This document shows, one piece after another, positions 1 to 64,000 of a stretch of DNA of 64,000 nucleotides. The position numbers and the translations under genes are program-made. The stretch lies in assembly GCA_025454395.1 (NCBI GenBank), contig JALOOM010000022.1:1-64000 (forward strand), written 5' to 3'. How positions within the stretch are numbered: the stretch's first letter is position 1; each line of letters starts with the position of its first letter. The DNA is from Elainella sp. Prado103. GTDB lineage: Bacteria > Cyanobacteriota > Cyanobacteriia > Elainellales > Elainellaceae. Under the pieces are notes generated by a model. The model was not told the DNA's origin and did no database searches. It saw only the letters and a list, made by a program, of their open reading frames with translations.

Positions 1-1
1 A

Positions 2-103
2 ACAGAACATAAGCTTTGGTTTGCTCAGCAGTTAGAAAATTCACAGAATCAGATTGCTGAGCTAACAGAACATAAGCTTTGGTTTGCTCAGCAGTTAGAC
101 ATT
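2..103 (+). repeat. 63-base tandem duplication (1.6 copies)
   Basis: The stretch from position 2 recurs at 65 and runs for about 37 identical bases before the window's first copy gives way. The period is 63 bases, that is 21 codons or three coiled-coil heptads, so the duplication lengthens the coil without changing register. More copies may lie upstream of the window. Confidence 0.85.
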
Positions 104-391
104 TTGAATCAAGAGCTTTTGAAAGTAACCTCTAGTTTAGAGCAGCTTCAGATAGAGTTGAGGAATACGCAGGTAGATCTGTCTCGAACTCAGCTACGGT
201 ATAACCATCTGAAAGCTAGGCTGAATGTAAAGCAGAGTAAGTTGCTAGAAACACGCTCTCAACTTAAAGAGAAAAAACTGCAGTTGCAAGGAATTCGTCA
301 AGATTTAAAGTATACAAAAGAGACAATTGAAGCTATGAAAAGTAGTAAGTTCTGGAAGCTCAGAAACGCCTGGTTTAAACTTCGCCGTTGA
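2..391 (+). CDS. Coiled-coil protein with SKFW tail (5' end missing)
   Basis: The reading frame is open from the first bases of the window to the stop at 389-391, so this is the C-terminal end of a longer protein; a TTG at 104 is only an internal codon. What is visible is almost entirely a predicted coiled coil rich in Q, L, E, R and K. It includes a 21-residue unit (three heptads) duplicated exactly at the DNA level with a 63-base period. The protein ends in the motif SSKFWKLRNAWFKLRR, also seen at the end of the methyltransferase at 1359 and the glycosyltransferase at 2324. By analogy with those neighbours the missing N-terminal part is probably a glycosyltransferase or methyltransferase domain, but nothing in the window shows which. 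Confidence 0.75.
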   Translation, partial: TEHKLWFAQQLENSQNQIAELTEHKLWFAQQLDILNQELLKVTSSLEQLQIELRNTQVDLSRTQLRYNHLKARLNVKQSKLLETRSQLKEKKLQLQGIRQDLKYTKETIEAMKSSKFWKLRNAWFKLRR

Positions 392-464
392 CCTTATACA
401 ATTTGAATTTTCAGGTTTTCTAAGTATTGGGTTATACAGATGATAATTTAGTAAGGAGTTAATC

Positions 465-1160
465 ATGACTGATGATTTAGATAATAAAGTTATACAGGCT
501 CAAGCTGATCTGCGAAGAGTTCTAGAGCAAAGATATTCGAGCAATGGAGCCTTCCTTGCCCACAAATTTATGAGCGACTCGGAAGCTCCAGAGTTAGAAA
601 TAGAGAATACTATGAATTCGCGTATTTTGCCTGAGCGACGATACATTCTTCCTCATCTGCCTCAAGAATGTATTTTTGCTGAAGTAGGAACACAAACTGG
701 GGCGTTTGCGAAAGTGATTCTTGATTCTCTCAATCCTAAAGAGCTTCATATTATTGATATTGACTATTCATACTTTAACTTTCAATGGGCAAATTCTTAC
801 TTGACAAAAAAGCAGTTAATTCAACATACAGGAGATTCCTCAAATATACTTTCCCAGTTTCCAGATAATTACTTCGATGTTATTTACATTGATGCTGATC
901 ATAGTTATACCAGCGTTACGAAGGATCTTGTACAAGCGGAACTGAAGATAAAACCTGAAGGATGGATTATCTGTAATGATTACACATGCTGGTCTCCTCT
1001 CGAAGTAACAAAATATGGAGTTTACCGCGCTGTAAATGAGTTCTGTCTATCTAAAGAATGGGGAATTCAATTTATAGCTTTACATAAGTGGGGCTATCAT
1101 GATGTGGCACTGAAGCATATTAATCATCCGCACTTTCATGATAGTTTATCGATTCAATAA
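465..1160 (+). CDS. Class I SAM-dependent methyltransferase (Methyltransf_24 type)
   Basis: A 231-residue stand-alone methyltransferase. The Rossmann-fold SAM-binding glycine motif is EVGTQTGAF (residues 73-81), followed by an acidic strand end IIDID (96-100) and YIDADHSY (141-148), the typical strand-4 signature of the Methyltransf_24 group that modifies small molecules or glycans. The ATG at 465 has a clear ribosome-binding site (AAGGAG) about 8 bases upstream. It sits between genes for SKFW-tailed proteins but has no such tail itself. The substrate is unknown; the context (glycosyltransferases on both sides, same strand) suggests O-methylation of a surface glycan sugar. Codon use is AT-rich like its neighbours up to about 4.6 kb. 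Confidence 0.85.
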   Translation: MTDDLDNKVIQAQADLRRVLEQRYSSNGAFLAHKFMSDSEAPELEIENTMNSRILPERRYILPHLPQECIFAEVGTQTGAFAKVILDSLNPKELHIIDIDYSYFNFQWANSYLTKKQLIQHTGDSSNILSQFPDNYFDVIYIDADHSYTSVTKDLVQAELKIKPEGWIICNDYTCWSPLEVTKYGVYRAVNEFCLSKEWGIQFIALHKWGYHDVALKHINHPHFHDSLSIQ

Positions 1161-1358
1161 AAATATTTTGGGAGAAATGGGCAACATCTTAACTACAATT
1201 ACAGCACTTTGCTTAACGGTTAGGTACAGGCTCGAAGCTCAGAAAGCGTCTAAATCATGGGTTCTGAATATCTTGTGTGCTTAAACCAGGAAAGAAGTGC
1301 TGTATATTGTTCAGAGCAGTAAAAAAGAGAATTTTTCTCACGGTTTTTAAGGAGTGAT

Positions 1359-2288
1359 ATGCCTACTATTGAAGAAAACTTGGGAATGTGGTCTCACTAT
1401 GATTGGTCTCAGAGCGGTGATGAATGGTCACAATGTTGGGGAGAAACGACAGAACTTTGGTGGGGTACGATTTTCCCTAGAATAAAAGATTTTGTACCAG
1501 CGCCAACCATTCTGGAAATTGCCCCTGGCTATGGTCGATTTACTGACTATCTAAGGTTCCTTTGCAACCAATTGATTGTGGTTGATTTGACACCAAGTTG
1601 TATTGAAGCATGCCGCCAGAGATTTTCAGAGAGCCGCAACATTCAATTCTTTAATAATGATGGTAAATCATTAGAAATGATTGAAGATCAATCCATCGAC
1701 TTCGTATTTAGTTTTGACTCTTTAGTTCATGTGGAATCGGATGTTTTAGAAGCCTATTTGCAGCAACTCAGTCATAAACTCAAGCCAAATGGAATCGGTT
1801 TTTTCCATCATTCAAATATTGGAGAATATGTCAATCCTGAGACTGGTGAAACTGAATTTCTAAATGTTCATTGGCGTGCAAAGACTGTAACATCGCAGGA
1901 TTTTTTTGATATCTGTAAAAATGCTGGATTGCAATGTATTAGTCAGGAACTTGTTAACTGGAGTTGGGAACACCTTAGTGATTGCTTTTCTGTTTTCACA
2001 CCTCAGGGCTCAAAATGGATTCGACCCAATACAGTTGTCAGAAATGATCAATTTATGCAGGAGGCTGCTCGATTAGTTAACTTGAACAAACTATATGGTT
2101 TACCTGGACATAAATTGAATCCTGAGAAGTTATTCCGTCGTGAGCAGCGATTACGGCGGGAATTGCAGAAGTCTAGAGAAGAATTAGATGTACTGAGAAA
2201 TAGAATCACGGCAATGGAAACTAGCAAATTCTGGAAATTGCGAAAAATGTGGTTCTATTTTAAGCAGTCTTTAAAATTGATTAAATAA
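1359..2288 (+). CDS. SAM-dependent methyltransferase with C-terminal SKFW tail
   Basis: A 309-residue protein whose first 250 residues form a class I methyltransferase: motif I is EIAPGYGRF (53-61), the acidic residue of motif II is in VVDLTPS (74-80), and a phenylalanine/histidine-rich post-motif region follows. The last 50 residues are a short coiled coil of R, E, Q and L, then AMETSKFWKLRKMWF, the tail shared with other proteins of this block. The start at 1359 is set by AAGGAGTG immediately upstream. A 198-base gap with no gene separates it from the upstream methyltransferase. It probably methylates a sugar of the same glycan as the neighbouring glycosyltransferases; the acceptor cannot be told from sequence. 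Confidence 0.85.
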   Translation: MPTIEENLGMWSHYDWSQSGDEWSQCWGETTELWWGTIFPRIKDFVPAPTILEIAPGYGRFTDYLRFLCNQLIVVDLTPSCIEACRQRFSESRNIQFFNNDGKSLEMIEDQSIDFVFSFDSLVHVESDVLEAYLQQLSHKLKPNGIGFFHHSNIGEYVNPETGETEFLNVHWRAKTVTSQDFFDICKNAGLQCISQELVNWSWEHLSDCFSVFTPQGSKWIRPNTVVRNDQFMQEAARLVNLNKLYGLPGHKLNPEKLFRREQRLRRELQKSREELDVLRNRITAMETSKFWKLRKMWFYFKQSLKLIK

Positions 2289-2323
2289 CCTGTTCAACTC
2301 GATATAGTACAAGGTGATAGATA

Positions 2324-4555
2324 ATGGTTCAGAAAGTTTGTCTTATTTCGCCTGAGATCATCGGCCCACACAAAAATGGAGGGATAGGAACTCATGTTTT
2401 CTACCTTGCCAAACTTCTATCACAGGACTCAAATTGTCAAACAACAATTCTCTATACAGGTGAGATTGCAGAGGAAACTGTTGAGTATTGGCGTAGACAT
2501 TTTAAGACGAAACTTGGATTGAGATTCATCCATGAATCAGAACTGCCTCCTGTATTTTTGGGAGATATTTGTAACGCACGTTCTCATTTCCTTCGCTCGC
2601 AAAAAGTATACAATTGGTTGAAAAATCAAGATTTTGATGTCTGTCATTTTCAAGACTTCATCGCTGATGGTTTTACTTCGATTCAAGCTAAGCGAACGGG
2701 GCAAGCATTTTGTAAAACGATACTCACTTGTATGGCTCATAGTTCTCATACTTGGGCTTTTCAGGCGATGCAAGCTTTTCCTACTTCAATAGATCAATTA
2801 TTACTTGACTATGCAGAGCGATACTGCATGCAGTATGCAGATATAGTAATTAGTCCTAGTGAGTATATGTTTACTTGGATGGAGGAAGCTTGTTGGGAAG
2901 TTGGTAAGGATAGACGACTGCTTCCCTGTCTAATGGACTTGAATCGAACAGCACCTTCAACTGATTTTTCTGGAGACCATATCATTTTCTTTGGTCGTTT
3001 AGAAACTCGCAAAGGTCTAGAATTATTCCTAGATGCTCTGAGAAACAGTGCTTCTCAGCTAAAGCAATATACTAAGGGAAAAAGCCCAGTCAAAATCACT
3101 TTTTTGGGTAAAGTTTCTAACACTACGTATCAGGATACCCAGCAGGCAATTCAAAGATTTTTCGATGAATTTTCTGAGATCTATACTTATGAATTGTTAA
3201 GCGATAAATCTCAACCTGAAGCCCTCAACTTTTTAACGAATCATGCAACTGCACTCATTGTGACACCATCTCTCATTGATAACTTTCCCTGTGCTATTTT
3301 GGAATGTGTTGAATTGAATCTGAATGTAATTGCCTCCAATGTAGGGGGCATCCCAGAGATCTTAGGGAAAAATCGTCTGTTTGCTCCTAATGTCGATTCT
3401 CTATGTGAAAAGCTTGAGAGTTGCTTCAAGGATGGTGTGCCGCCGCTAGATAAAAAATACTCAGTAGCTAAGGCGCAATCCTTGTGGAAGGAGTTTCATC
3501 TTTCACTTGTAAAAAATCCACCGTTTCAAGATCTACCGGATACTGATCAAAAACATTTTCCTTTAGTGTCAGTCTGTGTTCCGTACTATAACTGCGGTGA
3601 TTACCTGCCTACTCTGCTACTGTCACTAGAACGACAAACATTCAAAAATTTTGAGGTGATTGTTGTGAATGATGGCTCTACAAAGGCGGACGATTGTCAA
3701 ATTTTCGAAGCAATGCAAGAGAATTATTCAATAAAATATGGATGGCGTTTTATTTCTAAACCGAATGGTGGTCTTGGAAATGCTAGGAATTTCGGCGTTT
3801 GTCATTCTCAGGGAGATTATATAGCTTTTGTAGATGCTGATAATGTAGCTGAACCTGAAATGTTGGACAGGATGGTCAAAGGTGCTCTGAGTTCCAACAT
3901 TGATTGCTTAACTAGCTATTTTCGTGCTTTTGATACTGATCATGAACCATTTTCTCAAATTTATTCTTATGCGTATATGCCAGTTGGAAATTGCACGGAA
4001 GCCGGGATATACGAAAATATTTTTGGTGACGCAAATTTTATTATTAAACGTTCTGTTTTTGAGTTCTTAGGCGGATTTAAAGAGAGTAAAACTCATACGT
4101 GGGAGGACTGGGAGTTTTTGACTCGCTTGAGTTTACTTGGCTATAGTCTTGATGTAATTCCTGAGTTTCTATTTCTGTATCGTCATCGCTCAGATAGTTT
4201 AACTCGAACTACTAGTCGATATGGTAACCATCTTTTCGCAATTACGCCATATTTGAAAGATCAGCCTCTTTGGCTTCAACGTCTTCTAATTAATAGCATT
4301 GGTGCTAGTAAATATGTCTATGGACAGGCAGAGCAGCGCATTCCTTATCTTCAATTGAGGCTGAAAGAGGTTAGACAGAAGGCAAATCAGACTCAGAAAA
4401 GGTTAAATGAAACTCAAAGAGTATTAAATGATCTTCAACAAGAACTGAAGCAAGTAAAAGATAGAATCAACGCAATGGAGACCAGCAAGTTTTGGAAACT
4501 ACGTAAGGTTTGGTTCAAGATCAAACAAATACTGCACTTACCTTCTAATGAGTAA
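2324..4555 (+). CDS. Bifunctional glycosyltransferase, GT4 + GT2, with SKFW tail
   Basis: A 743-residue fusion. Residues 1-390 are a GT-B fold GT4 enzyme: N-terminal GGIGTHVFYLAKLL, the FFGRLETRKGLELFLDAL strand-helix that opens the nucleotide-sugar domain, and an acidic E in the DNFPCAILECVEL region. From about residue 415 a GT-A fold GT2 domain begins (VSVCVPYYNC), with DDGST-like NDGST and the metal-binding VDADN near residue 502, and a WEDWEF acceptor/catalytic motif. The last 65 residues are a coiled coil plus METSKFWKLRKVWFKIK. Each half would transfer one sugar, so the protein can add two residues in succession. The gene stops with TAA directly followed by an ATG (4556), the likely original start of the next gene. 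Confidence 0.88.
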   Translation: MVQKVCLISPEIIGPHKNGGIGTHVFYLAKLLSQDSNCQTTILYTGEIAEETVEYWRRHFKTKLGLRFIHESELPPVFLGDICNARSHFLRSQKVYNWLKNQDFDVCHFQDFIADGFTSIQAKRTGQAFCKTILTCMAHSSHTWAFQAMQAFPTSIDQLLLDYAERYCMQYADIVISPSEYMFTWMEEACWEVGKDRRLLPCLMDLNRTAPSTDFSGDHIIFFGRLETRKGLELFLDALRNSASQLKQYTKGKSPVKITFLGKVSNTTYQDTQQAIQRFFDEFSEIYTYELLSDKSQPEALNFLTNHATALIVTPSLIDNFPCAILECVELNLNVIASNVGGIPEILGKNRLFAPNVDSLCEKLESCFKDGVPPLDKKYSVAKAQSLWKEFHLSLVKNPPFQDLPDTDQKHFPLVSVCVPYYNCGDYLPTLLLSLERQTFKNFEVIVVNDGSTKADDCQIFEAMQENYSIKYGWRFISKPNGGLGNARNFGVCHSQGDYIAFVDADNVAEPEMLDRMVKGALSSNIDCLTSYFRAFDTDHEPFSQIYSYAYMPVGNCTEAGIYENIFGDANFIIKRSVFEFLGGFKESKTHTWEDWEFLTRLSLLGYSLDVIPEFLFLYRHRSDSLTRTTSRYGNHLFAITPYLKDQPLWLQRLLINSIGASKYVYGQAEQRIPYLQLRLKEVRQKANQTQKRLNETQRVLNDLQQELKQVKDRINAMETSKFWKLRKVWFKIKQILHLPSNE

Positions 4556-4620
4556 ATGACACCTACTTCTCAAAGGTTAGTAATGTTCAATATGAGCGCC
4601 AATTTGAACCTTCTGTCTCG

Positions 4621-7503
4621 GTGTTGGTGACACTCTATAATTATGCTGCGTATATTCGTACCTGTCTCGATAGTGTCTGTGCTTCCCAATCAACAGAGCT
4701 TCCAGGTGGATTTGAGATCATAGTCATTAATGATTGCTCAACTGACAACTCCGCTCAACTCGTTGAAGATTATCTCAACCAGCATCCGGAGATTCCGATT
4801 TGCCTGGTTAACAAACATCTCAACACGGGCTTGGCTGATGCCAGAAATTTGGGACTAAGCTTGGCGCGTGCTCCCTACATGTTTATTCTAGATGCCGATA
4901 ACCTGATTCGTCCTAATTGCTTATCAGTCCTATATCAGACAATTCGAGATTCCCAGTATGCAGCCGTTTACAACACAATCCAACGATTTCTAGATTCGAC
5001 CAGTAAAGAAGATGGACTAACCTCCTGTCAAGCTTGGGATGTGCATGAATTAGTGCAGTATCCTTACATTGATGCGATGGCAATGCTCGATCGCCAGATT
5101 CTATTATCAGTTGGTGGGTATTCAACTGAGCTGATTCAGTATGGCTGGTTTGGTTGGGAAGATTATGATCTATGGCTAAAGTTAGCTCAGGCAGGTTACT
5201 CCTGTCAGTTTATCCCAGAAATTTTAAGTGAATATCGAGTTCACTCTGGCTCGATGATCAATATTACTAATTTATATACTCAAACTTTTGCTGAATATTT
5301 CAAACAAAAGTTCAAGCCGCTTGTTCAAAAACATAATCCTCCTGATCTGTTGTTTGGCTATCCTCAGCGATCTCAGCCATCGATCCAAGAGCAGCAAGCG
5401 AAGCAAATTCATCGTCTCACTCAACAGATTGAGCGCCTTCAAGCGCAACTGGAACAAGCGAGAAGAAGTGATCAAGAACAAACAAAGCAAAGAAAGCAGC
5501 TTAGATTGCAGCGCGATCGACTACAAAGACAATTAGAACAAGTCGAGGCTGAACTGCGGTTTCGTGATCTAGAGCTTCAGTTTGCAACCACTGAGCGCGA
5601 TCAATATCGAGGCAGGCTACAGGCGATCGAAAGCAGCAAATTCTGGCAGTTGCGAATGCAATGGATGCTGTTAAAAAATCAATTGTTGGGTAGTAAAGAA
5701 AGTCCTTTTTGGTTACCTGAAACTCCTTTTCCCCAACCGATACGATCGGAGTTACCTCAACTTCCCCCGGAGCAACCAGCTCCCAAGTCGCGTCCTACTG
5801 CTAGCACAGAGCAGCCTTATGAACGTTGGCAAAAACATCATGAACCTCGAACCAGTGACTATCAACGGATGAAAGAGCTGGTGGAGATTCTACCTGCAAA
5901 GCCCCTGATCAGTATTCTTGTTCCTACCTACAACACACCAGAAGAATTTCTATATGCAACGATCGACTCTGTTGTTGGTCAAATCTATCCATATTGGGAA
6001 CTGTGTATTGCAGATGATGCTTCAACCCAACCCCATGTTCGAACAATTTTGGAAGAGTATGCTGTTCAAGATCAGCGTATCAAAGTAGTGTTTCGAGATG
6101 CCAACGGACACATCTCACGTTCCTCTAATTCTGCATTAGACTTGGCAACAGGAGAGTTCATTGCCCTCCTCGATCATGACGATATGCTCCGTCCTGAAGC
6201 ACTTTATGAAGTTGCTTTGTTGCTTAATCAGCATCCAGAGGCGGATATGATCTACTCGGATGAAGACAAAATTGATGAGTTGGGAAATCGGCACGATCCC
6301 TTCTTCAAGCCTGATTGGTGTCCAGACTCTTTTCTCACTCGCATGTATACCTGCCATTTAGGGGTTTACCGCCGATCCATTGTGACCAAAATCGGTGGAT
6401 TCCGAGTGGGCTATGAAGGTAGCCAGGATTACGATCTGGTACTGCGCTTTACAGAAGAAACCGATCGAATCTTTCATATTCCTAAAGTGCTTTACCACTG
6501 GCGGGTTCATCATCAGTCTACGGCAAGTACCTCGGATGCAAAGCCTTATGCCTATATTGCTGCGAAGAAAGCACTTGGTGAAGCTCTAAAACGGCGCGGC
6601 GAAATAGCCACAGTTGAACATGTACCAGAATACCTGGGGTTTTATCATGTTCGATACCAAATTACGGAACTTGGTAAGGTCAGCATTATTATCCCAACAC
6701 GAGATCTAGGAGAGATTCTAGATCAATGTTTGACCTCTATTTTTACCAAAACAACTTATCCAAATTATGAAGTTGTTTTGATTGACAACGGTAGCATTGA
6801 AGAATATACGCAAACAGTTATCAAACAATGGCAAAAGGAAGAGCCTGAACGGTTTCGATGTCTTCCTCTGGATATTCCATTTAATTATTCTAAGTTGAAT
6901 AATTATGGAGCTAGTGAAGCATTGGGTGAATATTTAATTTTTCTGAATAATGATACAGAGGTTATTACTAATGATTGGTTAGAGGCGATGGTGGAACAAG
7001 CACAACGCCCATCAGTAGGTGCAGTAGGTGCTCTCCTCCTCTATCCAGATGATGTTGTTCAACACGCTGGAGTTGTTGTTGGGGTTGGCCCCTTCGCAGG
7101 ACATGCTTTTAGCCACTTTCCTATTGATTCTCCTGGCTATTTTGGTCAACTGCTAACAACGACTAATTATTCAGCAGTAACGGGTGCTTGTCTAATGTGT
7201 AGACGATCGGTTTTTGAAGCAGTTGATGGTTTTAATGAAACTTTGGCAGTTGCATTGAATGATATTGACCTCTGCCTGAAAATTCGTGAGCAGGGATATA
7301 ATAACTTATTTACTCCCCATGCCAAGCTCTATCATTACGAATCTAAGAGTCGAGGCTATGAAGATTCTCCTGAAAAACAAGCTAGATACGATCGAGAATG
7401 TGAGCAGATGAGGCAAAAGTGGAAAACAATTTTTGAAAATGATCCATGTTATAGCCCTCATCTAACTCGTATGGCCTGTAATTATAGTATCAGAGAGGAA
7501 TAG
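4621..7503 (+). CDS. Large glycosyltransferase with three GT2 domains; 5' end probably frameshifted
   Basis: The open frame encodes 960 residues: a GT2 domain (1-235, LDADN), a long Q/R/E coiled coil (254-335), the SKFW motif (ESSKFWQLRMQW, about 337), then two further GT2 domains (about 430-650 with LDHDD and 688-935 with LNNDTEV), ending with the ESKSRG motif of RfbC-like rhamnan/O-antigen synthases. The only in-frame starts are GTG 4621 and following TTG/GTG codons, which cut off the first beta strand (VSVLVTLYNY). The frame is open back to 4552 with coding-like residues but no start. An ATG at 4556, touching the previous stop, would join this frame if one A were added to the run at 4572-4574. 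The true gene is therefore probably 4556-7503. It is a paralogue of the genes at 7895 and 29566. Confidence 0.88.
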   Translation: MLVTLYNYAAYIRTCLDSVCASQSTELPGGFEIIVINDCSTDNSAQLVEDYLNQHPEIPICLVNKHLNTGLADARNLGLSLARAPYMFILDADNLIRPNCLSVLYQTIRDSQYAAVYNTIQRFLDSTSKEDGLTSCQAWDVHELVQYPYIDAMAMLDRQILLSVGGYSTELIQYGWFGWEDYDLWLKLAQAGYSCQFIPEILSEYRVHSGSMINITNLYTQTFAEYFKQKFKPLVQKHNPPDLLFGYPQRSQPSIQEQQAKQIHRLTQQIERLQAQLEQARRSDQEQTKQRKQLRLQRDRLQRQLEQVEAELRFRDLELQFATTERDQYRGRLQAIESSKFWQLRMQWMLLKNQLLGSKESPFWLPETPFPQPIRSELPQLPPEQPAPKSRPTASTEQPYERWQKHHEPRTSDYQRMKELVEILPAKPLISILVPTYNTPEEFLYATIDSVVGQIYPYWELCIADDASTQPHVRTILEEYAVQDQRIKVVFRDANGHISRSSNSALDLATGEFIALLDHDDMLRPEALYEVALLLNQHPEADMIYSDEDKIDELGNRHDPFFKPDWCPDSFLTRMYTCHLGVYRRSIVTKIGGFRVGYEGSQDYDLVLRFTEETDRIFHIPKVLYHWRVHHQSTASTSDAKPYAYIAAKKALGEALKRRGEIATVEHVPEYLGFYHVRYQITELGKVSIIIPTRDLGEILDQCLTSIFTKTTYPNYEVVLIDNGSIEEYTQTVIKQWQKEEPERFRCLPLDIPFNYSKLNNYGASEALGEYLIFLNNDTEVITNDWLEAMVEQAQRPSVGAVGALLLYPDDVVQHAGVVVGVGPFAGHAFSHFPIDSPGYFGQLLTTTNYSAVTGACLMCRRSVFEAVDGFNETLAVALNDIDLCLKIREQGYNNLFTPHAKLYHYESKSRGYEDSPEKQARYDRECEQMRQKWKTIFENDPCYSPHLTRMACNYSIREE

Positions 7504-7505
7504 TC

Positions 7506-7840
7506 ATGGATATTCTCGATCAATATACAACCCTTGCCCCCAGTATCCGGGAAACGATCGATATCTTTAAAGGAGAATGGTCATCTCGGCTCCCAACTAT
7601 CTTGGGAGATGCAGTAGCCGGAGGAGTTGATACCTCGGTAGATGTACATTTGAGCCCAGTAATCCAGGCTGATTATCAACGACAACTGAATCAGTTGGAG
7701 CAACAACTCTCTCAGGTCAAAGCCAGTTGCAGGATGCCCAAAACCGAATTGCGGCGATGGAAACCAGCAAATTTTGGAAACTGCGGCAATCCTGGTTTCG
7801 GTTCAAAAAGGCAGTAGGCTTGCCCAGCAATGAGCGATGA
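7506..7840 (+). pseudogene. Internally deleted, frameshifted methyltransferase-like gene with SKFW tail
   Basis: An ATG at 7506, two bases after the previous stop and after a GAGAGGAA ribosome-binding site, opens a frame that ends at 7817. Its first 30 residues (including IFKGEWSSRLP) resemble the N-terminus of a class I methyltransferase family known to me from cyanobacteria, but no SAM-binding domain follows: the sequence jumps to a short coiled coil. After codon 7722-7724 the conserved tail continues in another frame, reading LQDAQNRIAAMETSKFWKLR and on to LPSNER with a TGA at 7838-7840. One T missing from the TT at 7727-7728 explains the shift. So the catalytic core is deleted and the remnant is frameshifted, while the tail remains intact at DNA level. 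Confidence 0.72.
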
Positions 7841-7894
7841 ACATCAGCGAATCTCCCGCACTCCCTTTAATCCTCGCTGCCTCCAATCCTTACC

Positions 7895-9898
7895 ATGACT
7901 GATCGATATCAGATCACTGAATTGCGTCGCCAAGTTCGGCAACTTCAGCAAAACCTTCAGCCTCTACAAAGCCAACTTCAGCAAACCGAACGTGAAAAAC
8001 AACTGGCTGAAGCCGAACGCGATCAATACAAAGGACGGCTACAAGCGATCGAAACCAGTAAATTCTGGCAATTGCGGAATCGTTGGATCCGCTTGAAAAA
8101 TCAACTGTTGGGTCGGCAAGATGCACTCGATTGGCAACCAGAACTACCGGAATTGCCTCCGATCGAGCCACCGCCACCCATTCCAGAGGAGTCTCCCTAC
8201 GATCGCTGGCAGCGATATTATGCCCCTCGTTCTGCTGATTATCAGCGCATGGCAGAAACGGTGAGCATCCTACCCTACAAACCTGTGATCAGTGTGATTG
8301 TACCCGTTTACAATACACCAGCAGTATTCTTGCAAGAAGCGATCGAGTCTGTTTTGCATCAAATCTATCCCCATTGGGAACTGTGTTTGGCGGATGATGC
8401 CTCTACCGAACCCCAAGTGCAAACGATTTTACAGGACTATGCAGCAAGAGATGCCCGCATTAAAGTGATGCAGCGATCGGAAAATGGGCATATTGCACGC
8501 TGCTCGAATTCCGCCTTAGAGTTAGCAACAGGTGAATATATTGCCTTGCTCGATCACGATGATTTACTCACCCCAGATGCCTTGTATGAAGTGGTGTTGC
8601 TTCTGAATCGCCATTCCGAAGCCGATCTGATCTACTCCGATGAAGATAAGCTAGATGAGCAGGGCCACTTGAAAAATCCTGCTTTTAAGCCAGACTGGGC
8701 TCCAGATTCTTTTCTGTGTCGCATGTATACCTGTCATCTGGGGGTCTATCGGCGGGCGATCGTCCAGCAAATTGGCGGATTTCGACCGGGCTATGAAGGG
8801 AGTCAGGATTATGATCTGGTACTACGGTTTACCGAGCAGACCGATCGAATTTTTCATATCCCTAAAATTCTCTATCACTGGCGCATTCATCCGGACTCGA
8901 TCGCCCAGAGTGCCGCTGCTAAACCCTATGCCTATGATGCTTCTCAACGGGCGTTAGCAGAAGCTTTGGTGCGTCGCGGTGAACCGGGTCAGGTGCTGCC
9001 TATCCCACAACATCCAGGACATTATCTGATCCGTTATCAGATCACCCATCCTCAATTGGTTAGCGTGATCATTCCTACCCGCGATCTGGGCGAGATGCTG
9101 GATGCCTGTTTAAATTCCATTTTTTCCCAAACGACCTATCCTGCCTATGAAGTGATTGTGATCGACAATGGTAGCATTGAACCCGAAACCCAAACCATTC
9201 TTCAGAAGTGGCAGAATCTGCAACCCGATCGGTTCCGATACTATTCCCTTGATATTCCGTTTAACTATTCCAAAATTAATAACTTTGCCGTTACCAAAGC
9301 GCAAGGTGAATATTTTCTCTTTCTCAATAATGATGTTACGATTATTACTCCTGATTGGATCACGGCGATGGTGGAGCAGGCACAACGGTCATCGATCGGG
9401 GCAGTGGGGGCAAAGTTACTCTATCCGGATCAAACGATTCAACATGCAGGGGTTGTCTTGGGGATCGCTGCCTCTACCGGACATGGTCATAAGCATTACC
9501 CCGCCGATGCCTTTGGTTATATGGGACAAATTGTGAGTATCTGTAACTATTCGGCCGTAACGGGGGCTTGCCTGATGTGTCGTCGAGAGGTATTTGAAGC
9601 CGTGGGAGGCTTTGAAGAACAGCTAGCTGTGTCCTACAACGATATCGATCTTTGTCTTAAATTTCGGGAACGCGGGCTGCACAATGTCTACCTGCCCCAT
9701 GTGCAACTTTACCACTATGAATCGAAGAGTCGTGGTCAAGATGTTTCGCCGGAAAAACAGGCGCGCTTCTTCCGTGAAACGGACTGGATGCAGCAGCGGT
9801 GGGCAACCTGGATGCAGCGCGATCCCTACTACAACCCTAACCTCACTCGGAAGCATCAGGATTATCGAATTCTGGATCCGGAAACAGAATTACCCTGA
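7895..9898 (+). CDS. Glycosyltransferase with N-terminal coiled coil/SKFW motif and two GT2 domains
   Basis: A 667-residue protein. It opens directly with a coiled coil (residues 5-50), then ETSKFWQLRNRW (53-64), then two GT2 domains: about 131-350 (VISVIVPVYN, LDHDD, SQDYDLVLR) and about 388-640 (VSVIIPTRD, LNNDVTI, NDIDLCL, ESKSRG). This equals the last two thirds of the protein at 4621, to which it is clearly paralogous; the first GT2 domain is absent here, so either it was lost or the other gene gained it. The start at ATG 7895 follows an in-frame TAA at 7868; no strong ribosome-binding site is visible. Likely role: transfer of two sugars (rhamnan/O-antigen-like) in the same pathway as its neighbours. 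Confidence 0.88.
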   Translation: MTDRYQITELRRQVRQLQQNLQPLQSQLQQTEREKQLAEAERDQYKGRLQAIETSKFWQLRNRWIRLKNQLLGRQDALDWQPELPELPPIEPPPPIPEESPYDRWQRYYAPRSADYQRMAETVSILPYKPVISVIVPVYNTPAVFLQEAIESVLHQIYPHWELCLADDASTEPQVQTILQDYAARDARIKVMQRSENGHIARCSNSALELATGEYIALLDHDDLLTPDALYEVVLLLNRHSEADLIYSDEDKLDEQGHLKNPAFKPDWAPDSFLCRMYTCHLGVYRRAIVQQIGGFRPGYEGSQDYDLVLRFTEQTDRIFHIPKILYHWRIHPDSIAQSAAAKPYAYDASQRALAEALVRRGEPGQVLPIPQHPGHYLIRYQITHPQLVSVIIPTRDLGEMLDACLNSIFSQTTYPAYEVIVIDNGSIEPETQTILQKWQNLQPDRFRYYSLDIPFNYSKINNFAVTKAQGEYFLFLNNDVTIITPDWITAMVEQAQRSSIGAVGAKLLYPDQTIQHAGVVLGIAASTGHGHKHYPADAFGYMGQIVSICNYSAVTGACLMCRREVFEAVGGFEEQLAVSYNDIDLCLKFRERGLHNVYLPHVQLYHYESKSRGQDVSPEKQARFFRETDWMQQRWATWMQRDPYYNPNLTRKHQDYRILDPETELP

Positions 9899-9914
9899 CA
9901 GATTCATTAAAATC

Positions 9915-9944
9915 GCAGCCAATCAAATTGCAGCCAATCATAAT
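9915..9944 (+). repeat. Short tandem duplication, 15-bp unit x2
   Basis: Two near-identical copies of GCAGCCAATCAAATT lie back to back just after the stop of the glycosyltransferase gene. It is one of a set of short intergenic tandem duplications in this window. Confidence 0.6.
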
Positions 9945-10107
9945 TTCACAAATCAAACGATCGCAAAACTGGAAAACCCCCACTGGTAACTGGCTGATTG
10001 ATGCGAGTGGTGAATGCTCCGGAGCTTTAAAATAATTTGGCCTACCGACTTATGGTAGATTGCCCGTTAGCGTCTTTGCGCCGTTGCAACTGATTCCCGA
10101 TTATCCT

Positions 10108-12546
10108 ATGAGTTTTCCCGCCGATCCCCAATGGCTTGATGTGCAAGCTTTCCTGAAGCAATATGCTCAGCCGACGGATGCGATCCTGGCTCCGATCGAC
10201 TTTCTGGAGATGTTTCCGGCCCAAACCTATCCCTACAATGTTTCTACGCGGCTGCCGGTTAATCATTTCGGATTTGTGGTGTTTCATAAGGCGATGCTTT
10301 CCGAAATCGATCCTACCTTGGCGTTGGAAGTGCTCGATCGGTTTCAGCCTGTCTATGGCAATGCCGTATTTGTGGTGTATGCCCAGACAGACTTGAAGTT
10401 GCCCTCACCGGATGAGAATGACCTGAAAGCCTTGCTGCTAGCCGTGCAACAGCGATCGGTCAAACTAGAGTCGCGCACTCAACCGAGATGGGCGGCTGTC
10501 ATGGTGACCCATAATCAGGCGGGGCTGCTCGCTCGCTCCTTGGCTGCCATCGCCGATCTGAAAATCCCCATGGTGGTGGTGGATGATGGATCGATCGAAC
10601 CCCACCGTACAGCAAATCAGATTTTGGTTGAGCAATATGGAGCGCAACTGCTGGCATTGCCTACCCATCAAGGGGCGGCGGCGGCGATCAATGTGGGCGT
10701 GGGCTATTGGTTAACCCAGCCAGAAATTCAGTGGATTTCCTGCTTTCAGGATAATGTGCAGGTTCAAGCTGAGTTGCGTCGAGGGCTGGAAGCGGTGCAG
10801 CATCCGCAAAACTTCCCACTGTTGACCGGATATGATGCGCCTGAACATGCGAGTGTTGGGAGTCAGCCGATCGGAGATTACCGGATCTTATTGAAACAAG
10901 CTACCTCAGGCGTTCACCTCCATGCTCACCGCGACTATTGGCAGGGGGTTTTGCCAGTGCCGCCGCTCTATTCCCAATCTCAACTGGCCGCTGGACAAAG
11001 CAGCGATGCGGATTGGTGGATTACGGCTTGGTCGCCCCGATCAATTCTCAAACAAGGCGGGCAGGTGGCTTGTCTACCGGGTTTGGTCACCCAACTCGAT
11101 CCCAGCAGGGCAGTCGATCTAGAGACAATTTTAAGTTCAGCCCCGCAGATGCCGTCTCTATCCACTGGATCAGTGCCGCTCCAATTCTCGACTCCTCCCG
11201 ATCGATCGACCCCCGTTGTGAATCCTGCTGTCTCCCAACCGCTGGCTGCCGATCTGAGTTTGCAGGATGTCAAAGTTTTGGTAGATGGTTACAACTTGCA
11301 GCTCACTAAAGGCACTGGCATCAAAACCTATGGATTAAGTTTGATGGAAGGACTGAATCAACTGGGAGCCTCGGTCGATATTTTGCTCAGTCGGGGCGGC
11401 TATCGATCGAATCCGATCCTGGATGAGGTGTTTTTCTTCGATAATCAGTCCGATCGCCAAGACTGGATCACGTTAGGAAAATGGTTGCTGAAATCCCTAT
11501 CTCCCTTCTATCGGGCTAAACGTCGTAAATCGTTTGCTGGGTTAGTGGTGAAACGGGGCAAATACACCGAAGATTTCTTAAAATATGCCACTTCCTTCAG
11601 TTTGCCGCAATGTTATGACTTGGCGAATGGATTATATAGCCGTCTGAAGCTGACGACTCAGATTTCAATTGCAGAAAAAGTTGATGTCTGGCATGCCACT
11701 TACCCCTTGCCAATGAATGTGCGAGGCGCGAAAAAAATCACCACAATTCATGATCTGATTCCATTGCGGCTACCCTATGCCACCTTGGATAGCAAGAAGG
11801 TCTTTTACAATAAACTGCGCGACTCGCTGAAAGACTCAGCGGTGACCATCACCGTATCTGAAAATTCTAAACAAGATATCCTCACCTATTACGATGTTGA
11901 TCCTGCTAAAATCATCGTGACTTATCAACCGATCGCCCTGCCACCTTTAGAAGCCACCGATGAGGAAGTAGAGTTTTTTCTGCGACGCTACGGTTTAGAG
12001 TATCAAAACTATCTGCTGTTTGTGGGCGCGATCGAACCCAAGAAGAATGTTGGGCGACTGCTGGATGCCTACGCTTCGATGGATGTAGATATGCCGCTGG
12101 TGATTGTTGGGAAAAAGGGTTGGCTATGGGAAGATGAATTGGGTAGAACAGCTTTCATGTTCGAAGGGAAAGACAATAAAAAGAAAGTCAAACTACTAGA
12201 GTATATTTCTGCGGATAGTTTGCGCTATATCTACCGGGGTGCCTATTGTTTGGTCTTTCCTTCCCTGTACGAAGGCTTTGGATTGCCGCCCCTTGAAGCA
12301 ATGAATTTTGGTTGCCCGGTCATCACCTCAAATCTATCCTGTCTACCTGAGATTTGTGGGGATGCCGCCCTGTATGTTGATCCCTATAACGTGCGAGATA
12401 TCCAGGATAAGCTGGAAACCTTGCTAGGCGATCCCCATCTGCGGAGCCAGTTGGTGCGAGCAGGGACAGTGAATGCGAAAACGTTTAGTATGCAAAACTA
12501 TGTGCAACGGCTCCATCAAGCCTATACCACTGCTCTGAATGGGTAG
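10108..12546 (+). CDS. Glycosyltransferase fusion, GT2-like + GT4
   Basis: About 812 residues from ATG 10108. A TTG at 10060 would add 16 residues, and the ribosome-binding site decides neither. Residues 1-110 form a small uncharacterised N-terminal module, about 127-330 a GT2-like domain (VVVDDGSIEPH), then a P/S/T-rich linker, and about 387-810 a GT4 domain of the type that begins LVDGYNLQLTKGTGIKTYG. That domain shows the GT4 hallmarks LFVGAIEPKKNVGRLLDAY and FPSLYEGFGLPPLEAM, the latter with the conserved glutamates. The GT2-like part has no clear DXD (it reads QDNVQ), so it may be inactive or regulatory. No SKFW tail. It closes the first glycan block; 200 bases without a recognisable gene precede it. 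Confidence 0.85.
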   Translation: MSFPADPQWLDVQAFLKQYAQPTDAILAPIDFLEMFPAQTYPYNVSTRLPVNHFGFVVFHKAMLSEIDPTLALEVLDRFQPVYGNAVFVVYAQTDLKLPSPDENDLKALLLAVQQRSVKLESRTQPRWAAVMVTHNQAGLLARSLAAIADLKIPMVVVDDGSIEPHRTANQILVEQYGAQLLALPTHQGAAAAINVGVGYWLTQPEIQWISCFQDNVQVQAELRRGLEAVQHPQNFPLLTGYDAPEHASVGSQPIGDYRILLKQATSGVHLHAHRDYWQGVLPVPPLYSQSQLAAGQSSDADWWITAWSPRSILKQGGQVACLPGLVTQLDPSRAVDLETILSSAPQMPSLSTGSVPLQFSTPPDRSTPVVNPAVSQPLAADLSLQDVKVLVDGYNLQLTKGTGIKTYGLSLMEGLNQLGASVDILLSRGGYRSNPILDEVFFFDNQSDRQDWITLGKWLLKSLSPFYRAKRRKSFAGLVVKRGKYTEDFLKYATSFSLPQCYDLANGLYSRLKLTTQISIAEKVDVWHATYPLPMNVRGAKKITTIHDLIPLRLPYATLDSKKVFYNKLRDSLKDSAVTITVSENSKQDILTYYDVDPAKIIVTYQPIALPPLEATDEEVEFFLRRYGLEYQNYLLFVGAIEPKKNVGRLLDAYASMDVDMPLVIVGKKGWLWEDELGRTAFMFEGKDNKKKVKLLEYISADSLRYIYRGAYCLVFPSLYEGFGLPPLEAMNFGCPVITSNLSCLPEICGDAALYVDPYNVRDIQDKLETLLGDPHLRSQLVRAGTVNAKTFSMQNYVQRLHQAYTTALNG

Positions 12547-12606
12547 TAAGCACATGACATTGACCCGCAGATTTCTGGTCAGAGACTGGTTCAGGGGCTG
12601 GTAAAG

Positions 12607-12622
12607 AGGCTTTCTTAAGCCT
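12607..12622 (+). terminator. Small hairpin downstream of the GT4 fusion gene
   Basis: A perfect 6-bp stem (AGGCTT / AAGCCT) with a 4-base loop lies 60 bases after the stop codon at 12546. No T tract follows, so it is at best a weak transcription terminator or a 3'-end stabilising hairpin. Confidence 0.35.
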
Positions 12623-12672
12623 GGTAAATTCTAGCAATTCTATCCCTCATCTGTCATGCACTCCTCCAGAGC

Positions 12673-12803
12673 CTGATTGACTGACAAAACTCAAACTACC
12701 CTCACCCCAACCCCTCTCCCAGAGCGGGCGAGGGGCTTTCGAACCAGGATTTGATTGCAAGTCCCTTCGAGGGATGAGGGGAAAAGATTTGTCAGTCAAT
12801 CAG
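12673..12803 (+). mobile_element. MITE-like element, copy A (131 bp)
   Basis: The element begins CTGATTGACTGACAAA and ends with its exact reverse complement, giving 16-bp terminal inverted repeats. It is flanked immediately on both sides by the 10-base direct repeat CCTCCAGAGC (12663-12672 and 12804-12813), which fits a target-site duplication. The interior has no ORF and contains the C-rich/G-rich stem sequence (ACCCCAACCCCTCTCCC and a later GAGGGATGAGGGG) common in cyanobacterial dispersed repeats. A second copy lies inverted at 60188-60334. It must be mobilised in trans; no matching transposase is in the window. The 10-bp duplication is compatible with IS4-type transposases, but that assignment is a guess. 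Confidence 0.85.
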
Positions 12804-13324
12804 CCTCCAGAGCAGTCCTTAAGAATTTTGCTCAACTTTTCGCTTGAGAATACCGAGTCTCAACAGAGAAAACTTAATACTTCAAAGAAGTGCCACTGAG
12901 CAGATTAGTGACAATTTATGAGTAAGAGTTGCGAGGATTCAGGTCACCTTTACTGGTGTTTTAGATCAGTGCTCAGAGAAATTACTGAAATTTTATTCTT
13001 GCAAAGGCGAATTTATTTTTGTGAGTCTCAATAGGGTAATGATGACAAATTTAAAATCTCCGTATTTCAACGGTTAACATTATTCGAAATTAATTTTTTC
13101 GAGTTTTTTCTGAGACTTTAAGTAGGCTAAAAATCCTATAGGAAGGGGCTCTTACCCCCTTTGCGAGTGATTGATGAGTTAGATATGGTCATAGATATCT
13201 AGCTATTTCTCTGTCAAAAAATCGAATTAGATGTTCCTTCAGTTCTCACTTTTTCCCTGTTATTTTTTGAGTTCAAATCAATCAAGATTTGAGAATTACT
13301 TCTATCACAAATAAAAGGTGATCT

Positions 13325-13450
13325 ATGTCACGCTTCCCAGATGATCAAGATCGAAAAGATGATTTTCAACATCACTGCAAACTCAATTCAATTCCTCAGG
13401 CCCGGCAAAGTACGGAAGTGGATAACTGGGTCTCAGCAGTATCGGTCTGA
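13325..13450 (+). CDS. Possible small protein, 41 residues
   Basis: ATG at 13325 preceded by AAAAGGTGAT (spacing about 6), stop TGA at 13448-13450. The product is hydrophilic, rich in D, Q and R, with no membrane segment and no family I recognise. It lies about 110 bases upstream of the caspase-like gene on the same strand and could be a leader or a chance ORF. The reasonable ribosome-binding site is the only support. Confidence 0.25.
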   Translation: MSRFPDDQDRKDDFQHHCKLNSIPQARQSTEVDNWVSAVSV

Positions 13451-13560
13451 TGCATGGAATCTTGGTTTTAGCTGCTTGGTCAATAGCTAGAGTGGTTAAC
13501 GGGTTTGCTCAGGTTGGCTCCTAGCGCTTGGTTCGTTTTATTTCTGTAGAGGGTGTATCA

Positions 13561-16500
13561 ATGTCACGGGATGCTTTGGTAGTCGGGATTAATACCTATC
13601 AGTATTTGCCCAGCTTGAAAGCTCCAGCGAGGGATGCAGAGGCCATCGCTCAACGGCTGCACATGCAGGGCGAGTTTCGAGTCCATCGGTTGCCGGAGGT
13701 GATTCAAAACGGCAAGCCCCAGATTGGTCAGAAAACGCCAGTTACCCTGCGGGAGCTAGAAACAGCCTTAATTAATCTGTTTAAGCCGAAGGGGCGATCG
13801 GTTCCTCAGACGGCTCTGTTTTACTTCTCTGGTCACGGTATCCAGCGAGATGCCGGGATTCAAGAAGGCTACTTGGCCCTGAGCGACTCCAATCCTGATC
13901 AGGGGTTTTATGGGTTGTCCCTGTTCTGGTTGCGTCGTCTGTTGCAAGAAAGTCCGGTGCGACAACGGGTGATTTTGCTGGACTGCTGCCACAGTGGCGA
14001 ACTACTGAACTTTTTAGAAGCTGATCCTGGTGCCCATCCCGGAACCGATCGTCTATTCATGGCCGCCTCCCGTGACTCTGAAACTGCTTATGAATCCCTC
14101 AACAGTGAGTTTAGTGTGTTCACTGAGGCATTGTTGACGGGGTTGGATCCGAATCGGTTGCCGAGTGGCATGATCACCAACCACTCACTCACCGATTGGG
14201 TCAACCATGCTCTGAAAGGTGAGATCCAGCAACCCTTATTTGAAAGCTCTGGCAGTGAGATTATTCTGACTCGCTGTGGGGTTGGTGAAGGCAGTGGATC
14301 GGGGATCGCCAGTCAGCCTGAAACGGAGGCGATCTGCCCCTATCAAGGCTTGGATTGTTTTGAAGAATCCCAAGCAGACTACTTCTTTGGCCGCGAAGAC
14401 CTGACGGCACAACTACTCCAAAAAGTCACACAGGCATCTTTTGTGGCGGTAACAGGTGCTTCCGGCAGCGGTAAATCTTCCCTGATCCGGGCGGGGCTGC
14501 TGGCCCAACTGCGACAGGGTCGGGCTGTGCCCGGTAGTCAGCATTGGAAGGTGAAACTGATCACCCCAACCGAGAATCCGTTGAAAAGCCTGGCCGCCGC
14601 TTTCATTGATCCGGAGGTGAGTGATCTAGAACGGGCAGAGCAATTGCGCAGGGCCGAAACTTTCCTGCAAGCGGGTGGGACTGGATTGGCCCAGTTGGTG
14701 CGAGCCAGTTTGCCCGAATCTGGCACCACTGCCGGACTACTGCCGGAATTGCGCCCCCGGTTTCTGCTGGCGATCGATCAGTTTGAGGAAGTCTTTACCC
14801 TCTCCCATGGCTCCCAGGCAGAACGAGAGCGGCAGGAGTTTTTTGATTGTTTGATTGGTGCATTGGATCAGTTAAAAGATTGCTTCAATGTGGTGATTGG
14901 GCTGCGATCGGATTTTCTGGGCAAATGCTCGTTGTATGAAGGGTTATCCCAGCAGATTTTCCCGCATCAGTTAGCGGTTGTGCCGTTGAAATATGAGCAG
15001 ATCAAAGCGGCGATTATGCGTCCGGCCCAAAAGGTCGGGCTAACTTGCGAGCCTAACCTGGTCTATACCATGATGATGGATGTAATTGGCGCACCCGGTG
15101 AGTTGCCGCTGCTGCAATACACGCTGTTAGAACTGTGGCAGGATCGGCGGCTGGGCCCGGATGGATCGGCTCGCTTGACGCTGGATGCTTACCAAGCCCT
15201 GGGCGGCATTCGTGGCACCTTGCAAAAACGCGCCACCGATCTGTTTGAGCAGTTGAGCCCGGAAGAGCAAGCCATTGCCAAACGGATTTTTCTATCCCTG
15301 ACTCAATTAGGCGAAGGCACAGAAGATACGCGCCGCCGGGTCTTGAAGTCGGAGTTGGTCAGTCCGGCCTTTCCCGCTGTGTTAGTGAATCAGGTGTTGG
15401 AAAAGCTAGTGGCCGCTAAGCTAATTGTGATTAGCCAGGCCAATCTTGCGGCTCAAGAGTCTTCGGAGAATTCCGCTCATTGTGCAACATCCTTCCCCTC
15501 ACCCGTTGCCTCATCCCCGGTTACCTCATCCCCGGTTACCTCATCCCCGGTTGTCCCATCGCCAGTGAGCTTCCTGGATGGTGGACTGTCTGCAAAACGG
15601 GTAGGAGCAGAACTGCAAGAGACAGGCGATCCTGCTGGGGAGACGGTGCGATCAAGTGATCTTCGCTCAAGTGATCTGCGATCGAGTGACCTTCAAGAAA
15701 TGGTTGATGTGGCCCATGAAGCGCTGATTCGCAGTTGGATCTTGCTGCGCAATTGGTTGGAGGAACAGCGGGAGATGTTGCGTCGGCAGCGACGAATTGA
15801 GCAGGCTGCTCTGGAGTGGCATCAAGCGGGTGAGCCGACCACGGGTGATTATCTGCTCCATGGTTTACGCCTGCGGGATGCGGAAGACTTCTTGAAACTG
15901 AATGCGGCAGAGCTATCGTCCCTGGCCCAACAGTTTATTCAGGTGAGCTGTCTAGAATGTCGGCGAGTCAGACGAGCATCGCGCCGGTTGCAGTGGGGCA
16001 TTCCCTCGTTGCTTGTGGCTTCCTTAACGATCGTGTTTACCCAATATTACGGAGTGGTGCGTACCCAAACCGAAAAAGATGACCAGCTCCAGCAGTCGAT
16101 CGCCCGAGAACGCGCTGCCATTGCCCAAGCGGTGATCCAAGACCCCCATGCCGACCCGATGACGGCCTTGTTGATTAGTCGGTTTGCAGCGGCTGCCCAA
16201 CCCGCCAGCTATGAAGCGCAAGCCAGTTTACGCAAGGCTCTACAAAAATTACAGCTTCAGTCAGAGTTGCCAGGACACCAGCGTCCGATCCAGCAAATTC
16301 GATTTAGTCCCGATCGACGCTATCTCGCGACTGCCGATGCATCGGGTGAAATTCGGCTGTGGAACCTGGATCCTCAGACGATTCACAATCAGGTGCTGCA
16401 AGCAGAAAAAATTCTCAACCCGGTAGGCTTCCCTTCAGAACAATCCAACCGTCCTCCGGTTAGCTCCTCTCCAACCGCGCCATCCTCGCTACCATCTATG

Positions 16501-19242
16501 GTGTTTAGCCCAGATGGGCAGCAGCTCGCGGCGATCGATCCGAGCACTGCCAGGGTGCAACTGTGGTCAGTAGAGACGGGGCAAAAAGTACAGGACTTGG
16601 CTGGATCAACAGCCCTGCGACAAGTTGAGTTTAGTGCTTCGGGGCGCTGGCTCGTGGGTCTGGCAGCCGATCGCCGGGTGATGATTTGGGAAGTTGCGAC
16701 TGGGCAGTTGCAAGCCCAGCTTATGCCGAATCCCGCTCTCCGCCAAATGGTATTGAGTGCAACGGCCGATCAGGTGCTCACCGGCTCTGAGGATGGCACG
16801 GCCCAGCTCTGGCAGATTGTGCCGCTGGATCGCGGCATTAAACTCGATCTGCTGCAAACCCTGACCCACCCCGAAGTGGTCGAGCAAGTGGCGTTGAGTC
16901 CCTCGGATCAGCAGGTCGATCGCTGGATTATCACGCGCGACAAAGCCGGTGCTGTGCGCATTTGGGATCGACAAACGGGGCAATTGCAGCGGCAGATCTC
17001 CGGTGCAAATCGGCCGACCTCTCTGGGGACTACATCCACCTCCCCTACTCCAGTGAATGCACCGCCATTGCCACCCATTCAATTGCCACCCATTCAATTG
17101 CCACCCATGCAACAGTTTGAGTTAGGCGAGGATGCCGTGGTCGCCCTGATTGATCGCGATCAACAGGTTTGGGTGTGGGATATCGCTACTGAACAGGTGC
17201 GCATCCAATTGCCCCGTCCCATTGCAGACGATAAAACCGCAGTCCCTGGTCAAGCCGAGCAGGTCGGATCGGTACAACTTGCGCTCAACCATCATTCGAT
17301 CGTCACCACGGTCAACCAACCTGACCCCAACAGCGGGCGATATGGGGCTACGCTGTGGGCGGGCTCAACCGGAGCCTTAATTGGTCAGTTAACGGGGCAT
17401 CGCCAACCGATTTCGGCGCTACAGTTTAGCCCAGATGGCACCTATGTCGTGACTGCGAGTCAGGATGGTGCAGTACGGCTATGGGCTGCAACGCCGGGGA
17501 GCGAATTACCTGCGTTCCGCACCGATCAAACCCTACCCCTAACTTTCTTACCGAATCAAACCCTCTTACCCACGCAAACCCTGCCTGCTCAGCCGATCGC
17601 CACTCCTACCTCTGAAATAACCTCAAGCTTGCCCTCGGAGGCGAGAGTCGCCCAATCTAAAGAATTAACGGCTGCGATCCAGACATCGCCTCGATCGGTG
17701 GTCGATAGTTTACCTGCTCAATTACCGGCTCGGCACTTACCCACCCAGAATTCTGTCTCCTGGATGGCTCGATTGTCTCGCTTGGGTGCCTGGAAACCCT
17801 GGCAAGCAGCAAGGAATTCCCCTGCTTCGATCCCATCTGCTTCGCCGACTGCCCCTGGCTCGGTTGCCTCGATTGCGACTCAGCTAATCGGCATTGATCC
17901 GCAGGGTCAGCTCCAACGCTGGCAAATCCGCACCGATCCACCGACCTTGCCGCAAATGGCGCAAGCTGGATTCTCTGGCAGTCATGCGGTAGCTGTGCCG
18001 ATCGATCAACGAAGCGATCAGGAGAATACTTGGCGAGAAAAGCTGGGGTGGTTCATGCACCGGACAATGGCATCCCCCAGGTTGATCAAAACCGGATTTG
18101 CTCAGTTACCCAACCAGTTGCCGAGCCGGTTATTGAGTCAATTTGCTGACCATCCATCCAACTCATCTTCTGATCAACTCTCTCGGTCGCTGAATGTCCG
18201 AGAGACTGTTCTTTCGGTCGGTTCTGCCTCTACGGCTTCCGATGCGATTGATTCAACTGCGATTACCAGTAAGGCACTCAGTGCGGATGGTCGTTGGCTG
18301 GCTACAGCCGATTTACAGGGACGGATATCCCTCTATCAGATCCAGTCCGATCGATCGCTGCGCAGAGTCTATCAATTGCAAAACTGGCGATCGAATGCCT
18401 CCTTGCCTGAGAATGCCGCTCGATCGGTCAGCCAGGTGATTCAGTCCAGCCAGCCTGAAACCAGTCAGGGAGACCCGATCGCTATTCGTCAGCTTGTGTT
18501 TAGCCCCGATGGACAACAGTTATTAGGAATTGCCGATGATTTGACCCTCCGTACCTGGTATACCGCGACCGGAGATCTCAACCAGGTGTTTCGCGGCCAT
18601 GGCGCAACCATCCGGCAAGCTCGCTTTAGTGCTGATGGCCAGTGGGTAATCAGTGCGAGTTGGGATCGAACAGCCCGGATCTGGCAGGCTGCAACCGGAC
18701 GGATGATTCAGATTTTGGCTCATGCTGATGCGGTCAGTAGTGTTGATCTCAATGCTGATGGACGGGCGATTACGGCAAGCTGGAATGGGACAGCGCAGAT
18801 CTGGCAGGTGAAAACCGGCAAACCTTTGGCACGGCTGCAAGGGCATCAGCGGGAAATTCTGGATCTGCGCTTCAGCCCGGATGGCCAGCGGGTTGTGACG
18901 GCGAGTGCCGACGGAACCGCTCGACTGTGGAATGCGGAATCGGGAGCGGAAGAAGCGGTGTTAACCCCCCCTCAAGTGACCAGCCTGCCCAAAGATGTAA
19001 CTCTGGAAACGGCTGAGGCTGATCAATCCGGCCAACCGATCGCGGCAATTGAACAAGCTACTTTTAGTCCCGATGGTCAATATGTGGCGACGGTGACGGC
19101 AACGGGGCAGGTGAACCTTTGGGCAGCTACTCCGGAAATGCTATTGAAACTAGCCGCCGATCGCACCGTGCGTCAGTTGACCCCAGAAGAATGTCAGCGT
19201 TATCTAAGATTGCCGACCGATCAATGCCCTCAATTACCGTAG
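13561..19242 (+). CDS. Caspase-like (peptidase C14) / nSTAND NTPase / WD40 giant protein
   Basis: About 1893 residues from ATG 13561 (AGAGGGTG ribosome-binding site; a TTG at 13528 is less likely). Residues 1-240 are a caspase-fold protease with catalytic His92 in YFSGHG and Cys143 in DCCHSG, so probably active. From about 260 (PYQGLDCFEESQADYFFGRE) an nSTAND1-type NTPase follows: Walker A GASGSGKSS (about 299-307), Walker B LLAIDQFEEVF (about 401). A hydrophobic segment at about 813-835 may be a membrane helix. Residues 900-1880 contain about 15 WD40-like blades ending in LW/IW motifs, interrupted near 1325-1570 by a low-complexity insert. Proteins of this design are predicted NTP-dependent sensors in bacterial conflict or programmed cell death: the WD40 part senses, the STAND part oligomerises and the caspase cuts. 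Linkers carry three 15-bp triplications. Confidence 0.9.
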   Translation: MSRDALVVGINTYQYLPSLKAPARDAEAIAQRLHMQGEFRVHRLPEVIQNGKPQIGQKTPVTLRELETALINLFKPKGRSVPQTALFYFSGHGIQRDAGIQEGYLALSDSNPDQGFYGLSLFWLRRLLQESPVRQRVILLDCCHSGELLNFLEADPGAHPGTDRLFMAASRDSETAYESLNSEFSVFTEALLTGLDPNRLPSGMITNHSLTDWVNHALKGEIQQPLFESSGSEIILTRCGVGEGSGSGIASQPETEAICPYQGLDCFEESQADYFFGREDLTAQLLQKVTQASFVAVTGASGSGKSSLIRAGLLAQLRQGRAVPGSQHWKVKLITPTENPLKSLAAAFIDPEVSDLERAEQLRRAETFLQAGGTGLAQLVRASLPESGTTAGLLPELRPRFLLAIDQFEEVFTLSHGSQAERERQEFFDCLIGALDQLKDCFNVVIGLRSDFLGKCSLYEGLSQQIFPHQLAVVPLKYEQIKAAIMRPAQKVGLTCEPNLVYTMMMDVIGAPGELPLLQYTLLELWQDRRLGPDGSARLTLDAYQALGGIRGTLQKRATDLFEQLSPEEQAIAKRIFLSLTQLGEGTEDTRRRVLKSELVSPAFPAVLVNQVLEKLVAAKLIVISQANLAAQESSENSAHCATSFPSPVASSPVTSSPVTSSPVVPSPVSFLDGGLSAKRVGAELQETGDPAGETVRSSDLRSSDLRSSDLQEMVDVAHEALIRSWILLRNWLEEQREMLRRQRRIEQAALEWHQAGEPTTGDYLLHGLRLRDAEDFLKLNAAELSSLAQQFIQVSCLECRRVRRASRRLQWGIPSLLVASLTIVFTQYYGVVRTQTEKDDQLQQSIARERAAIAQAVIQDPHADPMTALLISRFAAAAQPASYEAQASLRKALQKLQLQSELPGHQRPIQQIRFSPDRRYLATADASGEIRLWNLDPQTIHNQVLQAEKILNPVGFPSEQSNRPPVSSSPTAPSSLPSMVFSPDGQQLAAIDPSTARVQLWSVETGQKVQDLAGSTALRQVEFSASGRWLVGLAADRRVMIWEVATGQLQAQLMPNPALRQMVLSATADQVLTGSEDGTAQLWQIVPLDRGIKLDLLQTLTHPEVVEQVALSPSDQQVDRWIITRDKAGAVRIWDRQTGQLQRQISGANRPTSLGTTSTSPTPVNAPPLPPIQLPPIQLPPMQQFELGEDAVVALIDRDQQVWVWDIATEQVRIQLPRPIADDKTAVPGQAEQVGSVQLALNHHSIVTTVNQPDPNSGRYGATLWAGSTGALIGQLTGHRQPISALQFSPDGTYVVTASQDGAVRLWAATPGSELPAFRTDQTLPLTFLPNQTLLPTQTLPAQPIATPTSEITSSLPSEARVAQSKELTAAIQTSPRSVVDSLPAQLPARHLPTQNSVSWMARLSRLGAWKPWQAARNSPASIPSASPTAPGSVASIATQLIGIDPQGQLQRWQIRTDPPTLPQMAQAGFSGSHAVAVPIDQRSDQENTWREKLGWFMHRTMASPRLIKTGFAQLPNQLPSRLLSQFADHPSNSSSDQLSRSLNVRETVLSVGSASTASDAIDSTAITSKALSADGRWLATADLQGRISLYQIQSDRSLRRVYQLQNWRSNASLPENAARSVSQVIQSSQPETSQGDPIAIRQLVFSPDGQQLLGIADDLTLRTWYTATGDLNQVFRGHGATIRQARFSADGQWVISASWDRTARIWQAATGRMIQILAHADAVSSVDLNADGRAITASWNGTAQIWQVKTGKPLARLQGHQREILDLRFSPDGQRVVTASADGTARLWNAESGAEEAVLTPPQVTSLPKDVTLETAEADQSGQPIAAIEQATFSPDGQYVATVTATGQVNLWAATPEMLLKLAADRTVRQLTPEECQRYLRLPTDQCPQLP
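15511..15555 (+). repeat. 15-bp unit x3 inside the caspase/STAND gene
   Basis: Three tandem copies of TCATCCCCGGTTACC (the last diverged) encode an S-S-P-V-T repeat in a linker of the STAND region. The unit is a multiple of three and keeps the frame. Confidence 0.85.
15649..15693 (+). repeat. 15-bp unit x3 inside the caspase/STAND gene
   Basis: Three tandem copies of a CGATCAAGTGATCTT-like unit encode repeated R-S-S-D-L just before the conserved VDVAHEALIRSW motif of the NTPase region. Confidence 0.85.
17071..17115 (+). repeat. 15-bp unit x3 inside the caspase/STAND gene
   Basis: CCACCCATTCAATTG is repeated twice exactly and once diverged, encoding P-P-I-Q-L repeats in a loop between WD40 blades. 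Confidence 0.85.
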
Positions 19243-19297
19243 GGGAAGCGGAGCAGCAATGTAAATGTAGGGGAAATATTGGTGCTCAGAGAAGCAT

Positions 19298-19654
19298 TTA
19301 CCGACTGGCGAGGGCGATCAAAATACTGATCGCCACAAGTCCTAGGATGATCCACCATTCTTGCCGATATCGCCAACTGGCGACCCATTGAGTCAACCGG
19401 GTAGGCGATCGGCGTTCTATTACTAGGGGTTGAGTCCCGTCATGATACATCGTGCATTCTTCCGCATAGGGGCGCTGGGGGAAATTGCAAGTGTCATCCG
19501 CATGATAGGTACAGGATTCACACAGATAGGTGCCTTGCTCCGCCCGATAAAGCGGAATGCCAGGATGACCATAGGCTTTAAGTGCGGTGCGGCAATAGGG
19601 GCAGGTGATTGCTTGAGAATCAACTGTTTGACGGCAGCGGGGGCAAGTGGGCAT
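19298..19654 (-). CDS. Zinc-ribbon membrane protein
   Basis: A 118-residue protein with an N-terminal zinc ribbon (CPRC at 4-7 and CPYC at 18-21) and a second set of cysteines (CESC, CNF, CTMY at about 45-70) that could bind a second metal. A single C-terminal hydrophobic helix (residues about 99-117, IILGLVAISILIALA) would anchor it with the zinc domains in the cytoplasm. This architecture is common and uncharacterised in cyanobacteria. It is convergent with the caspase-like gene upstream, from which 55 bases separate it. Confidence 0.8.
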   Translation of the reverse strand: MPTCPRCRQTVDSQAITCPYCRTALKAYGHPGIPLYRAEQGTYLCESCTYHADDTCNFPQRPYAEECTMYHDGTQPLVIERRSPTRLTQWVASWRYRQEWWIILGLVAISILIALASR

Positions 19655-19780
19655 GGCATCTCAGCATTGCATCAGCATTTCAAAGGTAAAGGCGCAGGGT
19701 ACTCAGAGGGCAACACCGTAGTTGATCATGGGATTGATGCCGGGATTGCCCAGGGAGGGTGATCCTGCTAGTTGATCATC

Positions 19781-20098
19781 CTAACCGGATTGCCCTTGGT
19801 AGCGCTTGCGGACTTGATAGCGACCGGCTTCAACCAGTTGATAGGTGTCTCCCATGGCTGCTTGAAATTCAGCCTCAATGCGCGCCAATTCAGCTTTAGG
19901 AATGGCCTGCCACTGTTCAAAACTTTGCCAATGGACAACCAGAACTAACTCAGAAAGATGGTCAGGACTGATCCAGACCTCCTTATTGAGAAATCCTGGG
20001 TATCGGGAGAGTGCCATCGTCCAGATTTCGGCATCTTTTTGCACAAACTGCTCCCTCAGTTCAGGCGCTACGGTAAATTTGAGCCACTCAATTTCCAT
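19781..20098 (-). CDS. TIGR03792 family protein (ABM-like fold)
   Basis: A 105-residue protein starting MEIEWLKFTV and containing the family signature region GFLNKEVWISPDHLSELVLV followed by HWQSFEQW. These match the cyanobacterial TIGR03792 family, small proteins related in fold to antibiotic-biosynthesis-monooxygenase/dimeric alpha-beta barrel proteins. No cofactor site or activity is known. Same strand as the zinc-ribbon gene, about 125 bases apart, so they may be co-transcribed. Confidence 0.8.
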   Translation of the reverse strand: MEIEWLKFTVAPELREQFVQKDAEIWTMALSRYPGFLNKEVWISPDHLSELVLVVHWQSFEQWQAIPKAELARIEAEFQAAMGDTYQLVEAGRYQVRKRYQGQSG

Positions 20099-20319
20099 CG
20101 TTAGGAGCCGTTAGGATAGGTAATTAGAACCGATCGATCGACGGATATCTCACCTTGAGGGTGGGGCAGTCCGCATGGAAAAAATCACTGCATTCAAAAC
20201 CAAATTTGCCAGAATAAGGCTGTAGGCTGGGAGCAGTCAAGCTTGATCATGACTTCAGGCGGCAAAATTGGCAACTCCCTTGAGCAAGGTTTTGAGGAAG
20301 AGGAGAAATTAATCACGCT

Positions 20320-20643
20320 ATGGATACTAACAACCTGTTCAGACAGCTCTTGATGATTGGCATCGGTACAACTTCGCTGGTGGCCGATCGACTGCGGGAA
20401 GTCAGCGAGCAGTGGGTGAGGGATGGCAAGCTTGATCCTGACCAAGCCAGTAGTTTTGTGAATGATCTGATGCAGCAATTGAAGTCTGAGCAGAGCAATT
20501 GGGAATCCCAGGCTCAGCGTCAACTCCGCAATATTTTGCAAGATTTGGGTGTGCCGCGCCAAAACGAAATGGATGAACTGCGTGGGCGGCTCGATCGATT
20601 AGAGCGACAGGTGCGCGACTTGGAAAACAAGCTCTGGCGTTAG
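20320..20643 (+). CDS. Phasin-like protein
   Basis: A 107-residue, mainly helical protein: a short hydrophobic N-terminal helix (LFRQLLMIGIGTTSLVADRL), an amphipathic middle and a C-terminal leucine-heptad coiled coil (MDELRGRLDRLERQVRDLEN). This matches the small cyanobacterial proteins annotated as phasin family. Phasins coat polyhydroxyalkanoate granules; whether this one does is inferred from resemblance only, since no PHA gene is nearby. The ribosome-binding site is GAGGAAGAGGAG, about 15-30 bases upstream of the ATG. Confidence 0.7.
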   Translation: MDTNNLFRQLLMIGIGTTSLVADRLREVSEQWVRDGKLDPDQASSFVNDLMQQLKSEQSNWESQAQRQLRNILQDLGVPRQNEMDELRGRLDRLERQVRDLENKLWR

Positions 20644-20774
20644 CGGCAGGGAGGATGGACTCGCCTCGAAAACCTGGAGAGGTCAGTAAGCAGACTCCCT
20701 CAGGCCGTACACTAGGGGGGAACAGGCGATCGACCTGTTATTTCTGATGATTGAATTTCACAGGAGGTTGAGTT

Positions 20775-21371
20775 GTGCGGGAAATTCTGATCAGCTTCGG
20801 TGTCATGATGGTTTGCGTGGTGGTATTGGTCGTAGCCCAATTTACCGGACGTGGACAAGCAGCCGTTGCAGCTCCCCGAACTTTAGTACCAGAAACAGCA
20901 GTACCAGAAACAGCAGCTCCACAAGTTGTGACACCGGGCACCGATGCTGCGGCGAGCCCTTCTACTTCACTGCTGGCTCAAGCCACTCCGACTACGAATC
21001 TTATGACTGACAATTCCGCTGAAAACCAGAATATCGTTACGACCCCCTCTGGGTTGAAATATATCGACATTGTTGAGGGCACCGGAGAAATGCCACAAAC
21101 TGGACAAACAGTGACTGTGCATTACACCGGCACGTTGGAAAATGGACGCAAATTTGATAGTTCTCTCGATCGAGGACAGCCCTTTGAATTTCCGATCGGT
21201 CGCGGTCGGGTGATCAAAGGTTGGGATGAAGGACTGAGCACGATGAAAGTCGGTGGTCAGCGCCGCTTAATTATTCCTCCTGAATTAGGCTACGGCTCGC
21301 GGGGCGCGGGCGGCGTGATTCCAGGCAATGCTACCCTGATTTTTGAGGTGGAATTGCTGGGAGTGCGCTGA
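20775..21371 (+). CDS. FKBP-type peptidyl-prolyl cis-trans isomerase
   Basis: 198 residues from GTG 20775, set by AGGAGG nine bases upstream. An N-terminal hydrophobic segment ([18 protein letters not shown]) is a signal anchor or signal peptide, followed by an A/P/T-rich spacer with a 15-bp duplication (20886-20915), then a complete FKBP domain (about 90-198). The domain shows [44 protein letters not shown] and [14 protein letters not shown], retaining the aromatic pocket residues (Y, F, W, Y). It would catalyse proline isomerisation on folding proteins in the periplasm or thylakoid lumen. A probable terminator follows at 21457. Confidence 0.92.
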
Positions 21372-21816
21372 GGATCGCTGCTCAGTCTGCTCCTTCCATA
21401 AATGAGGCAGGCTTTGACCATTTGCTAAGCTTTTGAGACTGGATCATCTAGTCGATCGGTTCATTCAGGCGGAGACCTCGTCTGGGTGAGCCGATTTTTG
21501 TTTGGGCTGTTTGACTAAGACTTGCGCCGAAACCTGCGCTGATCCGACTGACCATTAAAAATAATACTTTATTCTTCTTAATAGAATTCACGGGAAAGTA
21601 ATTCAATTCTGTCCGGAGCAACAGTGAGGCTATTGAAATCTAAGTCAGAACTGGTTTCTGGTGTTCTCATGTATATCCCTTAAAAATGTGTGATTCGTAT
21701 CTAGTCATCTCCGCAGGTGATTAGGGTCGTTCTGTCTCATTACTCTTTTGTTGGCTAGAGGGAAATATTCAAGTTTGCTAGAACTGGGTATTGACAATAG
21801 TGAAGGAGATTCATTT
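21372..21816. other. Intergenic region before the first RTX gene
   Basis: Apart from the terminator at its start, about 445 bases hold no gene I can support. The AT-rich part around 21560-21700 probably carries the promoter of the RTX gene. Confidence 0.5.
21457..21499 (+). terminator. Probable rho-independent terminator after the FKBP gene
   Basis: An outer 7-bp stem CGGTTCA / TGAGCCG (one G-U pair) encloses a small inner stem AGAC-CTC-GTCT and is followed by ATTTTTG. It lies 86 bases after the FKBP stop. Confidence 0.5.
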
Positions 21817-22746
21817 ATGGCGAATATTATTGGCACGATCGAGAATGATATTCTGAATGGTGGTGTGTTCAATGATGTCATTTTTGGGGACGAAGGTGAT
21901 GATATTATCTCTGACATTGGTGGAAATAATGATGTCAATGGTGCAGAGGGAAACGATCGAATTACAATGGGCAGCGAAACCACAGGAAGTGGCAATGATG
22001 TCATTAACGGCGGCAGCGGCAATGACATTATTTTTGATTTTGGTGGAAACAACAATATCAGCGGTGGAGATGGCAACGATCGAATTACTACCTATGGCGG
22101 CGTTGATATCATCCGAGGCGGTGTAGGGAACGATGGGATCGCCAGTGGTGGTGGTGATGATACGGTGTTTGGGGGGAGCGGATCTGATACGATCGATGCT
22201 GGCAGTGGCAATGACAAAGTCTACGGTCAAGCAGGGGCTGATTTTGTCAACGGAGAAAGCGGCAGCGACTTTCTGTTTGGTGATGCGGGCAACGATCGAG
22301 TCATCGGAGGTTCGGGGGATGACTTTCAATCCGGTGGTGCAGGCAATGATACGATCAGAACCCATAGCGGCCTATTTGCTTCTGGCACGCCGGAGAGGGA
22401 TGAACTCTACGGGGGGTTAGGGTTAGATACCTTCGATATTCTTTCTAACTATTTGGGCGGCACGATGGATCCGCGGGCGACGGTGGATCAATCTTACGCG
22501 ATCGTGAGAGACTTCAGTTTTGCCGAAGGGGATCGGCTGAATCTGAGTGCTGATCCTGATTCTTACATCATTGAACCGGGTGACTTTAATGGCGATGGCG
22601 TTTTTAACGATACTTTTGTGATCTTGCCGTTTCAAAAGTTGATCGGGGATAGCATCATTGTTGTGAATAACCTGGTTGCTGTGGTGGAAAACACGAATGC
22701 AGGTGCTTTGCTGGCTTCAGGGGTAGTGAATGCATTTGCACCATAG
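21817..22746 (+). CDS. RTX-type calcium-binding protein
   Basis: 309 residues from ATG 21817, chosen because AAGGAG lies 10 bases upstream; a TTG at 21748 is less likely. Residues about 10-190 carry repeated glycine/aspartate-rich nonapeptides of the RTX form GGxGxDxUx (for example GGSGNDIIF, GGDGNDRIT, GGSGSDTID, GGAGNDTIR), which fold into a calcium-stabilised beta-roll. A distinct C-terminal domain of about 100 residues (VRDFSFAEGDRLNLSADPD) resembles the part that precedes or contains the type I secretion signal. No N-terminal signal peptide, as expected. Probably secreted by the HlyD/ABC system at 40875-45521 and retained on or near the cell surface. Confidence 0.88.
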   Translation: MANIIGTIENDILNGGVFNDVIFGDEGDDIISDIGGNNDVNGAEGNDRITMGSETTGSGNDVINGGSGNDIIFDFGGNNNISGGDGNDRITTYGGVDIIRGGVGNDGIASGGGDDTVFGGSGSDTIDAGSGNDKVYGQAGADFVNGESGSDFLFGDAGNDRVIGGSGDDFQSGGAGNDTIRTHSGLFASGTPERDELYGGLGLDTFDILSNYLGGTMDPRATVDQSYAIVRDFSFAEGDRLNLSADPDSYIIEPGDFNGDGVFNDTFVILPFQKLIGDSIIVVNNLVAVVENTNAGALLASGVVNAFAP

Positions 22747-23298
22747 TAGTTGAGTTGAGAATGTAAAGATGAATGTCAGGGTGAGTCATTAATGTGGTGA
22801 CTCACCCAATGTAAACTTTTAGCTGGAGGGCGCTTCTAGGTTGGGAAAAGCGCTAATATAGTAATTGAAGCTAAACAGCTTCTCGATCAGTTCAAAATCA
22901 AATTCATCTTGATAGGAGGTCACCGATTAAGCCTGACGTGAATTTGTTTCTCCAAAGTGCAACAGCATCGAAACCATTAGTTGATATTTCCTCTCACTAA
23001 GATCAGGGAGCACTGCAACTGATTCTCCTTTCTCTACATTGAAGGTTGATCAGATCACCTCCGATTAAAATCGTCACATTGAGGAAGTCACTCGGCTAAA
23101 CGTGTTAGATGCTGTTGTTGTTTTAAAGAAGCGATCGGGTTGGGACAGGTGATTGAAAATCCTAAAATTTGGATCGCCCCTGGCTAACCTCTAGATCAAG
23201 GTTAACCAGGACAACCGACCTCCTGCTGCGATGAATGAAATAAGCGGTTTCTGAGTCGATCGAGACTATGAATCCGCGTCAGTCAAGCAGAAAAATCG
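22747..23298. other. Intergenic region between RTX and L,D-transpeptidase genes
   Basis: About 550 bases between convergent genes. It contains the hairpin above and an AGGAGGTCACC at about 22915 that resembles a strong ribosome-binding site but has no start codon at a suitable distance. No gene recognised. Confidence 0.5.
22779..22807 (+). terminator. Strong hairpin after the RTX gene
   Basis: A perfect 10-bp inverted repeat GGGTGAGTCA / TGACTCACCC with a 9-base loop lies 32 bases past the RTX stop, followed by AATGTAAACTTTT. The stem is strong and the T tract weak, so it is a likely terminator. Confidence 0.6.
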
Positions 23299-23823
23299 CT
23301 AATTCTGGACAACAACAGTGGTTCCAGTCGATGCCCAGTCAAATAGCCATGCTGCACCTTCTAAAGGCACATTGATGCAACCACTACTGACCGGTGAGCC
23401 AAAATTATCATGCCAGTAAGCTCCGTGGATCGCATAGCTCCCTGAAAAATACATGGTGTATGGCACATCTGGAATATCGTAGGTGTCTCCCTGCATTCGG
23501 GCAGTACGGTATTTCGTTTCAATTTCATAAACCCCGCTCGGTGTAGACTCATCTGGTCGTCCAGTGGAAACACTGATTGAAAACACGGGTATATCTCCTT
23601 CCCAGGCGACGAGAACTTGATCCGACAAATCAACCTGAATCCACTGGGCACTAGAGTGCCGTAAATTATCGATCGATGCTGTAACCCACTCCGATTGGGC
23701 TTCTTGGGCTTTCACAGCACCTCCGACCAGCCCAGGGACGGCCCAAAATAATCCTGCGACCAGCCCTACGACTGCAAGCCGCATTGGTGGAAATCCCAGA
23801 ACTGCGTAATTTCTCATCATCAT
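23299..23823 (-). CDS. L,D-transpeptidase (YkuD family)
   Basis: 174 residues with an N-terminal signal peptide (hydrophobic VVGLVAGLFWAVPGLVGG, cleavage near VKAQ). The rest is a YkuD domain: WIQVDLSDQVLVAWEGD opening strands, STGRPDESTPSG, and the active-site block with His in YAIHGAYWHDNFG and the catalytic Cys in VSSGCINVP. These enzymes form 3-3 peptidoglycan cross-links or attach proteins to peptidoglycan in the periplasm. The domain is short (about 130 residues) with no extra LysM or peptidoglycan-binding module. The first codons are ATG ATG ATG; the exact start is uncertain by one or two residues. Confidence 0.9.
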   Translation of the reverse strand: MMMRNYAVLGFPPMRLAVVGLVAGLFWAVPGLVGGAVKAQEAQSEWVTASIDNLRHSSAQWIQVDLSDQVLVAWEGDIPVFSISVSTGRPDESTPSGVYEIETKYRTARMQGDTYDIPDVPYTMYFSGSYAIHGAYWHDNFGSPVSSGCINVPLEGAAWLFDWASTGTTVVVQN

Positions 23824-24034
23824 GATCTCCTACGGACTTCTCCTACAGTAAAATGCCAGTCTGAGGTCTTTCAGGCTGGACAAGAATCGAGTTTTATATA
23901 ATTTTATTTACTCAAATAAAAAATGGCCTAGGCTGGAGAGATTTTTCATCAAATCGGCTGATTTTCCTAAACTGACTGCCAGCCCTGACGAAGGATCGAT
24001 TAAACTTTGGGATGCCTGCTTCCTCTTGTACCAG

Positions 24035-24790
24035 ATGCTTTCAGCTCGACCTGTCATGCTTAATTTTCTTGGCATTGGATCCCAAAAATGTGGCACAACT
24101 TGGCTATTTGACAAGCTCAAAATGCATCCCCGCCTCTATTTCCCCGTGGGTAAGGAAGGCAACCATTGGAACCATCGCTTTTACCTGGATGATCTGCATC
24201 GTAACCTTTATCATGCTGCTATGAATGGGCCTGTGGTCGATTTAAGTCAGTATCTTTGTGGTGAGATGACACCAGAATACGCGATCATGCCGCTGGAGCA
24301 AATCGCTGTGCTCAAACAACATCATCCCGATGTTCAACTATTTTTGATGGTGCGTAATCCGATCGATCGGGCCTGGTCAGCGATCAAGATGACCTACAAG
24401 TATTACAAAATGGATATGGCTGCCCTGACACCCGAAAGAACGATCAAAGGAATCACCACTGGGAAGACCGCAGAATTGGGACGATATGATCAAATCCTGC
24501 AAAACTGGCTCACCTATTTTAAGCCCGAACAGCTACATATCTTGTTTTTTGATGATCTTGCAACTGGCTATCGCGACATTTTGCATCATTGCTGTGAGAC
24601 GATCGGAGTTTCGGCTGACTTCTTCGATCAAATTCCAGATAGACTATTGGCTGATCCATCGATGCAGGGCGATCGAATGTCTCTATCGCCTGATGTATAT
24701 GCGGCTTGTGTAGAATTTTATCAACCTGCAATCGAGTTTTTAGCGAATTATACAGGCAGAGATCTAGCAGTTTGGACAGGATTCAGCTAA
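24035..24790 (+). CDS. Sulfotransferase family protein
   Basis: About 251 residues from ATG 24035; ATG 24056 (MLNFLGIG) is equally possible and TTG 24026 less so. The PAPS 5'-phosphosulfate loop is GSQKCGTTWL and the 3'-phosphate binding element is VRNPIDRAWSA, both complete; a Glu/His-containing region follows. It would transfer sulfate from PAPS to a hydroxyl, most plausibly on the polysaccharide made by adjacent glycosyltransferases, as in sulfated cyanobacterial extracellular polysaccharides. It converges with the methyltransferase gene, with one base between their stop codons. Confidence 0.88.
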   Translation: MLSARPVMLNFLGIGSQKCGTTWLFDKLKMHPRLYFPVGKEGNHWNHRFYLDDLHRNLYHAAMNGPVVDLSQYLCGEMTPEYAIMPLEQIAVLKQHHPDVQLFLMVRNPIDRAWSAIKMTYKYYKMDMAALTPERTIKGITTGKTAELGRYDQILQNWLTYFKPEQLHILFFDDLATGYRDILHHCCETIGVSADFFDQIPDRLLADPSMQGDRMSLSPDVYAACVEFYQPAIEFLANYTGRDLAVWTGFS

Positions 24791-24791
24791 T

Positions 24792-25460
24792 TTAGTGTCC
24801 GCCTCTCACGTAAATCATGTATTGCTTTTCGATGAAATGCAGATAATTGGAGAGCCCGTCTTGAGGAGGCTGGCTCCCTTTGGTTGCCTCGACAATCCAG
24901 ACGCTCGGATAACCATTGTGAATTTTATAGCCACCATGACGTTCCATATCGGATAGTTCTGGATGTGTGCTACTACCATATTCACAGAATTGGATATTGG
25001 TGTAACCCAAGTTCTCCAATAAATCGAACAGAAATTCTTTTGAATATAAAAACTGATGCCCCCAGCCATGAAAGGCACGATTCATGGCAAAAGTGGATCG
25101 AATCCGATTTTGGGGCGTGGAATCTGAAAGATCGAAATGAGTCGAAAGAACCCATTCTAACGCAGGGGTAGAAAGCCGAATCATTCCTCCTGCTTTAAGA
25201 CTCTGCCAAGCATTTTGCAAGAAAGAGATAGCACCATCTAACGTTAGATGTTCCAGGAAATGCTCTCCGTATACAAAGTCTAAATTTTTATATTTCCAAG
25301 GTTGCGTGGCATCCAAGGTTTCGTCAATCCCAGGGAATGATCGAATATCGACATTCCACCAGTGAGTCAGGATATTTTTGGGGCCACAACCAAACTGAAC
25401 TTTTTTGATGCCTTGATCATGTTCTGGGCTCAACCGCATAAAAATTGTATCTTTCATCAT
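24792..25460 (-). CDS. SAM-dependent methyltransferase (type 11-like)
   Basis: 222 residues. The SAM site has an unusual motif I, VQFGCGPKN, followed by VDIRSF (acidic motif II) and FVYGEHFLEHL, with the hallmark SLKAGGMIRLSTP. These fit the predicted SAM-methyltransferase group often found in polysaccharide gene clusters. It lies 10 bases downstream of the large glycosyltransferase gene at 25471 on the same strand, so both are probably in one operon. The substrate is unknown. Confidence 0.82.
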   Translation of the reverse strand: MMKDTIFMRLSPEHDQGIKKVQFGCGPKNILTHWWNVDIRSFPGIDETLDATQPWKYKNLDFVYGEHFLEHLTLDGAISFLQNAWQSLKAGGMIRLSTPALEWVLSTHFDLSDSTPQNRIRSTFAMNRAFHGWGHQFLYSKEFLFDLLENLGYTNIQFCEYGSSTHPELSDMERHGGYKIHNGYPSVWIVEATKGSQPPQDGLSNYLHFIEKQYMIYVRGGH

Positions 25461-25470
25461 GCTAATTTCA

Positions 25471-28400
25471 TTATGTTAATGAGTTGATCTGATTGAATAG
25501 AGGAGTTCGTCCCCCATCATTGAGTGCTGCTTCGGCAGATGACTGAAGCTTGAGAGGAGACTGAAACATTCGACGGCAACTATCAAAAATAAGATATTTA
25601 ATTTTTTCTCGTACTACTTTTTGCGAGAATTTAAGAGAATATAGCCTCTGCGCATTTCTCTTCAGTTTATCTAACTTATGAGGATCATTTAGCAGCAAAC
25701 GGCAACATTCTATCAATTTACTCCAATTTTTATAGGGTATTGCTTTACAATAATTTAACAGATCTAATTCACGATATGTCGGTGCAGTGTTTACGATCGG
25801 AATACAACTGCAAGCAAGGGAATAAATAAATTCAAGCGGAAGTTGAAACCTGCTTTTATCGTCCATTCCTCCCCAAAGGACGCAGAGATCAATCTCCATA
25901 AGTGCCTTAATCGCTTGCTGTTCACTCTTCACTAAAACAATCTTCAAACCGTCTATATCATCAATTTCCCAACCTGGGCTTTGATCTGATATGCCGAATT
26001 CCAATCTTCTTAATACGACAACCTGACATTGCTTGCTATTTAACTTGGCTTTAAAGTTTTGTAATTCATCTGCTGTGTAGTTTGTGCTCTCCTCCCAAAA
26101 AGCAATCACATAGTCCTTGGTAGAAAATCCCAAACTAACTCTAAAGTCTGTCTGCTTTGAGTCAATGATCTGGGATAAAGAGTCAGTAATCGTAGAACCG
26201 ATAGCAACAGAGTCGAACGTTTCTTTTTCGCTAGCGATCTCCATAAAGTGTGATAATGGCAGTGTTCTAATTTGATTAAGAATAGATTGAAAATTGAAAA
26301 AGTTATTGATAGATAGGCTCTGAAAAAAGGCGCGATCGTAGCTTAAGTCATAATTTAAGTTAGAAAGATCTTCTAATTCTCTTAGAAATTTTTGATAGTG
26401 CTGATGGAGGATCGAGATGGGTTGATGATGAAAGGAATAAGCTAATCCAGCAGCTATCAAGCAGAGAGAATTATCAGTAAACAGTAGAGTGACCGTATTA
26501 CTAATAGCACTCAAAATTTGGTTGAGCTGTCGCTGACATTGTTTTTCTCTAATAATCTGGACTGGCGAAAGTTCATCGCTGGATAAACCATGAATCCAGT
26601 GAATTTTAACATTGGAATAAGTCTGCATTTTGCGCTGAAAATCAAGTGAGCTGACTGCTACGACCTGCACATCCAGAACCTTGACCAAACTATCTGCTAT
26701 TGCTAATACCTTCAGCCAATCCTTCTGATCCTGAGTGGAACATAATAATGAAACTTTTGAGTTACCTGGCTGCTTCAGTTGGAGTACGGATGACGGCCGA
26801 TCGATAAAATCGAATATTTTGTCTTGAACAATACTTCTCACATCAACATTGGCAAACAGCTTTGTCACCTGATTCCAAGCTACATTGCGCCGATAAAAAA
26901 CCGTATAGGTTTCTATGACAACTGGATCAAATAAGTAGGTATATCTTAATACTAAATCCCAATCTTGTAGACGAGGTAGCTCCTCATCAAAACCGCTGAG
27001 CCAATCGAACAAACAACGACGATGAACGAAGCTGTTCAAATCGATAAAATTTCGATTTAGTAATTTGTAATAATCAAATGTGTAGCAAGTTAGTTCTTTT
27101 AGCTCAACCTTATTCCTAATTGTCTCTGTATCAACATATCCTGTATAGCAGGACATAGCATGAGGCTTAGCCTCTAGACTCTGGATACAAATTGAGAGGT
27201 GCTGTGGATGCCAGATATTATCAGAATCTAGATATGCTATATATTCACCGCTTGAATACTTCAAGCCAAAGTTGCGAGCTGATGAGCCATTGGCTTTAGG
27301 GAGTTGAAAATAGTGAATTCTTTCATCCTGAAACTGTTCAACAACTGCTTTCGTGTTGTCCGTACTCCCATCATCACAGATAAAAAGCTTCCAGTTTTTG
27401 TGGGTTTGTTCTAAGACACTTTGAATGCTGTCGGCAATTACATAGGCTCGGTTAAAAGTCGGCATGATAATACTGACCAGTGGTAATTCTTTCCCACAAG
27501 TGCCAGGAATAGAAGCAGAGAGAGAATCTAGCAGTTTCAACTCAGAAGCAACAAATTTAGCTACAAAATCAGCATATTTATGGTTTTTTCGAGAAATACG
27601 CCATATCCATTCGTAGAAAATAGGAGCTTCATGAAACCCATAATTGCAAATCCCATGCTCTAAGCTAGATACATTGGCATGGAAGAAACGGAGTTGTAGG
27701 ATCTTCGCTTCTTCTCGAACGACTTCAATCGATAGTTTTTCAGGTATGCTGTTTTGAAGATAAACTCCGTTTGCATCCTGCCAGAGAAGACGATTTAACT
27801 TCTGATAACGGATTTCATGCAGCGATCGAAGTTGATCAAAAGCTGCTAGAAATTGCTTCACTCGATGATCAAATGTGTGATGCGTTAAAACGATTTGCCT
27901 TGCTTCTGCTGCTTTCTGCGAACGAACCGTCTTGTTCTGACTATAAAATAAGATTTTTTCTTTGAGTTCCTGGGGATTACTATAAGTCTCAATACAATTC
28001 GAAAAGATCCGCTCTAACCCAAGCACGGCATCGGTGATCACAAAGGTACCGCAACCGCTAGCATCAAATAGTCGATTGGATAAAAAACCCTCTTGACGCA
28101 TAGTATCCCAATGATCGTTCAAGAGGATCGTGCAATTGCTGTAATAATGACAGAGTTGGTCGTTAGAGATATAGTCCCCTTTAATCAGAGATGAGGGCAC
28201 AAATTTTTCCCAAAGTGGCCCATAGATTGAGAGGTTGATGCCCAGATTAATTGCATCTCGAACGATCGGCCGATAAACATTACGCGAGCTACCGACAAAA
28301 AGAATTTCCGAGGCAGGTACCTCAGGTGTTTCGATCGGATTGAATAGAGTTGCATCAGTACACTGATACATACAAGAAACCTGCGTTGTTAGACGCTTAG

Positions 28401-29529
28401 AGAGTTTCTGGGTATATTCGTAAGATGCTACAAAGACGTGGTCGTATTCATTTAATTCTTCGTCAGCGACTCGATCGGGATGACTAATCAGCCATAGAAA
28501 ATTAACTTGGTGCTCTTTGGTGATGTATCGATGTCGTCCACGGAGTGCAATTACAATATCATCCTCAAGCGCAACTGGAGTATTCCAAGTATCTTGACAA
28601 TCAATTCGGCAATGATGCCCTTGTTGATCAAAAGCGCGTTTGAGGGAATGAGCGTAGTGAAAATCTCCCCATTGACATCCTTCTCGAAGATTAGGGGCGC
28701 AAATTTTGATTGAGATCTTGTAGGGCGGTTTAATTTCTAATTTTTTGCGAATTTGGCTCACTGTTAAAGCAAGTTGCTCGCGCGCGATCGCATCAATTGA
28801 GTAAGCTCGTCCCTCAGAAGCGCCATATCTCAAAAAATGCTCAGTTGCCTGTGCTTCCTGGTATGGGCTGGTAGAAAATCTCGCCTCCAAGTCGGGATTT
28901 AACTGTAAATAGACTTGGTAATTAAAACTTTCCGGCAGCTCTAATCTGTATTTGTTGAGAGCATCTTTAAGCTTTGCTTCTGAACAATATCGCCCCTCTT
29001 GCTGCCCAAAAGCCAGCCAGTGCTCATAGGCTGCCTCAAAGGTCTTAGCATCCTTTAGATCGTCATAATATTGAATATAAAACTGCCAGTCAAATGCACT
29101 TTGATAAGGGCGATTCTCGTGACGACCATGCTCTAAATAATGCTCAATTGCCTTGATGTCACGGTATTGGTGCTTGAGGAACCTCTGCTTAATATCTGGA
29201 TTGAGCTGTAAATAATGTTCTGGATTGAAGTCTTCAGGGAGATCAAGCGCCTTGAAAGATAAATGCTCCTTCAGCGCAGTATCGTTGGGAAATCTGCCCT
29301 CAATTTGCCCAAACACGATCCAATGCTCATAGGCTTCTTCGTAGGTTGCTATATTCACTAAATCTTCGTAATAGTGAATGTAGAACTGCCAATCAAAGAT
29401 TTGATCATCTTGCTTAACAGCATATGGCAACGTAACGGTTCCCTTCCCTTTTTGTAAGGCTCGCATCCGTAGCCGATCAAGAGACTGTTGGTCGGCAAGC
29501 TGAGACTGGTTATGAGAACTCGTTTCCAT
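25471..29529 (-). CDS. Multi-domain glycosyltransferase with N-terminal A-B-A-B repeats
   Basis: 1352 residues from ATG 29529 (AAAGGGTG upstream). Residues about 40-250 hold two alternating modules: A (FDWQFYIxYYxDL ... EHWxxFGQxEGR) and B (LxLPExFNxxxYLQLNPDL ... EHxLxxGxxEGR), each twice. These repeats occur before glycosyltransferases in other bacteria, function unknown. About 265-560 is a CgeB-like GT-B glycosyltransferase (QCTDATLFNP, FDASGCGTFVITD). About 685-940 is a GT2 domain (VSIIMPTFNRAY, CDDGSTDNT, LDSDN). About 950-1330 looks like a second, divergent GT-B domain (FWEESTNYTADEL, LACSCIPIVNT). It may act as a multi-step sugar transferase. The gene is more AT-rich than the TPR genes upstream. 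Confidence 0.85.
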   Translation of the reverse strand: METSSHNQSQLADQQSLDRLRMRALQKGKGTVTLPYAVKQDDQIFDWQFYIHYYEDLVNIATYEEAYEHWIVFGQIEGRFPNDTALKEHLSFKALDLPEDFNPEHYLQLNPDIKQRFLKHQYRDIKAIEHYLEHGRHENRPYQSAFDWQFYIQYYDDLKDAKTFEAAYEHWLAFGQQEGRYCSEAKLKDALNKYRLELPESFNYQVYLQLNPDLEARFSTSPYQEAQATEHFLRYGASEGRAYSIDAIAREQLALTVSQIRKKLEIKPPYKISIKICAPNLREGCQWGDFHYAHSLKRAFDQQGHHCRIDCQDTWNTPVALEDDIVIALRGRHRYITKEHQVNFLWLISHPDRVADEELNEYDHVFVASYEYTQKLSKRLTTQVSCMYQCTDATLFNPIETPEVPASEILFVGSSRNVYRPIVRDAINLGINLSIYGPLWEKFVPSSLIKGDYISNDQLCHYYSNCTILLNDHWDTMRQEGFLSNRLFDASGCGTFVITDAVLGLERIFSNCIETYSNPQELKEKILFYSQNKTVRSQKAAEARQIVLTHHTFDHRVKQFLAAFDQLRSLHEIRYQKLNRLLWQDANGVYLQNSIPEKLSIEVVREEAKILQLRFFHANVSSLEHGICNYGFHEAPIFYEWIWRISRKNHKYADFVAKFVASELKLLDSLSASIPGTCGKELPLVSIIMPTFNRAYVIADSIQSVLEQTHKNWKLFICDDGSTDNTKAVVEQFQDERIHYFQLPKANGSSARNFGLKYSSGEYIAYLDSDNIWHPQHLSICIQSLEAKPHAMSCYTGYVDTETIRNKVELKELTCYTFDYYKLLNRNFIDLNSFVHRRCLFDWLSGFDEELPRLQDWDLVLRYTYLFDPVVIETYTVFYRRNVAWNQVTKLFANVDVRSIVQDKIFDFIDRPSSVLQLKQPGNSKVSLLCSTQDQKDWLKVLAIADSLVKVLDVQVVAVSSLDFQRKMQTYSNVKIHWIHGLSSDELSPVQIIREKQCQRQLNQILSAISNTVTLLFTDNSLCLIAAGLAYSFHHQPISILHQHYQKFLRELEDLSNLNYDLSYDRAFFQSLSINNFFNFQSILNQIRTLPLSHFMEIASEKETFDSVAIGSTITDSLSQIIDSKQTDFRVSLGFSTKDYVIAFWEESTNYTADELQNFKAKLNSKQCQVVVLRRLEFGISDQSPGWEIDDIDGLKIVLVKSEQQAIKALMEIDLCVLWGGMDDKSRFQLPLEFIYSLACSCIPIVNTAPTYRELDLLNYCKAIPYKNWSKLIECCRLLLNDPHKLDKLKRNAQRLYSLKFSQKVVREKIKYLIFDSCRRMFQSPLKLQSSAEAALNDGGRTPLFNQINSLT

Positions 29530-29565
29530 GATCACCCTTTTCCACCCCAAATAAAAATAACCGAT

Positions 29566-32500
29566 CTAAACTCGCAAGCTGTAATCTTCACGAGTTAGCG
29601 ACAGATGAGGACTGTAGCATTCATCCTGTCGTAAAACCCCTTGCCATCGCGCTTTCATCAACTCCAACTCCTGGGTAAACCGCTGCTGTTTTTCCAACGT
29701 GTCCTCAATGCCACGGCTCTTGGATTCATGGTGATACAGCATGACATGGGGTAAATAGAGATTGCGATAGCCCTGCTGCTTCAGCTTGAGGCAAAAATCC
29801 ACATCGTTGAATGCCACCGCGATCGCCTCATCAAACCCGCCTACCTGCTCAAACACCTCCCGCCGACACAGCAGGCAGGCCGCCGTCACGGCCGAATAGT
29901 TATTCACTGACACCAACTGCGAAAAATAGCCATGATCGCCCAGCCGATAATATTTGTGACTATGCCCCGCAATATCGCCAATGCCCAAAACAACCCCAGC
30001 ATGTTGTACCGTCTGATCGGGATAGAGCAACAGTGCCCCAACTGCCCCGATCGCCGGACGCTGAGCCTGTTCCACCATTGCCTCTATCCAATCGGGCGTG
30101 ATCACTTCCGTATCGTTATTGAGAAACAACAAGTAATGTCCCTGCGATTGAGGCACCGCCAAGTTGTTCAGTTTAGAGTAATTAAACGGTATATCGCAGC
30201 GATGACAGTGAACACGATCGATCTGTTGCCATTTTTCCAGCACGCGCTGGGTTTCCAGCTCCTGGCTGCCATTGTCGATCAGAATCACCTCATAGTTGGG
30301 ATAGGTCGTTTGATCAAAAATAGACTGCAAACAGCGATCGAGCATCTCTCCAAAATTACGAGTTGGAATAATAATACTGACTCGCTGATGTTCACGAATT
30401 TCAAAGCGCGGAATATACACACCGGGAAACTCAGGATTCATCTCTACTGTCCGCACCAGTTCACCCCGTCGCTGTAGGGCTTCCTGAATTGCTCGTTGTG
30501 CTGCCTCTGCCGCATAGGGCTTTGTCGCAGCGCTGCTGGCTGTTGAAGTTGGGTGCATCCGCCAGTGGTAGAGCACTTTGGGTAAGTGGAAAATTCGATT
30601 GGTCTGTTCGGTGAGCCGCAGCACCAGATCATAATCTTGGCTGCCTGCAAAGCCTAAGCGAAAGCCACCGATCGCTTCGACTAGATCGCGTCGATACACT
30701 CCTAAATGACAGGTATACATGCGCGACAAAAATGAATCTGGGCACCAATCCGGCTTGAAGAATGGATATTGACGTTTCCCATCCGTATCCAGCTTGTCTT
30801 CATCGGAATAGATTAAATCCGCTTCTGGATGCTGGTTGAGCAGAGAAACCACCTCGTATAATGCTTCTGGAGCCAACTGATCATCCTGATCAAGAAACGC
30901 CACATACTGTCCCGTCGCCAGCGCTAGCGCAGAATTAGAAGCGGCAGCAATGTGCCCATTCTCCGCTCGAAAAACGACCTTAATGCGCGAATCTGCTAAA
31001 GCCCACTGATTTAATAGCTCTAAGACTTCCAGATCGGCTGAGGCATCGTCAGCAATGCACAGCTCCCAGTCGGGATAAACCTGATCGCACACCGATCGAA
31101 TGGCAGCCTGCAAAAACGCGATCGACGGATTGTAGACCGGCATAATCACACTAATCACTGGTCGATGAGTGAGTTCAGCCAGATTCGATCGCATCACCTC
31201 CAACTGATCGGGCGTAGGCGTATGGATTGCCATCCAGCGCTCATAGGCATCTGCTTGGGATTGAGGCTGACGAGCCGCTGTTTGCTGCTGCAATAGCTGC
31301 TTGAGCTTGGCAATGATGTCTGGATCGGTGGGTTGAAGTTGGCGCGCAATCTGGCAACAAGTTAGCGCTTCATCCCAGCGTGCTTGAACGGCTAAGGCAT
31401 CAGACAACCCCAAGTAGAGCGGAACGGCATCGGGCTGAAGTTCCAAGGCACGATAGTAAGGATCGGGATCGTGGGGATTTTGCTGGATCGCCTGCCTATA
31501 GAATGTAAATGCGCAGTCTTGATCGAGCATTGCTCGCTGATGGAGAGCATCGGCCAAGCGACCTGCCGCATAGGGCAGATCGGGTTGAATCCGCAGCGCC
31601 GATCGGTACGCTTCGATTGCTCCGTCCCAATCTTGGAGTTGGGTCAGCGCTTCCCCCAGGTTGTAGTGCGACCAGACGAAATCGGGGTTGAGTACGATCG
31701 CGGTTCGGAGTGGCTCAATAGCAGCGTCCCATTGTTCCAACTGTAACCAGGCATCGGCCAAATTGTTGTGTGACCAAGAGCAGGTGGGGTTGCGATCGAT
31801 CGCTTGTTGATAGGACTCAATGGCTTCCTGCCAGCGCTGCAACCGGCTGAAGTTGTCCCCTAACTGATGCCAATGTTCCGCATCCTGCGGCTGCAATTCT
31901 ACCAGTTGTTGACTAACTGCCAGGGCTTGATCCCACTGCTGCAACGCAAAACAGCATCGTCGGATGCCTGCTAAAACCACCGGATGATTAGGCTCGTGCG
32001 CTAACCCCTGCTGATAGTAAGTTTGTGCTGTCAGCCAATCGCCTGAATCTGCCCACTGATCGCCCAGTCGAATGGCCAAATCGACACAGGCAGGGTTGTG
32101 CTGAATGCCTTGCTGGTAGATGGCGATTGGGGTCGATCGATCCTGTTGCCCATAGACTGCCCCTAAGCCCAGATAGGCGACCGGAAGCTGAGGATTTTTT
32201 TGAATGGCGCGCTCATAGCAGGCGATGGCGCGGTCTAATTTGCCCAGATGTTGCAGTCGATCGGCCAGTTGACAGTCCTCAATAGCCGTAGACCATGCGG
32301 GCTCTAGCCGAAACGCTTCATCTAGACAGGTCACTGACGACTCCAGTTCACCCAACTGCTGCCAAGCCTCGGAGAGCTTCCAGTAGGCACCGGCAAAGCT
32401 GGGGTCAATTTGGACTGCCATCTGATAGTGCGGTACAGCCAATTGAAAGTCACTCTGTTGAGCATACAAACTGCCAAGGCGAGCATGGGCCTCAGCCGAT

Positions 32501-33468
32501 TGGGGCTGAAGGGCCAGGGATTTCTGGTAAAACTGGGCTGCCGTTGCAAATTGCTGCTGTCCTTGCAGCGATCGACCCATCAGTAAATAGGCCAGGGCTG
32601 CCTCCGGCTCCAAGTGCTCCAAAGCCACCTGACAAGCCTCGATCGTAGCTTGCCAATCCCCAGCATTACAGTTGACCATTGCCTGCTGAAGATGAAAGCT
32701 AGCCTGTTCAAACCAGGGCAAATCAAATGCTTCGGGGTCAGTCGTGGCGACTGGCTCAACTCGCTGCTCCTGAAGCTCACTAGATTGAAGTGAATTGGCT
32801 TCAGGGGGAACGGTTTCAGGGGGAATGGCTTCGAGTGCAGTCATTTCGAGTGCAGTCATTTCGGCTGCACAGGCTGTTTCAGTACCCTGCAACGCCGCAC
32901 TCTGGAATTCCTTTGCCTGAGCTAACTCGATCGCCCGTCGGTAGTAGCTCGCGGCCTCCGCTAACTTGTCCTGTTGAGTCAGGGTTTCCGCCAGATATGG
33001 GTAGAGATCGGTGCGATCGGGGCAAAGCTGCACGGCTTGATGGTAGTAATTGCTCGCCATTGCCCAATCTCCGCGCTGGGCCGCCTGCTCACCCTGTTCT
33101 AGAAGCCTGGGCAGCAATTCTATGACCAGTTCAGGTGAATTGGATGCGCCATTGTTCTCATCTAAAGTGGCATTTAGACTGGCATTTAGAGTGGCATTGA
33201 GTCCCGTGGCATCCAGGCTTGTGGTCAAACCATCGGTAAAGTGATCCAGATCAGCGATCCCCAACTCAGAGGCAAGCATTGTTTCCGGCAAGTTGCCCGA
33301 TCGACTGGGTAGATCGCTCCAAAAAAACTCACTGACTTCAAAAAAACGCTGGAAGAATCCTTTACGCGGTGAATGGGCAGACTTGAGGCGCAACTTCGAC
33401 CGATTCGCCGGAGCGATCGAGATCTGGGAGCCAGTGCCAGCAGAGAAATTGCGGAAAGGGTTGAACAT
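29566..33468 (-). CDS. TPR-repeat glycosyltransferase with two GT2 domains
   Basis: About 1300 residues from ATG 33468; TTG 33510 would add 14. Residues about 120-740 consist of some fifteen TPR units (pattern W-LG-Y-A-P), predicted to form a long superhelix for protein binding. Then two GT2 domains: about 770-990 (VISVIMPVYNP, LDQDD, GSQDYDLVLR) and about 1026-1270 (VSIIIPTRN, LNNDTEV, NDVDFCLK, ESKSRG). The catalytic half is paralogous to the genes at 4621 and 7895, but here the TPR array replaces the coiled-coil/SKFW part. It carries in-frame micro-duplications (15 bp at 32831-32860, 12 bp at 33168-33203). The 36-base gap to the next gene suggests an operon. Confidence 0.88.
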   Translation of the reverse strand: MFNPFRNFSAGTGSQISIAPANRSKLRLKSAHSPRKGFFQRFFEVSEFFWSDLPSRSGNLPETMLASELGIADLDHFTDGLTTSLDATGLNATLNASLNATLDENNGASNSPELVIELLPRLLEQGEQAAQRGDWAMASNYYHQAVQLCPDRTDLYPYLAETLTQQDKLAEAASYYRRAIELAQAKEFQSAALQGTETACAAEMTALEMTALEAIPPETVPPEANSLQSSELQEQRVEPVATTDPEAFDLPWFEQASFHLQQAMVNCNAGDWQATIEACQVALEHLEPEAALAYLLMGRSLQGQQQFATAAQFYQKSLALQPQSAEAHARLGSLYAQQSDFQLAVPHYQMAVQIDPSFAGAYWKLSEAWQQLGELESSVTCLDEAFRLEPAWSTAIEDCQLADRLQHLGKLDRAIACYERAIQKNPQLPVAYLGLGAVYGQQDRSTPIAIYQQGIQHNPACVDLAIRLGDQWADSGDWLTAQTYYQQGLAHEPNHPVVLAGIRRCCFALQQWDQALAVSQQLVELQPQDAEHWHQLGDNFSRLQRWQEAIESYQQAIDRNPTCSWSHNNLADAWLQLEQWDAAIEPLRTAIVLNPDFVWSHYNLGEALTQLQDWDGAIEAYRSALRIQPDLPYAAGRLADALHQRAMLDQDCAFTFYRQAIQQNPHDPDPYYRALELQPDAVPLYLGLSDALAVQARWDEALTCCQIARQLQPTDPDIIAKLKQLLQQQTAARQPQSQADAYERWMAIHTPTPDQLEVMRSNLAELTHRPVISVIMPVYNPSIAFLQAAIRSVCDQVYPDWELCIADDASADLEVLELLNQWALADSRIKVVFRAENGHIAAASNSALALATGQYVAFLDQDDQLAPEALYEVVSLLNQHPEADLIYSDEDKLDTDGKRQYPFFKPDWCPDSFLSRMYTCHLGVYRRDLVEAIGGFRLGFAGSQDYDLVLRLTEQTNRIFHLPKVLYHWRMHPTSTASSAATKPYAAEAAQRAIQEALQRRGELVRTVEMNPEFPGVYIPRFEIREHQRVSIIIPTRNFGEMLDRCLQSIFDQTTYPNYEVILIDNGSQELETQRVLEKWQQIDRVHCHRCDIPFNYSKLNNLAVPQSQGHYLLFLNNDTEVITPDWIEAMVEQAQRPAIGAVGALLLYPDQTVQHAGVVLGIGDIAGHSHKYYRLGDHGYFSQLVSVNNYSAVTAACLLCRREVFEQVGGFDEAIAVAFNDVDFCLKLKQQGYRNLYLPHVMLYHHESKSRGIEDTLEKQQRFTQELELMKARWQGVLRQDECYSPHLSLTREDYSLRV

Positions 33469-33585
33469 AGCTGAAGGATGCAAGGGTGATAAGAATAACA
33501 GTGCGATCAAATCAGGGAAATTTGAGGCAGCAAAAAGTGGAGAAAAGTTAGAATGACTCTTCTACAAAATTCTCTATATAAAATA

Positions 33586-35649
33586 TTAGAATTGGGCTAA
33601 AACTGGAGAGCGTGAATTTGACTTAGCAGGATACCGAGTTTTCTCAGGTTTGACAATTGGTTGGATCGGTAATTTTAATTTTCGAATAATCATTTGATAG
33701 TCTTGATGAACGATCGCCAGATGATGTTTGGCGATATCAAGAAAGGCATCAACTCCACGGTAGGTTTCCTTGCCTGGATGGGCTGGATCGATCCATTGAT
33801 AGTCATCAAAGATCAACAATCCACCTGGCTTGAGCAGCCGCCAGGACAGGATCGCATCTTGTCTCACATGGTCAGCAAGATGACAGCCATCAATATAAAT
33901 GAAATCGAAACTTTTGGCCGGTAAAGTTTTTAAAATTCGATGAGAATCGCCAATTCGTTTGATTAATTTGTGAGCAGCTCCTGTCTGGTGGATATTGTGC
34001 TCAAAATTTTCTTGAAAATAGAGATCAATGCAGGTGAGCTTGGCTTCCGGATGGGTGAGGATGTGATCCAGTAGCCAGCAGGCTGACATGCCTTCGTAGC
34101 TACCAATTTCTAAAGCGTGAACTCGGGGGTAATGGATAAACGGTCTCAGGTAGGTTTCCCAAGTCGGGATATTGTGGGTAAACCAGTCATGGCTAAATTG
34201 ATAGTTGCGATCGACCGCCACCTGCCAGCCCCGCATCACAACTGCATTTTGGTGCAGCTTACTGGCTGTTTCCAGATCACCTTGATCGGCCAGCAAGTTT
34301 CCCAAGTGGGAGTAAATCCAGTGATGATGCGGATACTGGCGAATTTCTTGGCGCTGCTGCTGAATCTCCAACTCCAGTCGCTGATATTCCGTAATGGACT
34401 GCTGAAGCTGGGGTTGCACTTGGGCTGCTGTTTGGGGTGCTTGGGGGCGATGCAGCAAGGCCAGGCTGTAAAAAATTATTGCTCCAGCATATTGCTTGAA
34501 CTGGAACAGCCGTGCAGCAATTTGCAGATAAAAGTCGGGAGTGCGGTGGTGGGGCTTGAGGGGAACAGACCGCCGGTAAGCCTGGATCGTCGCCTTCATG
34601 CCCTGACTGTGAGCCTGTCGCCGTAAGGCATAGCCCAACCGGAGATACACAGCAGCCAGATCGGTTTGCAGTTGCAATGCCATCAGAAAGGCGGCGATCG
34701 CCCGGTTCCACTGCTTTTTATGCAGCAAAATTTGCCCCAGGTGGTAGTAGCTCCAGGGAAAATCAGGATTCAGTTGAATGGCCCGATGCAATGCGGTGAA
34801 GGCCGCCTGCCATTGCTCATGCTTCAGGAAGGCATAGCCCAAATTGTGATGAGCCCAGGATAGATCGGGGTTAAGCTGGGCTGCCCGGTAACAAATGGGT
34901 AACGCTTTTTGCCATTCTCGCAGCTTGAGCAGCGTTTCTCCCAAACTAAAATAGGCAGCAGCAAAATCGGGCTGGTTTTGGATAGCACGCCAGTAGTAGG
35001 CTGCGGCTGTTTTGGGTTGCTCAATCTGGTCGGCTAGCTTGCCCAAGCCATAGTGGGATTCGGCATGGCGAGGATTGAGCTTAAGCACCTGTTGAAATGC
35101 CTCGATCGCCGATCGCCAGTTTTGCTGATGAGCCTGCGCCACCGCCAGATTGTAATAAGCTTCATAAAAGTCGGGGCGAAGCTGAATGGCTCGCTGGTAG
35201 CAGTCGATCGCCTCCTGAATTTTATCAAGCTGGATCAAGGCGTTGCCCAAAATGAGCTGATTGCTAGGCGTTGCCCAATCTGGCTTCAACACCACGGCTC
35301 GATAGCGATAGGCAATTTCTTCCTGCCGCTGCCCCAAATGGGCATAAATGCCAGCCAAACTGCGATGGGCTTCGGCATAGTTGGGATCGTGCTGGAGGGA
35401 TTGTTGATAAGCCTGGAGGGACTGCTCCCACTTGCCTTGCTTGGCGTAGAGGGCACCAAATCCGGCATACACCTCGGCAGGTTGTACAGTGGTTTCGATC
35501 GATCGGCTATGCCAGAGCAGGGCCTCGCGAAACCAGCCCATACTTTGGAGCAAATTTCCCAATGTGCGACAAGCCATCGCGAAGCCAGTGTTTTGGATTA
35601 AGGCTTGCTGACAGGCGATAATGGCATTTTCGAGCTGGATCGCAAACAT
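33586..35649 (-). CDS. TPR-repeat SAM-dependent methyltransferase
   Basis: 687 residues. The first 480 or so are TPR units (for example YYNLAVAQAHQQNWRSAIEAF), with the start at ATG 35649. The last 180 residues are a Methyltransf_24 domain: ALEIGSYEGMSACWLLD (motif I, about 511), CIDLY (acidic motif II), FDFIYIDGCHLADHV (motif IV) and LKPGGLLIFDDYQW. It belongs to the same fold class as the stand-alone enzyme at 465. It lies between two other TPR-fused enzymes on the same strand; the TPR arrays may hold the enzymes together or bind a common partner. The target is unknown, presumably a sugar of the same polysaccharide. Confidence 0.87.
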   Translation of the reverse strand: MFAIQLENAIIACQQALIQNTGFAMACRTLGNLLQSMGWFREALLWHSRSIETTVQPAEVYAGFGALYAKQGKWEQSLQAYQQSLQHDPNYAEAHRSLAGIYAHLGQRQEEIAYRYRAVVLKPDWATPSNQLILGNALIQLDKIQEAIDCYQRAIQLRPDFYEAYYNLAVAQAHQQNWRSAIEAFQQVLKLNPRHAESHYGLGKLADQIEQPKTAAAYYWRAIQNQPDFAAAYFSLGETLLKLREWQKALPICYRAAQLNPDLSWAHHNLGYAFLKHEQWQAAFTALHRAIQLNPDFPWSYYHLGQILLHKKQWNRAIAAFLMALQLQTDLAAVYLRLGYALRRQAHSQGMKATIQAYRRSVPLKPHHRTPDFYLQIAARLFQFKQYAGAIIFYSLALLHRPQAPQTAAQVQPQLQQSITEYQRLELEIQQQRQEIRQYPHHHWIYSHLGNLLADQGDLETASKLHQNAVVMRGWQVAVDRNYQFSHDWFTHNIPTWETYLRPFIHYPRVHALEIGSYEGMSACWLLDHILTHPEAKLTCIDLYFQENFEHNIHQTGAAHKLIKRIGDSHRILKTLPAKSFDFIYIDGCHLADHVRQDAILSWRLLKPGGLLIFDDYQWIDPAHPGKETYRGVDAFLDIAKHHLAIVHQDYQMIIRKLKLPIQPIVKPEKTRYPAKSNSRSPVLAQF

Positions 35650-36130
35650 TCACAAGGATGAGTAAAGGAGGATTGATTCGGGGATGGGTAATTAATATAC
35701 AATCGGAAACCTAATTAGGATCCGGGTGTGATGAGAACGCTGAGCGTATCTTTGGGTGCATCTCTGGGAGGATAACAAGATTTGCCCAAACCGCCGCACT
35801 GAAATGATGAAGTTTTGTATAGATTTGTTTGCGGGCGTATTCTTGACAGACTGCCTGCATAGGGGCTGAAGGTGATTGTCGTGCTGGTTAGATCGCCTCA
35901 TTGGTAGAAGCGGTTGCTGGAGGGTAGGATTGCTGGAGGGTAGGATTGCTGGAGGGTAGGATTGCTGGAGGGTAGGATTGCTGGAGAGTAGGGGAGACAA
36001 ACATGCTGGAATGCTTGGGTTTCTGATTGGGGCGATCCTACCAAAATTGCTCTGCTGGGTTGGGAGGTGACACTGACTGCTCCCCGATGCTAGTCAACAG
36101 CGAATCAATAGCGAATCAATAGCGAATCAA
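35650..36130. other. Intergenic region with two tandem repeats
   Basis: About 480 bases holding the 16-bp x5 array and an 11-bp x3 array at 36099. No gene, RNA or clear terminator recognised. ORFs across it read the repeats and are not credible. Confidence 0.55.
35914..35993 (+). repeat. Short tandem repeat, 16-bp unit x5
   Basis: Four exact and one diverged copy of TTGCTGGAGGGTAGGA lie head to tail in the gap between the TPR-methyltransferase and TPR-GT61 genes. The unit is not a multiple of three and no real gene crosses it. Copy number is likely to vary between strains. Confidence 0.95.
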
Positions 36131-36131
36131 C
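36099..36131 (+). repeat. Short tandem repeat, 11-bp unit x3
   Basis: AGCGAATCAAT is repeated three times right up to the stop codon of the TPR-GT61 gene. Confidence 0.85.
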
Positions 36132-38761
36132 TACAGCAGGTCAGCTTGAGCTAACACCTTTTCCAGGGTTGCTAAATCTAGCCAGATGTCTTCCATTAAC
36201 GGGCTAGGATACATCAAGGCATAAATAGGTGGACAAGTAAAAGGCTCACCGATCGCCACAAAATGCTGAAGCTGAAGTTGCTGGCTGATTTGCCAATAAT
36301 AGTGGCGCATGTAGCTACGAGTCATAAACTCAATGACGATCGTGCCGGGTGAGGCAAAAATTAAGTTTGTTAAGCCGCCACCATGGGGAGCCACAATAAC
36401 TTTAGCCTGGGAAAAGAGAGCAATTTGTTCAGAGAACGATAGGTGCTCCGGTTCCACCACCACAAACCCGATCGATTGTAATCGTTCAATCACGGCCGCT
36501 TCGTTAAGTAGGCGACGGTGGTTAGCCTGATTCCGACTAATGTAAATTCGTTCATGACAAGGATGACTGGACGCGATCGGTAAGAACTGTTGGCGTAAGA
36601 AATTGAGTACCCAAGCTTCAGCCCAACCGAGATGACTGGGAAAAGAGGGCACAGTCAGGCGATCAGCCGTAATGGCCGGGTGACGATCAGCAGAAAGCCA
36701 TTTGGCAGCCGGAATCCCCAGATGGTCGAGCGTCGCTTGCTGGAAGGGGGAGCGAACTTCGTTGATCCAAAATCGATCGATTTCAGCAAATTGAATACCA
36801 CTTTGCCGCAGTAGTTCTAAGCGGGGCAACACATCAACCATCCAATGAAAGTAGTTGTGTCCTGACAAACCTGCCAGTACGGCAATATTCCCAGTTATGG
36901 CTTCAGGTTTAGCTCCATGAGCCCGATCGATCAATCGATGGTAAGTAGAATGAGATCGGGTACAGTTGGGGAGCTGCCCGGGATACTCACGCGAAACATC
37001 AGCTAGTAAATAGTGATCGGCGGTCAGAATGGTTACAGAATTCGTCACCATCCAGTCTGACTGATAGGGAGTCATCCAGGCCTGAGCATGGGGCAACTGG
37101 GCTACAAAATAGTCAGGGGTAGAGGATGATGTGAATGGTGAAGATGGAGATGATAAAGATAATATAGATGATGCAGATGATAAGGATGGAGAGAATCCTG
37201 TGGATGATGAAGGAATGGACGCTTGATCAAGCAGTTGATGGGTCGATCGATGAGTGGATTGACTGGTATCATGATGCCCCGATAGTCGATAAACCCCTTG
37301 CCCAAGATGGATCGGCCAAAATTGCTGCGTTAGCTTTTGTAAGCAAGGCATACAATTGAGACCGTCGCAACTGGGTGATAAATCAACGGCTAGGGGGGGA
37401 GAGGGTGAGATGTTCGATCGATCCGCTGAATCTAGCTGAAGTTGCCACTCATCATTCACTTGCAGCGCAATCCACTGACCCGACTGATGGGCAGTAATCC
37501 AATCGCGAGTTTGGGCATAAATGCCGCGTAAGTTGATTGGCGGAGCAGCGAATGCCGCCGAAGCGAACGGTAAAGAATCCTGAATGGTTCGTTCTACTGG
37601 ATCGGGGCTCGTAGCCGGAAGATGCACCGATCGATCGCTGGTATATGCAAGTCGATCGGACAGCCTGCTGCTCTTGCCGATCAGTTGCATGGCTTGACGG
37701 TAGTAGAAAATGGCTTCTGACCAGCGCTGTTGTTGTTCTAGGAGATAGCCAAGCTGCTGATAAAGTAGCCCCTGATCAGGATTTAGAGTAATCGCTAAGT
37801 GATGAACTGTGATCGCGGCATTCCAGCGTTTTTGTTGGGCTAAGCAGCGCCCCAATTGCCCATACCACTCCCAACGATCGGGCTGAAGCTGAAGTGCCTG
37901 TTGGTAGTGAAACTCGGCTTGCTGTAACTGATTCTCACCACCATATCGCAGCAGGAGATCACCGAAGCAGGCATGAGTGTGTGCCAGTTGCTGTTGGAGA
38001 ATTTGTTGATGTTCAACGATCCATCGATCGGGCGAGGACTGCATGAATAGGCGCAGCAGTTGGCTACAGGCGCGGCGAGCTTGACTCAACTCATCGTCTG
38101 AGTTCAGTGTGTCAGCCCACTCGCAGAAAGCAAATACAAAGGCTCGACTCGGCTCTAAAGCTTTGCGAAAAGAGAGCAGCGCTTGATCAAATTGGTGCAA
38201 TGCTCGGTAGGCATAGCCACAGGCTGCTTGGGCACTGAAATAATCTGGATCAATTTGTAGCAAGGCTTGAAATGCCGTGATGGCAGCCTGATACTGTCCT
38301 TGCAAAAGCAGCAATTGACCCAAATTATAGTGGGCAGTCACAAAGTTGGGCTGAAGTTGAATGGCACGGCGATAGGACAAACAGGCTGCGGCTGGGTCGG
38401 TCGATTCGATCGCTTTACCGAAGTTACTATGCAGAATCGCCTGATCAGGATGGCGATCGATCGCCTGACGATAAAGTTGGATGGCTTCCGAAAACCGACC
38501 TTGTTCAATGAACAAACAGCCCAAATTATTCTCAGCATTGGCTGAATCGGGCTGGAGAGCAATTGCTTGGTAATAATGCCAGATCGCAGCCTCAACTTGC
38601 CCTTGCGCAGCTAAGCCGATCGCTAAACCATGATGGGCCCGCGCAAAAGAACGATCGAGACGCAATGCCTCTCGATAAGCAGCCATCGCCTCAACCAGAC
38701 TACCTTGCTGGTGCAGCACATGACCCAGATTGTAATGGAGTTCAGAGAGATGCAGTTTCAA
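36131..38761 (-). CDS. TPR-repeat glycosyltransferase, GT61 (DUF563) family
   Basis: 876 residues. TPR units fill residues 1-230 and about 270-360 (for example NLGCLFIEQGRFSEAIQLYRQAI). A middle region (about 390-560) has a Ser-rich low-complexity stretch. The C-terminal about 590-860 is a GT61/DUF563 domain: HNYFHWMVDVLPRLELL, RIYISRNQANHRR, and VIVAPHGGGLTNLIFASPG with the conserved His-Gly. This family includes plant xylosyl/arabinosyltransferases and the EOGT O-GlcNAc transferases. The only in-frame start is TTG 38761; the frame is open upstream to a TAG at 38783 that is the stop of the RTX gene in the same frame. The protein therefore starts inside the first TPR or has lost its own start. 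Confidence 0.82.
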   Translation of the reverse strand: MKLHLSELHYNLGHVLHQQGSLVEAMAAYREALRLDRSFARAHHGLAIGLAAQGQVEAAIWHYYQAIALQPDSANAENNLGCLFIEQGRFSEAIQLYRQAIDRHPDQAILHSNFGKAIESTDPAAACLSYRRAIQLQPNFVTAHYNLGQLLLLQGQYQAAITAFQALLQIDPDYFSAQAACGYAYRALHQFDQALLSFRKALEPSRAFVFAFCEWADTLNSDDELSQARRACSQLLRLFMQSSPDRWIVEHQQILQQQLAHTHACFGDLLLRYGGENQLQQAEFHYQQALQLQPDRWEWYGQLGRCLAQQKRWNAAITVHHLAITLNPDQGLLYQQLGYLLEQQQRWSEAIFYYRQAMQLIGKSSRLSDRLAYTSDRSVHLPATSPDPVERTIQDSLPFASAAFAAPPINLRGIYAQTRDWITAHQSGQWIALQVNDEWQLQLDSADRSNISPSPPLAVDLSPSCDGLNCMPCLQKLTQQFWPIHLGQGVYRLSGHHDTSQSTHRSTHQLLDQASIPSSSTGFSPSLSSASSILSLSSPSSPFTSSSTPDYFVAQLPHAQAWMTPYQSDWMVTNSVTILTADHYLLADVSREYPGQLPNCTRSHSTYHRLIDRAHGAKPEAITGNIAVLAGLSGHNYFHWMVDVLPRLELLRQSGIQFAEIDRFWINEVRSPFQQATLDHLGIPAAKWLSADRHPAITADRLTVPSFPSHLGWAEAWVLNFLRQQFLPIASSHPCHERIYISRNQANHRRLLNEAAVIERLQSIGFVVVEPEHLSFSEQIALFSQAKVIVAPHGGGLTNLIFASPGTIVIEFMTRSYMRHYYWQISQQLQLQHFVAIGEPFTCPPIYALMYPSPLMEDIWLDLATLEKVLAQADLL

Positions 38762-38782
38762 GCCGCCAAATGCAAAGAAGCA

Positions 38783-39682
38783 CTACAGGATAGTGAAGTT
38801 CGATGCGCTAATTTCGCTCAGTCCACCCCTGAGTTGGAACAAAGGCACATCTCTTCCACTCGCAGGATTGTAGTACACAATTCCCGATTTCTGCTCATAA
38901 ACAAGCACTTCTGTGACAGATACCAGGGCAATATCCCTGACGACCACAAAGTTTTCCCCATCCAGTCTCCCAGCCGATAGTCCAGAACCGGGTAGAACGG
39001 CTCGGCTAATTTCAATCCGATCGTCGCTAATATTAAAATCAACAATCCGCTTTAGGGCACCCGGTGTGATCGAACCGGCATCAAACCGGAACGTATCGCT
39101 GCCAGATCCACCTTTCATCACATCTTTACCGGCTCCCGGAATCAAGATGTCATCTCCCGCTCCACCTCGCAAAGTATCGGCTCCATCCCCTCCTCGCAGG
39201 GTATCTTGCCCGTCTCCACCTCGCAACATATCTTCGCCTGCGCCGCCTGAAAGCTCGTCGTTGCCTGGTCCGCCTAGCAAGGTATCGTTGCCATCGCCCC
39301 CATCCAGCACATCGTTACCGACACCGCCCTCCAGCACATCTAGACCGGCATCTCCCCGGAGTCGATCGTTCCCCACTCCACCGGAAATTAAGTCTTCTGA
39401 AGCCCCTCCGGCAATCCGATCGTCCCCGCCATTGCCGGACAAAATATCTGGGCCCGCACCGCCTTCGATCGTGTCGTCTCCTGCGTCTCCAGAGATGACA
39501 TAGACGGTTGTGTTGTCGGGTGAAGCAACGCGAATCGTATCTCGACCTCGACTGCCTGCCACAATCACCGGAGCTTGGGGGTTGTCTTGCAGTAGCCTAA
39601 CAGGTTGTTCGTTGATGATACTCAACCCCAGCGTTGGACCTGTGGAAGGGGTACCCGGATTGATCGTGATAACCTCTGACAT
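38783..39682 (-). CDS. RTX-type calcium-binding protein
   Basis: 299 residues from ATG 39682, chosen over 39730 because ACAGGAGA lies 8 bases upstream. After about 65 residues of leader with [16 protein letters not shown], fifteen or so RTX nonapeptides follow in a regular array ([36 protein letters not shown] and others), then a C-terminal domain of about 90 residues ([22 protein letters not shown]) typical of cyanobacterial RTX proteins. It has no signal peptide and would be exported by the type I system encoded 1.2 kb upstream in the same direction. Its TAG stop is in frame with, and 21 bases from, the start of the TPR-GT61 gene. Confidence 0.9.
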
Positions 39683-40103
39683 AGTTTCTCCTGTGACGCA
39701 TGTGTGACTAGGGCGACCTGCCATCGTCACAACGACAGCACTTCTCCTGACCTGGTTTGACCGAAAAGCTTAGCACCGCCCTTTAAAAACGGCACACCGA
39801 ATTAACCGAGTTCTTATTTTTTGTGAACAGAGTAAATACTTAACTGCATAGTTTAACCTAACTTGCGGGGGGCGACACGATTTTTTTCGCGATTTTGCCC
39901 GGTGCATTTCCCTCAACCCAAAACCCGATCGATTGTTGGATGACTTTTTGGGATGACTTTGGATGACTCCTCTGAACTTTCCCTGCATTGCGCCGCGTTT
40001 CTTCTGCCGCGCAACTTCATCCTGCTTCGCTTGACGCTGGGACAGGGTTCAGAAATTATCAAATCAGCATAGTACAAATCAAGTAGAGCAAAAGGTGATC
40101 CGA
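39683..40103. other. Divergent promoter region between RTX and pentapeptide genes
   Basis: About 420 bases separate the starts of two divergent genes, so both promoters must lie here. It includes a G-run/A-run stretch around 39860-39890. ORFs on the minus strand in this gap (up to about 40390) overlap the pentapeptide gene and look like shadows. Confidence 0.5.
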
Positions 40104-40694
40104 ATGATGAGGCTACGGCTAACCAATTACCTGTTGATGGGAACGATCGGTAGTGTTTTGATGGGGGGAGTGGGATCGCAAATTCCTGTGCAGGCTCAAC
40201 CCGATCCGGTACAGCAGTTGATCGAAACAAACCGCTGTTTGCGTTGCAATTTAACCAATGCTGATCTCTCAGGGTTGGATCTGCAAGGGGCAAACTTGAA
40301 AGGAGCAAACCTACAAGGGGCAAACTTGGCAGGCACCAATTTAACAGGTGCCAACCTCCGGAATGTAACTCTGCGATTAGCTGATCTGACAAATGCCAAT
40401 CTATCCGGCACCAATCTCGCTGGCATTTATTTTACTCAAGCGATCCTGAACGGCACCGATCTGAGTGGCAGCAATCTTGCTTGGGCCAATCTTGTCCAGG
40501 CCGATCTATCCTATGCGTTGCTCAATGGGGCGGATCTCAGTCATGCAGATTTGACGGGAGCCAACTTAACTGGAGCGATGCTAATCGAAGCGAGCCTAGC
40601 CAATGCCAAACTCTATCAATCTAATCTCACCGACGCTGATTTTACGGATGCCGATCTAACCGGAGCCATTATGCCGGATGGTAGCCGCAACTGA
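40104..40694 (+). CDS. Secreted pentapeptide-repeat protein
   Basis: About 196 residues from ATG 40104 (AAAGGTG upstream; GTG 40095 is an alternative). An N-terminal signal peptide (LLMGTIGSVLMGGVGSQIPVQAQ) is followed by VQQLIETNRCLRCNLTNADL, the usual lead-in of cyanobacterial pentapeptide proteins, then about 25 A(D/N)LXX repeats (ANLKG, ANLQG, ANLAG, ADLSH and so on) that form a right-handed quadrilateral beta-helix. It is probably a periplasmic or lumenal structural protein; the function is unknown, as for most of the family. Confidence 0.88.
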   Translation: MMRLRLTNYLLMGTIGSVLMGGVGSQIPVQAQPDPVQQLIETNRCLRCNLTNADLSGLDLQGANLKGANLQGANLAGTNLTGANLRNVTLRLADLTNANLSGTNLAGIYFTQAILNGTDLSGSNLAWANLVQADLSYALLNGADLSHADLTGANLTGAMLIEASLANAKLYQSNLTDADFTDADLTGAIMPDGSRN

Positions 40695-40789
40695 TCGATC
40701 AGATCATTCACCGATCGATTTTGCCACTGATCGATCGGTGCATTGCTTCAGATATTCAGATATAAGCAGGAGCGACTCAACCTATGGGC

Positions 40790-40855
40790 TGCTTGTGGCT
40801 TGGTTGTGGCTTGGTTGTGGCTTGGTTGTGGCTTGTTTGTGGATCAGTTGTGGAT
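40790..40855 (+). repeat. Short tandem repeat, 11-bp unit x6
   Basis: Six adjoining copies of TGGTTGTGGCT (three exact at 40801-40833, the outer ones diverged) lie between the pentapeptide gene and the end of the HlyD gene. Confidence 0.9.
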
Positions 40856-40874
40856 CGGTCAAGTAGCCGATCGA

Positions 40875-42440
40875 TTAGCGAACGTTCTGGAAGCGATCGA
40901 TCTTGCGAGAGAACTGATCAGTAAAGATACTTAAGACACTCCGTTTACGGGTAATGATGTTAGCGCTCACCGACATCCCAGCCTGCAACGGAATTTCGGT
41001 GCCGTTTACGTTAATGGTTTGGCTATCGAGTTCGATCCGAGCTGGGAATCGATAGAAATTGTAGGTTTGATCCGGTGGCAGGGCATCCGATCCTAAAGTC
41101 ACAATCTCGCCCCGAATGTCGCCAAACTCGCTGAATGGGAAGGAGTCAACCCGCACATCTACCGGCATTCCTTTCGCCACAAACCCAATATCCTGGTTCG
41201 TGACGTAGACTTCAGCCACCAAGGCATTGCTGGGGACAATTTTCAAAATGGGTTCGGTGGAGTTGGCCACATAGCCCGCTCCTTTGGCTTGTAAGTCAAA
41301 TACCACTCCATCAACTGGGGCGCGCAGTTCTTGATACTTGAGGGTTTGCTGAGCTTGACTCAGGCGGCTTTCGGTTTCAGCGATCGTTTTGTCGTTGTCG
41401 AGGACGAGCTTGTTTAACTGGCTATCAATGTCAGCGATCTGTTTGCTGTTGGCAGCCATCCGATCCAACAAATCTCGGTTGGAGAGGGCAACGGTGTTGG
41501 CCAACTGCTGTTGCGCTTCTGAGATCGCAAAGTTGAGTCGGGCTTCTTCCTGAGCCAACCGATCGACTTCACCCCGAGATTGGATCACTTGCTGTTCTTG
41601 TCGCACGACCTGCACGCGAGCAATCCCCCCATCTTCGAGCAAGGGAGCCAGATCGTTGTAAATGCTTTGGTCGATTTCCAGGCTGGCGCGGGCGGAGGCT
41701 AACTGAGCTTGCGTTTGGCTCAGTTGTTGCTGAAGCTGAGAGACTTTAAATTGGGCTGCTGCCGCTCGCGATTGCGATTCGGATAGCCCCGCTTGTACGC
41801 GAATTCGTTGTTCGGCGGTCAGGTTGGCGGCATCAGCCGATCCACTGAGCTGGGCCTGGTAGAGTTGATTTTCTGCCACGAGAGCAGCCCGATTTTTCGT
41901 GAGCGAGAGAATTTCAGGAGGTAGATTGAGTTGACTCAGGTCTACATCGGTTGAACCTCCTGCCAACTGGGAGCGATAAAACTGGTTTTGCCGAATTAGA
42001 GAATTACGGACTTGTTCCAGGGATCGCTGCTCTGCCGCCGCCGCAGTCGGATCCAAGCGCACCAACACATCACCCTGTTTGACCGCCTGCCCATCTCGCA
42101 CCAAAATTTCCTCCACAACCCCACCGAAAGGAGCCTGTACCGGCTGGGTGGCGCTTTGAGCTTGGAGTTGTCCTTGGGCTGGCACTGCCTCATCGATTTT
42201 TGCCAGCGAGGCCCAGCCGACTGTAAAAGTAGCAACTCCTACAATGCCCCACAGGATGGCCCGCGACCAAGTATTGGGCTGTTGCAGAATGATCGGTTGG
42301 TCGAATGCCTCAGTCCGCACTAACTTGCTGTCGGCAGCAGTGGCTTTCGGGGCTAATTTTGTGCCTAAGGCAAGACGACCCGGCTGCTGCTTGTCTGGTT
42401 GCTGAGGTGAATTGTTCGAAGCACCGTTTTGACCATTCAT
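40875..42440 (-). CDS. HlyD-family periplasmic adaptor of type I secretion
   Basis: 521 residues from ATG 42440 with AGGAGG nine bases upstream. A cytoplasmic N-tail is followed by one membrane helix (about 62-80, AILWGIVGVATFTVGWASL). A split lipoyl domain (VQAPFGGVVEEILVRDGQAV near 105 and LRAPVDGVVFDLQAKGAGY near 375) is interrupted by a long alpha-helical hairpin of about 230 residues. A C-terminal beta-barrel region (IVTLGSDALPPDQTYNFY) completes the adaptor. It bridges the ABC transporter at 42525 to an outer-membrane TolC-like channel that is not in this window. Likely cargo: RTX proteins at 38783 and 21817. Third gene of the secretion operon. Confidence 0.9.
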   Translation of the reverse strand: MNGQNGASNNSPQQPDKQQPGRLALGTKLAPKATAADSKLVRTEAFDQPIILQQPNTWSRAILWGIVGVATFTVGWASLAKIDEAVPAQGQLQAQSATQPVQAPFGGVVEEILVRDGQAVKQGDVLVRLDPTAAAAEQRSLEQVRNSLIRQNQFYRSQLAGGSTDVDLSQLNLPPEILSLTKNRAALVAENQLYQAQLSGSADAANLTAEQRIRVQAGLSESQSRAAAAQFKVSQLQQQLSQTQAQLASARASLEIDQSIYNDLAPLLEDGGIARVQVVRQEQQVIQSRGEVDRLAQEEARLNFAISEAQQQLANTVALSNRDLLDRMAANSKQIADIDSQLNKLVLDNDKTIAETESRLSQAQQTLKYQELRAPVDGVVFDLQAKGAGYVANSTEPILKIVPSNALVAEVYVTNQDIGFVAKGMPVDVRVDSFPFSEFGDIRGEIVTLGSDALPPDQTYNFYRFPARIELDSQTINVNGTEIPLQAGMSVSANIITRKRSVLSIFTDQFSRKIDRFQNVR

Positions 42441-42524
42441 TGCAAAACCTCCTGAGATGGCGATGGATTTTGGCTAAGTGGGGAACAAAAAAATGAACTA
42501 AACACAGTAGGGAGGCTATTACAT

Positions 42525-45521
42525 TTACATTTCGGCTTCTTGCTGTTGATAGAGGCAGAAGTATCGACCGCGCAGCGCCATTAATTGATCATGGGTACCC
42601 ATTTCTACGGGCGATCCCTTGTCCATCAGCACAATCATGTCGGCATTGCGGATGGTGGTCAGACGGTGCGTGATAAAGAAAACGGTGCGATCAGCAAACT
42701 CATCCGCCAAGTTGAGACAGACGCGGCGTTCTGAATCATAGTCTAGCGCGCTGGTGGCTTCATCCAGGATGAGCAGAGTCGGGTTTTGCAACACCGTTCG
42801 AGCAATGGCGATCCGTTGTCGCTGACCGCCTGAGAGAGAAGCACCCCGCTCACCGACCCGCGTGTTATAGCCGTTGGGCAGCCCCATAATAAAATCATGG
42901 GCAGCAGCCACTTGGGCGGCGCGAATAATTTCTTCTGCCGAAGCATCAGGGCAGGTTAAGGCAATGTTCTCTTGAATGGTACCTTCAAACAGTAAGGTAT
43001 CCTGCGGGACGATGCCGATCTGTTGCCGGAGTGAATAAAGCTCCACTTTGCTGATGTCATAGTCATCGATCAAAATTCGCCCTGATTCCAACTCATACAG
43101 CCGGGGCAGCAATTTCATCATCGTACTCTTACCAGAACCACTGAGACCGACGATGCCGATGAATGAACCGGCGGGAAACTCTAGCGTGACGTTATTCAAC
43201 TGATAAGGCCCACTATTGCCAAACCGGAAGGAGACATCGTCAAATTTCACTTGCCCTTGAATTTGGGGCATTGGAATATTGCGGCGATCGAGTTCGTCGG
43301 CTTCGGGGGCTGAGTCGATAATGTCGCTCAACCGCTCCAGGGATAGCCCCACCTCTTGGAAGTTCTGCCAGAGTTGGGCCAGACGCAGCAGCGGTTGGGT
43401 AACGTAGCCAGCAATAATCCGGAAGGCAATTAACTGACCCAGGGTTAAATCTCCCTGCAACACCAAGTAGGCACCAACCCACAGCACCAACAAACCGGAA
43501 AGTTGGTTCAGGAAGTTACTGGCTGAACCGGCTGTCGTAGAAGTCAGAACTGTCTTAAACCCAGCACTGACATACCGCGCATAGCGGCTCTGCCATTGCC
43601 AGCGGGCTCGCAGTTCCATATTTTGCGCTTTCACCGTTTGGATGCCAGATACCACTTCTACGAGGTAGGACTGGGTTTCGGCATTGCGTTCTGCCTTCAC
43701 GCGGAGTTGCTGCCGGATCAAAGGAGAAGCGACCACCGCCAATAATACAAACAGGGGGATCGTCGCTAAAGAGACTAGGGTGAGCACCCAACTGTAGATA
43801 AACATCACAATGATGTAGATCACGGAGAACACCGCATCTAACACCACGGTCAGGGCTGTCCCGGTGAGGAACTGGCGAATATTTTCTAGCTCGTTGATCC
43901 GGGTGGCCAATTCGCCCACCGGGCGCTTCTCGAAGTAGCGGAGTGGCAGTCGCAGCAAGTGGTCGATGATCTCGGAGCCGAGGGACATGTCGATTCGGTT
44001 AGTCGTATCGACAAACAAATAGGTTCGCAAACTACCCAAGACCGCTTCGAAGACTGCCAAGACCAGCAGCAGAATCCCCAACACATGCAGGGTATCCACA
44101 CTCTTTTGGATGATTACCTTGTCGATGATCACCTGAATCATCAGCGGATTGGCCAGGGCAAACAGTTGCACAAAGAAAGAAGCCACAAAGACTTCAATCA
44201 AAACCTTGCGGTGTTTGCGAATTGAAGGCAAAAACCAAGATAATCCGAAGCGTTTTTGGGGCGTTTGCTTGGTGGGCCGTACCAGCAACACCTCGCCATG
44301 CTCACCCCAAGTTTCAATAAAGTCGGCGGGTTTGCGACGAACGATCCCTAAATCGGGAACCGCGATCACCATCTCTCGCTCAGTGATGCTGTAGAGAATA
44401 GCCAGGCTATCTTGCCATTGCACAACGGCCGGGGCTTCCAATCGCCCGACTGCACTGGCAGGCACACCCACCAACTGGGCATGCAGTCCCATCATTTCAG
44501 AAACGGCCCCCAGCAGTTCCAGGGAAATACTGCTGCCTCGATCGAGCTGATTGGTCAAAACGCGCCGAATCACATCTCGTCGGAACGGCATATTGAAGTG
44601 CTGACAAAGCATTTGCAAGCAAGCCATCCCTGCCTCTAATTCGCCCCGCCCGCGCACAAACGGAAACTTTTGGGGAGTTTGTTGAATGGGAGACACCAGG
44701 CTGGGATCGGCCGCAACCGGGCGATCGGGGGCGAAAGGAATTTCGTCTGTGGCGGTGGAGTCAGTAGAGCCAGTGAAAGTAGCATCCGCGATCGATTCCG
44801 TGCCCTGAATCTCCTCGGTCAGGAGCGGGGGCAACCCAATGATGCGAGCCGGCCGATCGCCATTGACTTCGAGTGCAATGCCGCCGGCCATTCCTTCTGC
44901 GTCTACGCGGCTGCCAACAGGAGCATTACTGATGTTACCGCCACCACTGACTAACCAGATTCGATGCGGCTCAAGTTGGGCGATCGGGATCCGACCGGGT
45001 GGTAAGTTACAAACCACTGCTTCCGACTCAGATTGCAAAGTCAGAAGCTTGAGATCCGCACTACCATTGGCTTGACGATGTAGCTCTGCGCCCAGTAGGT
45101 CAAATAATTCCACCAAGGCACAACGATTATGAAACGCATCCGCCAGCTTTGGTTCACGTCCCAGTAAATCTAAAAAGTCAGCCGCTGAAATGGTAAGACA
45201 AATGCTATCGAGAGAGGCGATCGCGGTTTCGCAGGGTACCCCACGCACCAAGCCCACCCAGCCCACAATGCCGCCCGGTTGTAGCAACGAGAGGGTAACG
45301 GGCTTCTGGGTGCGCGGGTCATAGCCCAAGAGCCGAATTTGCCCTTGATATAGAATCGAAACCTGATTCGGCAGCCGATCGCGTACCAACACCGCTTGTC
45401 CAATGCGGTAGCGGAGGAGCTGAAATTTCTCAGTTACCCGCTCTAGTCCAGCCGCTGAAAGCTGATTGAATGGCTCAACCGTGGCTAGAAACTCTTGTAC
45501 ATTTGTTTTGGTATAGGTCAT
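42525..45521 (-). CDS. Type I secretion ABC transporter with cNMP-binding-like and degenerate C39 domains
   Basis: 998 residues. Domain order: cyclic-nucleotide-binding-like beta-roll (about 15-135); a low-complexity spacer; a C39 peptidase-like domain (about 285-420); six-helix transmembrane domain (about 435-720); ATPase (about 760-995) with Walker A GLSGSGKST, signature LSGGQRQ, Walker B LLILDEATSALD and H-loop THR. In the C39-like part the usual DCG catalytic cysteine is missing (it reads ELEAGMACLQML), so it is most likely a non-cleaving C39-like domain such as that of HlyB, which binds RTX substrates. This fits the nearby RTX genes. Its start overlaps the end of the parvulin-like gene by four bases (ATGA type), showing tight coupling. 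Confidence 0.92.
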   Translation of the reverse strand: MTYTKTNVQEFLATVEPFNQLSAAGLERVTEKFQLLRYRIGQAVLVRDRLPNQVSILYQGQIRLLGYDPRTQKPVTLSLLQPGGIVGWVGLVRGVPCETAIASLDSICLTISAADFLDLLGREPKLADAFHNRCALVELFDLLGAELHRQANGSADLKLLTLQSESEAVVCNLPPGRIPIAQLEPHRIWLVSGGGNISNAPVGSRVDAEGMAGGIALEVNGDRPARIIGLPPLLTEEIQGTESIADATFTGSTDSTATDEIPFAPDRPVAADPSLVSPIQQTPQKFPFVRGRGELEAGMACLQMLCQHFNMPFRRDVIRRVLTNQLDRGSSISLELLGAVSEMMGLHAQLVGVPASAVGRLEAPAVVQWQDSLAILYSITEREMVIAVPDLGIVRRKPADFIETWGEHGEVLLVRPTKQTPQKRFGLSWFLPSIRKHRKVLIEVFVASFFVQLFALANPLMIQVIIDKVIIQKSVDTLHVLGILLLVLAVFEAVLGSLRTYLFVDTTNRIDMSLGSEIIDHLLRLPLRYFEKRPVGELATRINELENIRQFLTGTALTVVLDAVFSVIYIIVMFIYSWVLTLVSLATIPLFVLLAVVASPLIRQQLRVKAERNAETQSYLVEVVSGIQTVKAQNMELRARWQWQSRYARYVSAGFKTVLTSTTAGSASNFLNQLSGLLVLWVGAYLVLQGDLTLGQLIAFRIIAGYVTQPLLRLAQLWQNFQEVGLSLERLSDIIDSAPEADELDRRNIPMPQIQGQVKFDDVSFRFGNSGPYQLNNVTLEFPAGSFIGIVGLSGSGKSTMMKLLPRLYELESGRILIDDYDISKVELYSLRQQIGIVPQDTLLFEGTIQENIALTCPDASAEEIIRAAQVAAAHDFIMGLPNGYNTRVGERGASLSGGQRQRIAIARTVLQNPTLLILDEATSALDYDSERRVCLNLADEFADRTVFFITHRLTTIRNADMIVLMDKGSPVEMGTHDQLMALRGRYFCLYQQQEAEM

Positions 45522-46318
45522 GGTGCTGTGGGGGTAACGGCAGAATCGCGATCCGAGTCAATCGCAGTTGAGGAAGGGGGTAAGAAGGAACCCAACTGGC
45601 TCAGTTGAGATTGCAACCAGTCGTTGAAGCATTCGTTGAGGAGCCGTCGGCGCATAGCATCATCCAGTTGAGCCGGAATGAAGCGTTCCAGCCGCACCAG
45701 CACAATCCACTCTCCGACCAGGGTTGGCGGGGTTAATTGCCCTGGTTGACTGAGCGTTAGAATTTGGGCCAGCGTAGGATGCGGCACGCTTAACTCCACT
45801 GGACCGATCAAACCATCGGTTTGGGCTTCTGGCCCTTCCGAATAGGTGCGTGCTAGCTCAGCAAAAGACTGTTCGCCTTCTAAAATCCGAAAGTATAGCT
45901 CTTGCGCAATTCCAATTCCGCGCTTTTCCCGATCGTTTTTCACTCGGATCAGGGAATAGATCACTTTGTCTAATCGATCCTTGCGCCCCAGAAAATAGGA
46001 TTCTAATTTCGAGTCCCAGGTGATTTGTTTGTATTTCTCAACCCGTAACTCACGAGTGGACAGGGCTTCTAGTTGCTCCTGAGTCATCCCATAGCGCTGC
46101 AACCAAGCCTGCCGATCTTCTTCTTTCGTAATTTGATTTTGGGTATAAAACTGCTCGCGGGCAGCGATTTCTTCTTCAGCAGTGCATTCGATCGACTCAA
46201 TCGCTTGATCAATCAAGATCTCTTGAAGGAACTGAGGCAGCATTTGATAGCCTGCCATCATGGGCAGAACCTCTTCAGCTTGGATTGAGCGATTCCCGAT
46301 AGTAAGCACGACGGTCAT
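45518..46318 (-). CDS. Parvulin-type peptidyl-prolyl isomerase of the secretion operon
   Basis: 266 residues without a signal peptide. An N-terminal helical region (about 20-110) resembles the SurA chaperone part; residues about 120-225 form a parvulin/rotamase-like domain (EGEQSFAELARTYSEG and GPVELSVPHPTLAQIL, matching the usual FAxLAxxYSxG ... GxxG pattern). In many cyanobacterial genomes such a gene lies directly in front of a C39-like ABC transporter and HlyD gene, as here. It is presumably a cytoplasmic chaperone for the secreted substrate. The stop overlaps the start of the transporter by four bases. Confidence 0.87.
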   Translation of the reverse strand: MTVVLTIGNRSIQAEEVLPMMAGYQMLPQFLQEILIDQAIESIECTAEEEIAAREQFYTQNQITKEEDRQAWLQRYGMTQEQLEALSTRELRVEKYKQITWDSKLESYFLGRKDRLDKVIYSLIRVKNDREKRGIGIAQELYFRILEGEQSFAELARTYSEGPEAQTDGLIGPVELSVPHPTLAQILTLSQPGQLTPPTLVGEWIVLVRLERFIPAQLDDAMRRRLLNECFNDWLQSQLSQLGSFLPPSSTAIDSDRDSAVTPTAP

Positions 46319-46515
46319 TCAGCTGATTCCTTAAAAGTGGTTAATACGCAGCCTAGCAATATAGCGTCAACCCTATGACATACTTTGCCGCAATTCCCTG
46401 GCTATCGGGGAATTCTTAGGATTTGTTTAGCTAATCTTCAAATCGATCAAAGGTTAATTGATTTTATAAAGATTTTTTGGCAGTAGTGCTTCCGGTCATT
46501 GTTTCAGTAAACGTT

Positions 46516-46710
46516 TCAGTTAAACAGTTTGAGTCGATTCGGGTCAGGCAGCTCTTCTACCTCAATCAGGCTGTTTGACTGAGGCAGCCCTTGGGAGTCT
46601 ATCAGAGATAGTCCAGAGATGGACAAACCTTTTTCATCAAGATTCCCATCATCAGATACAGCATGATCGGTACCAAATCCAGATGGTAATGCACAGAATA
46701 TTTTTTGCAA
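46516..46710 (-). CDS. Candidate small peptide upstream of the secretion operon
   Basis: The minus-strand frame from TTG 46710 to a TGA at 46516 encodes 64 residues: a hydrophobic start (LQKIFCALPSGFG), an acidic middle (DDGNLDEKG) and an end with VEELPDPNRLKLFN. An in-frame CTG at 46725 is another possible start. No strong ribosome-binding site is visible and no family is recognised. It lies 197 bases upstream of the parvulin-like gene on the same strand, so it could be a secreted peptide or an operon leader; it could also be chance. A plus-strand ORF over the same bases looks less coding. Confidence 0.35.
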   Translation of the reverse strand: MQKIFCALPSGFGTDHAVSDDGNLDEKGLSISGLSLIDSQGLPQSNSLIEVEELPDPNRLKLFN

Positions 46711-46772
46711 CCACGATTTATTCAGATGCTAGGTCAACCCAAGCTCCTGCTGGCTTCAGAGTCAGGGGTTCA

Positions 46773-46826
46773 CTGCTGGGTCGATACTAACTGCTGGGTC
46801 GATACTAACTGCTGGATCGATACTAA
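46773..46826 (+). repeat. Short tandem repeat, 18-bp unit x3
   Basis: CTGCTGGGTCGATACTAA is repeated three times, the third copy with one change. Confidence 0.92.
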
Positions 46827-47203
46827 GGTTAACCGGCTGATCAATTCAGGTGGCTGATCAATGTTCAGATAATTGAATGGATGATTGGGCGAGTAATTGG
46901 TTCGGTGATTGATTCAGGCGATTGAGAGGGATCGATCGGGCGATTGATCGTAATGATCGATCGAATAATTGAGTCAGATTTAGATTGGGCAAAGCATAAC
47001 AGCGAAGTGATCGAGATAAAATTTTAATGAATTAACTGTGAATATTAAGGAGATGCAGTTGGGCGACTGCCTAATTCACGCTCAAGCATCCCAAAGTGGG
47101 GAAGAGGCAACCAAACAAGGATCGGGGTTAGATAAATAAAATTTCTCGATCAATTATTTGGAACTATTGGCTGGATCGATGGTTTGGGCAAGAACTCATC
47201 GAT

Positions 47204-47254
47204 GATTCGGGCAAACCTTTGATTCGGGCAAACCTTTGATTCGGGCAAACTTTT
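47204..47254 (+). repeat. Short tandem repeat, 17-bp unit x3
   Basis: GATTCGGGCAAACCTTT is repeated three times (one change in the last), ending about 80 bases before the metallophosphoesterase start. Confidence 0.92.
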
Positions 47255-47333
47255 GAGAATGTCATGGCGATAACACTAAGAAAAGGGGGCACGTTTGCTA
47301 GGCTGAGAAAGTTCTTTGCATCAAGGCTGCAAC

Positions 47334-48176
47334 ATGAATAGGCTGCTTTCAGGGCGATTGAGCGTTGAGCATCTGACGATCGAAATTACTGATCTCCCCC
47401 AGTCTTTGCAAGGTGTGAAGATCACCCAGCTCTCCGACCTGCACTTCGATGGTCTGCGTTTGTCGGAGTCTATGCTTTCTGATGCGATCGCAGCTAGCAA
47501 TGCAGTCGAACCTGATTTAGTGGCACTGACAGGAGATTATGTCACCGATGATCCGAGCCCCATTCAGCAACTGGCGACTCGACTAGAGGGGTTGCAAAGC
47601 CGGTTAGGCACCTACGCAGTTTTAGGTAATCATGATATTGTGCCGCGAGGGGCTAAAGACGATGTGAGTCTCGCTTTACAGCAGGTTGGTATTCAAGTGC
47701 TATGGAATCAGATTGCCTATCCCTTCGGTGACGATCTGCCCTTAGTAGGGCTAGCTGACCTATGGTCTCATGAATTTAGCCCTGCCGCTGTGATGAGTCA
47801 GTTGGACGATCGGGTTCCCCGGATTGTCCTGTCTCACAACCCCGATTCAGCCATGCCATTACAACGGTGGCGAGTTGATTTGCAACTTTCAGGCCACAGC
47901 CACGGGGGGCAAATTGTCATTCCTGGACTGGGGCCAATTCCGACCTGGTATCAACGGTTCCGCCGCCATGTACCCAGGCACCTGCGCCGCTGGATTCCCT
48001 ACATGAGGGAAGACTGCTACAAGGTAATGAAACATTGGGAGTGGGCTCAGGGGTTACATGCGGTGGGTCGCAACTGGCTCTATGTGAATCGAGGCTTGGG
48101 GACTTACCTGCCAGGACGTTTTTTTTGTCCACCCGAAGTCACGGTGATTACCCTGACGACTCCTGCGATCGATTGA
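47334..48176 (+). CDS. Metallophosphoesterase
   Basis: 280 residues from ATG 47334 (TTG 47316 would add six). All calcineurin-like motifs are present: SDLHFD (DxH), LTGDYVTD (GDxxxD), LGNHD, the SHNPDS His block and GHSHGGQ. This group resembles YkuE/UDP-2,3-diacylglucosamine-type phosphoesterases that act on phospho-lipids or sugars. There is no clear membrane anchor, in contrast to YkuE. Possibly a lipid- or undecaprenyl-phosphate-related phosphatase given the polysaccharide context, but this is a guess. Confidence 0.85.
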   Translation: MNRLLSGRLSVEHLTIEITDLPQSLQGVKITQLSDLHFDGLRLSESMLSDAIAASNAVEPDLVALTGDYVTDDPSPIQQLATRLEGLQSRLGTYAVLGNHDIVPRGAKDDVSLALQQVGIQVLWNQIAYPFGDDLPLVGLADLWSHEFSPAAVMSQLDDRVPRIVLSHNPDSAMPLQRWRVDLQLSGHSHGGQIVIPGLGPIPTWYQRFRRHVPRHLRRWIPYMREDCYKVMKHWEWAQGLHAVGRNWLYVNRGLGTYLPGRFFCPPEVTVITLTTPAID

Positions 48177-48267
48177 AATTGGTGCGTGGCTAGTTTGATG
48201 TATCCTTTGCCCCGTTCCATGCCTGGACTGACCCGAAAGATGGCAGTTCATGCCTTTACCACTAGCG

Positions 48268-48293
48268 ATGACCACCAGCAATGACCACCAGCA
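48268..48293 (+). repeat. Short tandem duplication, 13-bp unit x2
   Basis: ATGACCACCAGCA is present twice in tandem between the convergent phosphoesterase and Wzc genes. Confidence 0.8.
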
Positions 48294-48315
48294 ATGAGGC
48301 TGCGGCAATTGCCGA

Positions 48316-50682
48316 TCAGGTGCCTGGCAAACCCGGCTGGCGAGATTCGTCTAGGCTCTGGTTATAACGGGTGTAAGCAGCCGAGTTCGGGCTATTGTGT
48401 TCCCGCAAGTAGTTGCCAATGATGCTGATGTTGGCGATTCGTAAACTCATGAGTTTATTGAGAACGCGATCGACTGCTGTGCGATTTGTTTTACTCGCAG
48501 CCACCACCATCAAAACTTCGTCCACTTGAGCGGTCAGGAAGTTGGCATCCGTCAGCCCAAATAGATGAGGGGTATCGTAAATCACCAGGTCAAATAGGGT
48601 CTGAAACTTCTCAGTGAGGGATCGCATTTGATCCGATGCCAATAAGCGGGCAGAGCCAGGGAGTGAGGATCCAGCAGGCAGCACAAATAAGTTGTCGGCT
48701 AATGGTGAGCGCTGGATTAGTTCTTCGGGGTTGAGATGATTGGAAAGCAAATCGCTCAAACCACGGGTATTCCGTAGATCCAACCGAGTATGAATTTGCG
48801 GTAGCCGCAGGTTCGTATCGACTAACAGCACCCGCTGACCGGTGCCAGCCGCAGTTTGAGCCAAGTAGAGGGCAACGGTTGTTTTGCCATCGCCTGGTTC
48901 CGCCGAACAGACCATCAGGGAACGTACAGGCGGGGTAGCCAGACGAATATTGGAGTAGAGATCGCTAAATGCCTCCCGAAATGAGGCGGTTTCTAAGCGG
49001 CTATCCTCCACTTCTCCCATGGAGCCAAACGCCGTTGGAAACTCTAGGGACTGCTTGGCCCCCCGCGAGAATGGAATCACTCCAATCAGCGGCAGCTTAA
49101 GCCCTTCTTGAATGTCTTCAACGGTGTAGAAAACATTGCGATATCGCTCTAACAAGAAGGCCAGTAAGGTGCCCAACAAGAGCCCTAACCCAGCACCGAT
49201 GATCACCAGATTAGAAGCATCGGTTGGCTCAGGGATCGGGTTGCCTTCTGCGTCACGGGGAATGATCGGCTCAGACACCAATTCCCACGGCTGTTCCGTT
49301 TGGGCCGCTTCTACCCGGAGGGTTTCCCGTTGAGTTTGCAGGCGGTTCAAAGTCTCAGTGGCGATCTCCAATTCCCGATTTAGATCGGTAAACTGGCGAG
49401 AAATAGATGGAAACTGTTGAAGTCGCTGATTGAAGCCTTGACGAGCCCGAGCAATTTCTCGGCTGCGCACCTCTAACATGCGAATTTGATTGCCCGACTC
49501 GACCAACTGGCTGATCAAATCGATCCGTACTGAGTTTTGGAAGGACAGAGAAGGGGAATTTTCGGCTGTATCAAGGGTTTCGGTAGCCACCTGTTGTCCA
49601 GTCACTTGCCGCACTCGTTTCGCAAGCAACGCTAAAATCTCCTGCTTGCGGTCTTCTAAGGCTCTGAGAACTGGGCTATCTGGATTGAACCGGACTGATT
49701 CTGTGGCAATCTCGGTTTCCACTTCTACTAGGCTTTGCTGTAAGGTCTGGTAATTGGGGTCTTCGCTCAAGGCCGAGGCAGCGATCGCCGTTTCTGGATT
49801 CAGCCGACCAATCTGGCGGTATAGGTTGTCATACAGCGTTCTCTGCTCTTGCAACTCCCGATCGGTTTCTTGTTGTAGGGTGTTGATTTCGTTGATCCGT
49901 TCCGAGAGCTGACCTCCCTGCGTATCCAGATCGATCAAGTCATAGCGCTGTTGCAGTTGCTGAAGCTGATCCTGAATACTACTGACCCGTTGTTGCGCAT
50001 CAGGCAATTGGTTATCAATAAACTCAATCCCTTGTCCAAAGCGGGTCTTGCGTTCTTCCAAACTGTAGCGGAGATATCGATCCGCCGTGACTTTCAGGAC
50101 TTGCTGCACCAAAGCCGGGTCGCCACCTTCATAAGTCACTTGAATAATACGAGTGGCATCCGTGGGAGGAGCGTTTTCCGGTAACAGGCGCGCCACCGAT
50201 AACCCCTGTTGTAACTGCGCCAGGCTAAAATTCGGGAACTGGGTTTGCACTTCCTGGGCGATCGAGTTCAGCATCCCCGGACTCTGCAAAATCTCAATTT
50301 GAGTAGGATAGTCCAGCCGAAAGACATCGCCGGAAGGAATCCCGTCTCTGGTACGGCTCACGGTTAATGGATCGGTCACCCGAGCAGCGTTCGTAACCGG
50401 TTCAACCAATAGTTGGAAGTTGCCTCGATACGCTGGGCGAATCTTCATCGCCTGATAGCTTGCTGCGACTGCAACTAAGGTGGCAATGCCAGCAATCAGC
50501 AACACCTGCCGCTGGATCGTTCGCCCCAACGATCGCAAATTGAGCCCACGATTGGGAGCAGTTTCGATCTCATCGGCTTCAGCCGGAGCCATCGGCACTG
50601 TTGATCTCCCTCGCATGATAGGCGCTGAGGCTTGAGTGGCTTGTTCAATCTCCATGTTGACCTCTATGTCGCTGATAACCAT
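48316..50682 (-). CDS. Polysaccharide co-polymerase / BY-kinase (Wzc-like)
   Basis: 788 residues. The N-terminal Wzz domain has a membrane helix at about 60-77 (VLLIAGIATLVAVAASY), a long periplasmic coiled-coil region, and a second helix at about 485-505 (LVIIGAGLGLLLGTLLAFLL). The C-terminal kinase shows Walker A SAEPGDGKTT (about 590), Walker A' LLVDTNLRLP and Walker B LVIYDTPHLFGL. The C-tail has only a few tyrosines (YLREH, AAYTRYNQ) rather than a dense cluster. It would control chain length and export of the surface polysaccharide through autophosphorylation. The ATG at 50682 overlaps the TAA of the Wza-like gene by one base; ATG 50655 is an alternative start. Confidence 0.9.
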   Translation of the reverse strand: MVISDIEVNMEIEQATQASAPIMRGRSTVPMAPAEADEIETAPNRGLNLRSLGRTIQRQVLLIAGIATLVAVAASYQAMKIRPAYRGNFQLLVEPVTNAARVTDPLTVSRTRDGIPSGDVFRLDYPTQIEILQSPGMLNSIAQEVQTQFPNFSLAQLQQGLSVARLLPENAPPTDATRIIQVTYEGGDPALVQQVLKVTADRYLRYSLEERKTRFGQGIEFIDNQLPDAQQRVSSIQDQLQQLQQRYDLIDLDTQGGQLSERINEINTLQQETDRELQEQRTLYDNLYRQIGRLNPETAIAASALSEDPNYQTLQQSLVEVETEIATESVRFNPDSPVLRALEDRKQEILALLAKRVRQVTGQQVATETLDTAENSPSLSFQNSVRIDLISQLVESGNQIRMLEVRSREIARARQGFNQRLQQFPSISRQFTDLNRELEIATETLNRLQTQRETLRVEAAQTEQPWELVSEPIIPRDAEGNPIPEPTDASNLVIIGAGLGLLLGTLLAFLLERYRNVFYTVEDIQEGLKLPLIGVIPFSRGAKQSLEFPTAFGSMGEVEDSRLETASFREAFSDLYSNIRLATPPVRSLMVCSAEPGDGKTTVALYLAQTAAGTGQRVLLVDTNLRLPQIHTRLDLRNTRGLSDLLSNHLNPEELIQRSPLADNLFVLPAGSSLPGSARLLASDQMRSLTEKFQTLFDLVIYDTPHLFGLTDANFLTAQVDEVLMVVAASKTNRTAVDRVLNKLMSLRIANISIIGNYLREHNSPNSAAYTRYNQSLDESRQPGLPGT

Positions 50683-52229
50683 TAATCTGTTGGGGTGACG
50701 GTATCGTCATCATCGTCATCGCCATCATCGCTGCCTAAATCATCGATCGTATTAACAATGCCAAAAATTGAGTTGACGATCCCAAAAGTCCGTTCGATCG
50801 GCTCTAGCACAAAGTCCAGGTTATCCGAAAATACCGCCGAACCATTCCGGCTGACGATGATCGTGTCATAGTCGCGCAGGGCCGGGTTGGAAGCTTCGTT
50901 AATGCCAGCCGCCAGATCGATCTCAACCGTGCGACGGATAGCCGTACCGTTTGAGTTGAGACGAACTAACTCGACACGACTGGTGCGGGCACGCGGACGC
51001 AGGAAACCACCTGCCGCCAACAAAGCCTGGTTCATGGGAGTATTGGGCGGAATCTCGACTAAGCCTGGATTAGGCACTTCCCCGATCACATTCACCCGAA
51101 TGGTTTCTGGAGAGAAGTTAGCAGCACCCAAGACCAAAGCCTCATTATCGTTGAGGGTGGTGGCAGTGGGAATCACTAACGAATCTCGATCGCGCAACCG
51201 CACATCCTGATTGAGTTCACCTGCTCGCAACAGTTCCCAGAGATTAATATCGACAATCTCCAGGGAGCCATCCGTCCGGGGACGACGCAACTGCACCCGG
51301 CGTAGATCGGCGAATTGGGTGAGCCCACCGGCAGCCTGAATCGCTTTTGTGACGGTTGGCCACTGGTTTGCTACCCCTCCGCCGGTTCCGCCGCCGGTTT
51401 CAACCAAAATACGGTTATCAGTTGCCCCCTCTGGGCTGATGACATAGGCTCCAGGGCGTTTCACTTCACCGGCGACGCTAATTCGGAGCGAGCGCGTATT
51501 GACCAAGCTGACCGTGATCATGGGCTCCCGAATGAACGGACGATAGGCTGCCTCGATCGTGTCTTCTGCCTGCCGCAGGGTCAACCCTTGTAACGAAACG
51601 GTGCCTGCCCAGAGGAGGTTAATGGTGCCATCTAGCTGGACAATATAGCGCCCGGTGGTTGCGCCACTGAGCTCGGGGACATTGAAAATATCCAGTTGGA
51701 TTTCATCACTGGGGCCAAGGGTATAGGATTCTTCAAACGGAGAGACTGAGGTGGGTGGTGGAACGATCGTCCGAGTCGGCAAATTGGGGGTCAGGATCAC
51801 GCCTCGTCGGGGGGCAGGGGTGGTGCCGGGGGGTACAGCCTGTTGGGCGATCGAGGTGGGTGGGTTGGGTTGATGGGCTGGATCTGCTCTATCGACACTA
51901 TCGACAGCAGGTACTGAAGCGGGTGGGTGCATGGAGTTGACCCTCGTCGCAGCCTCCTGAGCCTTGACTGGGCTTGCCCATCCCCACCCTAAACCCAGGG
52001 TGCATAAGACGAGGCTCAGCCAGACTGATTTCACTGGATCTGATCCCCTTAAAATCAGTTGAAGCTGGGGTAAGGCTCTGGCAGTTGGAGGTTGGGCCGG
52101 TTGAGCCTGATTGGTTGGGACACTCATCATCATCAAGTCACAAGGGTTAGAAACTCGGGCAAGAACTACTTCCGTGTATAGATGACTTAGATCATCGCTG
52201 GGGGGTTTCACATCAGTGACTTGCGTCAT
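50682..52229 (-). CDS. Outer-membrane polysaccharide export protein (Wza-like, SLBB)
   Basis: 515 residues as annotated from ATG 52229; a start at 52133 (MMMSVPTN) would give a more normal signal peptide, WLSLVLCTLGLGWGWASPVKAQ. No lipobox cysteine is evident, unlike E. coli Wza. A P/T-rich spacer follows, then the polysaccharide export domain (ESYTLGPSDEIQLDIFNVPELSG and LRISVAGEVKRPG), and two SLBB segments (RRVQLRRP and FSPETIRVNVIGEVPNPG). The C-terminal tail ends with an acidic run, DDGDDDDDD. It would form the outer-membrane exit channel together with the Wzc-like protein encoded immediately downstream. Confidence 0.9.
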   Translation of the reverse strand: MTQVTDVKPPSDDLSHLYTEVVLARVSNPCDLMMMSVPTNQAQPAQPPTARALPQLQLILRGSDPVKSVWLSLVLCTLGLGWGWASPVKAQEAATRVNSMHPPASVPAVDSVDRADPAHQPNPPTSIAQQAVPPGTTPAPRRGVILTPNLPTRTIVPPPTSVSPFEESYTLGPSDEIQLDIFNVPELSGATTGRYIVQLDGTINLLWAGTVSLQGLTLRQAEDTIEAAYRPFIREPMITVSLVNTRSLRISVAGEVKRPGAYVISPEGATDNRILVETGGGTGGGVANQWPTVTKAIQAAGGLTQFADLRRVQLRRPRTDGSLEIVDINLWELLRAGELNQDVRLRDRDSLVIPTATTLNDNEALVLGAANFSPETIRVNVIGEVPNPGLVEIPPNTPMNQALLAAGGFLRPRARTSRVELVRLNSNGTAIRRTVEIDLAAGINEASNPALRDYDTIIVSRNGSAVFSDNLDFVLEPIERTFGIVNSIFGIVNTIDDLGSDDGDDDDDDTVTPTD

Positions 52230-52288
52230 TGTTTTTTTGTTCGATGCTCCGAAATCACCATCCGGATGCCTCGTAAAAATTCTGTATT

Positions 52289-52324
52289 GCTCAATCTCTC
52301 GCTCAATCTCTTGCTCAATCTAAA
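52289..52324 (+). repeat. Short tandem repeat, 12-bp unit x3
   Basis: Three near-identical copies of GCTCAATCTCTC lie upstream of the Wza-like gene. Confidence 0.75.
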
Positions 52325-52711
52325 GTTCATACAAACCCTAATTCATCCCGATCGACTGGTGAGGAAAGGTGACTGCCTTCACAAGCATTGACCCTATTAC
52401 TACAAAGATTACCCCTCCAAGCATTGACCCCACCCAAGCACTCATTGCATGGGTCAAAAATAATCTATTTCGCGAGTCAAAGTCGAGGATTGGGGCAATG
52501 ATCAACACAAATGCTAGAAACCTGATGGGAGACTGAACAATGGCAGCTTACGATCCAAACTATCAATTCAAGCTATCACAAGTTTTTAATGAAACTGTCG
52601 ATCATTGATATCAACCACTAGGTTTTTATGGAAACAGCAGGTTTCTTCGCTAAATCTTTGCAGTTTTAGCCAGCCTGAGACTCAAGTGCTCGACTTCAGG
52701 GTCGGGGGCAG

Positions 52712-52800
52712 TTAGCAGCAGGTCATTAGCCCCAAGTCAATTAGCGGCAGGTCAATTAGCCCCAAGTCAATTAGCGGCAGGTCAATTAGCAGCAGGTCAG
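52712..52800 (+). repeat. Short tandem repeat, 15-bp unit x6
   Basis: Alternating TTAGCGGCAGGTCAA and TTAGCCCCAAGTCAA type units; two of the six form an exact 30-bp duplication. It ends about 150 bases before the recJ start. Confidence 0.9.
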
Positions 52801-52951
52801 TTGGTCATCGCTTGCCCCCTGAAGCACCAGTCTTGTGGCGGATCAGGTTTTCCGCAGCTATTTCTGATGGTCGTAGGATATAGAATAATAATATATTTGT
52901 ACTCATATCTCTTCCTTCGCTACGGTGGAATAGGTCGCAACACAGAACAGA

Positions 52952-55471
52952 ATGCCTACTTTTTCTGGTTTGGAATGGCAAATTCGTCCGATCGAGCAGC
53001 TTCCTCCTGAGTTTCTGCAAGCAGTGCGCCAAGTTTTATTGGAATCTCCTGCCGCGCCGGTGTTGGAGTCGGATGGCTCGATCGGACAGCAGGCGGCCCA
53101 ATTGTTATGGCAACGGGGAGTTCGATCGATCGATCAATTGGCGAGTTGGCTCGATCCGCAACACTATCAGCCCACCAGCCCGTTTGCGTTTGGCGAGGAG
53201 ATGGAATGGGCAGTGCAGCGGTTGCAGCGGGCAATCGAAGCTGAAGAAAAAGTGGTAATTTGGGGTGATTTTGATGCCGACGGTTTGACGGCGACTGCGG
53301 TGTTATGGGACGGATTGCGTCCTATGTTTTCCACCTCTGATCAACTCAGCTATTTTGTCCCGAATCGGCTGCGGGAATCCCATGGGCTCTCGATCGCAGG
53401 TATTAACACCCTGGCAGCTCAAGGCTGTCGATTGATTGTCACTTGCGATACAGGCAGCACGAACCTGTCCGAATTGGAGTATGCCCAGCAGCAGGGCATT
53501 GATTGCATCATTACCGATCACCATAGCCTGCCGTTGAGTCGTCCGCCGGTGGTCGCCATGATTAATCCTCGCAGCTTGCCACCGGATCATCCCTTCGCCA
53601 ACCTGTCGGGGGTAGCCGTTGCCTATAAGTTGGTCGAAGCGCTCTATCAAAGCTTACCGAAATTACCGCCGCTTCCCCTGACGGATCTCCTAGATTTGGT
53701 GGCGATCGGGCTGATTGCCGATCTGGTGAATTTGACAGGTGAGTCACGCTATCTCGCTCAACTTGGCATTGCCCAACTGCAAAAAAATCAAGATCCGATC
53801 CAACCGCCGCGTCCTGGCATTGCCAAACTGCTGGAATTTTGTCGGCGGAATGGCGATCGACCCACTGATATTTCCTTTGGGTTGGGGCCACGCATCAATG
53901 CGATCAGCCGTATTCATGGCGATGCTCGCTTTTGCGTAGAATTGTTGACCAGTCAGGATCGCGATCGGACGACGCAACTAGCCCGAGCCGCAGAATTGGC
54001 CAACACTCGCCGCAAAGCCCTCCAGCGCGAGGTAGTGGCTCAGGTGGAAGCCAAGCTAGCGGAGTTTGATCTATCCACGACGGCGGTGATTGTCCTGGCT
54101 GATCCGCAATGGTCAGTCGGAGTCTTGGGTTTGGTGGCGGGTCAGATTGCCCAAGCGTTCAACCGCCCCACGATTTTGCTGAGCATTGATATTGATGAGG
54201 TGTCTGATGCAAATTCGCCGGTTTTCGCTCGTGGTTCAGCTCGATCGATACAGCAAATTGATCTCTATAACCTGTTGCAGCAGCAAGCCCACCTTTTGTC
54301 CCGATTCGGGGGGCATCCCTATGCTGCTGGTTTGAGCTTACCCGTAGAGAATCTCCCCCTATTTACCCAAGCGATCAATCAACAGATGCGATCGAGCTAT
54401 CCCGATGGTATTCCGATTGCCCCACCCACGGCTGATTTGGCAGTGACGGTAGCTGACCTCAACCAGGCAGCGGGGAGAAGACTTTTTCAAGCGCTAAAGT
54501 TGCTGGAACCCTGCGGTATGGGTAATCCTGTCCCGAAACTCTTGATCCGCAACTGCTGGTTTACCAAATCCTGGCACCGCAAAATCAAGGATCTCGCCGG
54601 TCTCAAGGTGGAATATCTCAAAACGGAGTTTGAACTACGCGATGATTCTTGCGATCGAGGCTTTCCTGGGGTTTGGTGGGGCCATTACAAAGATGAGTTA
54701 CCGATCGATCGCTGTGATGTTTTAGTAGAACTGGATTTTAATAGCTATGAGGATGGTAAGACGCGCAAGCACTATGAACTACGCTTAATTGCGGTGCGTC
54801 CCCAGCCCGCCACCATTTCGATCGCGACCTCATCGAGCCTGCGACTGTACGATGCTCGCCCTTGCCAACTGGCTCCAGCCCAGGATGCGACCCCTGAACC
54901 GACTGTGACACAGACCTGGGGTGATGCTACGGCGGTGCTGATCTGGCGGGATTGTCCAAGCAGTTGGCAGGCGTTTTACGATCGGTGTCACCAAGCTCGC
55001 GCGCAGCGGCAAGCCTTAGTGTTAGCCTACGATCAGCCGCCCATCCTTCCGCCCGATCAACTGTGGCAACACTGGTTAGAATTGGTAAAACACCTGAGCC
55101 AAACCGGCCAAACCGTGACGCTGGCTCAATTGCAAGACCGGCTTCAGGTGGGTGATCGTACCCTGATAGTTGGCTTAGAGTCTTTGCGGTTGATTGGCTA
55201 CCTCGTGCGCATGGAGCCGGAACAGCCTTGGGCTGATTTAAGCTCAGGGACTCGCCTGCAATTTGCTTTCTCGGCAGAATCGAGGTCGGACTCAGCCTGG
55301 ATCGTTGCCAAGGCCACTTTTGCAGCAGCCGTGCAAGAACAGCAATTTCTGCAACAGTATTTTTGTCAAGTTTCGATCGAGGTTTTACAAACCGCCGCCG
55401 ATCGAATTGCGTATTCAGAAGTAGCTGATCGATTTGCAACCGCTCGAGCAGCGGCACCGATCGAGCAGTAA
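52952..55471 (+). CDS. recJ: Single-stranded-DNA-specific exonuclease RecJ
   Basis: 839 residues from ATG 52952. The DHH phosphoesterase core has motif I GDFDADGLTATAVLW (about 106), the CDTGS strand, the DHH motif ITDHHSLPLSRPP (about 189) and VVAMINPRS. The DHHA1 domain has RFGGHPYAAGLSL. An additional 250-residue C-terminal region is normal for cyanobacterial RecJ. It degrades single-stranded DNA 5' to 3' during recombination and mismatch repair. No strong ribosome-binding site. Stands alone: 721 bases to the left and a short gap to the aldehyde dehydrogenase gene on the right. Confidence 0.92.
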   Translation: MPTFSGLEWQIRPIEQLPPEFLQAVRQVLLESPAAPVLESDGSIGQQAAQLLWQRGVRSIDQLASWLDPQHYQPTSPFAFGEEMEWAVQRLQRAIEAEEKVVIWGDFDADGLTATAVLWDGLRPMFSTSDQLSYFVPNRLRESHGLSIAGINTLAAQGCRLIVTCDTGSTNLSELEYAQQQGIDCIITDHHSLPLSRPPVVAMINPRSLPPDHPFANLSGVAVAYKLVEALYQSLPKLPPLPLTDLLDLVAIGLIADLVNLTGESRYLAQLGIAQLQKNQDPIQPPRPGIAKLLEFCRRNGDRPTDISFGLGPRINAISRIHGDARFCVELLTSQDRDRTTQLARAAELANTRRKALQREVVAQVEAKLAEFDLSTTAVIVLADPQWSVGVLGLVAGQIAQAFNRPTILLSIDIDEVSDANSPVFARGSARSIQQIDLYNLLQQQAHLLSRFGGHPYAAGLSLPVENLPLFTQAINQQMRSSYPDGIPIAPPTADLAVTVADLNQAAGRRLFQALKLLEPCGMGNPVPKLLIRNCWFTKSWHRKIKDLAGLKVEYLKTEFELRDDSCDRGFPGVWWGHYKDELPIDRCDVLVELDFNSYEDGKTRKHYELRLIAVRPQPATISIATSSSLRLYDARPCQLAPAQDATPEPTVTQTWGDATAVLIWRDCPSSWQAFYDRCHQARAQRQALVLAYDQPPILPPDQLWQHWLELVKHLSQTGQTVTLAQLQDRLQVGDRTLIVGLESLRLIGYLVRMEPEQPWADLSSGTRLQFAFSAESRSDSAWIVAKATFAAAVQEQQFLQQYFCQVSIEVLQTAADRIAYSEVADRFATARAAAPIEQ

Positions 55472-55472
55472 T

Positions 55473-55508
55473 AGCCAATCAGGTTGATTGAGCCAATCAG
55501 GTTGATTG
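55473..55508 (+). repeat. Short tandem duplication, 18-bp unit x2
   Basis: AGCCAATCAGGTTGATTG is duplicated exactly between recJ and the aldehyde dehydrogenase gene. The unit is itself partly palindromic (CAATCAGGTTGATTG). Confidence 0.9.
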
Positions 55509-55578
55509 ATTGCTCTCAAGAGTTGCAAAAAATCAAAATTCTTTACAAAGTAGAAAGGAAACCCCAAGGAGAGTCAGG

Positions 55579-56991
55579 ATGATTCAGGTGCCGATTGCCC
55601 AACCTATTGCAGCATCCCCTTCACCGCTCGCGATCGGGGAGTTAATGCAGCGACAACGCCGTTTTTTTGAGTCGGGTCAAACCCGCGCCTACGAGTTTCG
55701 GCTTGCCCAACTCCAAGCTCTCAAACAAGCGGTAAAAGCCCATCAGTCAGAGGTTTTAGCAGCTCTCAAAGCCGATCTCAACAAGCCAGAGTTGGAAGCT
55801 TATCTGACAGAAATTGGCGTGATCAAAGAAATCGACTATGCCATCAAACACCTGAAAGCCTGGATGCGACCTCGATCGGCCGCCATGCCGCTAGAGCAAC
55901 AGCCTGCCAAGGGGCGAATTATGCCAGAGCCCTTGGGGGTGGTGTTGATCATCGGCCCCTGGAACTATCCATTTCAATTAATGCTTTCCCCGTTGGTGGG
56001 CGCGATCGCCGCCGGAAACTGTGCTTTGCTAAAACCCTCGGAAATTGCTCCTCAAACGTCTAGAGTCGTAGCTCGTCTGATCGCCCACACCTTTGACCCT
56101 GACTACATCACAACCGTAGAAGGGGGGGTGGAAGTGAGTCAAGCCGTTTTAGCAGAACGATTTGACCATATTTTCTTTACCGGGGGCACGGCGATCGGCA
56201 AGATTGTCATGGCAGCGGCGGCTCAGCATCTGACATCAGTCACCCTGGAGTTAGGCGGCAAAAGCCCCTGCATTGTCGATCGAGAGATTCAAGTTGAATA
56301 TACTGCCCGTCGGATCGTCTGGGGCAAGTTAATCAATGCTGGGCAAACTTGTATCGCGCCTGATTACCTGTTGGTCGATCGGGAAATTAAGCCTGCTCTG
56401 TTGGCGGCCATGCAAGCGGCTGTACGCGAATTTTACGGCGATGATCCGTCCCAAAGTCCGGACTATGCCCGCATCGTGAGCGACAAACACTGGCAGCGAC
56501 TCAGCCAATACCTCCAAGACGGCCAGGTACTGATCGGCGGTGAAACAGATGCTACGAGTCGCTACATTGCGCCTACAATTCTTGACCAGGTCTCGTTGGA
56601 TGCTCCGGTGATGCAAGAGGAGATTTTTGGACCGATCTTACCCGTGATTGCCTACGATCGCCTGGAAGAAGCCATCAGGTTGGTGCGATCGAAATCGAAA
56701 CCCCTGGCACTCTATATTTTCTCTCGAAATAAAGAAGTTCAAACTCAAATCTTGCAGCAGACTTCGTCCGGTGGAGTTTGCATTAACGATACGATCATGC
56801 ATATCGCGCCCTCTGCTTTGCCCTTTGGTGGCGTGGGTGAGAGTGGGATCGGCAGCTACCATGGCAAAGCCAGTTTTGATACCTTCTCCCATTACAAGAG
56901 TGTGATGGTGAAAAATTTTTGGTTTGATCTGAAATGGCGCTATGCTCCCTATGTCGGTAAGCTGGAGCTGTTCAAACGGCTCGTCGGTTAG
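55579..56991 (+). CDS. Aldehyde dehydrogenase (ALDH3-like)
   Basis: 470 residues from ATG 55579 (AAGGAGAG upstream; the longer frame from 55510 is not supported). Active-site Glu lies in VTLELGGKSPCIV and the nucleophile Cys in NAGQTCIAPDY, both intact. PFGGVGESGIGSYHGKASFDTFSHYKS near the end is the ALDH3/fatty-aldehyde dehydrogenase signature. A hydrophobic stretch near the C-terminus is weak, so a membrane anchor is not certain. It would oxidise medium or long-chain aldehydes with NAD(P). Forms a likely operon with glutaredoxin (34 bases apart) and TadA. Confidence 0.93.
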   Translation: MIQVPIAQPIAASPSPLAIGELMQRQRRFFESGQTRAYEFRLAQLQALKQAVKAHQSEVLAALKADLNKPELEAYLTEIGVIKEIDYAIKHLKAWMRPRSAAMPLEQQPAKGRIMPEPLGVVLIIGPWNYPFQLMLSPLVGAIAAGNCALLKPSEIAPQTSRVVARLIAHTFDPDYITTVEGGVEVSQAVLAERFDHIFFTGGTAIGKIVMAAAAQHLTSVTLELGGKSPCIVDREIQVEYTARRIVWGKLINAGQTCIAPDYLLVDREIKPALLAAMQAAVREFYGDDPSQSPDYARIVSDKHWQRLSQYLQDGQVLIGGETDATSRYIAPTILDQVSLDAPVMQEEIFGPILPVIAYDRLEEAIRLVRSKSKPLALYIFSRNKEVQTQILQQTSSGGVCINDTIMHIAPSALPFGGVGESGIGSYHGKASFDTFSHYKSVMVKNFWFDLKWRYAPYVGKLELFKRLVG

Positions 56992-57025
56992 GCAGATTCA
57001 TCCAGTTAGTGAACAGAGGCAAACC

Positions 57026-57361
57026 ATGTTGAAGATGCTCAAGACCCTGCTAGGGCAAAAGTCGAATCCAGTCCATGCAGAGGTCGAAATTTATACCTGG
57101 CAAACCTGTCCCTATTGCATCCGAGCCAAGATGTTATTGCGTTGGAAAGGGGTGAACTTCCGGGAGTATAAAATTGATGGGGATGGGGCGGCCCGCGTCA
57201 AGATGGCAGCCCGAGCGAACGGCCGACGAACGGTGCCCCAGATCTTCATCAATGGTCAGCACATTGGAGGTTGTGATGATCTCTATGCGCTCGATCGCCA
57301 AGCTCAACTCGATCCCCTCCTCTCCCAATCGCCGGAGCTGACTCCCTCAACGGCGGGGTAA
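57026..57361 (+). CDS. grxC: Glutaredoxin 3-type thiol reductase
   Basis: 111 residues from ATG 57026; an upstream start at 56942 would overlap the previous gene. Active-site CPYC lies in WQTCPYCIRAKMLL (about residue 31), the glutathione-binding TVPQIFINGQHIGGCDD block follows, and the fold is complete. It reduces disulfides with glutathione and is cytoplasmic. The short extra tail (PELTPSTAG) is not conserved. Confidence 0.92.
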   Translation: MLKMLKTLLGQKSNPVHAEVEIYTWQTCPYCIRAKMLLRWKGVNFREYKIDGDGAARVKMAARANGRRTVPQIFINGQHIGGCDDLYALDRQAQLDPLLSQSPELTPSTAG

Positions 57362-57382
57362 GCTTTGGGATCCGCATTGATC

Positions 57383-57901
57383 ATGTTGCCTGAGATTCCT
57401 CCCCCCATCCTCGATCATCCAGACTACTTGCGTCATTATCGCTGGATGAAACGGGCGATCGAGTTAGCCGATCGGGCTGGAACCGCTGGCGAAGTGCCTG
57501 TGGGTGCAGTCGTAGTGGATGAGCGCGACAACCTGATTGCCACGGGTGAGAATCGACGCGAGCGCGACCACGATCCTACGGCCCATGCCGAAGTGTTAGC
57601 CCTACGATCGGCTGGACAAATCCTACAAAGCTGGCGGCTCGATCGCTGCACACTCTATGTCACCTTGGAGCCCTGCCCGATGTGTAGTGGGGCGATGATT
57701 CAAGCCAGACTGGGTGGGCTGGTGTACGGAGCAGATGACCCCAAAGCGGGCGGTATTCGCACGGTGCTCAATCTGCCGGATAGCCCAGCGTCTAACCATC
57801 GCCTTCAGGTCATCAGTGGTATTTTAGCAGCGCCCTGCCGCCAACAGTTGCAAGCTTGGTTTGCTCAGCACCGATCGCGTTTTACCCACGAATCCCCTTA
57901 A
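57383..57901 (+). CDS. tadA: tRNA adenosine(34) deaminase TadA
   Basis: About 172 residues from ATG 57383 (TTG 57365 is an in-frame alternative). Zinc-binding HAE in TAHAEVLAL with the catalytic Glu, and PCPMCSGAMIQARL with both zinc cysteines, are intact, as is VPVGAVVVDERDNLI. It converts A34 to inosine in tRNA-Arg(ACG). Its end overlaps the convergent M50-protease gene by four bases. Confidence 0.92.
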   Translation: MLPEIPPPILDHPDYLRHYRWMKRAIELADRAGTAGEVPVGAVVVDERDNLIATGENRRERDHDPTAHAEVLALRSAGQILQSWRLDRCTLYVTLEPCPMCSGAMIQARLGGLVYGADDPKAGGIRTVLNLPDSPASNHRLQVISGILAAPCRQQLQAWFAQHRSRFTHESP

Positions 57902-58506
57902 GTGATCGCTCCGGTCACAATGGATTTAGCCATCGTGGTTAAGCCACCGCCAAATGCTGGAATCAGGATCAAAACCATCAACACAAATAGCGCCATACGG
58001 CTGCGCTGGAGCGCTTGCAGGGGCGGAATGATTTCACAAACCACCTGAAACCCATCCAAAGGGGGGATCGGAATTAAATTGAGCAAAAATAGCAGTAAAT
58101 TAATTTGGGCGGCCAGCAGCAGTAATTCGGGTTGAGGCAGCCGCAGCCAGGGTTGAACAGCTAGCAGCTTATAGGCTTCGATCAGCAGAAAGCCTAGGGC
58201 TAAATTGGCGCATGGGCCCGCTAAAAACACCAAAATGCTACTGAATCGCCCGAACCGAAATTTGGTGGGATTGACTGGCATCTGTCCCCAAGCGATCCCA
58301 GCCACACATAGAAACAGAAGCGACTGCCAGCTAATCAACCGGATCGGATTCAGGGTCAGATGACCACATACTCGCGGTGTATCATCGCCTTGACTCAATG
58401 CCATCCAGCCATGGGCTAGCTCATGCAGCATTACAGAGCCAATCACGATCGCTACAGTCCTCAAAAATAGACTGGGCTCATCCAGCAGGGTTTGAATAAA
58501 CAGCAT
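57898..58506 (-). CDS. Site-2 protease family (M50) membrane metalloprotease
   Basis: About 202 residues from ATG 58506, chosen because family members begin with MLF..TLLDEP. The frame could also start at 58620. The zinc motif HELAHG lies in VMLHELAHGWMAL and the second metal ligand in NLIPIPPLDGFQVV. Several membrane helices flank them (FLRTVAIVIGSVM, LLFLLNLIPI, ALFVLMVLILIPAF). It would cleave within membrane segments of target proteins; the substrate is unknown. No PDZ domain, so it belongs to the compact group. Confidence 0.85.
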   Translation of the reverse strand: MLFIQTLLDEPSLFLRTVAIVIGSVMLHELAHGWMALSQGDDTPRVCGHLTLNPIRLISWQSLLFLCVAGIAWGQMPVNPTKFRFGRFSSILVFLAGPCANLALGFLLIEAYKLLAVQPWLRLPQPELLLLAAQINLLLFLLNLIPIPPLDGFQVVCEIIPPLQALQRSRMALFVLMVLILIPAFGGGLTTMAKSIVTGAIT

Positions 58507-58682
58507 AGGTGATGACGGTATGGAACGATTTTCAGGAAGGTATACCGAGGCTAGGTTGCCCGAATGCAGTTCAGTCATTCTCATTAGAGTTTGGTATATT
58601 TCTTGACATGGGGAAATCAACCTGGTTTCGATCGCAAGAACCGTACCCCAAACGCTTCAGCAATCTGACCTACTAGGTGAGA

Positions 58683-60176
58683 ATGGAGGAAGAGTCAGGC
58701 TTGCGCCTAATATTGCAACTTTTGCACGAGCACCTTCTCGTTCCGACTATGACCCCTTCCTCCCCTGAAGTAGAAACGCCGCTCCAGTCTGAATCGTCTC
58801 CCCGTCCAGCGGTTAGTCTGCCCGATCTCCATTTGAGTCGAGCCCGATCGAGCTTGAAACAAGCTGTCAACCGCTATACCCAGCAGTTGCGTACTAAGGG
58901 AGGGCAACGCAGCCCAATCTCTGTGGAGTTGCAAGCCGCCGCCAAGGTTGATTGCGATCGACTCAATGCCGTCTTGCAAAAGCTGGATCAACGGTTAATT
59001 CGGATCGCGATCTTTGGGCTCGTCAGTCGTGGTAAGTCGGCCGTAATCAATGCGCTGATGGGTCAGAAACTCTTGCAAACCGGGCCACTGCATGGGGTGA
59101 CCCAATATCCTCGCTCGGTTTATTGGACATCTGGAGACCAAGCCCCCATTGAATTGATCGATACGCCAGGGCTGGATGAAGTGGGGGGAGAGAGTCGAGC
59201 CAGCATGGCTAAAACGGTGGCTGAACAGGCTGATCTGATTTTGTTTGTGGTGGCTGGTGACATTACCCGCACAGAATATCAAGCCTTGGCAGAATTGCAA
59301 ACGGCCTGCAAACCGATCATTTTGGTTTTCAACAAAACCGATCTCTATCCCCATCAAGATCGCCAAACCATCTACCGCAAATTAGAGACCTTGTTCGCGG
59401 CCGATCGGCTTTCGATCGATCGACCCCGCCTAGCTCCAGAGGATATTGTGTTGGTGGCGGCTGAACCGGCAGCGATGGAGGTGCGGGTGGAATGGGAAGA
59501 TGGGCGGGTGACTCATGAATGGGAAGCTCCTCCACCCCAAATTGAGCCCCTGCGGCAAAAACTGCTCGAAATTTTGCAGCGGGAAGGCAAGTCTCTCTTA
59601 GCCCTGAATGCGTTGCGGCAAGCTCGCGAAGCCGATCTGAACCTGGCGCGCAAAACGCTGAAACTGCATCGTCAAGAAGCGGAAACCCTGATCTGGCAAT
59701 TTGCCAAGTGGAAAGCGATCGCGGTCGCTGCTAATCCGATCGCTGTTTTGGATTTATTGGGCGGAGCTGCAACCGATCTGGTGATGATCCGCAATTTGGC
59801 CAAACTATACGGACTGCCCATGACCAACCATGAAGCGGGCAAACTGCTACGAGCAATTTTGTGGAGTTCCGGCAGTTTGTTGTTAGGAGAAGTGGGCAGT
59901 AGTCTGCTGTTTGGAGCGGGAAAAAGTGCCGCCGCTGTGGCTTCTACGTTTGATAGCGTATCGGGTGTGATGGCTTATGGTAGTGCGGCTGCGGCCCAAG
60001 CAAGCCTGGCCGGTTACGGCTCCTATCGGATCGGCAAAGCCACCCAAGTTTATCTAGAGCAGGGCTGCACTTGGGGTCCGCAGGGAGTTGATACGGTGAT
60101 TCAAGATATCTTGCAGCAGGTTGATGCAGCCACGATCATCCACCGACTGCGGCAAGAATTACAGGTCGATCGCTAG
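58683..60176 (+). CDS. Dynamin/Era-like GTPase with DUF697 C-terminal domain
   Basis: About 497 residues from ATG 58683 (GTG 58677 possible; ATG 58749 also possible). The GTPase has G1 GLVSRGKSAVINAL (about 111), G3 DTPGLDE (about 160), and G4 NKTD. The C-terminal about 200 residues form a DUF697-like domain with two hydrophobic stretches (ILWSSGSLLLGEVGSSLLF, SAAAAQASLAGYGS) that suggest membrane association. Such proteins are widespread in cyanobacteria; a role in membrane remodelling or division is possible but unproven. A MITE-like element sits just after the stop. Confidence 0.85.
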   Translation: MEEESGLRLILQLLHEHLLVPTMTPSSPEVETPLQSESSPRPAVSLPDLHLSRARSSLKQAVNRYTQQLRTKGGQRSPISVELQAAAKVDCDRLNAVLQKLDQRLIRIAIFGLVSRGKSAVINALMGQKLLQTGPLHGVTQYPRSVYWTSGDQAPIELIDTPGLDEVGGESRASMAKTVAEQADLILFVVAGDITRTEYQALAELQTACKPIILVFNKTDLYPHQDRQTIYRKLETLFAADRLSIDRPRLAPEDIVLVAAEPAAMEVRVEWEDGRVTHEWEAPPPQIEPLRQKLLEILQREGKSLLALNALRQAREADLNLARKTLKLHRQEAETLIWQFAKWKAIAVAANPIAVLDLLGGAATDLVMIRNLAKLYGLPMTNHEAGKLLRAILWSSGSLLLGEVGSSLLFGAGKSAAAVASTFDSVSGVMAYGSAAAAQASLAGYGSYRIGKATQVYLEQGCTWGPQGVDTVIQDILQQVDAATIIHRLRQELQVDR

Positions 60177-60187
60177 AGGGGATTGGC

Positions 60188-60334
60188 CTGATTGACTGAC
60201 AAATCTTTTCCCCTCATCCCTAAATCCCTTCTCCCACTAGGGGCGAAGGGACTTGCAATCCAATCCTGGTTCGAAAGCCCCTCGCCCGCTCTGGGAGATA
60301 GCAGTGGGTAGTTTGAGTTTTGTCAGTCAATCAG
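60188..60334 (-). mobile_element. MITE-like element, copy B (147 bp)
   Basis: Inverted copy of the element at 12673-12803: the 16-bp terminal inverted repeats CTGATTGACTGACAAA are identical, and the central GAGCGGGCGAGGGGCTTTCG part is nearly identical. The two copies differ in a few internal blocks. The 10 bases GGGGATTGGC occur exactly once on each side (60178-60187 and 60335-60344), again fitting a target-site duplication. It inserted 11 bases after the stop of the GTPase gene, where it might act as a terminator. Confidence 0.85.
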
Positions 60335-60371
60335 GGGGATTGGCTCAAACTCCAAATCCCCTGGATTCCAC

Positions 60372-60800
60372 TTAGCCCCGCTTGAATAGCGACAATACTC
60401 GGTCTTTCACCTGATCGACTGCGGCTCCGATACCGCTAGCAACTGATGCGGCAGGCTGGGTGGCTAGCTGGATCGGCTCATCTTTGAATTCCTTCAATCG
60501 ATAGCCATATTCCAACTGGGTTTGGTGCTTTTTCAAGACTGGGAACAAGCGAAAGGCTCCTTGCAGCAACTCTTGCTGGTTGGCAAAGATGGCTTGGTTA
60601 ATCTGGTTCGATCGCTTCACCGTGATTACCCCTACGGGATACCAGGTTTTCTTGCCGCTAATTCGGATGTAAACCTCAAAATCAGGCAAGCCATCAGACT
60701 TCATCTTTTCGTACTCCTGAGCGGCTTTGGCTCGCTCGGTCGATCGCTTTGAAACTTTAGGCTGAGGCTGAGGTGTTCCAAATCCAAGATTCGTCGGCAT
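60372..60800 (-). CDS. HHL1-like protein
   Basis: 142 residues from ATG 60800. Signature RSTERAKAAQEYEKMKSDGLP, then VYIRISGKKTWYPVGVITVKRS and LLQGAFRLFPVLKKHQTQLEYGYRL, matching the cyanobacterial relatives of plastid HHL1 (hypersensitive to high light 1). In plants HHL1 helps assemble or repair photosystem II under high light. The cyanobacterial protein lacks obvious membrane helices. Its start is set by a GGCATAGAA-type leader without strong ribosome-binding site. Assignment from memory of the family; confident in the family, less in the function. Confidence 0.78.
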   Translation of the reverse strand: MPTNLGFGTPQPQPKVSKRSTERAKAAQEYEKMKSDGLPDFEVYIRISGKKTWYPVGVITVKRSNQINQAIFANQQELLQGAFRLFPVLKKHQTQLEYGYRLKEFKDEPIQLATQPAASVASGIGAAVDQVKDRVLSLFKRG

Positions 60801-60891
60801 AGAAAATTCCAGATCTAAACTTAGTAAAAGTTTACATCTTTTTAAGGAAGGTTGTGGAGTGAGGCGATCGGGCTGAATAGGCGAGGGTCAT

Positions 60892-61854
60892 TCAAAACCG
60901 ATCGCGCCCGTGCGGACTCTCCCAATCCAGGATCGGCCCTTGAGGAACAATGCGAGTCGGATTCACCTTCGGGTGGCTCATATAGTAATGACGTTTGATG
61001 TGATCGAGGTTGCAGGTTTCCTTGACTCCAGGCGTTTGATAAATATCCCGCAGGTATCCCCCCAAATTCGGCAGGTCTACGATCCGCAGCAGGTTACATT
61101 TGAAATGGAGATAGTAGACGGGATCGAAGCGGAGCAACGTGGTAAACAGGCAGATATCCGCCTCAGTCAATTGATTGCCACAGAGATAGCGCTGGCGATC
61201 GAGCACCTGTTCCCATTCAGCTAACGCGGCAAACAGCTCTGTCACGGCTTCCTCGTAGGCAGCTTGGCGAGTTGCAAAACCCGCCCGATAAACCCCATTG
61301 TTGATCGGTTGATAGATCGCATCGATCGTCTGATCAATCGCTGCTCGTTGCTCGGCTGGGTAGAGATCGCGATCGGACTGAGCTACCGTCGCAAACTCCG
61401 TATCCAGCATTCGTATAATTTCTCGTGACTCGTTGTTAACGATCGTTTGAGTCTGCCTATCCCACAAAATTGGGACGGTGACTCGTCCGGTGTAATGGCG
61501 ATCGACCTTGACATACAGCTCCCAAAGGTAACGAGCCTGATTGACTGCATCAGGGATGCAACCCGAATACTGCGAAAATTCCCAGCCATGTTCCCCCATC
61601 ACCGGATCCACAATTGAAACCGAAATTGTTGCGTTTAAGCCTTTGAGTGATCGCATGATCAATGTGCGGTGAGCCCAAGGGCAAGCCAGTGATACATAAA
61701 GATGATAGCGATCGGCTTCGGCTTTAAATCCACTCGATCCATCGGCAGTAATCCAGTTACGAAAGGTGGTTGAAGGTCTGACAAATTGACCTTTTTCGTC
61801 TTCCTGTTCTCGCTCAGAAACCCATTTGCCCTGCTGCAATACACCTAGTCCCAT
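60892..61854 (-). CDS. Glutathionyl-hydroquinone reductase (GST omega-like)
   Basis: 320 residues from ATG 61854 with AAAGGAATTGGT upstream. The catalytic cysteine is in VSLACPWAHRTLIM, and the second half (LTEADICLFTTLLRFDPVYY, GVKETCNLDHIKRHYY) is diagnostic for S-glutathionyl-(hydro)quinone reductases of the YqjG/ECM4 type. It reduces glutathionyl-quinone adducts in the cytoplasm with glutathione. Full length, no oddity. Confidence 0.9.
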   Translation of the reverse strand: MGLGVLQQGKWVSEREQEDEKGQFVRPSTTFRNWITADGSSGFKAEADRYHLYVSLACPWAHRTLIMRSLKGLNATISVSIVDPVMGEHGWEFSQYSGCIPDAVNQARYLWELYVKVDRHYTGRVTVPILWDRQTQTIVNNESREIIRMLDTEFATVAQSDRDLYPAEQRAAIDQTIDAIYQPINNGVYRAGFATRQAAYEEAVTELFAALAEWEQVLDRQRYLCGNQLTEADICLFTTLLRFDPVYYLHFKCNLLRIVDLPNLGGYLRDIYQTPGVKETCNLDHIKRHYYMSHPKVNPTRIVPQGPILDWESPHGRDRF

Positions 61855-62172
61855 ACCAATTCCTTTGACAATATCGTGTTAATATCCCATCTCATTAGCA
61901 TCCTATTGTCTTGTGCTGGGAACGTAAACTGACGTTAGACAGAGCACAGCGATCGGGCGAAGTCACCTAGACCAGACTATCAAGACGATTCAGACCAGAC
62001 GATTCAGATAGGATCGCTCAGACAGATCACTCAGACAAGATCACTCAGACAAGATCACTCAGACAAGATCACTTAGGCAAAATTGAGTCTTGCGAATGAT
62101 GGCAGTGCAATCTCCATTCGGCAGGCTAAGGGTAGTAATCCAGCAAAATCCTCAAAAAAATCTCAGCACCTT
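61855..62172. other. Intergenic region between GST-like and TspO-like genes
   Basis: About 320 bases between divergent genes, containing the 14-bp tandem repeat and otherwise nothing recognisable. Confidence 0.5.
62027..62068 (+). repeat. Short tandem repeat, 14-bp unit x3
   Basis: TCACTCAGACAAGA is repeated three times exactly, with a degenerate fourth copy, upstream of the TspO-like gene; related CAGAC and GATTCAGAC words precede it from about 61975. Confidence 0.92.
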
Positions 62173-62652
62173 ATGATCAGACCCTGGATGGTAATTGGCG
62201 GCATTGCGCTCTTGCTGGCGCTGTTGGGCGGTAGTATTGTCCGACCCAAAGGTGTACAGTGGTTCAGGCGTTTGCGTCGCCCTGAATGGCTGGTCTTTGA
62301 ACCTCTGATCCCGTTTATTTGGATCCTGGTTTTGACTGGTGGGGTCTGGTCGGCGACCCTGGTTTGGGAACAGGCTCCCCATACTTCTCAGACTTGGGGT
62401 TTAATGGTCGGCTACATCCTGCTGGAATTAGCGATCTTGGCATACAATCCGGCCATGCTGGTGGCGCGTGACCTGCGGTTAGGGACGATCGTAGGTGGGG
62501 TCGGGTTCGTGATCGGTCTAGTGTTGACTTGGCTAGTGGCTGATGTATCGAGCCAAGCGGCTTGGTTGTTGCTCCCGTTCCTACTGTGGAGTCCGATCGG
62601 GACTTATACAACCTGGGCCATGCTCAAGCTGAATCCTTCTCAACAAAATTAA
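62173..62652 (+). CDS. TspO/MBR-family membrane protein
   Basis: 159 residues from ATG 62173; an in-frame TTG at 62083 would add 30 residues without a hydrophobic leader. Five hydrophobic helices can be seen (WMVIGGIALLLALLGG, PFIWILVLTGGVWSATL, GYILLELAILAYNPAMLV, GFVIGLVLTWLVADVSS, WLLLPFLLWSPIGTYTTWAML). The order and the WF..LRRPEW..FEPLIPF motif match the TspO/MBR group. These bind tetrapyrroles or sterols and act in stress control in cyanobacteria and purple bacteria. It is more divergent than classical TspO. Confidence 0.75.
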   Translation: MIRPWMVIGGIALLLALLGGSIVRPKGVQWFRRLRRPEWLVFEPLIPFIWILVLTGGVWSATLVWEQAPHTSQTWGLMVGYILLELAILAYNPAMLVARDLRLGTIVGGVGFVIGLVLTWLVADVSSQAAWLLLPFLLWSPIGTYTTWAMLKLNPSQQN

Positions 62653-62876
62653 AGAATCTGGCTCAATCGAAGGACGCGATCGAAACTTTTATCAAATCAA
62701 CATTAAATCTCTGGCAAAACCAGCCTTATTAAACGGCGCAAACCTAGAACTTGGATCTAGAATCTTTAACCGAAGAGATAGTAAATGGCAATCACCTGAC
62801 CCTGGCGAAAGCCCTTGCTAATATAGTCGTTCAGAGAGTGGTCAACGGGTGATTGTGGGTTGATAGGAGAGAATTC

Positions 62877-63386
62877 ATGCCGTATTTTGAGAAACCGTTG
62901 TCCAAGCAATTTCCGCAGGTGGCTGGCTTAGTGGTGCTGGGACTGTTGGTCGCCAGTTGTTCTGAAAATAAAGTTTCTCAATGTAATCGGTTAATTGAAA
63001 TTGCTAACCAGGCTGTCTCTGGTGTAGAGGCAGTCTCAGAAACGCGCCAGCCTGATGATGTTGAGTCGATGAATCGCATTGCTGATATTTCGGATGCTGC
63101 CAAAACACAGATGGAGGGCTTACAACTCTCCGATCCGCAGCTCAAGGATTATCAGACTCGGTTTGTAGCCATGTACACCGATACAACCCAGGCAACCCGT
63201 GATTTGGTGGCTTCAGTTGGGCAGAAAGATACGGATGCTGCGAGGAAAGCGTTTGATGCTCTGCAAGCTGCCACTGCTCAAGAAGGCCCCTTGGTGAATG
63301 AGGTCAACACTTATTGCAATGCCAGCTCACTGGACACCAGTAGTCCGGCTGCACCAGTGAGCCCTTCGCCAACTCCGAGCCCCTAA
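62877..63386 (+). CDS. Predicted lipoprotein, hypothetical
   Basis: 169 residues from ATG 62877 with AGGAGA seven bases upstream; the frame from 62853 is less likely. The signal peptide ends in the lipobox LLVASC (Cys about residue 27), so it is probably a lipoprotein of the periplasmic side. The mature part is helical, Q- and D-rich (AVSGVEAVSETRQPDDVES, SVGQKDTDAARKAFDAL), and ends in a P/S-rich tail. Similar helical lipoproteins occur in other cyanobacteria without known function. Confidence 0.8.
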   Translation: MPYFEKPLSKQFPQVAGLVVLGLLVASCSENKVSQCNRLIEIANQAVSGVEAVSETRQPDDVESMNRIADISDAAKTQMEGLQLSDPQLKDYQTRFVAMYTDTTQATRDLVASVGQKDTDAARKAFDALQAATAQEGPLVNEVNTYCNASSLDTSSPAAPVSPSPTPSP

Positions 63387-63420
63387 CCCGATCGACCTGC
63401 TAATGCTCTGCGAACGCTCC

Positions 63421-64000
63421 TCAAACTCCACCATAGTGAGCGATCGGTTGAAAATGGGGTGATTGTTGGGCGGAAAGCCAGGCCCAAAGTTGATCGCCAT
63501 AGGAGAAGTGCCACCATTCTTGCGGATGTTGCTGAAACCCTACTGCCACCATAATTTGGCGGAGCAACAGCCGGTTTTGATGATAGTGGGACTGAGCGGT
63601 ATGGGTAAAGCCGGTCGATCGCTGCTGTCCCGTTAAAGTTTTTTGGATAGCAAGATATGGACTCGATCGATCGGTGCCGAAGGCATTACCATCGGGAGGC
63701 AAATTAGGGCTCTGAGCCAGATTCTGCTCAAGATTCTGCTCAAGGTTTAAATCAGCCTCAAGATTGCTATCAGGATCGGACTCAAGAGCAACGGACTCAA
63801 GGGCAGCGTAATAGTTGGGATAGGATCGGGGTGACATTTCATCGATCGGGGATCCCATATCGATCGCTTTCCCCGTGGCATCTGAGAGGGTGAGGTCGAT
63901 CGCGCCGCCGGTGCTATGGGGCGGTGGTGTGGCTGGGTTAGGGCTGGGAATTGCCCAGAATTGCTGCACCTGGGCAAGAATTGCTTGTTGCTGTGCCTCC
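63421..64000 (-). CDS. D-alanyl-D-alanine dipeptidase (VanX/M15D) family, start beyond the window
   Basis: About 193 residues are visible; the minus-strand frame is still open at base 64000, so the N-terminus lies outside the window. VanX-type motifs are present: the metal His and Asp in PHSTGGAIDLTL, the catalytic Glu and last His in QEWWHFSYGDQLWAW, and NRLLLRQIMVAVGF between. A stretch of about 55 residues (SDPDSNLEADLNLEQNLEQNL and beyond), acidic and built of repeated N-L-E-Q, is inserted in the domain; VanX homologues normally have a shorter loop there. It would cleave D-Ala-D-Ala or related peptidoglycan dipeptides. Confidence 0.82.
   Translation of the reverse strand, partial: EAQQQAILAQVQQFWAIPSPNPATPPPHSTGGAIDLTLSDATGKAIDMGSPIDEMSPRSYPNYYAALESVALESDPDSNLEADLNLEQNLEQNLAQSPNLPPDGNAFGTDRSSPYLAIQKTLTGQQRSTGFTHTAQSHYHQNRLLLRQIMVAVGFQQHPQEWWHFSYGDQLWAWLSAQQSPHFQPIAHYGGV

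Follow-up and report, generated by a model that had tools for sequence, protein, structure and literature searches.

A short module, consisting of a coiled coil and a conserved tail directly behind it, forms a cyanobacterial family almost confined to glycan enzymes, and we lean towards likening it to part of WbdD, the chain-terminating "molecular ruler" of E. coli O-antigen: in a coiled-coil scaffold of that type the module would be the end next to the membrane, here reused on many enzymes per cluster. This reading starts from what was observed of the module and its carriers, from its genomic link with wzm-wzt, from a matching motif in WbdD and from a helix break predicted at an invariant serine; from these we infer membrane or partner binding and the gathering of enzymes at one site.

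The module and its cluster

The window (the whole stretch of DNA analysed, 64,000 nucleotides from Elainella sp. Prado103) starts at base 1 of contig C120, and 2-391 is therefore the severed end of a longer protein. Contigs of the genome were searched with a profile made from the six tails in the first 8 kb, and 6/6 were recovered with E-values of 1e-17 to 1e-23, values that are partly by construction because the profile was derived from those same copies; matches outside the six are independent of it. All six copies of a common module that the original prediction placed in the first 8.1 kb were found by the profile, and the cluster reads as follows.

1-99, + strand: 63-bp repeat (21 codons, three heptads) in a coiled coil, present twice (starting at 1 and at 64), seen in the sequence
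2-391, + strand: C-terminal end of a coiled-coil protein, tail at 293-388 (IEAMKSSKFWKLRNAWFKLRR), by profile match
465-1160, + strand: methyltransferase (Methyltransf_24) of the same cluster, without tail, by domain search
1359-2288, + strand: methyltransferase, coil and C-terminal tail (2172-2285), by domain and profile match
2324-4555, + strand: GT4-GT2 glycosyltransferase, coil and C-terminal tail (4433-4552), by domain and profile match
4621-7503, + strand: GT2, coil, tail (5584-5703), then GT2-GT2, by domain and profile match
7506-7840, + strand: remnant of a methyltransferase-coil-tail gene, tail at 7715-7837, by its intact orthologue, L212:12136-13146
7895-9898, + strand: coil, tail (8006-8125), then GT2-GT2, by domain and profile match
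10060-12546, + strand: GT2/GT4 glycosyltransferase at the cluster end, without tail, by domain search

The tail follows the coiled coil immediately and has the consensus [M/I]-x-x-S-K-F-W-[K/Q]-L-R-x-x-W-x-x-[L/V]-K, with W in 100% of tails, S-3 and K-2 in 98%, F-1 and R+3 in 96% and W+6 in 94%, percentages inflated by the way matches were gathered. Carriers have an extended coiled coil between the enzyme and the C-terminal region, its heptad positions (-30/-27/-23/-20/-16/-13/-9/-6) are in phase with the tail, and most cyanobacterial tails end 15-24 residues past W. Over the tail there was no significant match in Pfam, NCBIfam or PDB, coiled-coil composition alone being matched; no relatives were found in the viral contigs searched, and the motif strings were not found printed in the literature searched.

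Six tail-bearing enzymes are present in the window and seven in the corresponding Pegethrix cluster. The differing catalytic domains that had been proposed hold for the GT4-GT2, triple-GT2 and double-GT2 proteins, and the window's carriers also include methyltransferases (1359-2288 and the remnant 7506-7840). The latter had been called a remnant from sequence, correctly so: it retains the N-terminus and tail with the catalytic core deleted and the frame shifted, and Pegethrix keeps an intact methyltransferase-coil-tail gene in its place, flanked by the same two neighbours. The gene start given as 4621 is probably wrong; the reading frame is open from 4552, and the protein is about 45 N-terminal residues shorter than its Pegethrix orthologue.

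Elsewhere in the genome the sole further clear tail copy, the seventh, lies on a methyltransferase of contig C74. That contig terminates within a sulfotransferase-plus-coil frame, and C120 opens within the coil bearing the 63-bp (21-residue) repeat; the two, the sulfotransferase frame and 2-391, may be one gene split in assembly, and a sulfotransferase is probably also among this cluster's carriers. A search of the genome for the rest of 2-391 found the 99-base edge sequence nowhere except at the contig edge.

Carriers in cyanobacteria

The tail module occurs in 79 of 386 cyanobacterial genomes. Among 229 non-redundant carrier proteins in the loci collected, 212 (about 93%) are glycosyltransferases, methyltransferases or sulfotransferases, so that the module is almost confined to glycan enzymes. 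Its usual place is the C-terminus; an internal tail results where a double-GT2 polymerase-like unit has been fused on behind enzyme, coil and tail.

The claim that the tail travels independently of function stands over deep time only. Tail identity is 0.599 within a catalytic class and 0.595 between classes, so that the tail is uncoupled from class and the notion that it follows class is rejected; over short times, however, it does not travel and stays with its protein, orthologous tails of the window and Pegethrix having 21/31 (GT4-GT2), 28/31 (triple-GT2) and 22/31 (double-GT2) identical residues. There was likewise no sign of a cluster-specific pairing code, as tails are not significantly more alike within a cluster (0.538, a value reached by 65 of 1000 label shuffles) than between clusters (0.523). 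Identical tail residues are often encoded by different codons in orthologues and paralogues. This excludes that the six tails were recently copied from one another or evened out by gene conversion, and fits purifying selection on the protein.

Relation to WbdD and to the wzm-wzt exporter

In WbdD of E. coli O9 and O8 the coiled coil is followed at once by S-R-S-W-R-[MI]-T, and methyltransferases, sulfotransferases and glycosyltransferases of alphaproteobacteria end in S-x-S-W-R-x-T-x-P-L-R. Aligned with hhalign, the cyanobacterial and proteobacterial tail profiles match ungapped with W on W (probability 90%, E 1.5e-6), and with the W column excluded 18 of 20000 column permutations reach the observed score; both figures are somewhat optimistic, since the proteobacterial set was partly chosen by a regular expression overlapping some motif positions. 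A scan of WbdD by itself with the cyanobacterial matrix was not convincing, as 21 of 500 shuffles did as well as O9 and the motif site was not the top match in O8. The alphaproteobacterial and enterobacterial tails occupy the same place after the coil, are similarly promiscuous and match in register, but differ from the cyanobacterial ones at -2, -1, +3, +5 and +6.

WbdD of O9a and O8 has the layout of the module described here, an enzyme domain, a long coil and an S-x-x-W-R segment at the coil end, and O8 WbdD is a methyltransferase without a kinase, as are most first tail genes after wzt. It differs in being the one terminator of its cluster, where cyanobacteria have up to seven module-bearing enzymes, in extending about 100 residues beyond the motif, and in its group motif (SxSWRxTxPLR against SKFWKLRxxW); many cyanobacterial carriers, moreover, are glycosyltransferases. 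The WbdD C-terminus has an amphipathic membrane helix and a polymerase-recruiting region (PMC3447403, PMC11231755), binding the membrane and recruiting WbdA while chain length is set by coil length (PMC3447403, PMC5082667, PMC11231755). A role has thus been assigned to a similar tail, where the original prediction had named none. The match between WbdD and the cyanobacterial tails, as read from sequence comparison, is a new lead.

Gene order adds to the likeness. Of 123 independent tail loci, 46 have an adjacent wzm-wzt pair, and at 45 of these wzm, wzt and the tail gene follow one another in that order on one strand; the median distance is 34 bp. Most of the tail genes that come first after wzt encode a methyltransferase, which parallels wzm-wzt-wbdD in E. 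coli O8/O9. Most Wzt proteins at tail loci carry a C-terminal extension, and 39 of 150 Wzt_C genes have a tail within 20 kb against about 2 expected. It counts against the scaffold reading that, in the stretch examined, neither the window cluster nor its Pegethrix counterpart has wzm-wzt, and the Wzt_C genes of the window's own genome sit on other contigs.

Similar layouts occur in single chains. ORF6 of Klebsiella O7 and WbbB of Klebsiella O12 join terminator, coil and polymerase in one protein (PMC11231755). By domain layout, 4621-7503 and related long proteins resemble them in having a catalytic domain, a coil and two glycosyltransferase modules, but the N-terminal domain of 4621-7503 is a GT2, which is no known terminator. 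The best PDB matches to its AlphaFold model were 2z86 and 8viw, the double-domain polymerases K4CP (a chondroitin polymerase) and heparosan synthase 2, and cover its glycosyltransferase parts only; the coil-tail module is not known from either.

Possible role of the module

In two AlphaFold models the helix is predicted to break exactly at the invariant serine. For 2324-4555 a helix at 648-720 ends at Ser721 and is followed by another at 722-736; for 4621-7503 a coil helix of 84 residues (255-338) breaks at Ser339 and is followed by a helix at 340-356 and a disordered linker at 358-395. On the scaffold reading that we favour, the coil would keep the catalytic domain at a distance from the membrane, the chain would break at the serine, and the short basic aromatic helix beginning there would attach the protein to the cytoplasmic side of the membrane, at which lipid-linked glycans are built and the polymerase or exporter would be held. 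A design used in WbdD by one chain-terminating enzyme would serve several per cyanobacterial cluster (methyltransferases, probably a sulfotransferase, and GT4/GT2 enzymes), with a double-GT2 unit following the tail covalently in some proteins (4621-7503, 7895-9898). The coil and helix could also, more tentatively, be a common address tag sending a cluster's unrelated cytoplasmic enzymes to one membrane site or partner, of which the WbdD ruler would be a special case.

A plain peripheral-membrane anchor, tethering each enzyme to lipid with no common partner or complex, appears unlikely. It suits the 18-residue tail helix, which has several aromatics and a mean net charge of +5.4, the hydrophobic columns, whose mean hydrophobicity peaks weakly at the helical period near 110 degrees, and the lack of cluster-specific likeness among tails; on the other hand, the hydrophobic moment of individual tails is not above that of shuffled sequences. 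Of the amphipathic, basic helix originally proposed, the charge stands and the amphipathic part is weakly supported. Conservation of sequence rather than composition alone (W 100%, S-3/K-2 98%, by the same inflated count) and the adjacency to wzm-wzt, suggestive of a specific setting, also argue against it.

Docking to one common protein (Wzm/Wzt or a polymerase) instead of lipid, with the tail as an address tag for an export or polymerisation complex, would suit the wzm-wzt-tail order at 45/46 loci having the pair, the fact that single residues are strongly conserved in enzymes otherwise unrelated, and the recruitment of WbdA by the WbdD C-terminal region (PMC3482155). Yet 77 of the 123 locus groups, the window's included, have no adjacent wzm-wzt, 16 of the 79 tail genomes have no Wzt_C match, and many carriers are transferases that would have no need of the exporter; we regard exclusive protein docking as quite improbable. 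Least credible, and very improbable, is a functionless, recombination-friendly linker spread by fusion and duplication of repetitive coil DNA and its conserved end: the 63-bp repeat, the fusions and the one broken copy in the window would accord with it, but the tails are strongly conserved in protein and not in DNA.

A short conserved module that can be recognised in sequence, marks up to seven enzymes of one cluster and resembles WbdD at its membrane end would allow a direct test of how loosely attached glycan enzymes find one another at the membrane. It would also help in assigning cyanobacterial clusters and their chain terminators, and could act as a targeting tag for glycan engineering.

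Tail copies in the Elainella genome

A profile search recovered all six copies of the coil-plus-tail module that the original prediction had placed within the first 8.1 kb of the window, each a segment of the SKFW[KQ]LRxxW type following a coiled coil.

Tails in the window, with the frames that carry them
293-388: on 2-391, a cut-off coil protein
2172-2285: on 1359-2288, a methyltransferase
4433-4552: on 2324-4555, a GT4-GT2 protein
5584-5703: on 4621-7503, a GT2-coil-tail-GT2-GT2 protein (triple GT2)
7715-7837: on 7506-7840, a broken gene
8006-8125: on 7895-9898, a coil-tail-GT2-GT2 protein (double GT2)

The tail is absent from two enzymes of the same cluster, methyltransferase 465-1160 and glycosyltransferase 10060-12546, and the only further clear tail found in the whole genome (E 5e-8) lies outside the window, where it terminates a methyltransferase on contig C74. 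The end of C74 falls within a frame combining a long coil with a sulfotransferase domain, and the start of contig C120, where the window begins, falls within a coil bearing a 63-bp repeat; the two ends are likely one repetitive gene split by an assembly break. The G+C content of window 1-8000 is 38-43% vs mostly 48-55% further on, resembling that of an acquired glycan island. Further downstream, 13528-19242 encodes a 1904-residue protein with, by eye, a caspase-like (metacaspase) N-terminus followed by an NTPase and WD40-type repeats.

Inheritance of the tails and the origin of internal copies

Pegethrix bostrychoides has the same cluster with seven tails, in the order MT-tail, GT2-MT-tail, MT-tail, GT4-GT2-tail, GT2-tail-GT2-GT2, MT-tail, and tail-GT2-GT2. 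The sixth of these (MT-tail) is the intact orthologue of window 7506-7840, which is therefore a copy whose catalytic core was lost and whose frame is shifted. Tail identities between Elainella and Pegethrix orthologues are 28/31, 22/31, and 21/31 for the triple GT2, double GT2, and GT4-GT2, respectively, and among identical residues with a choice of codon, the codon differs in 16/26, 13/20, and 14/18. Tails therefore pass down with their own enzymes at this distance, and the same residues under changed codons indicate that selection on the protein maintains them. Counted from a shared anchor to the motif, orthologous coils span 113 residues in 4621-7503 vs 153 in Pegethrix (L165:9913-12084), thus coil length evolves faster than either end.

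The N-terminal half of 4621-7503 has stand-alone GT2-coil-tail proteins as relatives (L134, L145), and the C-terminal half has stand-alone, tailless double GT2 proteins (L188), so that the simplest reading of internal tails is the joining of a tailed enzyme to a polymerase-like unit. Among PDB structures, chondroitin polymerase and heparosan synthase match the whole model best. The frame of 4621-7503 is open upstream of its GTG at 4621, with no usual start codon in 4552-4621 before the stop at 4549, and the protein read from 4621 is without about 45 N-terminal residues present in the Pegethrix orthologue.

Distribution and predicted shape of the tail

Using the six-tail profile at E <=0.001, matches were found in 79/386 genomes and 47/143 genera of a phylum sample, several often sharing one stretch. 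The best 77 loci in a scan of about 85,000 bacterial and archaeal species were all cyanobacterial, which says only that, among the best matches listed, the exact SKFW form appears cyanobacterial, and implies nothing wider. From 139 loci, 234 non-redundant tails were collected in 229 proteins: 176 C-terminal, 46 internal, and 12 near the N-terminus. In 212/229 carriers there is a glycosyltransferase domain (GT2, GT4, GT8), a methyltransferase domain (from several unrelated families), or a sulfotransferase domain; the other 17 are fragments, short coil-tail frames, and proteins of unknown type. Across 107 tails, W is invariant, S-3 and K-2 are conserved at 98%, F-1 and R+3 at 96%, and W+6 at 94% (positions relative to W), figures inflated because the tails were collected by a profile of the same motif; the coil heptad phase continues into the tail. 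Looser forms occur (e.g. SSDWWQLRERWW).

Coil-tail proteins of about 480 residues (L059:7764-9242, L099:7058-8488, L144:7234-8694, L075:8367-9806) form a family that is possibly an undescribed glycan enzyme; its N-terminal 350 residues match Pfam and NCBIfam only via the coil. A 1597-residue protein (L087:8475-13268) combines one tail with three domains: sulfotransferase, radical SAM/SPASM, and class III aminotransferase.

In the AlphaFold models of both 2324-4555 (pLDDT 66 overall, near 80 in the tail) and 4621-7503 (pLDDT 85.7), a long single coil helix breaks exactly at the invariant serine (Ser721 and Ser339, respectively), and a second, distinct helix of about 15-17 residues follows; in the latter model, this helix is separated from the GT2 pair by a disordered linker (358-395). 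The tail helix, predicted to be amphipathic and basic, is indeed basic (net charge about +5) and aromatic. Taken singly, tails have hydrophobic moments no higher than shuffled ones do, and column-averaged hydrophobicity yields no more than a weak peak near 110 degrees, so that "amphipathic" is a fair description at best, short of a demonstrated property.

Export genes and likeness to WbdD

An adjacent wzm-wzt pair (glycan exporter) is present in 46/123 independent tail locus groups, and in 45 of these 46 the tail gene lies downstream of the pair in the same orientation (median distance 34 bp). The Wzt is of carbohydrate-binding size in 45/55 loci (duplicates not yet merged), and where tail genes lie within 150 bp of wzt, the first one usually encodes a methyltransferase and in some loci a sulfotransferase. 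This order recurs in E. coli O8 and O9 as wzm-wzt-wbdD, WbdD being their coiled-coil chain terminator. The Wzt_C domain occurs in 63/79 tail genomes vs 21 expected (relatedness and genome size uncontrolled), and 39/150 Wzt_C genes have a tail no more than 20 kb away vs about 2 expected. Flippase-like genes are found in 34 of the 123 groups. An association of wzm-wzt with coiled-coil terminators is already known, reportedly from Mann, Kimber and Whitfield 2019 (cited in PMC11231755). The proximity of tail genes to wzm-wzt seen here is independent of sequence likeness to WbdD.

Directly C-terminal to the coil, WbdD has EIEKIHRSRSWRMTKGYRYL in E. coli O9 (strain HS) and QMADLHNSRSWRITQPLRWL in the O8 type. 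At the equivalent place, C-terminal or internal, SxSW[RK]xTxPLR is found in alphaproteobacterial methyltransferases, sulfotransferases, and GTs and in one Klebsiella GT2. A Klebsiella pneumoniae glycosyltransferase beside the his operon and UDP-galactopyranose mutase (L198:3813-5129) ends in SLSWKVTRPLRLIKALITRKM. The cyanobacterial and proteobacterial families give a gapless, in-register alignment (hhalign probability 90%, E 1.5e-6), and 18/20000 column permutations without W reach the observed score; in both comparisons, the proteobacterial rows had been found by a pattern sharing some of the tested positions. WbdD alone, scanned with the cyanobacterial matrix, gave no convincing match.

The WbdD C-terminus is the site of a membrane-locating amphipathic helix and a polymerase-recruiting region (PMC3447403, PMC11231755), and WbdD coil length determines chain length (PMC5082667). 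WbdD is soluble as a 1-600 construct but difficult to bring into solution at full length (PMC3447403); the motif region, 592-606, includes residue 600, where the soluble construct ends. The window cluster is kept apart from WbdD systems because wzm-wzt, looked for there, was not found nearby.

No Pfam model for the module and no instance of the motif in print were found in our searches. We conclude that the module probably acts in the manner of a WbdD-type scaffold at its membrane-side end. Two things appear to be new: a single cluster puts one module to use on many of its enzymes, and the module has a recognisable sequence.
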